DNA from: Clavaria fumosa
Taxonomy: Eukaryota > Basidiomycota > Agaricomycetes > Agaricales > Clavariaceae
Assembly (NCBI GenBank): GCA_951802425.1
Contig: OX637795.1
Span: 3,638,501 to 3,702,500 of the forward strand
Length of the DNA: 64,000 bases
Direction of reading: 5' to 3'
Shown here piece after piece: positions 1-64,000 of the stretch (positions are counted from its first letter, which is position 1; each line of letters starts with the position of its first letter). The position numbers and the translations under genes are program-made. Below the pieces are notes generated by a model. The model saw nothing but the letters and a program-made list of their open reading frames with translations, searched no databases and was not told the origin of the DNA.

Positions 1-602
1 TGCTCACCCCACCTGATGCCAGTATGATGAAAAGGCAGTTCCTTAACAGACTGCCTAATGAGATGGTGGAGGCCATCTTCAAAACTCACACAATTAGCAT
101 TGAGTTATCCTCGGTCGAGGATATTATCAACGCTAGTTGCCAAGTGGAAGCAACCCTCCACTACCTCCAGCAGCAGAGGGCAGTGCCTTTGTCAGGGAAC
201 CAAGCAGGTCCCAAAGGAAACCTGCCAACAGGTAGAGTACCTGTGGGGCAGAAGTTTGTGAGACTGTGGATGTATTGGCTGCACACAGACTGCAGGCCAG
301 GGGAACCTGTTCCCCTGCAGATTGACTGTGCGCAAGACGCACCCCAGCCAGAGGGAGTAAACCCTGGCTAGAACCGCCTAAGGTGGTGCCCAAGATTGGG
401 GTATGAGGCAGAGAGGAGCGGAAAGCTCCTCTAACATGCTATGTCTGCAGGAAAGCAGGGCACTACATGAATGTGTGCCCTCAGTCACAGCAAAAGCCAG
501 AGGCTTTTAAGGGAAATGTAAGGAACTATGCCTTACAAGAGGATCCAGGTGAAACAGAGCCCAAGGAACCGCAGGAGACACCTGCAGTTGAAAGCAAGGA
601 GC
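1..602 (+). pseudogene. Ty3 gag fragment, central part and zinc knuckle
   Basis: Decayed piece of the gag ORF of the same Ty3 family that is nearly intact at 30587-39518. It starts inside the capsid-like region (MMKRQFLNRLPNEMVEAIFK) and runs through a CCHC knuckle (CYVCRKAGHYMNVC, about 438-480) into the acidic linker. The frame is broken by a stop near 369 and by a frameshift. Nearly every CpG of the intact copy is TpG or CpA here. The match to gag ends at about 602, where the sequence switches abruptly to the 3' untranslated region of a second copy in opposite orientation. The rest of this copy presumably lies left of the window. Confidence 0.85.
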
Positions 603-789
603 CGGCCATGTCACCAGGCACAATCCCCTCCTGGGGCCTTCGCCTGGTGCTGACAGGTCCTACCCAGTGGTCTGCGCAACCTGCCCCCAGTTGGACAGTG
701 TGTTACGAGCGACACGCCCCAGTGGGGGGTGCCCCAGGTGCCGCTGTCTTGTCCTGTGGGGTAGGCATATTTTTAAAGAGCTTGGATGC

Positions 790-2895
790 TTAGTCCGAGC
801 CCTGCTCGTAGTCGCACAGTGGCTCGCCCTTGTCGTCACTCCAGTTGGGCAATGACACAACAGGCCTCTTCATGGCCTTAGTGGCTGATGACTTAGCCAC
901 TTTCTTTTTTTGTTTTTGAGAGGGCCCCACACCCTCTGTCTGGGATATTGTTAAACCCCCAATAGGTAGCCCTAGGGGGTTTCTAATGGTGGATGTGCTT
1001 CCACTCTCTTCCAGGGGCACATTGCCCCTCTGTTCGTCTCCCATCTTCTTGCTCAACTGAAGATGGCACAGACGTGCCCTGCACCCTATGCACTCTAGCA
1101 GTGCATATGTCCGGGGAGGTACAGGAGGCTTCTCCTGTTCACCCAGTGCTAGCTGGATGTCATCGTCCAAGGGGGCATTCCCCTTTCACACGTACTTGCA
1201 TGCCCACATGAGTACAAATTCGTCCCAGAGCTCCGTTTCCTCAATGGAGACTCCGGAGTCTACAAACACGTCAATCGTCTGTGTGACAGTTGGCGTTATT
1301 TTTGTGTTCCAGTGCCTGGAACATCATACAGGGAGGACTCTCCCTTTGATGGCCTGTGCACATGCCCCCTTTGACACAAAGAGGGCTATGGCCATAGCTA
1401 GGAACAGGTGCCACATTTGGGCCCGGGACAGTGCACATGCCATTATGGTGTGCCAGATGGCCACCTTGCATGCAAAAGACAGGGGTGAGTCCCTGTCTTT
1501 ATCAATGCCAAGGGCGGCCGCTCTGCCCATCCTTATGTTGGCAGCCCAGCAGCGCAGGTCTGACACTGCACCTCTGTTGCCTTTTGGATTCATAGGGGTA
1601 ATTTTCCCCTTCTCCCCTACAAAGGAGAGCCACAGCTCCCCAGTCTCTATAAACTCCCTAATGGGAGGCACAACCACTCTTGCCATTGTCAGCAGCAATG
1701 TCTGGTATGACAGATAGGAAGGTGCTCCCCCTCCTGCGACTTCCAAGGGTCCTGCCCTCAGGGATGGGTTGCCCATCCCTCTGCTCTCTCGCAACATCTG
1801 CCCCTGCAGATGGCATGCCACCTGGTCTGCCGATTTCTCGATGCCAGCAGGAACTCTCCAGTTCCTCAACAGCCAGTCCTCAACAGGTGTAGGCAGCTTT
1901 CCTGCTGCCACATTCTTCTGGGCCTCCTTAATGGCCCATCGCATCTTCATTATGGCAGTCATATTGTAACTGCCATCAGGTGCTCCATGATGCGCCTGCT
2001 GGTTGAGGGCTATCACCTCCTCAACTGTCTTCAACTTGACAACCCACACACCAGGTTTGACAGACATCCCCGATGGCCAGGGATAGCCATCTGGAGCCCT
2101 GTCCAGGTGGGGAGCATTAAAGGGATAACCCCTTGTCAGAGGTGCAAGCACCATCTCCACAAATGTTCATTTATGCCTCAATGAGGCATCAGGGTTCTGC
2201 TGGCTAATACCAGCAGGTGGAAGAGGAGGATACCCCTCCTCCACGTCTCCAATAGGCAGCGCTATGTCTCTGTATGAGACAGCCATGCGGGCCCTTTTAG
2301 GGTCCCGCTCCAAGGGATCCCTTTCAGGTCCCTTCCCTTTCGCCGCAGTTTGCAATGTGGCGAGCTCCTCATTGGCACTTGCCAACTTCTCCATCAAGGA
2401 GAGAATCTTCTCCTGTGCACTTCTAAGGTCCTCCTCAACCTTATCCAGACTATCATAAGCTTTTTCAAGCTTTTGCTGGTGCCTGGCGCAAAGGGCATTG
2501 CCCTTCTCATACTCCTTGTGCAAGTTGTCCAGCTTGCGCTGCATCATCCTGAGCTCTGGCCTGAGTTCACACCTAGTGCTTTCCTGCACTTCCTTAAGCA
2601 TTTGTTGAAACACTTCATCCGAGTGCAACAGCAACTTGAAGATGTGATGACAGAACCCGATGCACTGAGTGCACCAGGATCCATGAGTGATCGCATGGAT
2701 CATGCGATCTTGGACCCAGGGGAGGGTCTCCTCCCCTTGCAACAACAACCCAGCCATTCCAATGATACTTGTCAGTAACAAGCTCCCTGGCACGAGGCCA
2801 GGGACAGCGGCAGTAGTGGTAGAGGCGGCGGTGGCAGTAGCAGTGGCAGCACAGGTAGTGTGAGGAGATGGGGGAAACCCCATCAGATCATCCAT
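790..2895 (-). pseudogene. Accessory ORF downstream of pol (copy A), broken
   Basis: Counterpart of the 707-codon ORF at 36871-38994. It starts at the ATG at 2893-2895 (MDDLMGFPPSPHTTC) and reaches the equivalent stop at 790, but is interrupted by stops and frameshifts near 2165, 1320 and 1170. The N-terminal CTQC motif, the coiled-coil segment (about 2310-2600) and the C-terminal acidic tail (WSDD.GE, CDYEQGSD) are all recognisable, so the ORF was already part of the family when this old copy inserted. Function unknown. Confidence 0.85.
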
Positions 2896-3028
2896 TGTAA
2901 AAAATGGCTGATGAAGAAAAAGAGAAAAAGAGGGCAGGCCCTCTTAAGGTTTTGTACCTTATGGTGGAGCCACCACATGACTCAATCACAGTGGCTAATG
3001 ACCCCACAGTCTGGCTCGATCGCATTTA

Positions 3029-6000
3029 CTACTCCACGCAGGCACTCCATCTGCACTCTGCTCGAGGGCACCTAGGCAGTGCCCTCCATGACTCCACACC
3101 TTGCAACTCAAGGTAATGGTCCAGAGCTGCTAGCTCTTTGACAGCTCCCAAGTTGTATCCCTGAGGTTCCATTGAACCTCGCATTCCAGGTGGCAGCCTT
3201 CCCACCTATGGCCAATAATGGTGTCTACTAGCCATTCCTCCTTTGGGTCCACACCAAAGTCATAAAAGACTTTCACTTCACGATGCAGGAACAATGCGTC
3301 ATCGTTCAGCTCATGTCACTGCAACCGGCTGACATGGAATGTTGGGTGGATTCTCCTTGACTTTAGCAAGTTGCAGAGCTCCAGCTCATATGTCGATGAT
3401 TCCGGTCTACATGACCATATTGGGTAAGGCCCAATAAACTTTGGCATGAGCTTTCTAGCTTGTTTTTTAGGGAGATTCAAATTCCCCATTGAGAGGTAGA
3501 CTAATTCTCCATTGAGAGGTAGACTAATTCTCCCTCTCTAAACAGGTGCTCTGCCTGTCTATGCTGGTTAGCATAAAACGTCTTGTGGACACAACTTTCT
3601 ATAATCACATTGTGCGCCATTGCAAGGTTGAGCATGGCTTTCTCCGTGAACATCCTTACACCTCTGGGCACCACCCGGAGGTCGTCTGGCAACTCTGCCA
3701 TCATCTGGGGCATGTACCTCAAATGGGGCAAACCCTGTCAACACACTTATTGACATGTTAATGGCAAATTCGACCATTGGGATTCACTCTGCCCAATCTG
3801 TCTGGTCCAGTTGGACCACAGATCGGAGGATCTGAGACATGGATTGGATCGACTGTTCTGTCACTCCATCCGTCTGTGGATGGAAAGCTGTGGACATCCG
3901 CAGCTTAACACCGAGTAGTTGGTGTGTTTCCTGCCAGAAGGCAGATGTAAGTCTCAGATTGCAATCAGACACAATCAATCCTGGCAACCCATGTAGTCTC
4001 ACTACATGAGCCAGGCTAGCTCTGCTGCCATTACCAACATGGTAACTGGTACTAGGTGTACCAGTGAAGTGAGGTGGCAGATCACCACCCAGAGGTAGTC
4101 CACCTCTTTTGACATAGGAAATGGACCTACGAAGTCCATTCCTATTGATTCCCAGGGCTGCCTGGGGATCAGAAGGGTGTGTAGAAGCCCTTGCGGCTTC
4201 TGCGGGAAAGTCTTGCTCGTCTGGCACATGCCACATGACGAGCAAAGCTTATTAATGTCTTTAGACACCGATGGCCACCAGTAGTAATGGTGGACATAAT
4301 CCATCATTATCCGTGACCCCATGTGTCCTAGGACCGCATGGGCTTCCTGGATTACTATTCCAGGGATACTTTTCCCTTCATGAAGGGTACAAGGCATGCA
4401 GAGCACCTCATTTCCCTTTTTATTCTTGGTGAAGATCAGGTCATCCCTGATCTTAAAACCAGTGTAGTTTCCTGGTTTTTCCAAAATTATTTTGAACAGG
4501 CAATCCTGTTCATAGCCATCACAGATGCTTTGCCACACCCCACTATCCCCCCCTTCCATGCAGGGCCTTAAGGGCATGAGCATCTCGTCCCTCACATCCC
4601 CATCCACTTGGGGCACAGGCAGCAGTTGCTCCTGCTCGGTCTCCTGGTCTGCGGCAGGTGTGCGTACTCGTAGTGCACGCACCTCCTCCAGGCATCCACA
4701 GGGCAACTCGTCCCCTTCAGGGTCAAGGCAAACATCCACCTTCATGTACTCGTGATCCAGATGAATCTCATCAGTTGTGTCACTCATATGGTAATGCGAA
4801 AGGCCATCTGCAACTTTGTTGTGCTCGCCTTTAATGTAAGTGATGGAGTAATCAAACCTCTCCATATATTCCATCCACCTGGCCTGCTGGTCAGACAAGT
4901 GCATTTGGTTCTTAAAGAACCCCAGTGCTTTGTGGTCTGTGACCATGTTGATTCATCTCCCAAGGAGTTTATCCTCCCATTTCTGTAGTGATTTGACAAT
5001 TGCTAAGGCCTCCCGGTCCCAAGTTTTATAACTAAACTGGGCTGGGCTGAACCTTTTAGACATAAACCCCACTGGACGGCAGGTTTCCCATGTCTTTCCC
5101 TGGCCATACATGGCCCCTACACCCAACACTGAGGTGTTGCACACAAGCCATATTGGCTCCTGTACTGCCACATCTACTGGGTGTAATATTGGTGTTTTAC
5201 ATACCAATGCCTTAATCATCTCCATGCACTTGTCATGGAGTGGTCTCCAGTGAAATGTTCATGTTTCACTACACAGACTGGCCAAGGGGCCAGTATAAGC
5301 AGACAGATCAGGCATGAACTGTCTGATGTACTGTACTAATCTGAGGAACCTCTGTACCTCATTAATGTAGTGTTGCTGCAGTCCAGTTTGGTCCGGTTCT
5401 TGACCAATATTGTCGAACCCCGAACTGGACTTAAGGTCCGGTTCAGGCAAATTCTCGAACCTTGAACCCGGTTCTGGTCCGGTTCGAGGTTCACGAACCG
5501 GACTATTACCTAATTTGGTAATGGTTCGACCAATTTTGGCCCCCTCGAACCTGAAAAACGGTTCGGTTCAGCCATCGACTGAACTTTGAACCGGACTTTG
5601 GTCCGGTTCACAAAAGTTCAGGTTCGAACCCTGGTTCAGAACCGAACCACAGCAACACTACATTAATGCTTGTCGGTGTTTTCCAGTTATGGATTTTATC
5701 CATTTTATCCACTGTAACATGGATTCCTTGGGCATCTATAATATGCCCTAAGCAATCTACGCTCTTCGCATATAGCGAGCACTTCTTCTTGCTCAAGAAA
5801 CGGCTTGTGCCTTTGAGGGTCTCAAAGACCATTTTTAAGTGACACTCATGGTCCTCCAAGGTCTTGGAGAAGATGAATACATCATCTAAGTACACATGCA
5901 CATACTTTCCCAACTGATGATGAAATATGTGTCATCAGGTGCTGGAAGGTAGCAGGGGCAATACAATCCCCTATCTGCATCACCTGTGAGAACATGGTGC

Positions 6001-6552
6001 CCAAGACGGTCACAAACACCATCTTCCACATGTCCTCAGGCTCTATGTGTACTTGCTCATATGTGTCCAATAGGTCAATCTTTGACCTATACGCAGCTAT
6101 AGCCATGTCCTGTCTGATCTGATCTTAATCAGGCAATGGGGTAATATCCTGTATGGTATTTGCATTCTGTTTCTGGCAGTCTATGACTGTCCATAGCAGC
6201 AGGTTCTGGCTGCTTTTGGTATGCATAACATAGGAGCTGCTTGCGATGCCACTCCTGCTTCCCACCAACTGTTAGTAATATAACAGTTCACTTTCTCAAG
6301 GAATTGTTCCTTGAATGCCTCAGCACACCAAGGCAGGTAATAATTATAGACTTTCCTTTCATCTATTAAGGGTATGTGGTGGTTTACTGCCCGAAACAGT
6401 GATGGTCTGGGGGGAACTCCCCCAAAGAGCTTGGCATACTGGTTAAACCAGTACTCACACCTGCCTTTGAGGTAGGCATCATCTATCTTTACAGAGGCAT
6501 TAGCCTCTCCCCCCTTCCAGGGCTCACCCTTATCCCAGGGGCCTGAGTGTAG
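3029..6552 (-). pseudogene. Ty3 pol pseudogene (RT, RNase H, integrase, chromodomain), copy A
   Basis: Fragments in order on the minus strand: RT core with YLDD (about 5890), RNase H (5225-4953), integrase zinc-binding region (about 4360-4200, CSSCGMC), integrase core (DFVGPF about 4130; HPQTDG about 3855) and chromodomain-like end. There are numerous stops and frameshifts. The region between RNase H and RT is interrupted by a MITE at 5368-5660. The 5' end directly follows a TGA-CTA junction shared with the young copy. After the catalytic Glu of integrase the sequence keeps seven codons absent from 35934-35950 of the young copy. Confidence 0.85.
5368..5660. mobile_element. hAT-type MITE, insertion 1
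   Basis: A 293-bp insertion in the decayed pol. Terminal inverted repeats are tagtgttgctg and cagcaacacta. The flanking 8-bp duplication cattaatg occurs at 5360-5367 and 5661-5668. Removing it restores alignment with the young element (cctctg-acctc-ttaa-gcttgtc). An 8-bp target duplication and a TAGTGTTG end are typical of hAT elements. The interior has no ORF and is made of gtccggttc/gaaccggac repeats in both orientations, so it can fold on itself. Confidence 0.9.
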
Positions 6553-8017
6553 TCAGCTCTTTCGAGCTTCCTTCCTCAGCGCGTTCTTAGCCAATGTATG
6601 GAGGCATAACGCTTCCGTCTCCTCACTGGGTGACATCACCTGAAGGGTTTTTCCCTTTCCTTCACCAATCTGGATTGCATGTCAGTGCACATCCAGTATC
6701 ACACAGCGGTCATACATGAATGCTGTTCTGACTATAATATCATAGCAGTCAATGTTCACTATATCAAAATACTGGTCCTCCACCAGTATTCCTCCCAAAT
6801 CCACCACTATGCGGCATCCACATGTGATTGTCGATCAGCTGCTGATACAGCCAAGTTGGATAGGAACTGGATTATCCAGTTGGAAGGTTGGTACCTTCGT
6901 CACCCAGGCAAAGTCTGGGCTCATCAGGTCCAGGGTACTTCCCAAATCGAAAAGCATGTACATTTTTACACTGTTCATGGTGATGTAGGCTGCAAGGCAT
7001 TGCCTTGCCTCCTTTGTCACTACTGGGTGGGATCCCATCTGTTCTTTCTGGACATGTGCCCGGAACGGCCTGTTGTCAACATGGCCAACATGTACTTCCA
7101 TTGTGTAGAGGACCTCATCCTCTTCCACTTCCCGGATTCCAGCGACCTGGTCACTTTCCGTCTCCTCCTCGAGCTCTTCAAGGACGAAGAGCTCGTCTGA
7201 ATCATACTGGTCCCCGCAACCAGCATAGTCATCTTCCATGACTTCCTCCAGTGGGATTTCACCCTCCAGCTCCTTGCTTTCAACCGCAGGTGTTTCCTGC
7301 AGTTCCTCAGGCTCCATCTCACCCAGATCCTCTTGTAAGGCATAGTTCCTTACATTTCCCCTAAAAGCCTCTGGCTTTCACTGTGACTGAGGGCACACAT
7401 TCATGTAGTGCCCTGCTTTCCTGCATACATAGCATGTTAGAGGAGCTTTCCACTTCTCTCCACCTCGTACCCCAATCTTGGGCACCACCTTAGGTGGTTC
7501 TAGCCAGGGTTTGCTCCCTCCAGCTTGGGTGTGCTTGTCTTGCATGTGGTTGATCTGCAGGGGAACAGGTTCCCCTGGCCTGCAGTCTGTGTGCAGCCAA
7601 TATGGCCGCAGTCTCACAAACCTCTGCCCCACAGGTACTCTACCTGTGGGCAGGTTTCCTTTGGGACCTGCCTGGTTCCCTGCCAAAGGCACTGCCCTCC
7701 ACTGCTGGAGGTAGTGGAGGGTCACTTCCACTTGCTCGTCTCATCCATCATAAAGCTCAGGGGGGTCAATCTTGATCCCCTTAATCTCAGCTATTGCCTC
7801 AGGCAATAGCGAGGTTTTGTCTTATATCATCATGAGGTAGTGATGTAATACATTGCTCTGGTAGTTTGTAGAACTTGGGGATACTTCCCAAGTAATCTCC
7901 CACTCCTTCTGGGGTGATTCCATCCATCCGAACAGGCCCATCCAGCCCATTGGCTCCCACTGACCCAGCTGCAGGTAGTGCGGAATAGGCTGCGACTCTG
8001 GTCCTGCTGTTTCTCAA
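6553..8017 (-). pseudogene. Ty3 gag-protease pseudogene, copy A
   Basis: Capsid-like region, CCHC knuckle (CYVCRKAGHYMNVC near 7430), acidic linker and retropepsin-like segment (YMLFDLGSTLDLMS; the young copy has DSGS) near 6950. The frame is broken several times. The upstream piece 8017-7799 (FYKLPEQCITSLPHDD) is in the frame of ORF1, not of the rest of gag, as in the young copy, so the frame change between ORF1 and gag is ancestral. The terminal TGA followed by CTA at 6550-6555 is conserved. Confidence 0.85.
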
Positions 8018-8041
8018 GGGCCGCTGCCCTCCACTCCTGGT

Positions 8042-8806
8042 TCACCAGGGGTTCAAGAACTGTTCATGTGGTTCTCCCTTCGCCACCCTTCCTTGCAGTT
8101 GGCTGGCACCAACCATCTGGCCTCTGGGGCTACCCCCAAAAGCACCTGACTCAGCGGGGCAAGCCCCCACCTCAGGTTCCAACAATTCACGGCATTGCTG
8201 CCATAAGGGAGCTGCTAGCGCAGTTCCCTGCTCATCTAGCAAGTCCAATACCCTCCTAATGTGGGTAGCTTCCTTGCTTAGCCTTTGCCGAATCATGGCT
8301 TGGTGATTTTTCATCACCCTCACAAGAGCCTCAAACTCTTTGTCCTGGCAGGAGAGTTCCACCTGAATATCTGAGAGTCTCTCAGCTACAGCATTAGCTT
8401 GCGCTATCACTGTTTGCTTGTCTCCAATATTGGAGGGAGCCTGCAAGCTTGACTGCTCTTGTGGCCACCTCTCACAGGTTTCTAAGGGCTCTCTGCCCTT
8501 TCCTTTTGAAGGCCTGGCCTTCTCTACTGATGGTGCCTTGCCAATGACTTGGCACATTGTGATGCCCTCCTTGTGGCGATTGCCATGTGTCAATGGTGTT
8601 TTGGACCTAATGCTGTCATCAGGGGCTGGTGATGCCACATCAGCCCTTAGCGGTGGTTCACCACTGGGCTCAACAGAGGGTCCTATTCCCTCTGGTTGTG
8701 CAATGCCTGTGTTGTGCAGAGGTCCTACCAAGGGAGGAGTTTCTCCTCCCTTGCTGTTATATTTCTTTTGCACAGCTGTACAGGCATCGCCCATTGTTAA
8801 CCACAT
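8042..8806 (-). pseudogene. Ty3 ORF1 (N-terminal gag region), copy A
   Basis: 254 codons from ATG at 8804-8806, matching 30849-31595 of the young copy (GGETPPLVGPL, IQVELS.QDKEFEALVRVMKNHQ). The middle is a predicted coiled coil. Here the frame ends in a TGA at a former CpG (CGA in the young copy); without that change it would continue into the FYKLPEQC segment at 8017-7799. The young copy has lost 36 bp and one G in this region, which changes the frame of its ORF1 end. Confidence 0.75.
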
Positions 8807-8821
8807 TCATAGTGTTAAAGT

Positions 8822-9046
8822 TGTAATGACTTCTATCCCTCAAAAGAACTGGACTCAACAGTATATTGAGTGTAGTAGTTCTATATAGAGGGATCTACCC
8901 TCTGTGTACAGTCACAACATGGTATATATAGGCAAGTGGCCCTCCAGAGGCCACTGACATAAGCATAGCCCAAGTGGCTATGCTAGTAGACTAATATGGT
9001 ATATAGCTTATGTAATATAAGAACAGAAAAGGCCTATAGCCTTACA
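8822..9046 (-). repeat. 5' LTR of copy A (225 bp)
   Basis: Reverse complement begins TGTAAGGCTATAGGCC and ends in TACA, matching the 227-bp LTRs at 30587 and 39292 throughout. CpG sites of the young LTR (e.g. CACGTCGCGAC) read TG/CA here (CATGTTGTGAC). The partner LTR is missing from the window. Confidence 0.93.
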
Positions 9047-9914
9047 CCACAGATAGTACATTTTGCAGTATCTTGGCTGAAATACAGTATCTACATATTG
9101 TAAATGCATTTCTATCAATTCAGTAACTAACTCTCATGATCTTCTGCTCTCTGAATAGGTTGATTCTGGTTGCAATAAATTATGTATGCACTGAAAATGA
9201 ATTTCTATCAATTCAGTGATTAATTTTGATGATTTGCCGCAAAGTGTACAAGTACATTTCATGGTATCTTGGCCAAAATAAATTATCCACATACTGTAGA
9301 TGCATTTCTACCAATTGAGTAATTAATTTTGATGATCTGCCACTCTCTGAATAGGTGGATTATGGATGCAATAAATTATGTATGTATGGTAATGGATTTC
9401 TATCAACTCAGCAACCAATTGTGAAGGTTTGCCGCAAAGTGTACAAGTACATTTCACAGTGTTTTGGCCAAAATAAATCATCTATGTCCTGTAAATGCAT
9501 CTCTATCAATTCAGTAATTAATTATACAGGTTTTCCCTAACATGGTTAGGGCTCAGGTTCCTCTCGGGTTTGGATTTCTAGACCAATTTTATGCATAGTA
9601 CAGTCTTTGTGACATGATCTCATGCACTAGCAATGAACTCATTATGTGCAACTATTGTAAACCAGCATCAAGTTTGTAGCAGAGTTCTTGTGAATGAGCT
9701 TGCACACAACTGCTCAGCAATGTGCAAGAGTAATAGGACCTTTGCACACAACTGCTGCAGCAGCTCTGTGACTGGAGAAAAATGCATTCTGAGGTGGTAC
9801 CAACCAATTTTGAACTTGGCACCTGGTACCAGGTGCTGACACACATAGTGTTATTACAGTCAATCACCCAGATTCAAATGGATACATGTGAAGACTCGGA
9901 TCCAGCAACCCGCT
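9047..9914. repeat. Gene-free spacer with a 195-bp tandem repeat
   Basis: About 9050-9540 holds roughly 2.5 copies of an AT-rich unit; the phrase aaagtgtacaagtacatttc recurs at 9241 and 9436 (period 195), and a degenerate first unit starts near 9050. 9540-9914 is unique AT-rich sequence with no convincing ORF; it contains the 3' flank of the minus-strand gene ending at 9915. Confidence 0.7.
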
Positions 9915-12900
9915 CTACTCCTCACAATAGGTGAAGAACCATGCATCTGCCTCAAGTTTTGTGTTGCGGATAAGTTTGATCTAGGAAACAAAGGGTGTAT
10001 AATTGGTTAATGATGATGAAGACTGATCTACCTCCGATGCGCTTCGACCTTTCTTTACATAGTATGTTTTGCTGACTATGTACAAAAGCATGAATAAGCC
10101 AGATCCATGGAGAGAAAAGGATGGAGTATATCCCACCGAAGTCTTTGCTCAACTGTTCCTGCTGCTCCATGTCCTGTGCATACTTGGCCTTGAAATAGTG
10201 TAGCACTACAGTCAGATTAAGGATCTATGAACAACATACCTTCAATTTTTCATGTTCCCCCTTAAGCTGCTCCATGTCCTGTGCATACTTGGCCTTGAAA
10301 TAGTGTAGCACTACAGTCAGATTAAGGATCTATGAACAACATACCTTCAATTTTTCATGTTCCCCTTTAAGCTTCTGCATGTCCCGCTCATACTCGGCCT
10401 TGAAAGATTTAAGAAATACAGTCAGATTAAGGATCTATGAACAACATACCAACTTTTGTTCCAATCCTTTACGTTTCTCTTCAATCTGTAGGTCCTGCTT
10501 GACCTTGGTTGGGATCACGAGAAGAAGCAATCAGCATCAGATTTTGGAAGTGAGAGTAAAAGGTAACAACATACTTGCTGAACATGGAGAGCATATGCAA
10601 TTAGGTCAGACCACGAAGTAAATTGTCAATTGAAGAAAGACATATATTCCTAAGGTGCAGAGCAAGCTCGACTGCGAAAGGGGGACATACATTCTAGCGG
10701 TTGAGGATAACGTGTTCAGGCCATGGTTGCAAATGCAAAGAATGCGATAACATACCGGCTGGAGCTAGAGAGGAACAATAAGGTCACAAATGCAGAGAGC
10801 GCCATGTCTACCTACACTCTGGAGTGAAGGGGGAGCACAATGGGTCGGATCACAAAAATGACTGCAAAGAATGGCATGACACACCTTCTGAAAGTGGAGA
10901 GCAGGGAAAATGGGTCGGTTGATGAAAGCAAGGGCAAAGGGAGGAACAACATACAACCTGAAGGTGGAGTGGGCACGATGGGGTCAGATAATTAAAGTAA
11001 CTGCAAATGGGAGGAACGACACACATACTGAAAGAGGGGGGTGAGATCACGAAGGCAACTGTGAAGGGAGGTATGACATACAGACTGAGAGAGCGCGATG
11101 GCATCAAATCACAAAAATTAACTGAGAAGAAAAGAACGACACACAGCCTGAGGTTCAGAGCAGATCAGATCGCCAAAAAAAAAAAAAAGCCAAGGGGAGG
11201 AACGACGTACAGCCTGAAGGTGCAGAGCAAGCGCGATGGGGTCAGATCACGAAACCAACCGCAATGGGGGGAACAACGACGTACAGCCTGAAGGTGCAGA
11301 GCGAGCACGATGGGGTCAGATCATGAAACCAACCGCAACGGGGGGAATGACGTACAGCCTGAAGGTGCAGAGCGAGCGTGATGGGGTCACATCACGAAAC
11401 CAACCGCAACAGAGGGAATGACATACATACTGAATGCAGAGCGAGCGCGATGGGGTCAGATCACAAAACCAACTGCAACGGGGGAAACGACGTACAGTCT
11501 GAAGGTGCAGAGCGAACGCGATGGGGTCAGAACATGGAACCAACCACAAAGGGGGGAACGACGTACTTCCTGAACGTGCAGAGCGAGCGCGATGGGGTCA
11601 GATCACGAAACCAACCGCAAAAGGAGGAACGACGTACTTGCTGAACGTGCAGAGTGAGCGCGATGGGGTCAGATCACGAAACCAATCGCAAAAGGAGGAA
11701 CGACGTACTTGCTGAAGGTGCAGAGCGAGCGCGATGAGGTCAGATCACGAAACCAACCGCAAAGGGGGGAACGACGTACATGCTGAACGTGCAGAGCGAG
11801 CGCGATGGGGTTAGATCACGAAACCAACCGCAACGGGGGGAACGACGTACAGCCTGAAGGTGCAGAGCAAGCGCGATGGGGTCAGATCGCGAAACCAACC
11901 GCAGCAGGGAGAATGACGTACAGCCTGAGGGTGCAGAGCAAGTGCGATGGGGTCAGATCATGAAACCAACCGCAACGGGGGGAACGACGTACATGCTGAA
12001 CGTGCAGAGCGAGCACGATGGGGTCAGATCACGAAACCCACCGCAACGAGGGGAACGACGTACAGCCTGAGGGTGCAGAGCGAGCGCGATGGGGTCAGAT
12101 CACGAAACCAACCGCAACGGGGGAACGACGTACTTGCTGAAGGTGCAGAGCGAGCGCGATGGGGTCAGATCACGAAACCAACTGCAAAGGGGGGAACGAC
12201 GTGCTCGCTGAAGGTGCACAGCAAGCGCGATGGGGTCAGATCACGAAACCAACCGCAAAAGGGGGAACGACGTACTTGCTAAACGTGCAGAGCGAGCGCG
12301 ATGGGGTGAGATCACGAAACCAATCGCAAATGTAGGAACGACGTACTCGCTGAATGTGCAGAGCGAGTGCGATGGGGTCAGATCATGAAACCAACTGCAA
12401 AGGGGGGAACGACATACAGCCTGAAGGTGCAGAGCGAGCACGATGGGGTCAGAACATGAAACCAACCGCAACAGGGGGAACAACGTACTTCCTGAACGTG
12501 CAGAGCGAGCGCGATGGGGTCAGATCACGAAACCAACCGCAAAGGAGGGAACGACGTACTCGCTGAAGGTGCACAGCAAGCGCAATGGGGTCAGATCACG
12601 AAGCCAACCGCAAAAGGGGGAACGACGTACTTCCTGAACGTGCAGAGCGAGCGCGATGGGGTCAGATCACGAAACCAATCGCAAAAGGAGGAACGACGTA
12701 CTTCCTGAAGGTGCAGAGCGAGCGCGATGGGGTCAGATCACGAAACCAACCGCAAAGGGGGGAACAACGTACTTGCTGAACGTGCAGAGCGAGCGCGATG
12801 GGGTCAGATCATGGAACCAACCGCAACGGGGGGAACGACGTACAGCCTGAAGGTGCAAAGCGAGCGCAATGGGGTCAGATCACGAAACCAACCGCAAAGG

Positions 12901-15900
12901 GGGGAACAACGTACTTGCTGAACGTGCAGAGCGAGCGCGATGGGGTCAGATCATGGAACCAACCGCAACGGGGGGAACGACGTACAGCCTGAAGGTGCAA
13001 AGCGAGCGCAATGGGGTCAGATCACGAAACCAATCGCAAAGGGGGAACGACGTACTGGCTGAAGGTGCAGAGCGAGTGCGATGGGGTCAGATCACGAAAC
13101 CAACTGCAATGGGGGGGAACGACGTACAGTCTGAAGGTGCAGAGCAAGCGCGATGGGGTCACATCACGAAACCAACCGCAAAGGGGGGAACGACGTACAA
13201 GCTGAAGGTGCAGAGCGAGCGCGATGGGGTGAGATCACGAAACCAACAGCAACGGGGGGAACGACGTACTTGCTGAAGGTGCAGAGCGAGCGCGATGGGG
13301 TCAGATCACGAAACTAACCGCAAAGGGGGGAACAACGTACAAGCTGAAGGTGCAGAGCGAGCGCGATGGGTCAGATCACGAAACCAACTGCAACGGGGGG
13401 AACGACGTACAGTCTGAAGGTGCAGAGCAAGCGCGATGGGGTCAGATCACGAAACCAACCGCAAAGGGGGGAACGACGTACAGACTGAATGTGCAGAGCG
13501 AGTGCGATGGGGTCAGATCATGAAACCAGCCGCAAAGGGGGGAACGACGTACTCGCTGAAGGTGCAGAGCGAGTGCGATGGGGTCAGATCACGAAACCAA
13601 CCGCAATAGGGGGAACAACGTACTTGCTAAACATGCAGAGCGAGCACGTTGGGGTCAGATCACGAAACCCACCGCAACAGGGGGAACAACGTACAAGCTG
13701 AAGGTGCAGAGCGAGCGCGATGGGGTCAGATCACGAAACCAACCGCAACGGGGGGAACGACGTACAACCTGAACGTGCAGAGCGAGCGCGATGGGGTCAG
13801 ATCACGAAATCAACCGCAAAGGGGGGAACGACGTACTCGCTGAAGGTGCACAGCAAGCACGATGGGGTCAGATCACGAAACCAACCACAACGGGGGGAAC
13901 GACGTACATACTGAACGTGCAGAGCGAGCACGATGGGGTCAGATCACGAAACTAACCGCAAAGGGGGGAACAACGTACAGTCTGAATGTGCAGAGCGAGC
14001 GCGATGGGGTCAAATCACGAAACCAACCACAATGGGGGGAACAACGTACAGCCTGAAGGTGCAGAGCGAGCGCGATGGGGTGAGATCACGAAACCAATCG
14101 CAAATGTAGGAACGACGTACTTGCTGAAGGTGCAGAGCGAGTGCGATGGGGTCAGATCATGAAACCAACTGCAAAGGGGGGAACGACATACAGCCTGAAG
14201 GTGCAGAGCGAGCACGATGGGGTCAGAACACGAAACCAACCGCAACAGGGGGAACAACGTACTTCCTGAACGTGCAGAGCGAGCGCGATGGGGTCAGATC
14301 ACGAAACCAGCCGCAAAGGGGGGAACGACGTACAGCCTGAAGGTGCAGAGCGAGTGCGATGGGGTCAGATCACGAAACCAACCGCAACAGGGGGAACAAC
14401 ATACAAGCTGAAGGTGCAGAGCGAGCGCGATGGGGTCAGATCATGAAACCAACCGCAAAGGGGGGAACGACGTACAGCCTGAAGGTGCAGAGCGAGCGAG
14501 ATGGGGTCAGAACATGAAACTAACTGCAAAGGGGGGAACGACGTACTTGCTGAAGGTGCAGAGCAAGCGTGATGAGGTCAGATCACGAAACCAACTGCAA
14601 TGGGGGGGAACGACGTACAATCTGAAGGTGCAGAGCAAGCGCGATGGGGTCAGGTCACGAAACCAACCACAACGGGGGGAACGACATACAGCCTGAAGGT
14701 GCAGAGCGAGCGCGATGGGGTCAGATCATGGAACCAACCGCAACGAGGGGAACGACGTACTTGCTGAAGGTGCAGAGCGAGCGCGATGGGGTGAGATCAC
14801 GAAACCAACCGCAACGGGGGGAATGACGTACTCGCTAAAGGTGCAGAGCGAGCGCGATGGGGTCAGATCACGAAACCAACCGCAACGGGGGGAACGACGT
14901 ACTTGCTGAAGGTGCAGAGTGGGTGCGATGGGGTCAGATCACGAAACCAACCGCAAAGGGGGGAACGACGTACTCGCTGAATGTGCAGAGCGAGTGCGAT
15001 GGGGTCAGATCACGAAACCAGCCGCAAAGGGGGGAACGACGTACAGCCTGAAGGTGCAGAGCGAGTGCGATGGGGTCAGATCACGAAACCAACCGCAACA
15101 GGGGGAACAACGTACTTCCTGAACGTGCAGAGCGAGCGCGATGGGGTCAGATCACGAAACCAACCGCAAAGGGGGGAACGACGTACAGCCTGAAGGTGCA
15201 GAGCGAGCGAGATGGGGTCAGAACATGAAACCAACCACAAAGGGGGGAACGACGTACTTCCTGAACGTGCAGAGCGAGCGCGATGGGGTCAGATCACGAA
15301 ACCATCCGCAAAAGGAGGAACGACGTACTTGCTGAACGTGCAGAGTGAGCGCAATGGGGTCAGATCACGAAACCAATCGCAAAAGGAGGAACGACGTACA
15401 GCCTAAAGGTGCAGAGCGAGTGCGATGGGGTCAGATCACGAAGCCAACTGCAAAGGGGGGAACGACGTACTTGCTGAAGGTGCACAGCAAGCGCGATGGG
15501 GTCAGATCACGAAACCAACCGCAAAGGGGGGAACGACGTACTCGCTGAAGGTGCACAGCAAGCGCGATGGGGTCAGATCACAAATCCAACTGTAAAGGAG
15601 AGGAACGACGTACTTCCTGAAGGCGTGGAGCAAGCACGATGCGATCAGGTCGGAGCGTCACAGTACAGGAAGGAACAACATACCAACTGTAGGAGGAAAG
15701 GGGCGCGGTGGGGTGAGACTGTCGACGTGACTATAAAGGAGTAACGTACCCACTGAAGATGGAGAGTGGGCGGAACGGGGTTAGATCTCCAACTCGGTTG
15801 CAAAAGGAAGAGCAAACATTCTGATAGTGGATATCCAGTGAGATGGTGTAAGATCCTGGGCGCCATGGCGGGGTAGGAGGGGACGTACAATCTGACGGTG

Positions 15901-16180
15901 GATAGCGGGTGCACATAAATGAGATTATGGACGTGACTGTGAGGAACGACATACTATCTGAAGGTGGAGACTCGGTCAGAATGTCAACCGAAACGAGAAA
16001 GGAAGACCATACCTCCTGAGTCTGGAGAGCAGGTGAGACGATAACGGATAATGGAGTGCGAAAAGCGAGATATTGGATCAGAACATGGACCGCACTGCAA
16101 AGGGAGGAACGCCATACTGCCTGCAGGTGGATGCCAGGTGAGGTAGTGTCAGCACTTCCAAAGCGGGAGCGACAAACCAT
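9915..16180 (-). CDS. Coiled-coil protein encoded by about 80 single-codon exons plus six longer exons
   Basis: Minus-strand spliced gene, unrecognised product. Exon 1 ends exactly with an ATG (16178-16180) followed by GTTTGT. Every next exon I can define is 3 nt, framed by CAG and GT(A/G)YGT. Triplets at 16118, 16013, 15955, 15889, 15818, 15750, 15684 and 15614 (low coordinates) are separated by unrelated introns of 55-102 nt with CTNAY branch motifs; those from 15542 to 11211 lie in the 71-bp array; a diverged stretch follows from 11145 to 10575. Longer exons: 10450-10503, 10345-10398 and 10240-10293 (18 codons each), 10137-10188, 10032-10075, 9915-9980 (ends EE, TAG). All junctions keep phase; the total is 187 codons. 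The protein begins MAEIINWLERQAQEAEARQR. The 80 single-codon residues are 19 Ala, 15 Gln, 9 Glu and 8 Arg plus others, with no stop; the next exons are KLKGEHEKLK-like coiled coil. A putative exon at 10628 lacks a GT and was left out. One 5' site (12205) is GC. Splicing is inferred. Confidence 0.85.
10137..10503 (-). repeat. 105-bp exon-intron tandem modules
   Basis: Four modules with upper exon ends at 10188, 10293, 10398 and 10503. Each is an 18-codon exon (the first is 52 nt) plus a 51-nt intron that starts GTATGTTGTT, has CTGAC and ends in CAAG. The second and third introns are almost identical, and exons read AKYAQDMEQ.., AEYERDMQK.., VKQDLQIEE... They show that this gene also grew by duplicating exon and intron together. 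Confidence 0.9.
11082..15616 (-). repeat. 71-bp tandem array: 68-nt intron plus 3-nt exon per unit
   Basis: About 62 homogeneous units. On the minus strand each reads GTACGT (rarely GTATGT), a C/T-rich stretch, CTGAC, a pyrimidine tract, TTCAG, then a variable triplet. Triplet low coordinates: 15542, 15471, 15400, 15329, 15258, 15187, 15116, 15045, 14974, 14903, 14832, 14761, 14690, 14619, 14547, 14476, 14405, 14334, 14263, 14192, 14121, 14050, 13979, 13908, 13837, 13766, 13695, 13624, 13553, 13482, 13411, 13341, 13270, 13199, 13128, 13056, 12986, 12915, 12844, 12773, 12702, 12631, 12560, 12489, 12418, 12347, 12276, 12205, 12134, 12064, 11993, 11922, 11851, 11780, 11709, 11638, 11567, 11496, 11427, 11356, 11285, 11211. 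The intron part is near constant while the triplet takes at least twelve codons (GCT, CAA, GAA, CGA, CTT, ACT, TAT, CAT, GTT, TCT, CCA, ATT). Confidence 0.93.
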
Positions 16181-16272
16181 CTGAAGGTGAAATTCCTTTG
16201 CGATGCGTAGCTTCGACAAGGGAGAGACTGCACAGAGATTGAGATCGATAAGAAGAAAGGCCGAAGCTGAGG

Positions 16273-16278
16273 TTTATA
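16273..16278 (-). promoter_or_regulatory. TATA box of the single-codon-exon gene
   Basis: TATAAA on the minus strand, 93 nt upstream of the ATG that ends exon 1. The intervening leader is pyrimidine rich (cttcttatcgatctcaatct), as is common near fungal transcription starts. Inferred from position only. Confidence 0.5.
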
Positions 16279-16488
16279 TTCGATCGTTTCGCAGGGTTCC
16301 CACGGCTGCTACATCAGCAAAAGTGCATAGTCCAGGCCTTGTCAGGTGACCTTGGTGATGAATCTGCACCACTTATATACCGCAACATGTATCTAAGACA
16401 AAGACGCGGGGGTACTACTAAGTAACGTGTGATAATTGGGTTCGCAATATTTTGAAGTAGATGGGAGTTTTGGTGCAAGGATTGCCTT

Positions 16489-17980
16489 TCATCCTGACGG
16501 AACGATGGGGCGAAAAGGCCCGGAAAAAGGAGGGGAAGGGATGGGAAAGGGAGGAATTGAAGAAAATACGACAACTCTCGAAGTTGGCGGGCCGTCATCC
16601 TCCAAGTACTCCTCCTCGGTGATGTACTTGTTGTCTGATTCGCGTTCTTCATGGTGCATTTCGATGTCCTGGGTGTTGATGTCGGCTGGGAGTTTGCCTA
16701 GGACTTGACCGACAGCCCTGTCCAAAAAAATTTCCAGACGGGATGCCTCTACTTCTGCGGCACTCGCTCTCGGTGGGTTTTTGGGTTGACATGGGAATTG
16801 GGTCGGATTTGGTTTGGGGGGTAGCGGGAAAGGGGAAGGGGAAGCGGCGGTTGGGGAAGTTTTAAGCTTGCCAGTTTTGCGTTTGGTCGTGTTGGCTCCC
16901 GTGGCGGGTGATGTATTAGCGGCGTTTTCTATTTGACGATGAATCTTGAGTGTCCGCCAACCTCGAAGGGGGGACCTATCCCCGAACAAGTAGACAATCT
17001 TGAAGATTCTGAGGATGTTGTGGGCAATTTTTGCATCGGGATCCTCGAAAGCAAACGATATGCTAGACCGAGCGTGTTCTCGGAAAGCTGCTGGGTCCTT
17101 GACCCAGCTGGGCTTCTGTGTGATCTTCAGCTCCCTATAAAAAGGATTGTGTGCTAGCAATTCTCTGTGTATTTCGTCCGCGCTGTGGGCTGGATCATAG
17201 CGTGTCTTGCCTGTCCACACGTTATGTATGATGAGCTTGGACCACTTGACGTCCCGATGGACCAATACGGGATGAGTCGAGAAAGGAGCGATGACTGAAG
17301 AAATGGCTGTGGAGGTTGCTGAGAGTTCTTCGGGCGATACATCTGGGGCAGCAGTGACAACAAGGTTACCCTTTGTGGTGCGGTGCGCAGCCGACAACCG
17401 GGCTTTGTGTCCAAGCTTTTCTAAGCCCTCATTGATCGTCCTGAGGATTTCTGATGGCTGTTGGAGAGTGAAGGTGCAGTCCGAAGTGACTTGGATGACA
17501 AGACGTGGGCGGACTACTGTTGTTGGTTTAGGAATGAGTGTTTTGGTGGTTTCGGTTGGTTTGGGAGAGGCCTTGCTGGCTGCAGCAGCATAAGAGGGTG
17601 CCGGAGCGGATGAGGCTAAGCGATTCGGGGTAGAGATCTTGGAGTTCAGGCCTTCAAGCTTCAGGGCCTGCACTTGTCGGGAAAGTGCTGACAAACCCGC
17701 GCTGATTTTCTTGAACTCGGCTGACTCAGCCACTGAGGGCTCCTTGACGATTTTTCGGGATTTTGGAAACAAGACGGCCCAGTGGGCATTGGCAGATGAA
17801 TCGAAATACTCTGCCAAGCGACGTGAGTAGTCTTCGTCTTTGTTTTTGACCAGAGAGGCCAATATTGGCGACGCGCGCATGAACAGCGCGAGGAGTTGTT
17901 TCGAGTTCGTTAGACGACTCAACGTATGAGATCATTATAGTACGAGGTCTGGGGACCCCTGGGGGATTCGCTCTGTCCAT
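16489..17980 (-). pseudogene. LINE (Tad-like) ORF1, no ORF2
   Basis: An open frame of 477 codons (17922-16489), with a likely N-terminal extension from ATG 17978-17980 (MDRANPPGVPRPRTIMISY) in a different frame, so a 1-nt shift or small intron is needed. The middle (VLVHRDVKWSKLIIHNVWTG, then SISFAFEDPDAKIAHNILR) resembles the RRM-like nucleic-acid-binding region of ORF1 of fungal Tad-type non-LTR elements. It is followed by a Pro/Ser-rich linker but no CCHC knuckles, and no endonuclease-RT ORF follows: the element stops about 200 bp upstream of the next promoter. Assignment by motif memory; an isolated domesticated gene is possible. Confidence 0.55.
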
Positions 17981-18430
17981 ACTATAATGTAGTTCGAGGT
18001 GTTAAATGATAAGTTATAGGTGTGGAGAGTTGACTCTTTGTCGAGACGGTGGTGGTTGCTGATTAACCCGTGACGAGGTGACCTTAGTAAACCCCGAGTA
18101 ACATGGCCGATCGCGTTCTGACAAGGAATTGCATGGTGAGGAATCCACTCTTTAAGAAATTACCTGGCAATGAAGAGCATCCAGGGCAAAGTTGGGATGG
18201 TGGATTGAAGAAGGTATGACTTGGGAAGGTCACTGCAGACTCGTATCAAGTAGGTAACATGATTGCCTTGTCTGCTAAGGAAACTGCACTTCCAGGGCTC
18301 AGCGCTCAGGCGGTAAGGTGGAGTGAAAACGGCGGCATTTGGAAAGGTCAGAACAAGTAGACATCAATGAGGCATGTATTCTCCAAGATGAGATGACTAG
18401 GTAAGAAATCGGTCGACGAGAGCGTCGCCA
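17981..18430. other. Unassigned spacer
   Basis: No convincing ORF, repeat or RNA gene seen. It separates the LINE ORF1 start from the duplicated EXPERA block. Confidence 0.5.
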
Positions 18431-18635
18431 ATTAGCGATGACCGGCGGAAACGCCGGGGGAGTGGTGGTAATACGCATGGCTCAATATCTGCGTCGCCGC
18501 CTCCGAGTCCTCGCCGGGAAGCGCGGACACGGTAAGGTGGGCGGCGGCGGGCTCCCTTCGCGGCGTCGGTGGGCTGCGAGCGTGAGCGGAGTCGCCGTGT
18601 ACCCTGGGGCGGGCCGTTGATTGCCCCCCCCCCCT

Positions 18636-20375
18636 CCCGCATTGGCGAGGCACGAAAAGGCGGCCGTTTCGTTCAGCCGACGTGGAAGGAGCAAGGCTGG
18701 AGGCGGGGGGCCGTTCTCCGCCGTGGCTGGGTGGGCACCCGACGGGCGTGTCAGCGGGACGGGGCAGACGCAGAATTGAGGCCGGATTGTTCGTTCCCGG
18801 GCCAGTGATCGGTCCGGAATCGGCCCGGGCTTCGTCGCCCGTCGCCACCACTGGGGCGAGAGGGCTGGGCTGCGATGTTGTGTTCCTACGGCCAGCCGTT
18901 GTGTAGATGCACATTAGCGTGCTCGCTTGCGTGTCCACATGACAGCAACCCATCGCATCCGCATCCGTGAATGCAGTCACCGTTGCACCGTCGCACCGTC
19001 GCACCGTGCCCCCACTCGTCCCATTGCCCCACTCATGCCCACACACACACACGGCTGGATCTCGCTCTGATTTCTCGTCTCCATCCCGGTTGTCCGGTTG
19101 GGCTCGGGCTTCGTCTTCCTGCGGTTCGTCTCTCCAGGCGACGTCGTCATCGTTGCCGCCGTCACCTCTGCCCCCGCCCCCCGTCCTCTCTGACCCAGCG
19201 CCGCGCCAGGCCCCGCTCCATGCCCGGCGGAGACCTGCGATGGCTGTGGAAGCCGTACGCCTTCTACATGGAGGTGGACTATGTGCGTGGCCTCGCCCGG
19301 CTCGTCCCGGCCCCCTCTGACGGCGCGCCGCCGCCCGAACACAGATCTACGGCCTCAAGGCCCTGCACGACGGGGACGGCTTCCCCGCTGCCGTATGTGA
19401 GTCTCGGCCCCCGATCCCGTGTGCGATGCTCATGCTCATGCTCACGCTCACTGCCGACACGCGGCCGCCAACACAGCGCTGCTCAACATAATCGAGCTCG
19501 TGCTGCAGGCCGCGTACCTGTACGGCGTGCACGCGGCGCGGTGGCCGGCCGCGCGCCGCTCCTTGGGTTCACAGTCGCGGCGCTGACGCTGTGGAAGACG
19601 CTGGTGTACATGCTGCAGGAGGCGTTCTGCGGGGGTTGCATGGTCGGGCAGAACGATCTGGCGCGGCTTGTGGTGTACTGGGTGGTCCCGAATGGGTGAG
19701 TTGATGCTTTCTTTTCTTGTTTTTTGTTTGGGGTTTTGGGTCCGGGGTGTGGGTGTGGCTGATGTTGGTGCTTGACTTGCGGTGAAGGTGCTGGATCGTG
19801 GTCCCCTCGATAGTCATCTGGACGCTTGGGAAGGACCTCGTCCAGCTGCTGCACGTCGCGCAGGAGAAGATGGATAAAAGAAAGACGACATGAGCGTGTC
19901 TGATCTACCAGCCGTGTTATTGAATGTTTTTTGTTTTTGCTTTGCGGTCTTTGTAACCTCTCGTCGTTTATGCATCCTGCTGCTTGGTTGGTTCCGAAAT
20001 GGACTTGCGTGATTCTATCGCGGGTCCGCGACGGCGGGGCTGGAGCCGTCTCACCCACGCGTTGGCGAGGCACGAAAAGGCAGCTGTTTCGTCCCGCCGG
20101 TTGTGCAGAAGAAGCGCGGTTCGACGGAGGGCCGTTCTGCGCCGTGGCTGGGTGGGCACCCGACGGGCGAACCAGCGGGACGGGCAGACGCAGAAGTGGT
20201 TCGTCCGAGTCCGGGCCCGGAATCGGCGGGCTTCATTGACCGCCGCCGCCGCCGAAGCGAGATGGCTGGCTGCGTTGTTGTGCTCCTGCCAGTTATCGCT
20301 AGTCAGCCGTTGTGTAGATGCACATTGGCTTGCTCGCGGTGACGCGGTGACGCGTGGTGCCTGCGAGTGTGACAT
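18636..20375 (+). repeat. Duplicated 5' region of the EXPERA genes
   Basis: Two related GC-rich segments, about 18640-18960 and 20062-20375, share ggcgaggcacgaaaaggc, gccgtggctgggtgggcac and cagccgttgtgtagatgcac. The first precedes EXPERA copy 1. The second would precede copy 2 but is separated from it by about 1.7 kb that holds the decayed gene and a MITE. Consistent with a tandem duplication of promoter plus gene, followed by insertion. Confidence 0.7.
19035..19893 (+). pseudogene. EXPERA-domain protein, copy 1 (dead)
   Basis: Same five-exon layout as the intact copy at 22142-22975: exons about 19035-19123, 19210-19282, 19345-19396, 19477-19695 and 19788-19893. Two lesions are visible. Codon 12 of exon 1 is TGA (19068-19070) where copy 2 has TGG. 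Exon 4 carries two extra bases in the GC-rich stretch near 19550, shifting the frame. Splice sites and the C-terminus (CWIVVPS.., ending KTT, TGA) remain. Introns diverged more than exons, so it was functional for some time after duplication. Confidence 0.85.
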
Positions 20376-20568
20376 GTGACTTGGTCCGTAACTGGTTTGC
20401 CTTCCTACATGCCATCTTCACGGGATTCTCAAGCCTCTCTCAAGCCTCCTTTAGTGCCACTGTCAAAATGTCCCTTTGTAAAGATATTAACCGCCGCTCA
20501 ATCTGCCTGACCAAGCTGCCGACGGAAGGCAGTCTTTGCGCCCACCTGTTTGATGCCGCGTCATTGGG

Positions 20569-21703
20569 GTGGCGTCAGGTGAATCGAAGAGGTCCGAATG
20601 GCCATCGAAATGGGCCTTGTTGAAGTTGGTTATGAATGATCCACAGCTGATAATGGTTTCGTTCGTGCGTATATCACTAGACAGTTCGGCCATCGAGCGA
20701 ATGATGACAGAAACTGAGAAAGAACAGAATGTGCTTCCTGTCACCTGGCGTATTTACGCCAAACCTTGTTGCCCTCTCTCTATACTATACGTTGTCTCGT
20801 CAGGTGACTCCGACCACTCCCTCATTCCCCGCGGCACAGATTTGATGAATCGAAATGACGTTTATCTACCCGACCTTCGTGACGTCATACCATATTTAGG
20901 GCTTTACACTAGTGTTGCCACGGCTCGGCTTTTTTCGGCTCGGCTCGGCTAAACCGAGCGAGCCGTTGGACAATGCACAATGGGAGGAGAGATTTTGATA
21001 CATCTGATCATTCACTCCTTCTGTGAGAGCCCAAAGCCGCTTATTCTGTGGGATTACCTGTTGATTTGAAGCCACAATACTCAATGCAAATTCCCAAAAA
21101 AGAAATCGGCTCGCGCCGTTGGCAACACTACTTTACACTTTGGTGCCTTTGGACCCGGAGAACCTGAAGCGGTTCAAGATCCCCACTGACGATGTACCAG
21201 AACTCTCCATCCTTCACGCTTGTCGGTTTATCCTGGCCCCACCAGACACACCTTCCGACAGTCCCAATGCTGCTCGAATCTTTGATGTTATGCGATTTTT
21301 AGCCACGCACCCCAACGCATCTGGATGAGCAAGGTCAAGGATTCCACTGTCACCCGTCTATCCTGATTTTTGAGAAGAGATACTGGCGGCTTCCGATAAA
21401 AATGGGCGTCATCTTGGCTTTGTTCATGCAGCGGGTTTTACTACTGCCAGATGTCCATTGTGAAGAAATTCGACTGACGCGCCTCATCCATGCCTTTCTG
21501 TCTCTTAGAGATGAAGATATTGGTCCCTCCATTACTCTCGGTGGTCTGGGCGACAGCGAGAGCAATGTTGGCAGGAAGCGAGACTCTGCGTCTGACGATG
21601 ACTTTGATGCTGACTCCAAGAGGCGGCGATTACGGAGCGCAATAAACGGAGTCAAATCCAAACGGCTGGTCAAAAAGGCTCCACTGGCCGAGACACAATT
21701 GTG
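20569..21703 (+). pseudogene. Decayed hypothetical gene split by a MITE
   Basis: Open segments read GESKRSEWPSKWALLKLVMN, then YLPDLRDVIPYLGLYT up to 20909; the frame resumes after the MITE as LYTLVPLDPENLKRF and runs to about 21315, where a frame change leads to ILIFEKRYWRLPIK and an acidic, basic-tailed C-terminus (DSKRRRLRS; stop at 21702). Skipping the MITE and one 8-bp duplication makes the first junction seamless. I do not recognise the family. The DDD..KRRRLR tail looks like a nuclear-localisation signal. It may be a captured gene or part of another transposon. Confidence 0.55.
20910..21130. mobile_element. hAT-type MITE, insertion 2
   Basis: 221 bp with ends tagtgttgccacgg and ccgttggcaacacta, flanked by the 8-bp duplication ctttacac (20902-20909, 21131-21138). 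The interior has cggctcggct repeats near both ends in opposite orientation and no ORF. It interrupts a coding frame. Confidence 0.9.
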
Positions 21704-22141
21704 ACTGAAAAGAAACTTTTTGCCAGCGAATCCAAAAATAATGATCCCCAAACTGGTGAATCTCAATCCTTCCTTCCTTGATGATGGCTCCTTCAGACTG
21801 CATAAGCCCACCCATGGACAGCGAAAGTGGTAAATCTTATACTTAAGTATATCTTTTTTAACCAAACAGGTCTTTCCAGACAGTCTTGCGGCTGGGACCA
21901 GAACCAAGTCACAATGTTGGATGTTTGGACCTTCACTTTCGACGAAAGAAATCGTGTTTGCCGCAAGGACACTGTAATCACATTGTTGTAATCTTGTGCC
22001 TTTGTATTGGAACATACACTGCATTCTGGCTTGAGAATGAGTGAGCGTGACCTTGTGACCATTTGCTGATTGACATCAAGCAACGCCGCCACCGCTACCG
22101 TTGCATCACCACCATTCCACCACCGTCCCTCACTCGTCCTC

Positions 22142-22975
22142 ATGCCCGCACACACGCACGGCTGGATCTCGCTCTGGTTCCTCGTCTCCATCCCGGTCGT
22201 CCTGTGGGACTCGGGCTTCATCTTCCTGCGGTGCGTCTCTCCATGCGACATCGCCTCCGCCTCCTTCGTCCTCTCTGACACAGCGCCGCGCCAGGCCCCG
22301 CTCCATGCCCGGCGGTGACCTGCACTGGCCGTGGAAGCCGTACGCCTTCTACATGGAGGTGGACTATGTGCGTGGCCTCGCGCGGCCCCGCCCCGCCCCC
22401 TCTGACGGCGCGCCGCCGCCCGAACACAGATCTACGGCCTTAAGGCCCTGCACGACGGGGACGGTTTCCCCGCCGCCCAATGTGAGCCCGATCCTGTATG
22501 CGATGCTCATGCTCATGCTCACTGCCACCACCACCCGCCAACACAGCGCTGCTCAACAGAATCGAGCTCGTGCTGCAGGCCGCGTACCTGTACGGCGCGC
22601 ACGCGGCGCGGTGGCCGGCTGCGCCGCTCCTCGGGTTCACAGTCGCGGCGCTGACGCTGTGGAAGACGCTGGTGTACATGCTGCAGGAGGCGTTCTGCGG
22701 GGGGTGCATGGTCGGGCAGAAGGATCTGGCGCGGCTTATAGTGTACTGGGTGTTCCCGAATGGGTGAGTTGGTGCCGCCGTTTTTGCTTTTGCTTTCTCT
22801 TTTTTTGTTTGATTTTTGTTTGGGGTTTTTGTGGGTGTGGCTGATGTTGATGCTTGACTTGCGGTGAAGGTGCTGGATCGTGGTCCCCTCGATGATCGTC
22901 TGGACGCTTGGGAAGGACCTCGTCGAGCTGCTGCACGTCGCGCAGGAGAAGACAGATGACAAGAAGACGATATGA
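22142..22975 (+). CDS. EXPERA-domain membrane protein (copy 2, intact)
   Basis: Five exons: 22142-22230, 22295-22367, 22430-22481, 22547-22763 and 22870-22975, 178 residues, all junctions GT-AG and in phase. The second intron boundary was chosen so that FLR-PRSM reads as in fungal homologues. Start is ATG at 22142 (MPAHTHGWISLWFLVSIPVV). Four hydrophobic helices are visible: SLWFLVSIPVVLW, LVLQAAYLYGAHAA, PLLGFTVAALTLWKTLVYML and CWIVVPSMIVWTLG. This pattern is that of the EXPERA family (related to emopamil-binding protein and TMEM97), ER membrane proteins whose members include sterol isomerases; the substrate of the fungal paralogue is unknown. The paralogue at 19035 is dead, so this is probably the only working copy here. 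Confidence 0.85.
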
Positions 22976-24820
22976 GGGTATCTGATCTACCACGCCGTGT
23001 TGACGGACTCGAATGTTTTTTGTTTTGTTTTTGTTTTGGTTACCTTTCCTCGTTTATGCAACCTGCTCCACAGTGCGCTCGCCATCGCCAGTCGCCATCG
23101 CCGTCACTGCCGTTTTGCAGCGGGTTCGCTTGGGCATCCTCGGGCTCAATTATAATTATGGAATTGCCGTCTTCCGTCCAGAAGTGCCTTGTTCTTCTGG
23201 CGTGGCTTTCTACAGGGCGATCCGCCGGCCAATCCAGCAGGTCTGGAAAAGTCCTCTCTACGATTGCCTGCGGTTCTGGCCTCGTTGAAGCGAGCAGACA
23301 TGTCAAGCGTGCTCTATGAGACGTGTCTTACAGTAACTTCGAGGTCTTTCCCCATTTCCTTCCCCTCCACGATGCTTTTCACCATCGCCATGCGCAATTT
23401 CCTCGAGTCTGCTATCACGGCATTTATTCCTGCTCGAACTCAACTCCGCAGTCCTGGCATAGATGCCTCCGCAGTGCAGGCGACAGTCACGAACTCCGCT
23501 GGTGCATCGCCGAACGAGGATGAACGCGTAAGCCATTCGCCACTCTTCCCCACTACCCGTGCGACCTTACATTTTGAATCGCAAGCCCATCACACTATCT
23601 CAGGGGCATCGACGTTTTCCCCCCCACTCCATAGAGAAGAGATTTCTAGTCTTCGGTGCTCATCAAATGGGCCTGCCCGTACTCTTTCCTTGGCAACAGA
23701 CCGATGACAATCTCGCCTCTGCGCAGGTTGTCAACACCAGCTTCGTCGTCGATCGGCGTCGTCTATGGCGAAGCACCCATTTCCAGGCCGATCGGGCGGA
23801 GGCGGGTAAATAGTCCGTGCAGGCATCCGTGACGTACACGTCACAGAGCATCGCGCTGCACCCAGCACCGGCACCAGCCTGCTCCCTTCGCCGGCTGCAT
23901 CCGCTACGCCGATCCTGCAATCGAACGACCAGCACGAGGGCGCCAGGGGCGCTGAACACCCATCGCTTCTGCAAATGCGTGGGCAAGCCCAAAACAACGG
24001 CGAAGAACCAGCTTCTGTGCGTGCTCTCTCATCTCTTGGCGACAAGGAGACGGAACCAGAAGAGGTTGCTGGACCACGGATCGCTGGACCCCGGAGCCGA
24101 CCCCGCAGGCGTTGTGGCCCCCCCTCTTCCGGCCGACGACGCGGACCCCCCCGTGCGTTCCGCGACTGCTGCTCCCAGATGTCGGCATCGCTCGCCGACT
24201 GCTACGGGGAGATCGAGATCCGTCCCGAAGACGTCCGCGTCGCACTGGCTGCGCCCCTCCCGTTTGGCGCCGCCGGATACGGCCGGGCCGGGCTGCCCTC
24301 TGGGCAGGAACTCGCGTGGGGGCGCGACAGAGCGCCCGACCCGCACACGCCGGCCACGGCTGGTCCGGAAGGCTTGCGTTCTGGCGGCCCTCCCCGTGCC
24401 ATGCTCGACGCCTGCACCGACGCGCCACGCGCCATCGGCGCCGACCGCGCGCATAAGCCGAGCACCGTCCCCGAGCCGTGGGCGGCGCCGTGTAGTGCGA
24501 GGCAGACACATCCATGCTGGGCACTGCACCAGGCGGGTCCGCACGCGACACCGCCGCGCACGACACCGCCGCGCGCGACACCACCACACCGGACCCTGCA
24601 GCCGGGGAAGGCAGCCCTTGTTCGAACGCCCCTCCAGCGAGCGCACCACCGCTTATCAGACTAACATCACATCAGGCCTTAAGCCTGAGTCTTCTAGACA
24701 GAGGCGGATATCGAATTCAGTTAGGCCAGGCAATGTCCCTTGCCCTACCCCTACCTCGCCCATGCCGGGTGCCCTCTTGGGCAGTGCCAGAGCCAGACAC
24801 TGAGGCCCTCGCAGCTCTGG
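22976..24820. other. GC-rich unassigned region
   Basis: Long overlapping open frames occur on both strands because the GC content is high, and none shows a recognisable domain. About 24520-24600 contains short imperfect repeats around gacaccgccgcgc. A protein-coding gene with introns cannot be excluded (for example GEIEIRPEDVRVALAAPLPF near 24210), but I cannot support a model. Confidence 0.4.
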
Positions 24821-24834
24821 AGACCTACAGCCCC

Positions 24835-24842
24835 TATAAAAA
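24835..24842 (+). promoter_or_regulatory. TATA-like motif
   Basis: tataaaaa in cagcccctataaaaagaaag. No gene could be defined downstream; 25000-25250 is unassigned. It could belong to a degenerate LTR. Confidence 0.3.
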
Positions 24843-25766
24843 GAAAGACCCTTCCGAGAGACCAGACCAACAAAAAAGGCACGATGTGAGGGAGTATACC
24901 TGGCGCAACTACATATACTCACGGATCGGAGAAAGGCGGAGGGTCCGTGCAAGGGGAAACTATGGGAGGGAGGGGAAGACGTCCTGACGGACGAGCAAAC
25001 GGCCCCTCCCGGCCAAGGCAGCCGCCACCGCCGCGTCTGTCAGTAATCCCCTTGTCGCCCCCTTTACTCGCATAATAGCCTGTTAATCCAGAAGGGACGA
25101 CCAAAGAGGTACGCTTACGCGGATATGGTCAGGATGTGCGCCAGACGAGGGGACACGGTGTAGACGGCGGCGACGTACATAATGGGCAGTGGTGGTGACT
25201 GGACGACGGATGGGTGATGATGGTCTGACGAACGACACCGAACAACTGCACATCTCATAGCTACCGAATATGGAAAGTGGGCGCCATCGTCATCGTTTAT
25301 CTCGTGGTGCACGGGGACGATCTCAAGAAGAAGAACAAACGTGTGTTTCTAATTTACTGTACCCTGCTGTGTCGAAAGGACTCGAATGTGATTGTACCTC
25401 TTCTCAGCACTCGCACGACGTCGGACGTGTGCCTCTGCAAAGAGAAAGAAAGCAAGCCGGAAGCACCCACCCATAGATTGCTTGCGAAGTTGTAACGGAG
25501 GGGCATCCTAGTTACATGTGCGCGAGGGGGAGGAGGCTGATAACCCCAACACGCCTTCGGCGAACCCTGACCCCGATATGCGTGTCGAACAACCCGAGCA
25601 GCAGCAACTGACGACCGAAGAAGTGCCAGCGGGGTGTCGGCCATACCGCATCCGGATCCGAAGCCAGAAAAATCGTTCATCTTCCTGAGCGCTTTTAGTG
25701 GAAGGGCGACATCCAAAACAACATTTTCGCTATCAACAAACACGCATATCTTTGTACATGGTATTA

Positions 25767-26500
25767 TCAATCTAGTCCCTCGCTTGAAAACGACACCACC
25801 TCCTTGCCTTTTCCTTTGTCCCGCGTGCTTCTTGGGTGCTCTAATGATCCATCTCCGGTGGACGTGCTAGACACTCCGGCTATCCCAGGATCACCATCGG
25901 TTAGACTCGGTGGCATTGTACCAAACTTCCAGTCAAACTTCCATCTTGTGCTGGACGCTTCTTGTGGGGAACCCGATTCGATACACCATTCTGGCCAGGC
26001 AGTGTGGTCTCGAATGATCCCATCCACGATCGATATGCCTGTACGTGGCCATTGTTTCCGCATCTCGCTGACTAGTAAAGACGTGGTCGATGACTCGGCT
26101 GAGGGCGCCTTTGGGTCGCTGTGCTGGTGCCACGACAGTTGCAACCGCGAAAGGAGCTTGAATATCACGAAGGACCCCGTCAGCTGGATCGATGAAGCTC
26201 GCAGGATAGACTCACCATCACAGTTTTGTTGCTCGTTGAGACTCTCAGCACCTTCTTGACCCAGAACATTTTTTTTCAATAATTTGAGCTTTGGAGACTC
26301 AAGAATCCGAAGTGGAATCCTTGTGCGGACGTTGGGAAGATAATGCTAAATTACAACATCAGTCATATGCCGCGTCGACGGGAATTGGATCTTACCGCAA
26401 TCACTACATTTATTTCTCGAACTTTTGCCTTGGATCCAGCTGCCATCCATGACTGTATCTGGTGCACATAAATGAACAAGAGTGGCGGCGAATTCTATGT
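25767..26500 (-). CDS. Hypothetical spliced gene
   Basis: Minus-strand reading suggests exons joined by short introns. From about 26445, MDGSWIQGKSSRNKCSDC precedes a possible GT. Near 26213 a GTGAGT is followed by an AG near 26160, leading into APAQRPKGALSRVIDHVFTS; the C-terminal frame ends ..TRDKGKGKEVVSFSSEGLD at 25767. No family recognised. The plus strand is also open over 25804-26259, so strand choice rests on splice-like signals only. Confidence 0.3.
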
Positions 26501-26725
26501 GAATTTTGATGTGAGAAAGATAAATTAGACATCGGAAGGCATTGATGAAGTAGACGCTTCGCCCCCGCCCTTACTCGCTCTCGCATTCGCTACAGAACAG
26601 GCGGCGCTATGATGCGCCGCCCTCTCGTTTAAGCCTTCTTACTTTCTGCACTATCTATGCACTGTTGATTACCCATAGTTAGTATATATACATGCCTTGG
26701 ACAACAGTAAGGAGTTCATGCGTTG

Positions 26726-27450
26726 TTACACTACTGTGTGAACTCTAGTCATCACAGTGTGCCTGCACTGCTGTGAGGCATGTACTTGGTTAAGTTCCAC
26801 TGCCATTATGTACTCGGCTTTGAGATCTCGCTTGTGGAATTGGTGTTCACCTTTAGGCCAGTGACAGATCTTGACATTCGAAGTGCGGAAGCTCGAATTA
26901 TCGTTGTCCCAGTTATCATTGTTGTGTTCCCAAGACACTATCCAGCATGGTGCAACCTGCAGTGGAGCCATCCTGAGATAAAATAGAGCTGGAGGAGCAA
27001 GACATACCCCCTCTGGAGCGGCCTCTGTTGCGGACGATCCTCCCTGTTCAGCTGAGAAATCCATTGTTGCCACCAGGCCGAGTTTACCACCAAGTTTGTG
27101 TCAGGCTTGTGACAGCAAAACCCCTTTGGTGTGCAAGGGTAGAGTGAAGGGTTTGTTCTGTTTCTAACACTAATCGGTAATCATGATGGACTTGTCTCTC
27201 GATATACAGGGAATACTCCTGTAGGAGTCTAAGCATCTGGTAGTAGGTCTGTGGATTGGCTCTGAGTAATCGGTCCTTTATCCAAGTTCTTGTGTACTGT
27301 TGGTAGTACTCAAACCGATAAAGGTTCTGTTCGATCAATGGGTGACTGGTGAAACTCTCAGGAGGGATGACTTGCAACCTTAGAGGTGGGAAGACGAATC
27401 CTTCCAGTGCGAAGTTCTCAGCAGTGACGTTTGCAGTCAGACTTAGTTGA
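26726..27450 (-). CDS. Two hypothetical ORFs in tandem, retroelement-like
   Basis: The upstream ORF runs from about 27450 to 27084 (FPPLRLQVIPPESFTSHP.. ..HHDYRLVLETEQTLHSTLAH), highly charged and helical. A second ORF with its own ATG at 27071-27073 (MATMDFSAEQGGSSATEAAP) ends at 26726. A TATA-like box (tatataag) lies at 27516-27523 on the same strand. They face a gag-like plus-strand ORF across a 470-bp spacer. I suspect remnants of a retroelement but recognise no enzymatic domain. Confidence 0.35.
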
Positions 27451-27720
27451 ACTCTCTCAAGTAAGTGTATAGATGAAAAGATCGAAGCTAGGGTACATGT
27501 GGGTTGGTCCCAGGTCTTATATACTCTAGCTATGGGCTGTACATGATGGAGGAGTCATTGATTAAATATCAGGATTGATGGATGATTGGGAAAGCCTGTG
27601 TGCTTGCACTGGAATGCTGAGCTTGAGCAGTGTGGGTTTATGTTGGGAATCTTATGATGATGATGTCATCAGTGATCAGGTGCAGGCCCTGCTTCAATGC
27701 ATTATATCATGATCAGTTGT

Positions 27721-27900
27721 GTTGGGGATTAGATTGGAGGGTCTGATGATCTGTGATCGAGCTGCTCTGAGTCACGATCATCTGATCGATCATCATGACA
27801 TCGTGATCTTGTTGGGGTTTAGATCTGAGGGTCTGATGATCCGTAATCGAGCTGTTCTGAGTCATGATCATTTGATCAATCATCATGACATTGTGATCAA
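27721..27900. repeat. 90-bp tandem duplication
   Basis: Two units, 27721-27810 and 27811-27900, each starting gttgggg(a/t)tt and rich in gatcatc/gatgatc, so each can also form hairpins. It lies between two divergent ORFs. Confidence 0.85.
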
Positions 27901-28051
27901 GTGAAACTGATCCTTGGTCGGAGATATTCTTAGGGGTGATCGTGATAGATGGGTAAGGGCCTCGCCTGATCAAGGTCAAGATCAGTCTGTCATGGTCATT
28001 GAATAAAAGGGGGCCTCCCTCTCCTTCATCGTCTCTTCAGAATCTGCTCGA

Positions 28052-28840
28052 TATGTGCTTCCAAGGCCACCACCTCGTTGAGTTCTTCCACAGCTCTTCC
28101 CTCTTTGCCCCTTGCACAGGGGTTAAGCTTTCCTGCAACACCTTCCATTGGTGGGTTCAGCTTGTTCCTGCTGATGCGGACCTTTACTGGGTCCTTGACC
28201 GCTACTTCGCCTGTGGGGATCCTTCCCATCTCGTCAAGGATTGCTCCTTGACCCAAGGTCCTTATCGATGTATCTGTGACCTTCTCGAGGACCCTCATGG
28301 TGAGTTAGCCAAGTTGCTTCTCTCTGTCTCCAGTAAGTCTGATTCTTCATAGGTCTGGACTGGGCCCCTCCCTGTCCTTCCTTGCCAGCTGCTGGGGCCT
28401 TCATCCCTTGGGGTGATCAGGGTACTTGGTACCAAGGTGGGCAGGACTGGGCTGGGATCAGTTCTGGTCCTGTACTTCCTGCTTACCATCCTCAGGCCCA
28501 GATCTCCAGCCTCTGGGTGCCCTGTTGGTGGCGCCTCCTCCATCGCCCTCCCTTCCTACCATTGACCTCCCCCCCGCCTATTCCTCCCTCCCGTCTCCTG
28601 CTCTGGACGATGAGGGCCCTCTCAGTGCTGTGCAAGATTTGCGAGAGGCAGCCTTAGAGGCTGGGATTTGGGATGGTCAGTTCGCCTCTCATCCTCTGAG
28701 GGTCGCTCTTGGGTTTGTGGGTGAGTCTGACTTTTCAGACTCTTCTGATGAGTCATGGGGTGAGGAGTCTTGGGGGTCCGAGTATAGTACATCGGGCTCT
28801 TCCTTTGATGAAGAGGGGTCTTGGCTTTCCTTTGTGTAGA
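28052..28840 (+). CDS. Gag-like protein with a degenerate zinc knuckle
   Basis: Starting at the ATG at 28052 (MCFQGHHLVEFF), the frame includes RYFACGDPSHLVKDC, a CCHC-like knuckle whose first Cys is missing (Y instead), and stops near 28352. A second open segment (about 28340-28840) encodes a Pro-rich stretch (PPPSPSLPTIDLPPAY) and a very acidic Ser-rich tail (SDFSDSSDESWGEE), ending WLSFV. Joining the two needs an intron or a frameshift around 28330. A TATA-like ataaaag occurs at 28004-28010. Likely a gag relic of an LTR element without a pol; not assignable to a family. Confidence 0.4.
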
Positions 28841-28859
28841 TAAGTATGATACTTATCTT

Positions 28860-29590
28860 GTAATAAAATATATGTCTGGGGTTTGGCCCTTTGTTCTCGG
28901 ATTTGCATGGCATTTCATAAGTTAAAAGATTGAAATTTGCTGACTGGATAGTATGGACGGCGCTTTCACGACAGTTTGCCCAACCAAGTTCTCCCAGAAA
29001 TAAACTTCATCTTGAAGTCAGGTTCTGTATATGCTGTCAACGGTACGCTAATCACTGGTTAGATAGAGGTCTTTGAATAAGAAGAGTGCTTACATATGTT
29101 CGATCCACAGGTATTTCTGACCATGCGCCAAAAATCCCACTGAGCCTATCGCAGAATCCACCTCAAAGGATGTGGTGCTTCTTGTCATAAGACAAATATG
29201 GGCTCTTACAGCTGGCTCATCCACATCTACTAATGTGTCCCAATTTGAATTTGGTTCGGGATAGAACTAGAAGGACATTTGTCACATGCATTATTTGACC
29301 ATTGCTAAAGAGATGGGGAACAAACCTTGGCCTTTATTAGAACCTTCAGACAATCCCCCCTGTCCTGGTCATCTACCAAAATGCCTAGTTGAATTACTGA
29401 TCTATGAGTGATTTCCTGGTTGGTGTTCATGCCTCCTTGAGGCGGAGGCACAGGTTTGTCATCACCATTGTTAGAGTTCACTATGGACCCAACAGCAGGT
29501 TATTATCACCATCCAGTCAGATGATTTGTGACTTTCACCCAAAAATCAGTGCAAAACAGGTGATGGGTGATTTCTAATCACCATTAAAAT
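28860..29590. other. Unassigned AT-rich spacer
   Basis: No ORF of note and no clear repeat. It lies between the gag-like gene and a tandem array. Confidence 0.5.
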
Positions 29591-29593
29591 CAA

Positions 29594-29978
29594 GGGATAT
29601 TCACTAGATAAGATTGAGTTATATAATACACCCCTCAATATGGTTGATATTAAACTAGGGGATATTGGGTTGTACAAATCACTCTTTACAACAAGGGATA
29701 TTCAACATGATAAGATTGAGTTATATAAATACACCCCTCAATATGGTTGATATTAAACTAGGGGATATTGGGTTGTACAAATCACTCTTTACAACAAGGG
29801 ATATTCAACATGATAAGATTGAGTTATATAGTACACCCCTCAATATGGGTGATATTAAACTAGAGGATATTGGGTTGTACAAATCACTCTTTACAACAAG
29901 GGATATTCAACATGATGAGATTGAGTTATATAGTACACCCCCCAATATGGGTGATATTAAACTAGAGGATATTGGGTT
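29594..29978. repeat. 102-bp tandem array, about 3.8 units
   Basis: Units begin gggatattca at 29594, 29695, 29798 and 29900 (101-103 bp). Because 102 is a multiple of three, the plus strand stays open for most of the array (DIKLEDIGLYKSLFTTRDIQ repeats), but the first units differ by indels that shift the frame. I treat it as non-coding. Confidence 0.85.
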
Positions 29979-30249
29979 GCCTGCAGGTGAAATTGGTGAG
30001 TGGGCCATATGTAGGACATTTAGGCCAAACAAGGGCACAACTACTATACATGGAGAGGGCAGGAGGGTAGCAACACAAAATACAGATGCAAGGCTGGTGG
30101 AGGGACAACAAATGAGAGCAAGGAGGGATGACATATGCAAGGGAGGGCAAGAGAGGAGGCAGAGGAGCAGGGAAAAAGAGGTCTTAAGTGAAATAAGTGA
30201 AAAGCAAGCACTAGGGTGAAAAAGGAAAGAAGCAGAGGATGAGATGTGG

Positions 30250-30586
30250 GACATCTAGAGGTGCGGAGCATGAGACGTGTCATGTCCGTGCCACTCCCTT
30301 CCGGTCTGGACCGGAAACATGATCTCCGATCCCGGACTTGCTATCTCCAGCCCCCAACTTCCAACCTCCGATCTCCGGACCCGACCTCCGAACTCCGAAC
30401 CCGGACCTCCGAACTCCCGCTCTGGTGCCTCAGCATCTGAGGGTACCTGCCCCGCATGTGGGGCAGGCACCAAACCCACATCTGGGGACAGTTCCCAAAG
30501 AGGCTGTCCCGATCCCAATCCCAATCCCAATCTCCGATTCCTGAATCCGACTTCCCGACCATTGTGAACCGACGTCTGTGGTTATT
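30250..30586. repeat. C/T-rich degenerate repeat, left flank of the Ty3 element
   Basis: Short imperfect repeats such as ctccgaactccgaacccg. The same style of sequence follows the element at about 39780-40370, so the element probably inserted into a low-complexity tract. Confidence 0.6.
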
Positions 30587-30813
30587 TGTAAGGCTATAGG
30601 CCTTTTCTATTCTTTTATTACATCATATACATACTATAATAGTCTACTAGCATAGCCGCTTAGGCCATGCTTACATCAGCGGCCCCTAGAGGGCCGCTCG
30701 CCTATATATATATCACGTCGCGACTGTACAGAGAGGGGAGATCCCTCTACATAGAACTACCATACTCAATATACAGTTGAGTCCGGTTCTTTTGAGGGAT
30801 AGAAAGTATTACA
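30587..30813 (+). repeat. 5' LTR (227 bp)
   Basis: Starts TGTAAGGCTATAGGCC, ends TATTACA (TG..CA). A TATA-like tatatatatat at about 30703-30713 probably drives transcription. Differences from the 3' LTR: A/G in tatcRcg and C/T in tcgYgac. Confidence 0.95.
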
Positions 30814-30848
30814 ACTTTTTTGAACCTTCAACACAACAAGTGTGGCTA

Positions 30849-31595
30849 GAAATGGGTTACACCCGTATAGCCGCGCAGAAGAAGCACAACAGGAAGGGAG
30901 GAGAAACTCCTCCCTTGGTAGGACCTCTGTGCGACACAGGCGTCGCGCAGCCAGAGGGAATAGGACCCTCTGTCGAGCCCAGCGGTGAACCCCCGCTAAG
31001 GGCTGACGTGGTGTCACCGGCCCCTGACGACAGCGTTAGGTCTGAAACGCCGTCAACACGTGGCAATCGCCACGAGGAGGGCGCCACAACGCGCCAAGTC
31101 ACTGGCGAAGCGCCATCGCTCGAGAAGGCCGGACCTTCAAAAGGAAAGGGCAGAGAGCCCTTAGAAACCCGCGAGAGGTGGCTGCAAGAGTGGTCAAGCT
31201 CGCGGGCTTCCTCCAATAGTGGAGATGAGCCCACAGCAATAGCGCGAGCTAACGCTGTAGCCGAGAGACTCTCGGACATTCAGGCAGAACTTTCCCACCA
31301 GGACGAAGAGTTTGAGGCTCTTGTAAGGGCAATGAAAAATCGCCAAGCCACTATTCGGCAACGGCTAAGCGAGGAGGCTACCCACGTTAGGCGGGTGCTG
31401 GACTCGCTAGATGAGCAGGGAACCGCGCTAGCGGCTCCCTTACAGCGGCAACGCCGTGATTCGGTGGAACCCGAAGCGGGGCCTGCCCCGCCGAGTCAGG
31501 CGCCAGCCGACCACGAGGAAGGGTGGCGAAGGGAGAACCACGCGGACGGTTCTCGAACCCCTGGCGAACCAGGAATGGAGGGCGGTAGCCCTTGA
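30849..31595 (+). CDS. Ty3 ORF1 (N-terminal gag region)
   Basis: 248 codons from ATG 30849 (MGYTRIAAQKKHNRKGG), 36 bp after the 5' LTR. Mostly polar; the segment around 31230-31420 (DIQAELSHQDEEFEALVRAM.. ) should form a coiled coil. It ends at TGA 31593. The old copy has one more G near 31473 and 36 more bases near 31504; with those the frame would continue into 31592-31792 (FYKLPERCITLLPRDD). So ORF1 here has probably been shortened by a 1-nt deletion. The role is presumably structural, as the N-terminal part of gag. Confidence 0.75.
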   Translation, partial: EMGYTRIAAQKKHNRKGGETPPLVGPLCDTGVAQPEGIGPSVEPSGEPPLRADVVSPAPDDSVRSETPSTRGNRHEEGATTRQVTGEAPSLEKAGPSKGKGREPLETRERWLQEWSSSRASSNSGDEPTAIARANAVAERLSDIQAELSHQDEEFEALVRAMKNRQATIRQRLSEEATHVRRVLDSLDEQGTALAAPLQRQRRDSVEPEAGPAPPSQAPADHEEGWRRENHADGSRTPGEPGMEGGSP

Positions 31596-31622
31596 GAAAT
31601 AGCGGGGCCGGAGCCGCGGCTT

Positions 31623-33524
31623 ATGTCGCGCTACCCACAGCTGGGTCAGCGAGAGCCAATGGGCCGGATGGGTCCGTTCGGATGGATGGAACCGCCCCAG
31701 AAGGAGCGGGAGATTACTCGGGAGGTGTCCCCGAGTTCTACAAACTACCAGAGCGATGTATTACATTGCTACCTCGTGATGATACGAGATAAAACCTCGC
31801 TATTGCCTGAGGCAATAGCTGAGATTAGGGGGATTAAGATTGACCCCCCTGAGCTTTATGACGGACAAGATGACCTCGTCGTCTGGGAAAGGTGGCTCGA
31901 TGGCCTCCTTAATTACTTCTACTTCTATAGAGTAGTTGGCCCGCAGTTGGAGCACCAACGCGTTATGCTAGCGGGGTCACGTTTAAGCGGAATAGCCGCT
32001 ACTTGGTATACCCAAGAAGTAACGGGTCTATCCTGTGCTCCTCGAAGGTCCACCTTCGAGGAATTGATAACCGCTATGTTTAAGCGGTTCCTGACTGAGG
32101 TAACAGCGCAGAAGGCAGTGGATGCCTTCTATCAGGTGAAGTTTACAAAGGCGAAGGGCACCTTGGGCTTCTGGAACGAATTGGCCCAGGCGGCGGAGAG
32201 AATGCTCACCCCGCCTGACGCCGGTACGATGAAAAGGCAGTTCCTTAACGGACTGCCTAACGAGATGGTGGGGGCCATCTTCAAAACTTGTGCGATTAGC
32301 GTCGAGTTATCCTCGGTTGAGGATATTATCGACGCTAGTCGCCAAGTGGAAGTGACCCTCCACTACCTCCAGCAGCGGAGGGCGGTGCCTTCGGTAGGGA
32401 ACCAGGCAGGTCCCAAAGGAAACCCGCCTACAGGCAGAGTGCCTGTGGGGCAGAGGTTTGTGAGACTGTGGCCGTATCGGCCGCACACAGACCGTAGGCC
32501 AGGGGAACCTGTTCCCCTGCAGATCAACCGCGCGCGAGACGAGCACGTGCAAACCGGAGGAAGCAAACCCCGGCTAGAACCGCCTAAGGCGGTGCCCAAG
32601 ATTGGGGTACGAGGCGGAGAGGAGCGGAAAGCTCCTCTAACATGCTATATGTGCGGAAAAGCAGGGCACTACGCGAATGTGTGCCCTCAGTCACAGCGAA
32701 AGCCAGAGGCTTTGAGGGGGAATGTAAGGAACTACGCCTTACAAGAGGAGCCGGGCGAGTTGGAGCCCGAGGAACCACCGGAAACACCGGCGGTTGAAAG
32801 CGAGGAGCCAGAGGGTGAAGCCCTACCGGAGGAAGTCGCGGAAGACGACTACGCTGGTCGCGGGGACCAGTACGATTCGGACGAGCTCTTCGTCCTTGAA
32901 GAGCTCGAGGAGGAGGCGGAAAGCGACCAGGTCGCTGGAATCCGGGAATTAGAAGAGGACGAAGTCCTCTACACGACAGAAGTACGCGTCGGCCATGTCG
33001 ACGACAGGCCATTTCGGGCGCACGTCCGGAAGGAGCGGACAGGATCGCGCCCGGTAGTGACAAAGGAGGCTAGGCAATGCCTCGCGGCCTACATCACCAT
33101 GAACGGTGTAAAAGCGTATACGCTTTTCGATTCTGGAAGTACCCCGGACCTGATGAGCCCGGACTTTGCCCGGGTGACGAAGGTACCAACCTTCCAACTG
33201 GATAATCCAGTTCCTATCCAACTCGGCTGTATCGGCAGCCGATCGACGATCACATGCGGATGCTGCGTAGCGGTGGATTTGGGAGGAATACTGGTGGAGG
33301 ACCAGTATTTTGATATAGCGAACATCGACTGCTATGATATCATAGTCGGAACGGCGTTCATGTATGACCACCGTGTGATACTGGATGTGCACCGACGTGC
33401 AATCCAGATTGGTGAAGGGAAGGGAAAAACCCTTCAGGCGATGTCGCCCAGTGAGGAAACGGAAGCATTACGCGTCCGTATATCGGCTAAGAATGCGCCG
33501 AGGAAGGGAGCTCGAAAGAGCTGA
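31623..33524 (+). CDS. gag: Ty3 gag-protease polyprotein
   Basis: 633 codons as listed from ATG 31623. Capsid-like region about residues 75-250 (FWNELAQAAERMLTPPDAGT), which belongs to the retrotransposon gag family; CCHC knuckle CYMCGKAGHYANVC at about 32643-32684 binds RNA; a long acidic linker (EELEEEAESDQ) follows; aspartic protease near 33105-33330 with active-site FDSGSTPDLMS. The first 55 residues overlap another open frame (31592-31792) that is the better conserved continuation of ORF1, so the true start or a frameshift between ORF1 and gag is unsettled. It ends TGA-CTA, in frame with pol. No separate pol start exists. Confidence 0.88.
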   Translation: MSRYPQLGQREPMGRMGPFGWMEPPQKEREITREVSPSSTNYQSDVLHCYLVMIRDKTSLLPEAIAEIRGIKIDPPELYDGQDDLVVWERWLDGLLNYFYFYRVVGPQLEHQRVMLAGSRLSGIAATWYTQEVTGLSCAPRRSTFEELITAMFKRFLTEVTAQKAVDAFYQVKFTKAKGTLGFWNELAQAAERMLTPPDAGTMKRQFLNGLPNEMVGAIFKTCAISVELSSVEDIIDASRQVEVTLHYLQQRRAVPSVGNQAGPKGNPPTGRVPVGQRFVRLWPYRPHTDRRPGEPVPLQINRARDEHVQTGGSKPRLEPPKAVPKIGVRGGEERKAPLTCYMCGKAGHYANVCPQSQRKPEALRGNVRNYALQEEPGELEPEEPPETPAVESEEPEGEALPEEVAEDDYAGRGDQYDSDELFVLEELEEEAESDQVAGIRELEEDEVLYTTEVRVGHVDDRPFRAHVRKERTGSRPVVTKEARQCLAAYITMNGVKAYTLFDSGSTPDLMSPDFARVTKVPTFQLDNPVPIQLGCIGSRSTITCGCCVAVDLGGILVEDQYFDIANIDCYDIIVGTAFMYDHRVILDVHRRAIQIGEGKGKTLQAMSPSEETEALRVRISAKNAPRKGARKS

Positions 33525-33527
33525 CTA
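33522..33527 (+). promoter_or_regulatory. UGA-CUA readthrough signal between gag and pol
   Basis: The gag stop TGA is followed by CTA, and the same frame stays open for 54 codons into the RT region. UGA CUA is the short context known to promote ribosomal readthrough in fungi (Ustilago) and animals. The decayed copy keeps the same TGA CTA at 6550-6555. No ATG occurs in the pol frame upstream of the RT core. Confidence 0.7.
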
Positions 33528-36500
33528 CACTCGGGCCCCCAGGATGCGGGTGAGCCCTGGAAGGGGGGAGAGGCTAACGCCTCTGTAAAGATAGACGACG
33601 CCTACCTCGAAGGCAGGCGTGAGTACTGGTTTAACCAGTATGCTGAGCTCTTTGGGGGAGTTCCCCCCAGACTGCCGCCGTTTCGGGTGGTGAACCACTG
33701 CATACCCTTAATAGACGAAAAGCAAGTCTATAATTATTACCTGCCTCGGTGTGCTGAGGCATTTAAGGAACAATTCCTTGAGAAAGTGAACCGTTATATT
33801 ACTAACGGTTGGTGGGAAGCAGGAGTGGCATCGCAAGCAGCTCCTATGTTATGCATACCAAAAAGCAGCCGGAACCTGCTGCTACGGACAGTCGTGGACT
33901 GTCGGAAACAGAATGCGAACACAGTACGGGATATTACCCCGTTGCCTGATCAGGATCAGATCAGGCAGGACGTGGCTAGAGCCGCGTATAGGTCAAAGAT
34001 TGACCTATCGGATGCGTACGAGCAAGTACGCGTAGAGCCTGAGGACGTGTGGAAGACGGCGTTCGCAACCGTCTTGGGCACCATGTTCTCACAGGTGATG
34101 CAGATAGGGGATTGTAATGCCCCTGCTACCTTCCAGCACCTGATGACGCATATATTTCGTCATCAATTGGGAAAGTACATGCACGTGTACTTAGACGATG
34201 TATTCGTCTTCTCCAAGACCCTGGAGGACCATGAGCATCACTTAAAGACGGTCTTTGAGACCCTCAAAGGCGCAAGCCTTTTCTTGAGCAAGAAGAAGTG
34301 CTCGTTATACGCGAAGAGTGTAGATTGCTTAGGGCATATTATAGATGCCCGAGGAATCCACGTCACAGTGGATAAAATGGATAAAATCCATAACTGGAAA
34401 ATGCCGACAAGCGTTAACGAGGTGCAGAGGTTCCTCGGATTAGTACAGTACATCGGACAGTTCATGCCCGATCTGTCCGCTTACACTGGCCCTTTGGCTA
34501 GTCTGTGTAGTGAAACGCGAACGTTTCACTGGAGACCACTCCATGACAAGTGCATGGAGATGATTAAGGCATTGGCGTGTAAAACGCCAATATTATGCCC
34601 GGTAGACGCGGCAGTACAGGAGCCAATCTGGCTCGTGTGCGACGCGTCAGTATCGGGCGTAGGGGCCATGTATGGCCAGGGAAAGACATGGGAAACCTGC
34701 CGTCCGGCGGGGTTTATGTCTAAAAGGTTTAGCCCGGCCCAGTTTAGTTACAAAACCTGGGACCAGGAGGCCTTAGCGATTGTCGAATCGCTACAGAAAT
34801 GGGAGGATAAACTCCTCGGGAGACGAATCAACGTGGTCACAGACCACGAAGCGCTGGGGTTCTTTAAGAACCAAATGCGCTTGTCTGGCCGGCAGGCCAG
34901 GTGGATGGAATATATGGAGAGGTTTAACTACTCCATCACTTACATTAAAGGCGAGAGCAACAAAGTTGCGGATGGCCTTTCGCGTTACCATATGAGTGAC
35001 GCGACAGATGAGATTCATCCGGATCACAAGTACGTAAAGGCGGACGTTCGCCTTGACCCTGAAGGGGACGAGTTGCCCCGCGGACACCTGGAGGAGGTGC
35101 GCGCACTACGAGTACGCGCACCTGCCGCGGACCAGGAGACCGAGCAGGAGCAACCGCCGCCTATGCCCCAAGCGGACAGGGATGTGAGGGACGAGACGCT
35201 CGTGCCCTTAAGACCCCGCGTGGAAGGGGGGGATAGCAGGATGCTGCAAAGCATCCGTGACGGCTATGAACAGGATCGCCTGTTCAAAATAATTTTGGAG
35301 AAACCGGGAAACTACACCGGTTTTAAGATCAGGGATGACCTGATCTTAGCTGAGAATAAAAAAGGAGACGAGGTGCTCTGTGTGCCTCGTACCCTTCATG
35401 AAGGGAAAAGCATCCCTGGGAGAATAATCCAGGAAGCCCATGCAGTCCTAGGACACATGGGGGCGCGGATAACGATGGATTACGTCCGCCATTACTACTG
35501 GTGGCCATCGGTGTCTAAAGACATTGATAAGTTTTGCTCGTCGTGCGGCGTGTGCCAGACGAGCAAGACTTCCCCCCAGAAGCCGCAGGGGCTTCTACAC
35601 ACCCTTCCGATCCCCAGGCGGCCCTGGGAATCAATAGGAATGGACTTCGTAGGTCCATTTCCTATGTCGAAAGAGGTGGACTACCTCTGGGTGGTGATCT
35701 GCCGCCTCACTTCACTGGTACACCTAGTACCAGTTACCGTTTTGGTAACGGCAGCAGAGCTAGCCTGGCTCTTCCTAACCCATGTAGTGAGACTGCATGG
35801 GTTGCCAGGATCGATTGTGTCCGATCGTGATCCGAGATTTACGTCTGCCTTTTGGCAGGAAACACACCGACTACTCGGTGTCAAGCTGCGGATGTCCACA
35901 GCTTTCCATCCGCAGACGGATGGAGCGACGGAATGGTCGATCCGATCGGTGGTCCAACCGGACCAGACAGACTGGGCGGAGCGAATCCCAATGGTCGAAT
36001 TCGCCATTAAAGTGTCAATAAGCACGTCAACGGGGTTTGCCCCGTTTGAGCTCACCTATGGGTACATGCCCCAGATGATGGCAGAGTTGCCAGACGACCT
36101 CCGGGCGGTGCCCAGAGGGGTACAGATGTTCACGGAGAAAGCCGCGCTCAACCTTGCAATGGCGCACAACGCGATTATAGAAAGTCGCGTCCACCAAACG
36201 TTTTACGCTAACCAGCGTAGACGGGCAGAGCACCCGTTTAGAGAGGGAGAATTAGTCTACCTCTCAACGGAGAACTTGAATCTCCCTAAAAAACGAGCTA
36301 GAAAGCTCATGCCGAAGTTTATTGGGCCATACCCAATACGGTCATGTAGACCGGAATCGTCTACATACGAGCTGGAGCTCCCTGACTCGCTAAAGTCGAG
36401 GAGAATCCACCCGACGTTCCATGTCAGCCGGTTGCGGCGACATGAACCAAACGACGACGTGTTGTTTCCGTGTCGTGAAGTGAAAGTCTTTTATGACTTT

Positions 36501-36737
36501 GGTGTGGATCCAAAGGAGGAATGGCTAGTAGACGCCATTATTGGCCATAGGTGGGAAGGCCGCCACCTGGAATGCGAGGTTCGATGGAACCTCGGGGATA
36601 CGACCTGGGAGCCGTACATGGGGGTCAAAGAGCTGGCTGCTCTAGACCATTACCTTGAACTACAAGGTGTAGACTCATGGAGGGCGCTACCTAGGCGCCC
36701 TCGAGCAGAGCGCGGACGGAGCGCACACGCAGAGTAG
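33525..36737 (+). CDS. pol: Ty3 pol: reverse transcriptase, RNase H, integrase, chromodomain
   Basis: Read as a continuation of gag after TGA; 1070 codons to TAG 36735. RT: LLRTVVDCRKQNANT, SKIDLSDAYEQVRV, active-site YLDD at about 34188-34199. RNase H: WLVCDASVSGVGAM, then VVTDHEALGFF. Integrase: HAVLGHMG..CSSCGVC zinc-binding region, catalytic Asp in GMDFVGPFP and IVSDRDPRFT, catalytic Glu at 35931-35933. The seven codons following TEWSI in copy A are missing, in a helix next to the active site. Chromodomain at about 36505-36640 (EEWLVDAIIGHRWEG.., TTWEP), which targets integration to modified histones in chromoviruses. The enzymes copy the RNA into DNA in cytoplasmic particles and insert it in the nucleus. 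Confidence 0.92.
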   Translation, partial: LHSGPQDAGEPWKGGEANASVKIDDAYLEGRREYWFNQYAELFGGVPPRLPPFRVVNHCIPLIDEKQVYNYYLPRCAEAFKEQFLEKVNRYITNGWWEAGVASQAAPMLCIPKSSRNLLLRTVVDCRKQNANTVRDITPLPDQDQIRQDVARAAYRSKIDLSDAYEQVRVEPEDVWKTAFATVLGTMFSQVMQIGDCNAPATFQHLMTHIFRHQLGKYMHVYLDDVFVFSKTLEDHEHHLKTVFETLKGASLFLSKKKCSLYAKSVDCLGHIIDARGIHVTVDKMDKIHNWKMPTSVNEVQRFLGLVQYIGQFMPDLSAYTGPLASLCSETRTFHWRPLHDKCMEMIKALACKTPILCPVDAAVQEPIWLVCDASVSGVGAMYGQGKTWETCRPAGFMSKRFSPAQFSYKTWDQEALAIVESLQKWEDKLLGRRINVVTDHEALGFFKNQMRLSGRQARWMEYMERFNYSITYIKGESNKVADGLSRYHMSDATDEIHPDHKYVKADVRLDPEGDELPRGHLEEVRALRVRAPAADQETEQEQPPPMPQADRDVRDETLVPLRPRVEGGDSRMLQSIRDGYEQDRLFKIILEKPGNYTGFKIRDDLILAENKKGDEVLCVPRTLHEGKSIPGRIIQEAHAVLGHMGARITMDYVRHYYWWPSVSKDIDKFCSSCGVCQTSKTSPQKPQGLLHTLPIPRRPWESIGMDFVGPFPMSKEVDYLWVVICRLTSLVHLVPVTVLVTAAELAWLFLTHVVRLHGLPGSIVSDRDPRFTSAFWQETHRLLGVKLRMSTAFHPQTDGATEWSIRSVVQPDQTDWAERIPMVEFAIKVSISTSTGFAPFELTYGYMPQMMAELPDDLRAVPRGVQMFTEKAALNLAMAHNAIIESRVHQTFYANQRRRAEHPFREGELVYLSTENLNLPKKRARKLMPKFIGPYPIRSCRPESSTYELELPDSLKSRRIHPTFHVSRLRRHEPNDDVLFPCREVKVFYDFGVDPKEEWLVDAIIGHRWEGRHLECEVRWNLGDTTWEPYMGVKELAALDHYLELQGVDSWRALPRRPRAERGRSAHAE

Positions 36738-36870
36738 TAAACGCGATCGAGCCAGACCGCTGGGTCGTTAGCCACAGTGACTAAGTCACGTGGTGGCTCC
36801 ACCGTAAGGTACAAAACCTTAAGGGGGCCCGCCCTCTTTTTCTCTTTTTCCTCATCAGCCATTTGTTACA

Positions 36871-38994
36871 ATGGATGATCCGATGGGGGAAACCCCATCT
36901 CCTCGCGCTACCCGTGCCGCCGCTGCTACCACCGCCATCCCTGGCCTTGCACCAGGGAACTTGCTGCCGACGAGCATCGTCGGAACGGCTGGGTTGTCCC
37001 AGCCGTCGTTGTCGCAAGGGGAGGAAACTCTCCCCTGGGTCCAGGATCGCATGATCCATGCGATCACCCAAGGATCCTGGTGCACTCAGTGTATCGGATT
37101 CCGTCGTCACATCTTCGAGTCGCTGCTGCACTCGGACGAAGCGTTTCAACAAACGCTTAAGGAAGCGCAGGAAAGCGCTAAGCGTGAGCTCGAGCCGGAG
37201 CTCGGAATGATACAACACAAGTTGGATGACTTGCATGAAGAGTATGAGAAGGGCAATGCCCTTTGTGCCAGGCACCGGCAAAAGCTTGAAAAAGCTTACG
37301 ATAGCCTGGATAAGGTCGAGGCCGACCTTAGAAAGGCGAAGGAGAAGGTTCTCTCCTTGACAGAAAAGTTGGCAAGCGCCAACGAGGAGCTCGCCGCGGT
37401 GCGAATGGTGGGGAATGGGAAGGGACCTGACAGGGATCCCTTGGAGCGGGACCCTAAAAGGGCCCGCACTGCTGTCTCATACGCAGACATAGCGCTGCCT
37501 ATGGGGGACGTGGACGTCCCCATGAACATTGAGGAGGGGTATCCCCCTCTTCCACCTGCTGGTGTTAGCCAGCAGAACCCCGATGCCTCACTGAGGCATA
37601 AACGAACGTTTGCGGAGACGGTGCTTGCGCCTCCAACAAGGGGTTATCCCTTTAATGCCCCCCGCCCGGACAGGGCTCCGGATGGCTATCCCTGGCCATC
37701 GGGGATGTCCGTCAAGCCCGGGGCGTGGGCTGTCGAGTTGAAGACGGTTGAAGAGGTGATAGCCCTCAACCAGGCGCACCATGGAGCGCCTGACGGCAGT
37801 TATGATATGACTGCCATAATGAAGATGCGATGGGCCGTTAAGGAGGCCCAGAAGAACGTGGCAGCGGGAAAGCTGCCTACGCCAGTTGAGGACTGGCTGT
37901 TGAGGAACTGGAGAGTTCCTGCCGGCGTCGAGAAATCAGCAGACCGGGTGGCATGCCATCTGCAGGGGCAGATGTTGCGAGAGAGCGGAGGGATGGGCGA
38001 CCCATCCCTGAGGGCAGGACCCTTGGAAGTCGCAGGAGGGGGAGCACCCTCCTATCCGTCGTACCAGACATTGCCGCTGACAGCGGCAAGAGTGGTTGCG
38101 CCTCCCATTAGGGAGTTTGTAGAGACCGGGGAGCCGTTGCTCCCCCAAGAGCTGTGGCTCTCCTTTGTAGGGGAGAAGGGAGAAATTCCCCCTATGAACC
38201 CGAAAGGCGACAGAGGCGCAGTGTCAGACCTGCACTGCTGGGCCGCCGACATAAGGATGGGCAGGGCGGCCGTCCTTGGTATTGATAAGGATGGGGACTC
38301 ACCCCTGTCCTTTGCACGTAAGGTGGCCATCTGGCGTACCATAATGGCGTGCGCACCGTCCCGGGCCCAAATGCGGCGCCCGTTCCTAGCAATGGCTGTA
38401 GCCCTCTTTGTGTCAAAGGGGGCATACGCGCAGGCCATTAAAGGGAGAGTCCTCCCTGCACAACGTTCCAGGCACTGGAACACAAAGATAATGCCAACCG
38501 TCACGCAGATGATTGAGGCGTTTGTAGACGCCGGAGTCTCTGTTGGGGAAACAGAGCTCTGGGACGAGTTTGTACTCGCGTGGGCACGCAAGTACGTGCG
38601 AAAGGGGAATGCCCCCTTGGACGATGATATCCAGCTAGCACTGGGTGAACGGGAGAAGCCTCCCGTACCGCCCCGGACATATGCACTGCTAGAGTGCATA
38701 GGGCGTGGGGCGCGTCCGTGCCGTCTTCGGTTAAGCGAGAAGGCGGGAGACGAACGGAGGGGCGATGCGCCCCTGGAAGACAGTGGAAGCACATCCACCG
38801 TTAGAAACCCCCTAGGGCTACCTATTGGGGGTTTAACAATATCCCAGCCAGAGGGTGCGGGGCCCTCTCAAAAACAAAAGAAAGCGGCTAAGTCATCAGC
38901 CGCTAAGGCCGCGAAGGGGCCTGTTGTGTCGTCGCCCGACTGGAGTGACGACGAGGGCGAGCCGCCATGCGACTATGAGCAGGGCTCGGACTAA
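36871..38994 (+). CDS. Accessory ORF after integrase, unknown function
   Basis: 707 codons from ATG 36871 (MDDPMGETPSPRATRAAAAT), 133 bp after the pol stop and in another frame. Visible parts: Ala-rich N-terminus; SWCTQCIGFRRH, a possible metal-binding Cys-His cluster (about residues 68-80); a coiled coil about residues 95-180 (KLEKAYDSLDKVEADLRKAK); a basic DPKRAR patch; a globular middle with conserved VEDWLLRNWRVPAGVEKSAD and LWDEFVLAWARKYV; and an acidic tail (WSDDEGEPPCDYEQGSD). No signal peptide or transmembrane segment, so not a typical envelope. Present in all three copies in the window. Expression would need a subgenomic or spliced RNA, or reinitiation. Confidence 0.85.
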   Translation: MDDPMGETPSPRATRAAAATTAIPGLAPGNLLPTSIVGTAGLSQPSLSQGEETLPWVQDRMIHAITQGSWCTQCIGFRRHIFESLLHSDEAFQQTLKEAQESAKRELEPELGMIQHKLDDLHEEYEKGNALCARHRQKLEKAYDSLDKVEADLRKAKEKVLSLTEKLASANEELAAVRMVGNGKGPDRDPLERDPKRARTAVSYADIALPMGDVDVPMNIEEGYPPLPPAGVSQQNPDASLRHKRTFAETVLAPPTRGYPFNAPRPDRAPDGYPWPSGMSVKPGAWAVELKTVEEVIALNQAHHGAPDGSYDMTAIMKMRWAVKEAQKNVAAGKLPTPVEDWLLRNWRVPAGVEKSADRVACHLQGQMLRESGGMGDPSLRAGPLEVAGGGAPSYPSYQTLPLTAARVVAPPIREFVETGEPLLPQELWLSFVGEKGEIPPMNPKGDRGAVSDLHCWAADIRMGRAAVLGIDKDGDSPLSFARKVAIWRTIMACAPSRAQMRRPFLAMAVALFVSKGAYAQAIKGRVLPAQRSRHWNTKIMPTVTQMIEAFVDAGVSVGETELWDEFVLAWARKYVRKGNAPLDDDIQLALGEREKPPVPPRTYALLECIGRGARPCRLRLSEKAGDERRGDAPLEDSGSTSTVRNPLGLPIGGLTISQPEGAGPSQKQKKAAKSSAAKAAKGPVVSSPDWSDDEGEPPCDYEQGSD

Positions 38995-39275
38995 GCGTCC
39001 GAGCCCTTTAAAAACATATGCCTACCCCGCAGGACGAGACAGCGGCACTTGGGGCACCCCCCACCGGGGCGTGCCGCTTGTGACACGCTGTCCAACTGGG
39101 GGCAGGTCGCGCAGACCACTGGGTAGGACCCGTCAGCACCAGGCGAAGGCCCCAGGAGGGGATCGCGCCCGGTGACATGGCGGTAACCCTGCCCAAGGGG
39201 ATGCGCCCCTTGTAACGCTATTCTACTTCTGCTCGTCGTCCCGCGCCGCCCGCGCGTTGCCTCTGGTTGGGGCCT

Positions 39276-39291
39276 CTCCGGAGGGGGAGGG
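39276..39291 (+). other. Polypurine tract before the 3' LTR
   Basis: ggagggggaggg-rich stretch directly upstream of TGTAAGG at 39292, in the position of the plus-strand primer of LTR retrotransposons. Copy C keeps it at 61840-61855 on the other strand (ccctccccctctgg). Confidence 0.7.
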
Positions 39292-39518
39292 TGTAAGGCT
39301 ATAGGCCTTTTCTATTCTTTTATTACATCATATACATACTATAATAGTCTACTAGCATAGCCGCTTAGGCCATGCTTACATCAGCGGCCCCTAGAGGGCC
39401 GCTCGCCTATATATATATCGCGTCGTGACTGTACAGAGAGGGGAGATCCCTCTACATAGAACTACCATACTCAATATACAGTTGAGTCCGGTTCTTTTGA
39501 GGGATAGAAAGTATTACA
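39292..39518 (+). repeat. 3' LTR (227 bp)
   Basis: Same ends as the 5' LTR; two transitions differ. Followed by ttact, one mismatch from the ttatt before the 5' LTR. Confidence 0.95.
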
Positions 39519-40395
39519 TTACTCCACCAGCAACGAACTCCGAGTGTGGAAAATGGACAATCCGCGCTGTTGCTAGGCTATGTAGTTACCATCCTGACGG
39601 TAGCAGCGTCTGACTCTGATCCCTGTTGTTATTCCATTGTCCCGTAGTAAGTCCTGCAACGTATCTCCAGGACATTCTCCGTAGCTACCATCAATACTCC
39701 AGGTCGCTGGAAACGCCCCGGACTCATAGTATATATACCTACCTACTTCGTAGAGTATTCTGCAGTCCAGATACCGCCCTCGTATACCCATGTACACCCC
39801 TCCCGTATACCCCCGAACTCCCTCGCACTTCTGTCCCTCTGTCCCTCCGTATCTCTGCACCTCCGTAATCCCGTCCGACTCCCCATCTCCTGTCCCTCTG
39901 TCTATCTCCGCACCTCCATCCTTTCCGCCCGCCACCTTGTAATTTGTATCATGTCTAATCTGACCCTTGTCCTCTGTCTCCTACGTCAGTTGTGCTAATT
40001 CCTGACTGACCCCTGACCGACTCCGGACCAATTCTGAACCAACTCTGGACCATCTCCCAATCCGTCCCCGACAACCCGCACAATCCGTCCGACCTCCGGA
40101 AACCGTCTCCAAACTCCGGAACTCCGAACTCCATCTCCACCCCCCCCTGTCCGTCCCTCATCTCAAGTCCAACCCGGATAACTCACCCGAGCACCGGACC
40201 CGAGATCCCGAACTCCCGCAACTCCGAAATATGGGACACACAGGACTCAGTAAGGGCGTTGTTTCAATATGTTCGCCAAAGTCCCGTCCGAACCCCGAAG
40301 TCCACACCCGGACATCCTGGACACCCCGGACCCGAACTCTGAACTCCGACCAGACTTCACCCCGACCCTCCGAGCATGCACGTAACAAGACGCAC
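39519..40395. other. C/T-rich spacer, right flank of the Ty3 element
   Basis: No gene seen. From about 39780 on, imperfect words like ctccgaactcc, tgtccctctg and gaccgactccgg recur, resembling the left flank at 30340-30580. Confidence 0.55.
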
Positions 40396-40551
40396 AGGGC
40401 ATGGTGTGCAAGGGCGAAAGATGCACGGGGCATGGTGTGCAAGGGCAAAAGACGCATGGGGCATGGTGTGCAAGGGCGAAAGACGCATGGGGCATGGTGT
40501 GCAAGGGCGAAAGACGCACGGGGCATGGTGTGCAAGGGCGAAAGACGCACA
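40396..40551. repeat. 31-bp minisatellite, 5 units
   Basis: Units ggggcatggtgtgcaaggg(c/..)aaagacgca(c/t), starting at 40396, 40427, 40458, 40489 and 40520. Two or three substitutions among units. Open on both strands by chance of composition. Confidence 0.9.
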
Positions 40552-40597
40552 GAGTGTCGGAGGCACGGATGCCGAGGGGGTACGCTCGGGTCACTGA

Positions 40598-41715
<1,118 letters not shown>

Positions 41716-42918
41716 TCGAGTTCTACAACAGTGGTGGGCATGACGCAGGGTATGTTGAATACAGCAACTAAGCCCAGCGAATTATTCACTTTCGGAGTCA
41801 TCCATGTTTGAAACAGGACAGGCATGATTACTCCTGTCAATGATAGCCCATCGACGATCAACCCTCACCCTGCCCACCCCGCATTGGACGCATGACATGT
41901 CTACAACCTCTAATGGTCCTAGTTTCAAATAGTAAGGGTTTCTGAGCCGGTCGAAAGATTCCACGTTACACGTCTTAATAGCGGCCAGAAAAATTGTGCC
42001 AGGCTCTGAAAGTCTGAGTGAGAGTATTGCAGGCAGTTGGATAGCAAATATATGCTGCAACTGTCCATAGTAAGTCTTATTCTCGAACTGAGGCTCCCGT
42101 TGGCGCTGGCGTGCATACTTGTCTATGAGAGCCTCATACTACAAGAATAAATAAGCAATACGCAGCCTACAGAACAAGCACATACACAAACGAATGTTGC
42201 GTTGCGCATGTCATTCCACGACCTCAGTCCTGAAATTGCGACCATGGTATCGCCTTCGAGGTGTCGGACCTTCCCAAATTGTTCTATGAGTTCGGCAGGT
42301 ATATGTGGTTGAACGACGGTCACGCTCACGTCAAAACGAGTTGCTAATGCTGCTAAAATCTTGCCCAATAGTGAAGCTTCAATGGGACCTGCTTGGCGTG
42401 GTGGTAGGAGTACACAAGATTCATCTGAGATCTAGTCAGCAAGGGCTTACGCGGAATGACTGCACTTACAAGACTTATCTGTGAACTGCCCAGGAAGATC
42501 AGCATGGTGAGGTCGGTGTAGGAGAAGTTCCTCTTTCATATTATGCATAAGTTGAATTTGATCCAGCCGTGCATCGTCAACCACATATTGAGCGAGGGAG
42601 GCATAGGGGAATCGCCGGTTCTTGATTGCCTGCCACAACCGTCCACAGTATCGCTCCATGGGGAACGTCCAGGACGTCCAGACAGGTCCTGTAGCCTCAA
42701 TGGCATCGGCAATATGCATGAATGGTGAGGGTGCAAGTGCTTAGGCGGTCAGGATCTTGCTGATAATAGTATCTACGGGGGATGGCCACGGTAAGAGTCA
42801 GCTTTCCGATTTCTGAATATCACGGACATACTTTTCGTATTTCTCAACCCATCTCACGAAACTGATGCGAAGCATTGCTATATCATCCTTTGAAAGAAGG
42901 CATATGTGTAAAAGCTTC

Positions 42919-45509
42919 TGTTAGGGTAACTGATAGTTCACAGTACCTAGCCCCTCAGGGAACGATTCAGAAACCTATGCATCTCTTAAATCTCTCTATG
43001 GACTCTCCTATGCCTCTACTACCTCTGTATAACTTCACTGTCACATTACCCAAGTTATGCAAAATATCGCTAATATGCAAAGAATTGGCTCTGCAGCATG
43101 AACTAAAGGTCGCGCGAGTATGTGGCGTACACCGTCGGATTTCCAGCGATTGATAGTCCTTAAGTCCATAAAAGCGAGAGGAGAGCCTCAAAGCTCACCT
43201 CTGGAGCTTAGGATTATCCTCACTACCTGTGCAGAAAGCCCTCTCCAGTGTTATCGAAATAACGAAGGAACCACTGAGTAATTAAATATATTGCAAACGT
43301 GGGGTTATAGGGACACAGTAGGGCTACCTGTCTACCAAGTTTCAAGGGAAACGGACGGCAAATGGGCGAGATACGCGTGGGCAGTCCACAGCCAGGTTAC
43401 CCCATACTGGTGTTGTGGGTGCCGATCGATCATGATCAGACCCTGATCACGTGATCGGAGGCTGCCGCGACCTGGCGCTCTCACGGGTACCCAATTAGGA
43501 ATGGTGCTGATGGTGGCACTGCCCATCAGCGCCCACATTGCCATATTTGGCTGTACTCCTCCGGAGTGATAGTCACGGGCTTCGCGACCTTTGTGAGCAG
43601 TCCCATGCTCTCCCTTCGAATTCGTCACCCCATGACTTGGGAAGTGGACTAAGCCTTATTAATGGGGGGGGGCAACCCCCACCAAAACCGCATGACACTT
43701 ATGTAATCAACTCCGCACCTAAAATCCTCATTTGAGTGACACAAAACATAATAAAATTGTTTCTCAATGAATTCTGAAGCTATACACTCAGTTTTTTTAA
43801 AAAACATACACTGAAATTGCTGGAGTATTTGATGGTACAATTAAAATCAAGATCCCTTTACATGTGCTCAAGATAGAGGGTAGATCAGTTACAATCAGTA
43901 ATGATCAGCATTGTCCTGGAGCACTGTCACATGTGTGACTTCATCACTGCATCACACTTGGCTGCCTGATGTTGCAAGGACTTTTCCAGCTTCCACACAC
44001 ATTTTGAGGCTTCATCTTAGTGAGACAAAATGTTTCTAAATTTATTTAGAAAAGAATGTTGAAGATAGATTTTTTTCTTTTTTTTTTGTTCTTGAGATAT
44101 CAGTATTATCTCAAAAGCAAGGCCTTTAAAAAAAAATCTATCTTCAACATTTTGTTTAAAACATTTTTCTGAGCAATTCCTCTCACTGAAGCTAAGCTCA
44201 GAAATGTGTGTGGAAGGCAGATTTTCAGTCGCACTTTTTGTGTCACTGCTCTAGCAGACAGCAACAACAGGTACAAACAAAGCAAGTTTGGCAGGCCCCC
44301 CCCCATTATTAAGGACAGACTGAGGCCAGATGGAGTATAAGAGGTCTATTATTAGTATCAATTCATTATCCTGAGATAGGATAAGTGGGATTGAGGGCAG
44401 TAGAAACGGACTAAGGTCGCGATCGGGCATCGGAAAGTCGCGGAAATGATCGGAGGCGACTGTGGGGCATTTCCCCACATTCTCCAGGTGTTGGATCGCA
44501 AACATTGAGCCATTATGACTCGTTATGAATATTTTTAGATTATGTCAAACCTTCGAAATGAAATAACTTGTTAAGAAAACGAGTTAAAATTATGAATCCT
44601 TCTGAGGATATAGCCACTCATTTATCCTCAATTATGAATATAAGAACTACCTTTTATATTGAGTAGTTATTGAGCTATTCAATATTTACTGTAAATAGAA
44701 AGTAGTTGAATTGCAGTATAAATACGGGGTGGAATCTTGCGTTCCACATCGCATTTCATAACCCACAAGTCGAGTGACGCTCTCCAAAGGAGACCTAAGC
44801 CATAGCTGGGCTAGCTCAGCAGCTATAACCCATTTAGTATAGTTAAGGATGAAATCTGATTATACTAAATAAAGTAATTGCTGGTTGAGGACTTAGTCTG
44901 ACTAAGCGATTATGGTATCATTGGTATCATTGGATAGCCGGACTTCGCGTCTATCGGAAGGCGAGAGCTCCCCTCGACCGGTCAGTTATTCATTGAGTTA
45001 TGAATATTCTAATTAAGTGTACAATGTCCTGTACTGTACATAAGATCAGTCTATTCATACAAAGGTATGTTTAGTGAATAACTAAAGAACCAGTGAGAAT
45101 CAAGGGATGGTTTATAGAGCTGGAGTGCTCTAAATAACCAGGGGAATTTCATGGTTCCTTCACCCTAATTCTCTGGCCTTTGGTTAACTAGTTATTCGAT
45201 GTTTATTCTTAAACCTCACACATTGAATTGGCCTGAGTAGTTAATACTTATAGACTGGTCAGCTATTGAGGCATGGTGCTGACCTGTGGGTCACCACTAG
45301 GTCAAGGCAAACCCATGAGGGTCAATGGCTAAAGCTATAGGTCATGGCTACCAGGTTACTAACTAATAATATCTTGCCCAAAGCAATGCCTTGCTAGCAG
45401 TGTTGGTTTCAATACTGTTAGCAGGAAGGTATGGAACTGGAGGATCTACTAGTCCTGTAGACCAATTGCATAAGGAATTGAGGACCTGTCTGAGTCATCC
45501 TGACTCTCA
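42919..45509. mobile_element. Composite insertion inside the tnp2 gene
   Basis: Separates ..WIWYWMQSEMS (45509) from ..LSKDDIAMLRISF (42895) of the transposase. The left end begins TGTTAGGGTAACTG, LTR-like, with ccataaaagcg (43166) as a possible TATA. In the middle sits a foldback element (43654-44314). The right part (about 44515-45480) has a TATA box tataaata at 44718-44725 and tggtatcattgg repeated at about 44913, which resembles a tRNA-iMet primer-binding site of an LTR element. No pol or gag is present. Exact borders and target duplications could not be fixed. Confidence 0.55.
43654..44314. mobile_element. Foldback/MITE-like element with G-run ends and a long internal hairpin
   Basis: Ends are inverted: ccttattaatggggggggg and cccccccccattattaagg. 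Inside, gtgacacaaaa (43737) pairs with ttttgtgtcac (44239), and arms of about 93 nt (43985-44077 and 44127-44220) pair around a loop of about 50 nt; a 22-nt stretch (44055-44076 against 44130-44151) is perfectly complementary. No ORF. Confidence 0.75.
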
Positions 45510-47526
45510 GTGACTCATTTCTGACTGCATCCAGTACCAGATCCATAACAGTTTCACAAGATCAATAAAGTGATCGTAGTACTTAGGCTTAGAGAACTTT
45601 CGCTGTAGGAGAACAGGTCCAAGATAAAGCGCCCAGAATGACCATGAGTCGGCAGTGCAGGCAGAACGGTCACGAGCGATATTGGGAGGGTGTGCACAAA
45701 ACGCAGAAGGCAGCGTAGCGCCAGATGCTGCTGTCGCCTCTCCGATTGCTTCCCAAACGGCCTTCTGGAGGTGATAAGACTCGCAGCCTTGATCTAAACC
45801 CTTGAAGTCACCTGTCCAGAGTGATATCAAGTTTGGCACGAGGTTCTCCCATATGATATGCATGAAATCGTAAGGGAAGGAGGATGGGAAAGTCAGTGAG
45901 GAGAGATAGCTGAGGATAGGTATGCCTTTAATTCCAAATAATTTGGAGAGTCGTTCTGACTCCATCTGTGTTGATGCTAGCTGCACCTGATGTCCCTGTC
46001 CAAGCATCTCCGAATGCATTCATAACGGAAGGTTGTTAGCATCATACTTCTGGATGGCAGAACGGGAATGTCGGATATCGGGGTGGCAACTTCGGTCCAG
46101 CGGAACATAACATGTGTTTCCTCTTTGGTTAGGCGCACGGACTCCAATAATTTTGCAAGCCCGGCAGGGCAAATACCTGTTGTGGCCCTTGATGTTTAGA
46201 AGCATAGATATTGAGGGAATATCACCAGACATGATGATGGCATGAGCACGTAGCGCAAAAATAGCCAATTGTTGAACATCGAAAGCACGGATGCCTACTG
46301 CTAATTTCATCAATTCCTCCACGGCTGGCCACAAGAATGAGTCCATGTCCTTTGGCTTCTTTGGCCCAGGAACAACACCTAAGCAGAGTATGTACTCTTT
46401 GCGAAATTGGATCTCTGGAGGGAGATTGTAATTAAAGATGATGAGAGGCCATGTCGTTGCTTGGCGGCGGCGGAATGGTGTGAAGCCATCCGTGGAGAGT
46501 CCCAAGGCAATATCCCGCGGGTCACAAAGGTAGGTGTGGGGCAGCTCCTGCCCATCAACGACGACGTGCTTCCCAAGAAGATTAAGATAAATAGACCCAT
46601 CGAAAATGTTGTTACTAATGTTTGGTGAATGTTGACGTTTGCTATGGTACTTCATTTGCAAGGCAAGATCAGGGTTTCGGAAAAGTGCAACCAAACAAGG
46701 GGCTAGAGGGACATAAAAGAAAACCTTTCGAGGTCGTCCCTCAGTATCGCATCGTGGGGTGTCACAATAAGGGCAGCTAGTAAGAGATGCATGCAGACCA
46801 ACAAAGCAACAGCAGTCGTATATGACAGGGTTGAGACCAGAGATAAACGCAACCCGAGACCTTGTCTCCTTCCAGCCCGGCAAAAGGGTTGATGCAAATA
46901 TGAATGACAATTTCTCGAACGTGCTGTCTGTCAAGTAATCCCTGACTTTCAAAGCAAATGCTCAGATCATCAGCTGAAAGAAGAATGAGATGATGACCAA
47001 TGTATTATATGAGCGACTCACCAGATGTTGCCAGTTCGCGTTTGAAACTTTCACCAAGCTCGTCCCAGAGATCCAGTCTGGAACTCCCTCGATATGATGT
47101 CTCATTATCAGTCCCCCCCATACGGTCATCACATGAGCTCATGTTGTCTTCTCCACAACTCCCTTCATCGCTCTGATGATCTACATAAACATCACGACTC
47201 CGACGTCTGGAGATGTCCGACATCACGGCATTGACAAGGGCTGATGTCCGATTCTCAAGGTCAAGCTCTGTGCCCTCGTCATGGCTATGCATCCATGCTG
47301 AATTGTTATGGTCTAATCCATGTGTATTGGCATCCAGCGGTATGGCCTCCACATGATTTTCCAATGCGTGATGTGTGCGATGTGGTTGTTTGACATGAGC
47401 TGGACGGACGTATGGGGAAGTGGCTTTGAGCCTGGGCGGACCCCGCAGCTGGCGATGCCGGTACTCTGTGCTAACACTAACCAGCTGCTGGCAACATAGA
47501 CAGAACACCTTGCTTGTCTTGCCCAT

Positions 47527-47864
47527 TTCCTCTGTGCGCAATAGCTGGAAATCACGAATCACAAAGACAGGGACAATGATGCACGATGATGACTGGCAGG
47601 CAAACACCGTTTGTGTTGAGGATATAGAGATGAGGCGAGAGAAAGGGCGGTCGAGGAAAATAAGAAATGCAGAAAGCGACAAAGACTCGGCACAAGAAAA
47701 CAGCAAAGCAAGAGAGTAGCAAAGTCACAAAGTGCTCGTGGCACCTCGGCAAATGCGACACATAAATACCAGAGGCAAAGCACAACGGGATATTCAGCAA
47801 CCGCTCCTGCTAAGTCCTGTTACAAAAAAAACCTATAGTTCTATCATCCCGCAATAAGACTTCT
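47527..47864. promoter_or_regulatory. Divergent intergenic region between tnp2 and the coiled-coil gene
   Basis: 338 bp between two divergent start codons. No TATA in an obvious position on either strand; probably a shared promoter of the CACTA element. Confidence 0.35.
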
Positions 47865-48759
47865 ATGACGACTAGGGCATCAGGAAACAGAGGACGCATG
47901 GGATCTAGGGTCACCGCATCACCAAATGAGGAGCCGCCCAAATCGAAAGAGAAGACAGCAGTGAAACCAATGAAAAAGAATCAGGTAGAGACAGAGATAG
48001 CCAAGCTGAAGGGTATGTTTAAATTACCCTGTAAATCAGGAACACAACTTAAATTACATTACATAGAACAGCTTGCAGAAGCGATAGATGCCGGGAAAAG
48101 GGCTGAAGAGGCGAGAGATGAGGCTCTAAAAGCGAAAGGCGAAGCTGAAGCTGCAAGGCAAGAGGCGGAAGAGCGAGTTAGGAAGACTGAGACGACTGCG
48201 GCTTCAGATTCGATTCCAAGGCCTAAAGCTACGGAAATGTCTGAGGGGGCCAATAGATTGCATAGAGCAATGGGATTAGCAGATGATAAAACTAAGTATC
48301 TTGCCATTCAGGTGATTCACTGCCTACTAACATTTTGGAGCAGTCAACCGTATGCGACCTTGTGCATCAAGTCCATCTTGACCTGCAGCTCGCATATCAT
48401 CGCCAACCCACCAAGGACCTGGGAGACTTATTCAAGATGGTAAGCAAGGGATATCGTAGACAATCGTGACTTAAGTCGTCCACGTAGGCACATCGCCTTC
48501 AACCCCATCTTTCATATTTTCAGAACGACTGGGCTACAGCCGAACTGGTCAAACAATATCTCAGTAATCGCAGGAAAAGCAACTCACGTAAGAGATGACT
48601 ACTGCCCAGAGCACCGGAACAGGCGAAGAGGCACCGTCGGACTGATAAAGCGACCTCGGGTGACGAAGATAGCAACGATGCTGACGAAGAGCAGGAATAT
48701 GATGTCCAGAATGTGGCGGGTGGTGAGGGCAGTGAGGGAGAAAGCGTGGATTGTTGACC
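47865..48759 (+). CDS. Coiled-coil protein, divergent partner of the CACTA transposase
   Basis: ATG 47865 (MTTRASGNRGRMGSRVTASP). A basic N-terminus is followed by a coiled coil (IDAGKRAEEARDEALKAKGE and onward, to residue 105) and SEGANRLHRAMGLADDKTKY. Likely introns: 48313-48343 (GTGATT..GAGCAG, only 31 nt, doubtful) and 48442-48524 (GTAAGC..TTTCAG). Then NDWATAELVKQYLSNRRKSN and, after a third junction near 48580, KRHRRTDKATSGDEDSNDAD, stop 48757-48759. The last junction does not keep phase with obvious sites, so the model there is uncertain or the gene is slightly decayed. Function unknown; its position suggests an accessory protein of the CACTA element. Confidence 0.5.
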
Positions 48760-48879
48760 AGATGGACATTTAGATTGGATAGGGTGATAAAATGGACATC
48801 GAGCACGACAAACTTGAGGCGTGGTGAAGTCGTGTGAAGGACCAAACTGGACAAAATTCAAATCTTGGGTAAATTATGC

Positions 48880-49410
48880 TTCCAGACATGCATGCACACA
48901 TGTGTGCATGTATGGACATGCATGGACATGTATGTACACACATGTGCATCTGTGTACATGTGTGCCCATTCATTCACATGCATGAGCAATGAATGTGCAT
49001 ATGTGTCCATGCATGGGCACATGTGTCAATATTGGCCCTGTGTGTGCAAATGTGTGCTAATATATGGGCAAGCCTATGTGCAAGCTTATGCCAATTTGTG
49101 TAAGCTTATGCTAATATATGTGCAAGCTTATGCCAATCTGTGCAGAATTATGCTAATATATATGCAAGCTTATGCCAATTTGTGGAGAATTATGTGCAAG
49201 TTTGTGTAGCATTATGCTTATATGTGTGCAAACTTATGCCAATCTGTGGAGAATTATGTGCAAGTTTGTGTAGCATTATGCTTATATGTGTGCAAGCTTA
49301 TGCCAATTTGTGCAAGCTTATGCTAAAATATGTGCAAGCTTATGCAATCTGTGCAGAATTATGCTAATATATGTGCAAGTTTGTGCAGCATTTTGCTTAT
49401 ATGTGTGCAA
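48880..49410. repeat. Minisatellite: acatgcatg-type and 21-bp units
   Basis: 48880-49020 is built from catgcatg/acatgtgt words. 49060-49410 consists of about 16 units of 21 bp of the type tgtgcaagcttatgccaattt with variants (agaattatgctaatata, tagcattatgcttatat). No stop appears in one plus-strand frame because 21 is a multiple of three (QAYANLC heptads), but this does not indicate a gene. Confidence 0.85.
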
Positions 49411-49411
49411 G

Positions 49412-52400
49412 TGTTAGGACTGCTTACCTAAGCCACCTCAGCAAATACCAAAAGCCAATGGAAAGAGGTGGAAGTGAAGTCACATGACGTACCATGACCT
49501 TTAGTGACCTGTAATGCCCACCTGCAACCTTGTAGAGGTGTTAATTGCATGATCTCATCCTTCCTGCCAGTTGTAGGATTGCGGAGGTAGGACTATTCAT
49601 CAGGAAAAGTGCAAAGTGACTTAGGCAGTCTTAGACCTGTCTTAAATTGGATTTAAGAAAAATTAAGACAAGTTGGACTAAGACGAGACTGTCTTAGTCT
49701 AAGACAATCCAATTTTCCAGATTTGTCTTAGATACATCTTAATAATCTTGGCAGGCCTTAATGGTTCTTAGCATCTGGCAGACCAAGAGGTATCAAGTAT
49801 AATTAAGAGCCAAAACTTAGCCTTACAGCTACTGAATCTGACTGAAACCTGTCTTAAACACCTCAGGAAACATAAAACTTTCTTGACCAGAACTTGGCCA
49901 AACTTCAATGATCTTAATCCTCAAATTAGACTCAACTTATTAGTAATCAAGTAGTTGATTAAGACAATATTATTAATCAAGTACAGTCAAGTACAGTCAA
50001 GTACATGTAAGAACATATAAGGCCTATGTAAGGAGCCACAGCAGCCGCCGCCGCCGCCGCTGCTGCTATTGCTCCGCCGCCGCCGCCGCTGCTGCTGCTA
50101 TTGCTCCGCCGCCGCCGCCGCTGCTGCTGCTATTGCTCTGCCGCTGCTGCCGCTACCGCCGTTGCTGCTGCCGCCGTTGCTGCCGCCGCCGCTGCTGCTG
50201 TTGCTCCGTCGCAGCCGTTGCTGCTGCTGCTGCTGCCGTCGATGTTGCTGTCGCCGCCGCCGCCGTCGATGTTGCTGCCGCCGCCGCCATTGTTTTGCTG
50301 TCGCCACCGCCGCCGCCCCGTTGCTTTGCTGCCGCCGCCGCCGCCGTCGATGTTGCTGTCGCCGCCGCCACCGTCAATGTTGCTGCCGCCGCCGCCGTTG
50401 CTTTGCTGTCGCCGCCGCCGCCGCCGTTGCTTTGCTGCTGCTGCCGCCGCCGCCGCCCCGTTGCTTTGCTGCCGCCGCCGCCCCGTTGCTTTGCTGCCGC
50501 CGCCGCCCCGTTGCTTTGCTGCCGCCATCGCCGCCGCCGCCGCCCCGTTGCTTTGCTGCCGCCCCATTGCTTTGCTGCCGCCGTCGCCGCTGCCGCTGCC
50601 CCGTTGCTTTGCTGCCGCCGTCGCCGCCGCCGCCGCCCCGTTGCTTTGCTGCCGCCGTCGCCGTCGCCGCTGCCCCGTTGCTTTGCTGCCGCCGTCGCCG
50701 CCGCCGCTGCCCCGTTGCTTCGCTTTGCTGCCGCCGCCGTCAATGTTGCTTTGCTGTTGCCGCCGCCGCCGCCATGGTTGTTTCTGCCGTAGCCGCTGCT
50801 GTTGTTGCTGCCGCCGCCGCCGTTGCTTTGCTGCTGCTGCCACTGCTGCCGCCGTCGTCGTCGTTGCCGGAGGAGAAAGATAGGGAAAGGAAGGGGAGAG
50901 AAGAGAGGGAGGAGAGGGAAAGAGAGGAGAGGGAGAAGCAGCCCTCACCATCGCTCTGTAAATAATAAAAAATGAAAAGAATATGAACAAAAGGGGAGAG
51001 GACGCACCTGATGGACCCTCCCTGAGGGTGCCGCCGCCGTCGTTGTTGTGAGGAGAGAGGAGAGGGCCGCCGCCGCCGCAGTCATCGCTGGAGGAGAGAG
51101 AGGGTGAGGGTGAAGGTGCCGCCGTCATCGTCGCTGGAGGTGAGGGCGAGGGTGCCATCGCCGTTGTCGTCGTTGCTGGAGGTGAGGGTGAGGGTGCCGT
51201 TGTCGTCGCTGGGGATGGGATAGAGGGAGGAGAGAGAGGGAGAGGAGAGGAGAGGAGAGAGAGGGTGTCGCCGCCATTGTTGTCATTGCTGGGGATGAGA
51301 GAGAGGGAATGGAAAGAGAGAAGGTGCCGCCGTCGTCGTCAGAGAGGCATGGGTGATGGTGGGAGAACGACAAGTTCAACATAGCATGTGACGACTTTCT
51401 GAACGTTGGAGTTTAAAATAAACACAATGCGGATTTGTTCCTGAGCCCTCAGTAAATGTGTATAAATCATGAAAATATTAATATAAGCCATCCTAATAAG
51501 CATTTATATCCTATCAAAATTTGAAGGTAATCCATTCATTGGTTGTTGAGAACCCACAGTGTTGTCATGCTGAGTTTGAAATTGCAGGAACTTCGCACTT
51601 CACACTAGAGGCAAATGCAATGCTGACACAGCCTCACCCTGATTAGGCAGTACCCTCTAATAGTGAACCCTGAACTGAACTGCAAGTTCAGTTCAGGTGA
51701 GGAAGTGAACATCTGAGGACTGAACCAAAGCTTGGATTTAGTGACCAGTTCAGACTGAACTTTGACTGCACCATGGGGATCTTTGGCCATAAGGGTGCTC
51801 AAGCACCACACCTAGGCAGCATTCATTCTAAGACCAACAGCAACAGCAGCATCAGCAGCAAAGCAGTGATGGTGGCAGAAATGCAGCAGCAGTGGCAAAG
51901 CAGTGACAGTGGTGGCAGCAGTGGCAGCAGCAACAGTGGTGGCAGCAGCAACAGCTTGTCTTATACATCTTAGCCATCTTAGCTGTCTTGTTTGATATGT
52001 GGCTACTTGTGTCAAGCTGGCTAAGGTGCTTTAAGCTGGCTAAGTTCAGCTATGTTTGGTTAAGAAGATTTGATGTTTCCTGATGCAGCAGATTAAGACA
52101 TTTGATTAAGACTCTGCTGGTCATCTTCATGGTCTTGGCTCCAATGGCTTGGGTGCACCACTTCATTGAATATCTGAATGGTCTTAGAAAAGATATTACC
52201 TTAATATCTAGATGGTCTTAGAAAAGATATTTTCTTAGGTTTAGATCTTGTCATCTTGAGAAAGATGGAGTTGTACTTGCCACCTTATTTGGTCTTGGAT
52301 TGGGTGGCACCCTCCTCTTTGTAATTACATCTGGATGGTCTTAGAAAGGATATTTTCTTAAGTTTAAAGCTTGTCATCTAGCCATCTTATTTGGTCTTGG

Positions 52401-52654
52401 ATTGGGTGAAACCATTTCTTAAAATTACATCTCAACTTCTGGATGGTCTTATGAAAGATATTATCTTAATACCTGGACAGTCTTAGGACAGATGTTTTCT
52501 TAGGCATAGCACTTGAGCTCTTATACCATGACTTTTTGCTCTTAGTACTATTTTTATCTGGTGCTTATGATCTTTACTACTTAATTATACTTATCATGTC
52601 TTAGATTCCATTCTTTATAAAAAAATTAAGACATCCCCAAGACAACTTTGTCAT
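49412..52654. mobile_element. Unclassified repeat-rich block with gtcttag-rich flanks
   Basis: Starts tgttaggactgcttacctaag, similar to 61432 (tgttaggattgcttacctaag). 49610-49760 and 52070-52650 are packed with gtcttag/ctaagac and ttaagac words, including tandem-like units ggatggtcttagaaa.gatatt (52170-52510). Such subterminal motif clusters are typical of DNA transposon ends, but no transposase is present between them; the middle is a (CCG)n-like block and unique sequence. 51665-51770 has several ttcagttcag/ctgaactgaac words. Borders uncertain. Confidence 0.4.
50041..50870. repeat. (CCG)n-rich microsatellite block
   Basis: 830 bp almost entirely of gcc, gct and gtt triplets, with an inner motif ttgctttgctgccgccgccgcccc repeated from 50400 to 50720. 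Long open frames in every phase (poly-Arg/Cys/Leu and, on the other strand, poly-Gly/Ser/Gln) reflect triplet composition. A related, more degenerate gccgccgtcgtcg tract continues to about 51360 with agagagg runs. Confidence 0.9.
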
Positions 52655-52843
52655 CTTGGCTCTGTACTCAGGCTGAGACGGGGGAGGGGCTTACATAATG
52701 GACACAATAGGTGAGAGCAGGCTTATGTAAATGTGAACTATACAGTGGTAAGCTGGAGACTAGGTATGGGAGAGCTTGGGTCAGACAAGTGGTGGCACTT
52801 GTCTGAGCCAGGCTGGGTGTGCCGGGGGAGCGACAGGACCACC
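52655..52843 (-). repeat. Ngaro B2 repeat
   Basis: 189 bp, cttggctctgtactcagg to gcgacaggaccacc, matching B1 at 53175-53363 over its full length. Confidence 0.9.
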
Positions 52844-52897
52844 GGCAACGACGAAACCAGCCACCAATGAGTAAGTCTAAAGGGAGCGGAGGGTGGG

Positions 52898-53174
52898 TAA
52901 TGCGAGGAGAGGTGATGTATCGGGTGTGGGGAGGAATGGGGAGACTTGGGGGAGGGCAAGGAGGGCAAGGACATTATATATGTAGGTGCAGGAGGGAGAG
53001 TATGATGTCATTTGGGATTGCGAGACGCGATGGATCGCGAGAGGCAGAGGTAGGCACGTGAGGACTTTGTTGGCCAAAGATGCGATGGATCGCGAGAGGA
53101 GAGGTGGGCACGTGAGGCTTTCGTTGGCCAAGACAACGCGTTCTTGTCACACTCTTGTGACCGAACCCTCCCGT
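52898..53174 (-). repeat. Ngaro A2 repeat
   Basis: taatgcgaggagaggtgatg to aaccctcccgt, matching A1 (58550-58771) but 55 bp longer, because gcgatggatcgcgagagg..ttggccaa is tandemly duplicated. It directly abuts B1. Confidence 0.9.
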
Positions 53175-53363
53175 CTTGGCTCTGTACTCAGGCTGAGACG
53201 GGGGAGGGGCTTACATAATGGACACAATAGGTGAGAGCAGGCTTATGTAAATGTGAACTATACAGTGGTAAGCTGGAGACTAGGTATGGGAGAGCTTGGG
53301 TCAGACAAGTGGTGGCACTTGTCTGAGCCAGGCTGGGTGTGCCGGGGGAGCGACAGGACCACC
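53175..53363 (-). repeat. Ngaro B1 repeat
   Basis: 189-bp copy of B2, lying between the recombinase gene and A2. Confidence 0.9.
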
Positions 53364-53444
53364 CGAATGTGAGCCGGCGGGCGATGACGTGCGGGAGCGG
53401 AGACGGCACCCCCCAGCCCAGAGGGACGCTCGACGGCGAGGCAA

Positions 53445-54647
53445 TCAGACTCTTGCAGTTGATCTAGAACCTTCCAAATGGATGTGAGCTAGGGATTCCA
53501 CAGAACGCCAGTAAGCGAGGAACGAGTCGGACTCCCAGCGACCTAGAGTTTTGACGACATCAGGCGGGATGCCTCGTAGCAGAAGTTCAGTCGTTCCCCC
53601 AATACGAAAGCTATGTCCCGAGAGGACGTGCGGTTCCCCGTTTGCAATCCAGATGGCGTTGCACCAGTCAAGCAGCTTCTTTTTTGATAGCGCCGTCCAC
53701 ACTCCATTTGAGCTGTAGGAAAAGAGTGGGAGATGGAGTGGAACCTCGTTAACCCGCAGATGATTTTCCATCGACGAAACTGGGTCCGATGGGCCGGTTT
53801 GGAAGCACAGGATCACAGAGGCCCCTCGCGACCCGGTCGTCTTCGTCCAGGGAAGCCGCAGGCTGCATGAACCTTTGGCTGTAGCGACGCTTCCCAGATC
53901 GCAGCGGGCGGGAATCTTCAGTGGTACTCGCGGGTGTTGTGTGTTGGGTAGCAACTCTCCCAGCCGGTTCTGACACCAGAAAGCGGTTGTCGCCGCAGCG
54001 AGGCAGGCTGCGTCCAGCGGGCTTGAGCAGTCACAAGATGCGCACAACATCAGAAGGTGATTCATCGACACCGGCCGACGCGGGGGCTTGACCGATGTTG
54101 CAGGACGCAGGTTTTCGACGCCTCGCAGGACTTGTTGGAGACGTACGCCCCCCATCCAAGGGGCGTTCGAGAAAATGTGCCAGGCTCGCACTCCGGACAG
54201 GATATTCCGCGCCGCTGAACCGGAGTAACGGCCTGCGAAGGAGGCCCCGAACTCACAGAGGAGCGACTCGGAGGCTGGTAGACGGGCCTGCACAGGGATG
54301 TTCTTCATGACGCACCAGGCAAGGTAAGCGGTGACGCCTCTGTTGTAGTTACGCCGCGTCGACTCCGCCCAGGACGCGGCCAGAGTGCTTGAAACCGCGT
54401 CCAGCTCCAGACCTGGAGGCGAGATCGCAGCGCTTGTTGGAGGCGCCTGCGGAGGATCTGACGCAATACCACTTTCGTTCGATACATCCCTAGTCGCATC
54501 CCGCGTCTCAGCGAGGATGTCCGTAGGAGCCGGGAACATGGCCTCGATGTGGCCTACCATGATGGCGGCGAGGGCTGTCGCGATGAACGATTCAGACTGC
54601 GATAGTGGCATTGAATGAAATTGAGACACAGAGGAAGATGCACCCAA
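53445..54647 (-). CDS. Ngaro tyrosine recombinase
   Basis: 400 codons from ATG 54645-54647 (MGASSSVSQFHSMPLSQSES). N-terminal core-binding-like part (ESTRRNYNRGVTAYLAWC, about residues 95-180), then the catalytic domain: Arg228 in FWCQNRLGELL, His345 and Arg348 in GHSFRIGG, Trp371 in LGRWESD and the nucleophile Tyr379 in FLAYWRS. All residues of the R..HxxR..W..Y set are present, so the enzyme looks competent. It integrates the circular cDNA by site-specific-type recombination in the nucleus. It follows the RT gene on the same strand after about 250 bp and ends just before B1. Confidence 0.9.
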   Translation of the reverse strand: MGASSSVSQFHSMPLSQSESFIATALAAIMVGHIEAMFPAPTDILAETRDATRDVSNESGIASDPPQAPPTSAAISPPGLELDAVSSTLAASWAESTRRNYNRGVTAYLAWCVMKNIPVQARLPASESLLCEFGASFAGRYSGSAARNILSGVRAWHIFSNAPWMGGVRLQQVLRGVENLRPATSVKPPRRPVSMNHLLMLCASCDCSSPLDAACLAAATTAFWCQNRLGELLPNTQHPRVPLKIPARCDLGSVATAKGSCSLRLPWTKTTGSRGASVILCFQTGPSDPVSSMENHLRVNEVPLHLPLFSYSSNGVWTALSKKKLLDWCNAIWIANGEPHVLSGHSFRIGGTTELLLRGIPPDVVKTLGRWESDSFLAYWRSVESLAHIHLEGSRSTARV

Positions 54648-54898
54648 GTGATGAAGAGGCCATGGAGGGCACTAATTCTACGACATGAAGGCGAGACAGA
54701 GGCTACACGACAGAGACAGAGGCTGACACCATGAATGACGCAACAGGTGAGACAGATGCTCATACGGAAAAGGAAACAGCGAGAGAGTGTTTAAGTGCAG
54801 AAAGAAGAGGCGATGAAGGGGTGTTGAACCCTTTTGAGCCGGCGTTGCGACTTCAGCGGCGCCCTTCCAGAAATCAACGCTTCGATCCATGGCGGTCT

Positions 54899-56534
54899 TT
54901 AGAGATCGACGGCGTGCCCGACGAACGCGCGTAGGCAGGTAGGCATCTTGGGCGGGAAGGGGAGGCGGGGGAAGGCGGGTCGATGGCCACGGGATGGCCC
55001 GTCTGCCGGGTTGTGCGCAGACGGGATCCATGACACTTGTAACCACAGGTCGTGCTCGTACAGAATCAGGAGGATGCGTCGCAGTACGGCATTCTGGCAT
55101 GTTCCACGGGAGCGACCTGCAGCGAACGCGAGAACGACGCCTTGGTTATCGGAGCGGACCACAAGTGTAGCTTTCCGGATGCCCATCTGGACTGCAGCCA
55201 GCACCGCCAACTCGAGGGCCACCATCTCCGCCCAACCAATGTCGCGGCCGTCCGCTTTCCAACCCCTTAGTAGCGGCCAAGCGAGCCATCCACCCCCATA
55301 AACCAGTCCGATCCCCCAGATCGTTGAGGCGTCGACGAAGAAAGGGACGGGGTGCGAGGGCCCATGCGCTTTGATTCGAATGCCACAGCCAGGCGTCGAA
55401 AGGCGCTCCGTCCACCAGCGCAGATCGTCTAGGACGTCGCGAGGTGGGAACAGGCGGATGAACCCGGACTTCAGGCGGGCAAAACGTGCGGCAAATGCGT
55501 GCAGTGAGGGTAGGTGCGCACGGCTTGATGGGATGACCACCGAGCAATGATTCAGTGAGCCGATGAGTGAGAGACAGGAACGGTTGTCGACGGAGTGACC
55601 TGGCCTCCAGGCGGCCAGCTTATCTAGGAATTTCGACCTCTTCGAGTCTGGGATGGATACTGTTTTTTTGAGGAGGTCCCAGTCGAAGCCCAAGTAGCGA
55701 AAACGATGAGCGAAGGGTGTGCATTTCTCGGGGGACCAAGGCCAGCCCAGCTCCGTCGCCGTTTTCCAGATCAGCGATTCGTCGAACGGGTAAGACCACG
55801 GCGGAGATGTGGAGTCCGCGCAGGGTCGCCGCCAGAAGGTGAAATCATCTGCCCATTTCAGGACAAGGTCGACACCGCGTGAGAGGAAAATTTCTTTTAT
55901 GGCATCTGCGCACCGCCCGAAGATGCCGCTGGAGCTTGCGCATCCGAAACAGCAGCAACGGTCCATGTAGATCAAGCCTTGCCAGGCGACGCAGACGTGC
56001 AGTCGGTCCCTCGGGCGGATGGGCATCCGGCGGTGGGCAGAATCGACATCGAAGACGGCGACCTGCGTGCCTGGGTGGGCATCTAGGACGGCCGAGAAGC
56101 AATCAAGGAAAGACCCCCAGTCGCATTGGAAACGCGAAGTGTCAATTTCGGAGTTTATAGAGTTTATTGTTGATGCCGAGCGTGGGAACGAATGGTCTTG
56201 AATAAGACGGAGTTTTGAGGTCGAGACAACACCGAGGGGTGAGGTCCTATATGGACCATACTTTGCAAAGAACAGAGCGGGTTCAAGGGGTTCTGAGTAG
56301 CGCCCGAGGGCAACCTCCTTATTAATTTGGGCTGTAACAAAATCCTTATTATCTAAAGCGGACTTGTGGTTTGGTGGCGAGAAAACACTTGTTAATGCAG
56401 AGGAGACACCGAGGCTGAAACCGTAATGGATACCTAAGGGAACGTCCGAGAAGCGCTCGAGGACACCAGCCTTGCGTAGCGCGGACTCCCACTCCTGCCA
56501 GCGGAGCGGGGTCACGATCGGGTAAAGACTAGTG
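54899..56534 (-). CDS. Ngaro reverse transcriptase-RNase H
   Basis: The frame is open from 57337, but the recognisable protein starts near 56530 (TSLYPIVTPLRWQEWESALR), right after the gag-like stop at 56535, so a frameshift or reinitiation is likely. RT: RLIQDHSFPRSASTINSINS, VAVFDVDSAHRRMPIRPRDR (first catalytic Asp), FGCASSSGIFGRCADAIKEI, LKWADDFTFWR (WADD in place of YXDD). RNase H: PFFVDASTIWGIGLVYGGGW, ALELAVLAAVQMGIRKATLV, RSDNQGVVLAFAAGRSRGTC, SAHNPADGPSR. The arrangement is that of DIRS/Ngaro RT-RH. It ends at 54899 with TCLRAFVGHAVDL. Confidence 0.88.
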
Positions 56535-58550
56535 TCAGGGGTGGTTCTGGGCGTTGTGGCCCGCAGCGCCACACCTGGAACACACATGGGAGAAGGTGCA
56601 GGAAGCGGAGTTGCAGTTTCCGCTAGCGCCGTTGAAACGAAAGCAAATCGATTGGCCGTTGGGGCCCTTCCAACCAGCTGGCGTCTTTGACATGAAGCCA
56701 TTTGTGCTACTCTGGCAGACCCTTCCTGGGTGGCCGCCACCGCATACATAGCAGATGATCGAGCGAGGAGCCAGGCGGGGATGCGAGCCGCGACCCCGAA
56801 AGGAGCTCGGACCTGGAGGGGGCAGGGGCCGACCGACCAGAGATGACCGCGCGTCTCTGATCGCATCCGACACTGCGCGGTCCCTCGAGCGGTCCACAAT
56901 GTGTGACCAGACCCCATCATGGAACGTCGCAGGGGAGAAGGTTCCCGGCCGGGAGACCCAGAGAGTCCGGATGTGTATGTCATATTCCAAATATAAGATG
57001 AATTTGGGCTTGAAGTCAATCCTGGCCTGGATCCCAGCGAAGTGTGCGCAGAACGCTTCCGAGATCGCGAGGCGGTCCGGAGAGGCGAGATGTCTGGCGA
57101 CATAGGAACAGAACCGCGGCCAGGACTCGACCCAATCCCCAAGGGACATCCCTGGTTCGGTAGCCGAGTCAGAGGCCAGTTGGGGTCTCTTCGAGAGGGG
57201 GCCCGCTCCGGAGTAGTCAACGAACAGCGCGGCCCGGCAAGCCTCGTTCGTGAGTGCTGAAAGGGGGATGTGCGACGTCCACCCCTCCTCGAGGATCCCG
57301 ACGATGCCCGGGTGGTCCGCAACGGCATGGGCGTCAAGTTGGACGCCGGTTACCGCCGCTGGGAGAGTGTGGCGGGGGACAGCGGCCGTCCCTGGCAATG
57401 GAAGACCAGGCTGCGGGGCTGCGGCCGGCAGTGGACGAGACCATGAAAGCAAGAGCCGGAGCACGCTGTCAGCAGAGCTGGAAGCTCAGAGGGGAGAATT
57501 CTCTTACCCACGAATGGGGGCAGAGTCTGTGGCGCCGCAGGGGCCATCCCCGGCAACGGAAGACCAGGCTGCGGGGCTGCGGCCGGCAGTGGATGAGACA
57601 CTGTGAAAACAAGAGATGGAGCACACCGTCAGCAGAGCTGGAAGCTCAGAGGGGAGAATTCTCTTACCCACAAACGGGGGCAGAGACTGCGGCGCCGCAG
57701 GGGCCGGTACACACGCAAGCGATGCGGTGGAGCCATGCGCGGCATGAGGTCGATACGAGGGCGGGTGAGCATGGGCCTGACCAAGGCGCTGAACCGTCAG
57801 CCTCACTGCCTCGGCGAAGACAGGGTGCCCGAGGACCTGGTCAAGGGTAACACCCGTGTCCGAGAGATGACCAGTGTCTCCCGACCCGACTGGTGGAGCC
57901 GCAGGATCGTGCGACAGTCCCTGCGCCGCGGGCGGAGGTGGCACAGCAGTGCCGGCAGAATTTCCAGGGCTCGCTGGGGCACCTGGACCCAGGCCCGGAC
58001 GAGCAGGCGAGGACGGGGGCTGTCCGGGCCTGGGGGCGGATGAACCCGGGGCCCGGCGGGGCGGAGTAGAGGGCGACGCAGCCGCTGGAGCAGGGGGTCG
58101 TCCCCGCGGGGAGGAGGGCGGAGCGCCCGCCGGGACATAGGGCCCCGGATCCTGTGAAGTGAGCGGGGCAGAAGGGGGAGCGGTAACTCGATGCGGGTGA
58201 GGCCCCCGATCTTCGCTGGAGGTCACTACCGGGCCCGGGGGCGCATCAGGAGTCGTAAGGTCATGGCGGACCCTCTTTCTCCCCGGATCCCTTCCTGCTG
58301 GAGGCGGAGGGGAGCCCGAGGCCGCCCTGGTCCTCCCTTGCGTCACCCCACCAGAGCCGGTGGGAGTCGACGCGGTCGGACCCTGTAGATGCCGGACATG
58401 CGTGCGCAGAGCCGGAGCCGACACTCCTCCACCCTCGGGTGAGTGGTCAGACCTGGATGGCGGAGGGTCAAGCACCCCGGAGTCCTGAAGGGAGTCACCC
58501 TGAGGGGCGGAGTCACGGGGAGCTGTAGCGCTGCGAGTCGTGATAACCAT
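56535..58550 (-). CDS. Ngaro gag-like protein (spliced)
   Basis: Starts at ATG 58548-58550 (MVITTRSATAPRDSAPQGDS), just inside A1. The first part (to about 57700) is Pro/Ser/Ala-rich and disordered. It is joined through two or three short introns to the 57464-56535 frame, which holds a helical region (NEACRAALFVDYSGAGPLSK, RHLASPDRLAISEAFCAHFA) and a C-terminal Cys/His cluster: ICYVCGGGHPGRVC, then CFRFNGASGNCNSASCTFSH and CSRCGAAGHNAQNH. The introns around 57410-57680 lie in a tandem exon-intron duplication. Role: nucleic-acid-binding structural protein, by analogy. Confidence 0.7.
57391..57710 (-). repeat. 158-bp exon-intron tandem duplication in the Ngaro gag gene
   Basis: Units repeat at 57391 and 57549, with a partial third to about 57710. 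On the minus strand each comprises a 69-nt Pro-rich exon (PQPGLPLPGM..LPPFVG) and an 89-nt intron, GTAAGAGAATTC to GGCCGCAG, with CTGAC inside. 69 is a multiple of three, so copies add 23 residues without changing frame. Confidence 0.75.
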
Positions 58551-58771
58551 AATGCGAGGAGAGGTGATGTATCGGGTGTGGGGAGGAATGGGGAGACTTG
58601 GGGGAGGGCAAGGAGGGCAAGGACATTATATATGTAGGTGCAGGAGGGAGAGTATGATGTCATTTGGGATTGCAAGATGCGATGGATCGCGAGAGGAGAG
58701 GTGGGCACGTGAGGCTTTCGTTGGCCAAGACAACGCGTTCTTGTCACACTCTTGTGACCGAACCCTCCCGT
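58550..58771 (-). repeat. Ngaro A1 repeat
   Basis: 222 bp, equal to A2 except for a 55-bp tandem duplication in A2. It contains attatatatgtaggtgc, a possible promoter. Confidence 0.9.
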
Positions 58772-61614
58772 TTCGAGTCCGTGCAATTGCATTACATTAC
58801 AAATCATGTGACCTTTCCCACCAGCAGAGAGATTTCCCACACTTTGGAATTTGTGATCCAGGACAGCAGGACTGACAGACCCCACCAACCAATCTAACCT
58901 GGTTTGGGTTAATTGAGGTTTCCCCTCAGTCAGCCAAGCCCATGCCAAGCCCATGCCAACCTTTTCCCCTGCTAGTGGACTGTGGCAACAGTGATGGGAG
59001 CTGCTGCTGCACACCAGAAGACGAGTCATTTGGCGACTTACTTGATGCCGATGATGCAGCCCAGTACCACTCAGTACATGAGCCTCCACTTGATGTCCTC
59101 AGAGGAGGATGAGCACTAGAAGAGTGTCTTGCCCAAGGCATAGCCTGGGTAGAGAAATGCGGTTGCAGAGCTGAGGGGGCAATGGAAATGAGGTGCACTC
59201 TGAGCTGGAACTGGGGCACCAAGGGGGAGGACATACCTGATGACTCTGAATGTTAGAAAGATTACTTGGTCACTGTAACCTTGGTTTGATTGCGAGTGGT
59301 TGAGTAGAGGAAACAAGGTGGGCCAGAGTTGGGCAGCAAGGGAGGATAGGGATGGAGTGAGAGTGTGTGTGTCGGACTTCGAAAAAAGTTCAACATGAGA
59401 TCATGTGATCCCCACATTGAAATTTCTTTCAAGTCCAACTGTGGGCATGCCATACAGACTTATATATCTATCTATACAACTAATGTAGATGACTCAGACC
59501 TCAAAATTGTTCTGATGAAGTGCACAAGCCAAGCTGTGGCAACACTGGTTTTGGAATTCTTGTTAGGGCCTGTCCCATCTTGTAAGTAATGCCGAAGGTT
59601 GACTTGTTGGTGACCAATCCTGGAAACTTGCTAAGACCAATCAACTGTTGAGCACAGTCGAGAAGGTCACGAAGACATCTGAAAAGGTGTAAAAACAGAA
59701 ATAGACAAGTAAGGAGAAGGGAGATGTCACTAGAAAGGTCGCGAAGTTGGTAGACAAGGTGTAGATGGGGAAAAGACGAGTTGAGAGAAAGGAGTTGTTG
59801 CTGAGAAGGTCATGAAGTCAACCAACAAAGTGAAGAAAGAAATAGACAAGGTGGAAGAAACAGATAATGCTGAGAAGGTTGTGAGTAGTTGTGACAGTAT
59901 CAAGAGGTGTGTTGATGAAGGCAATGACTTTCCCAATTGATGGGAGAACCTATAGGGTTCAAAGAATCAGTACCAAGATGAGGTAAAGGAAATACTTATG
60001 TGCGCAAGTTATACAAGCATGGAGGATGAAGTTTAGAGAGGAGCAGAGTAGTCTTGGTATTGTTGAGGTCACCAAGTGAGACAAGACCTATCAATCATGG
60101 TGGTTCCAAGCTCAAAGGGTGTACTAGCCTCAAGCTTAAACCAATGTGCATCAATATCAAGTCTACAGTATGAGAAGTACATGTGAGACTTATATATGTG
60201 TGTACAGAAGAGTATAACAAAAGAGGAAAAGTACAGAGGTCACCAGGTGACAAGACTATAGTAGTATGGGGTATAACTAGTCAAGGAGTGACCATGCGCA
60301 TGTTCTACTAAGGTTGCAAGGGGTTAAAGATGCATAGGTAAGGTCGTGAGGATGACCAGTCACAGGTCATGACCTAGTTAAATAAATATATACATATCTA
60401 TAACTACTGGGGGATTCTCAGATCATAAGTGAGGTAGTTATAGACAATTGGGGAGAAGAAAGGAAGCATAATTTGAAGTGTACATACAGCTGACCATTGG
60501 TGGCATGTTTGAGTGCCAAGGTCTGAGGTCATAAGAGTGGTCACATGGGTGACGCAGGTGACTTAGGGTGGGAAGTCACATGGGTAGCACCAGTAATGTG
60601 GGTAATGGCCATAATGCTGGTAACATATTGGTGCTGGTAGCAGTAGTGCTGGGGGTGCTGTGCAGCAAGTCACATGTTGGCTGAAGAAGATGTACAATGG
60701 CATGTCATGTGTGGAAATGGTGGGTCCAGGCAGGGTATATGCATGGGGTGAGATAGTAAGAAGCATTGTGAGTATGGCATGGTGGTCATGAGTGTCATGT
60801 GAGTGCATGGGAGGTTGGAGAGGATTCTGGAAGTGGACAGCGGGTTCCAGAGGTGTGTAGAGGTTGTAGAGAGCCATCGGGAGGTTCGTGGGTGTCGATA
60901 GGGTCAGCTTGGGTGAAGGAAAAATGAATGGGTCCTGACATTACCCCCCCTTCAAGCCTTGAGCCCTGCAAGAGTGGAAGTCACATGACGATTAGTCAGC
61001 ACAATGTTTATTGATCAGGTCACAACACCCAAAAATTTTCTCTAAGTCCAACCACCATGGTCTCATCTGGCATACTCAAACATCAAGAAACCAAACTTGA
61101 GTGCAAACTGCACATCTATGACTAAACAGAGCCAATTGTGAACTGGAATGTCCTGGAGGACACTTTGGCTCGACAGGCCACAGAATGGGCGTGATGTGCA
61201 CACCTTTGGGCAGAGGCTGCAGGCCCTAGTACAACGAGGGACAAGGTTGCAGGTTCGAGTTGGGCAACAGACAGAATCGTGGGTCCCAGCAAAATGGAGA
61301 GTGAAATTGTGGGCACAGTGGATTTATCGCCTGTGGAATTCCTGAGGTCATGGAAGAAAATTGGGTCAGCAAGGGAGAACAAGGAGTGGAACAAGAGGGA
61401 GTGAGAGGTGCATAATAATAGTTCTCGTTTTGTTAGGATTGCTTACCTAAGCCATCCCAAAAGAGGATTTGTGGAGAAACTGGGGAGGGTTGTTGGAAGG
61501 TCACATGACCTGTGGCTGGGTCGGATTATGTAATCATGTAAGATCACATGACCTGGGGCCTGGGCGCATCACATGATCTGAGGGTCCAAGCATGGGAATG
61601 TCAGCAAGTGCCAG
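58772..61614. other. Repeat relics without a clear gene
   Basis: 59770-59940 keeps a Lys/Glu-rich open segment on the plus strand (KVKKEIDKVEETDNAEKVVS) ending at TGA, perhaps a gag relic. 60938-60955 reads cctgacattacccccc, that is, on the minus strand a purine tract followed by TGTCAGGACC, the look of a PPT-LTR border. 61140-61350 encodes GQRLQALVQRGTRLQVRVGQ on the plus strand. 61432-61614 starts tgttaggattgcttacctaag, like 49412. The word tcacatgac recurs throughout. Nothing here could be assembled into one element. Confidence 0.45.
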
Positions 61615-61839
61615 TGTAAGACTTATTATCTCTCAAAAGAACCAGACTCAACAGTATATTGAGTGTATAGTTCTATGTAGAGGGATCTACCCTCTGTGTA
61701 CAGTTGTGACACAGTATATATAGGCGAGTGGCCCTCTAGGGGCTGCTGATGTAAGCATAGCCAAAGCGGCTATGCTAGTATACTATTATGGTATATAGCT
61801 TATGTAATAATAGGAACAGAAAAGGCCTATAGCCTTACA
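61615..61839 (-). repeat. 3' LTR of Ty3 copy C (225 bp)
   Basis: Reverse complement TGTAAGGCTATAGGCC.. ..TTACA, matching the other LTRs. It is followed on the higher side by the 3' UTR of the element (ccctccccctctggagagg), so it is the 3' LTR of a minus-strand copy. Confidence 0.93.
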
Positions 61840-62123
61840 CCCTCCCCCTCTGGAGAGGCCCCAACCAGAGGCAATGCACGGGCAGTGCAGGACAACAAGC
61901 AAGATCATATAATAATTTACCAGGGGCGCATCCCCTTGGGCAGAGTTACTGCCATGTCACCAGGCACAATCCCCTCCTGGGGCCTTTGCCTGGTGCTGAC
62001 AGGTCCTACCCAGTGGTCTGCATGACCTGCCCCCAGTTGGACAGTGTGTCACAAGCAGCATGCCCTGAGTGCTGCTGTCTCATCCTGCAGGGTAGGCATA
62101 TTTTTTTTAAAGGGCTCGGATGC

Positions 62124-63773
62124 TTAGTCCGAGCCCTGCTCATAGTCGCATGGCAGCTTGCCCTTGTCGTCGCTCCAGTCGGGCAATGATACAACAGGCC
62201 TCTTCGCAGCCTTAGCAGCTGATGACTTAGCCACTTTCTTTTTTTCTTTTTGAGAGGGCCCCGCACCCTCTGTCTGGGATATTGTTAAACCCCCAATAGG
62301 TAGCCCTAGGGGGTTTCTAATGGTGGACATACTTCCACCATCTTCCAGGGGCGCATCACCCCTCCATTCATCTCCCATCTTCTCACTTAACCAAAGATGG
62401 TATGGATGCACCCTGTGCCCTATGCACTCTAGCAGTGCATATGTCTGGAGAGGTATGGGAGGCTTCTCCTGTTCACCCAGTGCTAGCTGGATATTGTTGT
62501 CTAAGGGGGCATTCCCCTTTCACACATACTCGCGTGCCCACGTGAGTACAAATTCGTCTCAGAGCTCTGTTTCCCCAATGGAGACTCTGGTGTCTACAAA
62601 CGCCTCGATCATCTGCACAACGGTTGGCATTATCTTTGTGTTCCAGTGCCTGGAATGTCGTACAGGGAGGACTCTCCCTTTGATGGCCTGCACATATGCC
62701 CCCTTTGACACAAAGAGGGCTACAGCCACAGCTAGGAACGGGCACCACATTCGGGCCTGGGACAGTCCTGGGACGGTGCGCACACCATTATGGTGCGCCA
62801 GATGGCCACCTTGCGTGCAAAGGACAGGGGTGAGTCCCTGTCCTTATCAATACCAAGGACAGCCGCTCTGCCCATCCTTATATCAGTGGCCCAGCAGCAC
62901 AGATCTGACACTGCACCTCTGTCGCCTTTTGGATTCATAGGGGGAATTTCCCCCTTCTCCCCTACAAAGGAGAGCCACAGCTCTTGGGGGAGCAACGGCT
63001 CCCTGGTCTCTACAAACTCCCTAATGGGAGGCACAACCACTCTTGCCACTGTCAGTGGCAATGACGGATAGGAGGGTGCTCCCCCTCCTGCGCCTTCCAA
63101 GGGTCCTGCCCTCAGGGATGGGTCACCCATCCCTCCACTCTCTCGCAACATCTGCCCCTGCAGATGGCGTGCCACTCGGTCTGCCGATTTCTCGACGCCG
63201 GCAGGAACTCTCCAGTTCCTCAACAGCCAGTCCTCAACTGGCATAGGCAGCTTTCCTGCTGCCGCATTCTTCTGGGCCTCCTTAATGGCCCATCACATCT
63301 TCATCATGGCAGTCATATCGTAACTGCCGTCAGGTGCTCCATGATGCGCCTGCTGGTTGAGGGCTATTACTTCCTCAACCATCTTCAACTTGACGACCCA
63401 TGCGCTGGGTTTGACGGACATCCCCAAAGGCCAAGGATAGCCATCTGGGGCCCTGTCCGGGTGGGGAGCATTGAAGGGATAACCCCTTGTCGGAGGTGCA
63501 AGCACCATCTCCGCAAATGTTTGTTTTTGCCTCAATGAGTCATCCGGGTTCTGCTGGTTAACACCAGCAGGTGGAAGAGGGGGATACCCCTCCTCAATGT
63601 TCATGGGGATGTCCACATCCCCCATTGGTGGTGCTATGTCTGCGTACGAGACGGCAGTGCGGGCCCTTTTAGGGTCCCACTCCAAGGGATCCCTTTCGGG
63701 TCCCTTCCCTTTCACCGCAGTTCGCACCACGGTGAGCTCCTCATTGGCACTTGCCAACTTTTCTGTCAAGGAG
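62124..63773 (-). pseudogene. Accessory ORF, copy C
   Basis: Matches codons about 165-707 of the ORF at 36871-38994: SLTEKLASANEEL (63770), DPKRARTAVSYADIA, GYPPLPPAGVNQQNPDDSLR, VEDWLLRNWRVPAGVEKSAD (63230), FVGEKGEIPPMNPKGDRGAV, then the acidic tail DWSDDKGKLPCDYEQGSD and stop at 62124. There are frameshifts near 63290, 62760 and 62450, one of them a small duplication gacagtcctgggacgg. Confidence 0.85.
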
Positions 63774-64000
63774 TAGTGTTTTAAAGTCCAGTCCTTGAGA
63801 CTGGAAAAAGACCACAACTGAACTGGACCAGACTGCAAAAAGACTGCAAATGAAAAGACTGATGTTAGGTCCAGTCCAGTTCATGCAAAAAAACCGGTCT
63901 AAAACTGGTCCAGTTCAGCCAAAATTCAAGAAATCAATGAACCGGTCCTGGTCCAGTCTTTTCACAAAAAGGGGAAAAAACCAGACTGGACTGGACTTTA
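63774..64000. mobile_element. hAT-type MITE, insertion 3 (cut by the window end)
   Basis: Begins tagtgttttaaagtccagtcc directly after the copy C word tcaaggag. The last bases of the window, actggactggacttta, are the start of the matching inverted end. The interior has many ctggaccag/cagtccag words and runs of A. Expected next bases: aaacacta, then a second tcaaggag. Confidence 0.8.

Follow-up and report, generated by a model that had tools for sequence, protein, structure and literature searches.

Among described genes with very short exons, the microexon genes (MEGs) of Schistosoma hold, according to one account, 10-20 short exons, mostly of 15 bp, separated by introns of 0.1-5 kb, with a minimum of 6 bp in the body of the article and of 3 bp in its abstract (PMC10526429). 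A sequence-only reading of the locus described here had taken schistosome microexons to be longer than one codon, which agrees with the range given in that body (6-81 bp) and not with the range in the abstract (3-81 bp). Exons of 1 and 3 nt are spliced in other organisms (PMC4674806), and isolated ones have been described in Arabidopsis APC11, in Drosophila homothorax and, as a pair of 3-nt exons, in lipS of Dactylellina haptotyla (PMC4674806, PMC7392893, PMC5639578). A microexon of Trichoderma Xlr2 is included or skipped depending on condition, and the same 2024 article states that functional microexons had not been described earlier in filamentous fungi (PMC11121469). Introner-like elements and stwintrons sit at many gene positions (PMC4457414, PMC8469720), and recursive splicing is a described phenomenon (PMC6224609, PMC4674806). 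No run of single-codon exons was present among the matches listed in the open-access PMC literature, subscription papers and preprints being outside the scope of that search. The earlier statement that no gene of single-codon exons is known has to be narrowed for isolated exons of 1 or 3 nt; a gene built like the present one is not known to us.

Here we analyzed a 64,000-nt stretch of the Clavaria fumosa genome (the window, to which coordinates refer unless marked C2). A base-by-base check revealed 80 minus-strand triplets spanning 16180 to 10575, each flanked by YAG ([CT]AG) and GT or GC; a second copy of the locus has 65, pattern sites lying inside introns and less than 40 nt from the preceding site having been discarded as decoys before either count. 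The first triplet is ATG (16180-16178), which closes the leader exon and leaves 79 strictly internal single-codon exons, the last is CAA (10577-10575), and all triplet exons of both copies are in phase 0. Concatenated, the triplets read MAEIINWLERQAQEAEARQRQAIQALAEAQATYRVLQRSTLQLTPAQAQEEREARQRQAHAAHQQETYAAAASYVKSPNQ and their frame continues in phase into five longer exons (54, 54, 54, 105 and 66 nt) as far as a TAG at 9917-9915 (minus strand). The coding sequence comes to 573 nt including the stop, or 190 residues, within 6,266 bp containing 84 predicted introns; it had previously been counted as 564 nt and 187 residues. The 79 gaps between triplets measure 54-113 nt, 55 of them exactly 68 nt. 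Only two exceed 80 nt (102 and 113 nt), both beyond the inner array, so the search pattern missed no array unit with another spacer. The features, from 5′ to 3′, are as follows.

16181..16290, minus strand: probable core promoter and leader, read directly; AATATAAACC, then a CT-rich stretch, with TTTCACCTTCAG adjoining the ATG
16178..16180, minus strand: start codon ATG and end of the leader exon, followed by a GTTTGT donor
15614..16180, minus strand: 5′ outer single-codon exons M A E I I N W L E, introns 55-102 nt, codons the same in copy 2
11211..15616, minus strand: inner array of ~71-bp units, each a 3-nt exon and a ~68-nt intron (GTACGT..CTGAC..TTCAG), with hypervariable triplets
10575..11147, minus strand: 3′ outer single-codon exons A S Y V K S P N Q, introns 54-113 nt, one codon (V/A) different in copy 2
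10647..10649, minus strand: lost microexon GAA, seen by eye as TTAG-GAA-TATATG inside the fused 113-nt intron, its donor GT gone
10450..10503, minus strand: 54-nt exon VKQDLQIEEKRKGLEQKL
10345..10398, minus strand: 54-nt exon AEYERDMQKLKGEHEKLK
10240..10293, minus strand: 54-nt exon AKYAQDMEQLKGEHEKLK; exon plus 51-nt intron form a 105-bp tandem repeat
10084..10188, minus strand: 105-nt exon with a hydrophobic 3′ end, ..FGGIYSILFSPWIWLIHAF, probable donor GTACAT
9915..9980, minus strand: predicted last exon, 66 nt, IKLIRNTKLEADAWFFTYCEE plus TAG, with the same reading and stop in copy 2

A promoter function of 16181..16290 is suggested by its appearance. The borders of the longer exons were set manually with the frame partly in view; beyond the triplets of copy 1, four introns have AAG acceptors, and the final intron is a predicted one.

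Like the MEGs, the locus combines in a single gene many tiny symmetric exons, mostly multiples of 3, permits in-frame skipping and is hard to annotate. Unlike them, it has 79 internal one-codon exons, and introns of ~68 nt that mostly form a tandem array. By eye, the N-terminus MAEIINWLERQ does not resemble a signal peptide. APC11, homothorax and lipS, one of them fungal, indicate that exons as small as these can be spliced, but the accounts cited give one or two such exons per gene and no run. Xlr2 likewise offers a fungal microexon, but that of a single gene.

The arrangement is not what chance sequence yields. A strict chain scan found 43 consecutive units in copy 1 and 50 in copy 2; these chains fall short of 80 because the scan also demands G at intron position +5 and a branch motif. 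No chain was longer than 3 elsewhere in the window or at 32 other genome loci on both strands (244,145 bases scanned, 236,505 of them distinct, as the loci partly overlap), nor in 100 first-order Markov sequences of window size, for which a slightly stricter scan gave 31 in the gene itself. With spacers of 0-2 or 4-12 nt, chains within the gene did not exceed 1. The earlier observation that 80 codons run without a stop was borne out and extends to all 145 triplets of the two copies, but taken alone this is weak evidence (P about 0.04-0.15). Read in its two alternative frames, the spliced sequence has 4 and 13 stops (copy 1) or 3 and 12 (copy 2), and retention of a single intron gives a frameshift or stop for 72/79 introns of copy 1 and 61/64 of copy 2. 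Ordinary coding through the array was rejected for both strands (longest stop-free stretch 141 aa, six frames, 10577-15620). An unspliced 162-aa ORF over the 5′ outer region (15731-16219) was also rejected, since a frameshift and stops break it in copy 2 and it is thus not a conserved ORF.

The predicted introns have the signals of U2-type introns, namely a GT or GC donor, a YTNAY-like branch A and an AG acceptor. Among the 143 inter-triplet gaps of the two copies, 129 measure 62-72 nt and 112 aligned well to the consensus and were used; in these 112 array units AG was found in 112/112, GT in 110/112, GC in 2/112 and the branch A in 112/112. YTNAY is present in 75/79 gaps of copy 1 and 61/64 of copy 2, being absent from the scanned range in four and three, respectively. 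A CTGAC stands 8-45 nt before the 3′ splice site in 58/79 introns of copy 1 and 50/64 of copy 2, vs 3.5 per cent of random minus-strand stretches. By eye, chaperonin genes contain candidate introns with donors such as GTACGC or GTGCGC, CTGAC-like branch sites, CAG acceptors and lengths of ~50-60 nt; that set admitted GC donors and is too loose for statistics.

The second copy lies 142 kb away (C2:3791814-3796993, ATG to TAG) and comprises 65 triplets and 168 residues. Outer triplets are identical at 17/18 positions of the series. Comparison of the outer single-codon regions gave 10 substitutions over 1,083 intron positions, a difference at 1/54 triplet positions and two indels, both intronic. 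Copy 2 also has the probable promoter and leader region, with 12 bases deleted from its CT-rich stretch, and in the equivalent of the lost GAA microexon the acceptor AG has gone as well (TTTG-GAA, by eye). The array interiors, in contrast to these edges, are not colinear: their codon alignment score was 7.0 vs a shuffled mean of 8.2 (p 0.65), in a test that left aside a few units at either end of the array, where both copies have ETYA.A. Within copy 2, a shift of 6 units was significant at block sizes from 5 to 12 (300 permutations, p 0 to 0.01), the best blocks retaining 4/6 codons. A block duplication in register with replaced codons is not relied on for copy 1, as an offset of 21 gave p 0.08 and 0.02 (blocks of 5 and 8) and longer blocks preferred another offset. 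On the evolution of the array, which the earlier reading did not address, the comparison of the two copies indicates that the inner part is reorganised as codon-plus-intron units.

Could the locus be a satellite derived from one amplified intron and its 3-bp flank, with AG-NNN-GT a noncoding by-product of homogeneity? Tandem Repeats Finder does report a regular 71-bp array, arrays of this kind expand without selection, the window is rich in mobile elements, and a large protein search returned no homologue. In such a satellite, however, the three bases should vary like their neighbors, and the positions of the unit do not vary alike. Diversity per site was 0.61 in the triplets vs 0.105 in the introns, a ratio of 5.8 in each copy separately (bootstrap intervals 5.0-6.8 and 5.1-6.7), although single intron columns can match the triplets (one column 0.56 and 0.67). 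Among 107 units compared, codons can differ at 2-3 positions between units that have 0-1 differences in their flanking 68 nt. The pattern also goes on through outer introns most of which are, by gapped identity, no nearer the array consensus than shuffled sequence, while several look related by eye; under strict rules the chain is unbroken for 9/9 units in the 5′ outer region, and the 3′ region alone gives 5/9. This supports the earlier argument that AG-NNN-GT beyond the array is not a product of repeat homogeneity. Finally, both copies are in frame with their downstream exons, in which length changes are multiples of 3. The longer exons that changed measure 54/33, 54/63 and 105/96 nt in copy 1/copy 2, all keeping the frame and ending at the same TAG. 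Read-through of the 105-nt exon is open to a TGA in copy 1 and meets a TAG two codons on in copy 2. Over 258 alignable nt of the longer exons, 7 codons differ between copies, with 6 amino-acid changes and 1 silent change, counts that do not show purifying selection. Neutral satellite DNA does not predict the second copy, the hypervariable triplets, the chain through diverged outer introns or the frame-keeping changes of the longer exons; we regard it as unlikely. These same four observations favor exons that are real, or at least selected.

A second explanation takes the gene as real but has splicing pass over the array, so that the first donor, or a few of the outer ones, would be joined to the last acceptors and AG-NNN-GT would represent decoys or recursive (ratchet) sites. 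Every skipping product is in frame and a short product would be viable; moreover, AG-NNN-GT resembles ratchet points. Ratchet sites, however, leave no exon. Here, all 80 sites have a 3-nt spacer, and a scan for spacer 0, with AG abutting GT, found no site in the gene. Nor does skipping give a reason for three hypervariable bases amid a homogenised rest. A competing AG acceptor occurs inside 0/113 array triplets, which is expected of real exons but may also come from a small number of founder codons: the array uses 14 codons only, and its third bases are T 60, A 51, C 2 and G 0 (n=113), a skew for which few founders are again possible. We consider a wholesale skipping of the array quite improbable.

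That introner-like introns, known in fungi (PMC4457414), invaded a continuous coding sequence at each codon boundary, leaving old codons between new introns, fits introns that are alike beside diverse codons, codon identity only weakly linked to most neighboring intron variants, and adjacent introns no closer to each other than distant ones, but is very doubtful because the intron family was found at two loci only in the 48.8-Mb genome, copies with near-identical edges should have array codons in common and do not, and 14 codon types with A or T as third base in 111/113 are unlike an HSP60-type gene of the same genome.

The intron search behind that statement gave at least 109 matches, all at the two C2 loci, and very diverged copies could escape it; viral contigs scanned with a piece of the intron gave no match. 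Near-identical intron families in one genome are shared with introner-like elements and stwintrons, but instead of copies in many unrelated genes the present introns form tandem series with exactly one codon between them, and none lies inside a splice element of an outer intron, each being complete and 3 nt from the next.

Taken from sequence, the likely reading is therefore a protein-coding gene in which every N-terminal codon is its own exon and the transcript is spliced nearly residue by residue. The earlier proposal of a gene of about 80 single-codon exons, and not a satellite, is supported to this extent by the second copy, the hypervariable triplets, the diverged outer introns that retain AG-NNN-GT and the frame-preserving longer exons. 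The ~68-nt introns would be recognised by intron definition and removed successively, the mRNA growing codon by codon. Ordered removal of more than 80 introns would demand high fidelity at each step, a point against the gene reading.

All internal exons are in phase 0 and have lengths divisible by 3, so the frame stays open however many units are skipped, and likewise when units are deleted, duplicated or swapped by unequal recombination; since the frame survives any such change, one codon plus one intron forms a free cassette. The inner array looks like such cassettes recombining without frame loss and diversifying the N-terminal region. Recombination would homogenise the introns while protein-level selection keeps or creates codon diversity, and unit turnover would alter how long the Ala/Gln/Glu/Arg-rich, helix-prone stretch is and what surface it presents. 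Tentatively, the introns may thus be the handles by which recombination acts on single amino acids, with shuffling or skipping giving new in-frame proteins and selected diversity, and splicing perhaps adding isoforms; we hold this to be possible rather than probable.

The units of Podospora hnwd genes are protein repeats of ~42 codons. In these genes, 4 codons per WD-repeat unit are reported to be strongly selected (PMC1805685) and the repeats to be rearranged (PMC2873952). The locus resembles hnwd (het-d/het-e/het-r) in that tandem units are rearranged and homogenised while few codons per unit diversify; repeat homogenisation together with excess diversity at given codons was found here also, which bears on diversity and not on formal positive selection. 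It differs in that the coding part of the unit is one codon and the homogenised part an intron, and neither conceptual protein has a NACHT or WD40 domain, or any other Pfam family, above the Pfam cut-off. In the predicted product, the Ala/Gln/Glu/Arg-rich, helix-prone N-terminal region precedes a coiled-coil-like section and then a hydrophobic tail. The large protein search, which needs shared 5-residue words and similar length, gave no match at E<=0.001 for the copy 1 product and none at E<=0.01 for a two-copy profile; no relation to MEG proteins was found within the same limits. By analogy, our guess would be a fast-changing recognition or interaction protein.

If transcripts confirm the gene, its dozens of consecutive 3-nt exons would redefine how small exons can be in bulk. 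Donor and acceptor across a 3-nt exon are probably too close for simultaneous binding, and the gene would offer a natural substrate on which to test intron definition and splicing in ordered steps. Annotation pipelines would probably call such a gene satellite, so more may hide in published genomes. If the reading is true, the locus represents exon shuffling in its smallest possible form, single codons being gained, lost and exchanged with the frame intact, and protein variation would be generated at one-residue resolution.

A base-level check of the window found, on the minus strand from an ATG at 16180, 80 triplets in succession, each with CAG or TAG on its 5′ side and GT (GC once) on its 3′ side, as the sequence-only reading of introns spaced exactly 3 nt apart had proposed. 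The gaps between triplets range from 54 to 113 nt and are 68 nt in 55 of 79 cases. Because the ATG exon includes leader sequence, the strictly single-codon exons number 79. When joined, the 80 triplets give MAEIINWLERQAQEAEARQRQAIQALAEAQATYRVLQRSTLQLTPAQAQEEREARQRQAHAAHQQETYAAAASYVKSPNQ, and the predicted product can be abbreviated as MAEIINWLE...ASYVKSPNQVKQDLQIEEK. The triplet frame then enters five longer exons without meeting a stop and is carried through to the predicted TAG, so that the parts of the gene are as follows:

16180-15614, minus strand, 5′ outer region of single-codon exons
15616-11211, minus strand, inner array of ~71-bp units (one triplet plus an intron of about 68 nt)
11147-10575, minus strand, 3′ outer region of single-codon exons
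3′ of the triplets, minus strand, longer exons of 54, 54, 54, 105 and 66 nt, ending with the TAG at 9915

The open coding sequence described earlier stands, but its size is revised from 564 nt and 187 residues to 573 nt including the stop and 190 residues. These lie within a span of 6,266 bp, and on the predicted exons about 91 per cent of the gene would be intron, in agreement with the earlier estimate. Upstream of the ATG, both copies of the gene (see below) have AATATAAACC and a CT-rich leader. At about 10650 we found a dead microexon (TTAG-GAA-TATATG, lacking a donor), where the two flanking introns are fused and the frame is kept; the second intron (102 nt), judged by eye, may be a similar case. 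Each unit of a 105-bp tandem repeat at 10161-10450 is made up, within this gene, of a phase-0 54-nt exon and a 51-nt intron; on the predicted exons the gene is thus growing by larger exon-intron units as well.

We scanned for chains of YAG-NNN-G[TC]NNG with gaps of 45-115 nt and a YTNAY branch motif. The longest chains were 43 consecutive units in this gene (copy 1) and 50 in copy 2, while chains did not exceed 3 in the rest of the window or in 32 control loci from elsewhere in the genome (both strands scanned, 244,145 bases, of which 236,505 are distinct). In 100 Markov sequences of window size the longest chain was also 3; this trial required CTNAY as the branch motif, a stricter rule that shortens the chain of the gene to 31. 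Spacers other than 3 nt gave no chains within the gene. The earlier claim that the AG-NNN-GT pattern continues outside the array, beyond what repeat homogeneity would produce, held up: under strict rules the 5′ outer region alone contains an unbroken chain of 9, and the 3′ outer region scored 5 of 9. By gapped identity, outer introns are 0.59-0.90 identical to the array consensus (shuffled mean 0.72, s.d. 0.07), and only two or three of 17 are clearly above shuffled sequence, while several look related to the consensus by eye. Since the chain runs through these diverged outer introns, the pattern is not merely a set of recent copies of one 71-mer.

The neighborhood of the gene is rich in mobile elements, and several other tandem repeats occur in the window:

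46020-46952 and 4002-4946, minus strand, tnp2-family transposase ORF and integrase zinc-binding ORF
29576-29979, tandem repeat, 102 bp x 4.0 (95 per cent)
31623-36737, LTR-type retroelement ORFs: aspartyl protease ORF, then reverse transcriptase, RNase H and integrase-type domains
40387-40550, tandem repeat, 31 bp x 5.3
49075-49412, tandem repeat, 32/64 bp
50044-50821, long GC-rich repeat tract, units mostly triplets (GCC/GCT-like), ORFs on both strands
57380-57705, tandem repeat, 160 bp x 2.1

The genome (48.8 Mb, 17 contigs) most likely belongs to an agaricomycete. Among the named proteins in the 120 matches listed for one of its HSP60 sequences, that of Piloderma croceum ranks first (88 per cent identity), followed closely by those of many other Agaricomycetes, and an unnamed JGI protein is 100 per cent identical over 91 per cent of the HSP60 length. 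When the genome was searched for these introns, the outer exons or the C-terminal exons, exactly one further locus was found. This copy 2 lies 142 kb away on the same contig (C2, 5.04 Mb) and strand, with its ATG at C2:3796993 and its stop at 3791814. It has 65 triplets and a predicted product of 168 residues that shares both its ends with that of copy 1 (MAEIINWLE ... ETYARAASYAKSPNQVKQDLQIEEK ... WFFTYCEE). Both copies lie in a direct segmental duplication on C2, whose match to the window begins at about 9221 and reaches, with gaps, at least 23548; its pieces are 86-99.5 per cent identical, gaps counted, with the maximum in and beside the 5′ part of the gene. Comparison of the outer single-codon regions of the two copies gave 10 differences in the introns (1,083 positions compared) and a single one in the triplets (54 positions); both indels fall in introns. 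The inner arrays differ in unit number and retain no residual alignment of codon order (score 7.0 vs. 8.2 +/- 4.2 for shuffled arrays, p 0.65), in a test that left out the first and last few units, where ETYA.A is shared. Because the outer regions are near-identical and inner codon order does not align, the arrays would have been reorganized after the copies separated, or else their edges would have been held alike by conversion. Within a copy, array introns 29 units apart (lag 29) are on average as distant from each other as adjacent ones (lag 1), and copy 2 contains a short block, shifted by 6 units, that appears to be a recent duplication. Assembly error in the tandem array may have contributed, though the units differ enough to be distinguished.

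We aligned 112 units (64 + 48) of 143 gaps and left out the others because their length lay above or below the usable range or their divergence was too great. In each copy separately, diversity per site was 0.61 in the triplet vs. 0.105 in the intron, a ratio of 5.8 (bootstrap intervals 5.0-6.8 and 5.1-6.7). Any three adjacent intron columns average at most 0.39, and one single column reaches 0.56 and 0.67. All 112 units keep the acceptor AG and the branch A; 110 have a GT donor and 2 a GC donor. Unit pairs with identical 68-nt surroundings share their codon in 84 per cent of cases (n = 19 pairs), and codons differing at two or three bases were seen in 3 of these 19 pairs and in many of 39 pairs one base apart. 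Linkage of codons to nearby intron variants is weak and is strongest for a site 6 nt upstream. Hypervariable triplets amid homogeneous introns are not what a neutral satellite would yield, while selection on the amino acid together with recombination homogenizing the introns would yield this pattern. Tree methods are unsafe for selection tests on the array because of the recombination.

Triplet composition is also unusual. Of the 113 array triplets of both copies, 111 end in T or A, none ends in G and none contains AG; the 16 outer triplets of copy 1 include 6 with a final G and 3 with an AG. Avoiding AG would keep competing sites away from the true acceptors, but third-base G is missing even at codons where no AG could form. 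Fourteen kinds of codon are in use in the arrays, with a usage that differs from that of an HSP60-type gene in this genome.

The predicted spliced sequences have no stop before the end in their own frame, compared with 4 and 13 in the other frames of copy 1 and 3 and 12 in those of copy 2. Freedom from stops had been offered as evidence for the triplet frame; the stops are indeed absent, but taken alone this is weak (P about 0.04-0.15 under simple nulls). For 72 of 79 introns in copy 1 and 61 of 64 in copy 2, retention of that one intron would shift the frame or introduce a stop. Three longer exons differ in length between copy 1 and copy 2 (54/33, 54/63 and 105/96 nt), always with the frame kept and the same TAG, although the borders of the longer exons were set by hand, partly with the frame in view. 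In the 258 alignable nt of the longer exons 7 codons differ, 6 by replacement and 1 silently, and this comparison gave no sign of purifying selection. The C-terminal stretch is 86 per cent alike between copies, with 54 gap positions, and is less alike than neighboring sequence. Four of the predicted introns 3′ of the last triplet of copy 1 would use AAG acceptors, and the last intron was placed by phase and agreement of the two copies alone; were it left out, the frame of copy 1 would run on to a TGA and that of copy 2 would reach a TAG two codons on. A protein search returned no homologue of the conceptual product, and no Pfam family scored above its cut-off.

Very small exons are on record elsewhere. 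They include an exon of 1 nt that is constitutive and alternative exons of 3 nt (PMC4674806), two 3-nt exons in lipS genes of one ascomycete (PMC5639578), and the 10-20 short exons of schistosome MEGs (PMC10526429); according to a 2024 abstract, functional microexons had not previously been described in filamentous fungi (PMC11121469). The matches listed from the open-access literature on microexons and introns included no gene in which single-codon exons follow one another, consistent with the earlier statement that no gene built from them is known. We therefore rate the architecture as new, with splicing predicted.

Splice signals, phase, two copies and codon hypervariability could all be read from the DNA and suggest how such a gene would work. 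The introns would be removed by intron definition, singly and in succession, because a donor and an acceptor separated by just 3 nt could hardly be served together; the authors of the study of a 1-nt exon in Arabidopsis reason likewise on tiny exons (PMC4674806). As any skipping keeps the frame open, the gene likely gives a family of shorter, exon-skipped predicted products. At the DNA level each unit would be a cassette of one codon and its intron, and unequal exchange would allow residues to be gained, lost or reordered with the frame unharmed. The C-terminal 54-nt exons with their 51-nt introns may have grown alike, with a larger coding part. Such a mode of evolution resembles that of Podospora hnwd, where WD repeats are homogenized while four codons diversify (PMC1805685; PMC2873952). 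Our guess is that the protein may have a role in recognition or interaction.
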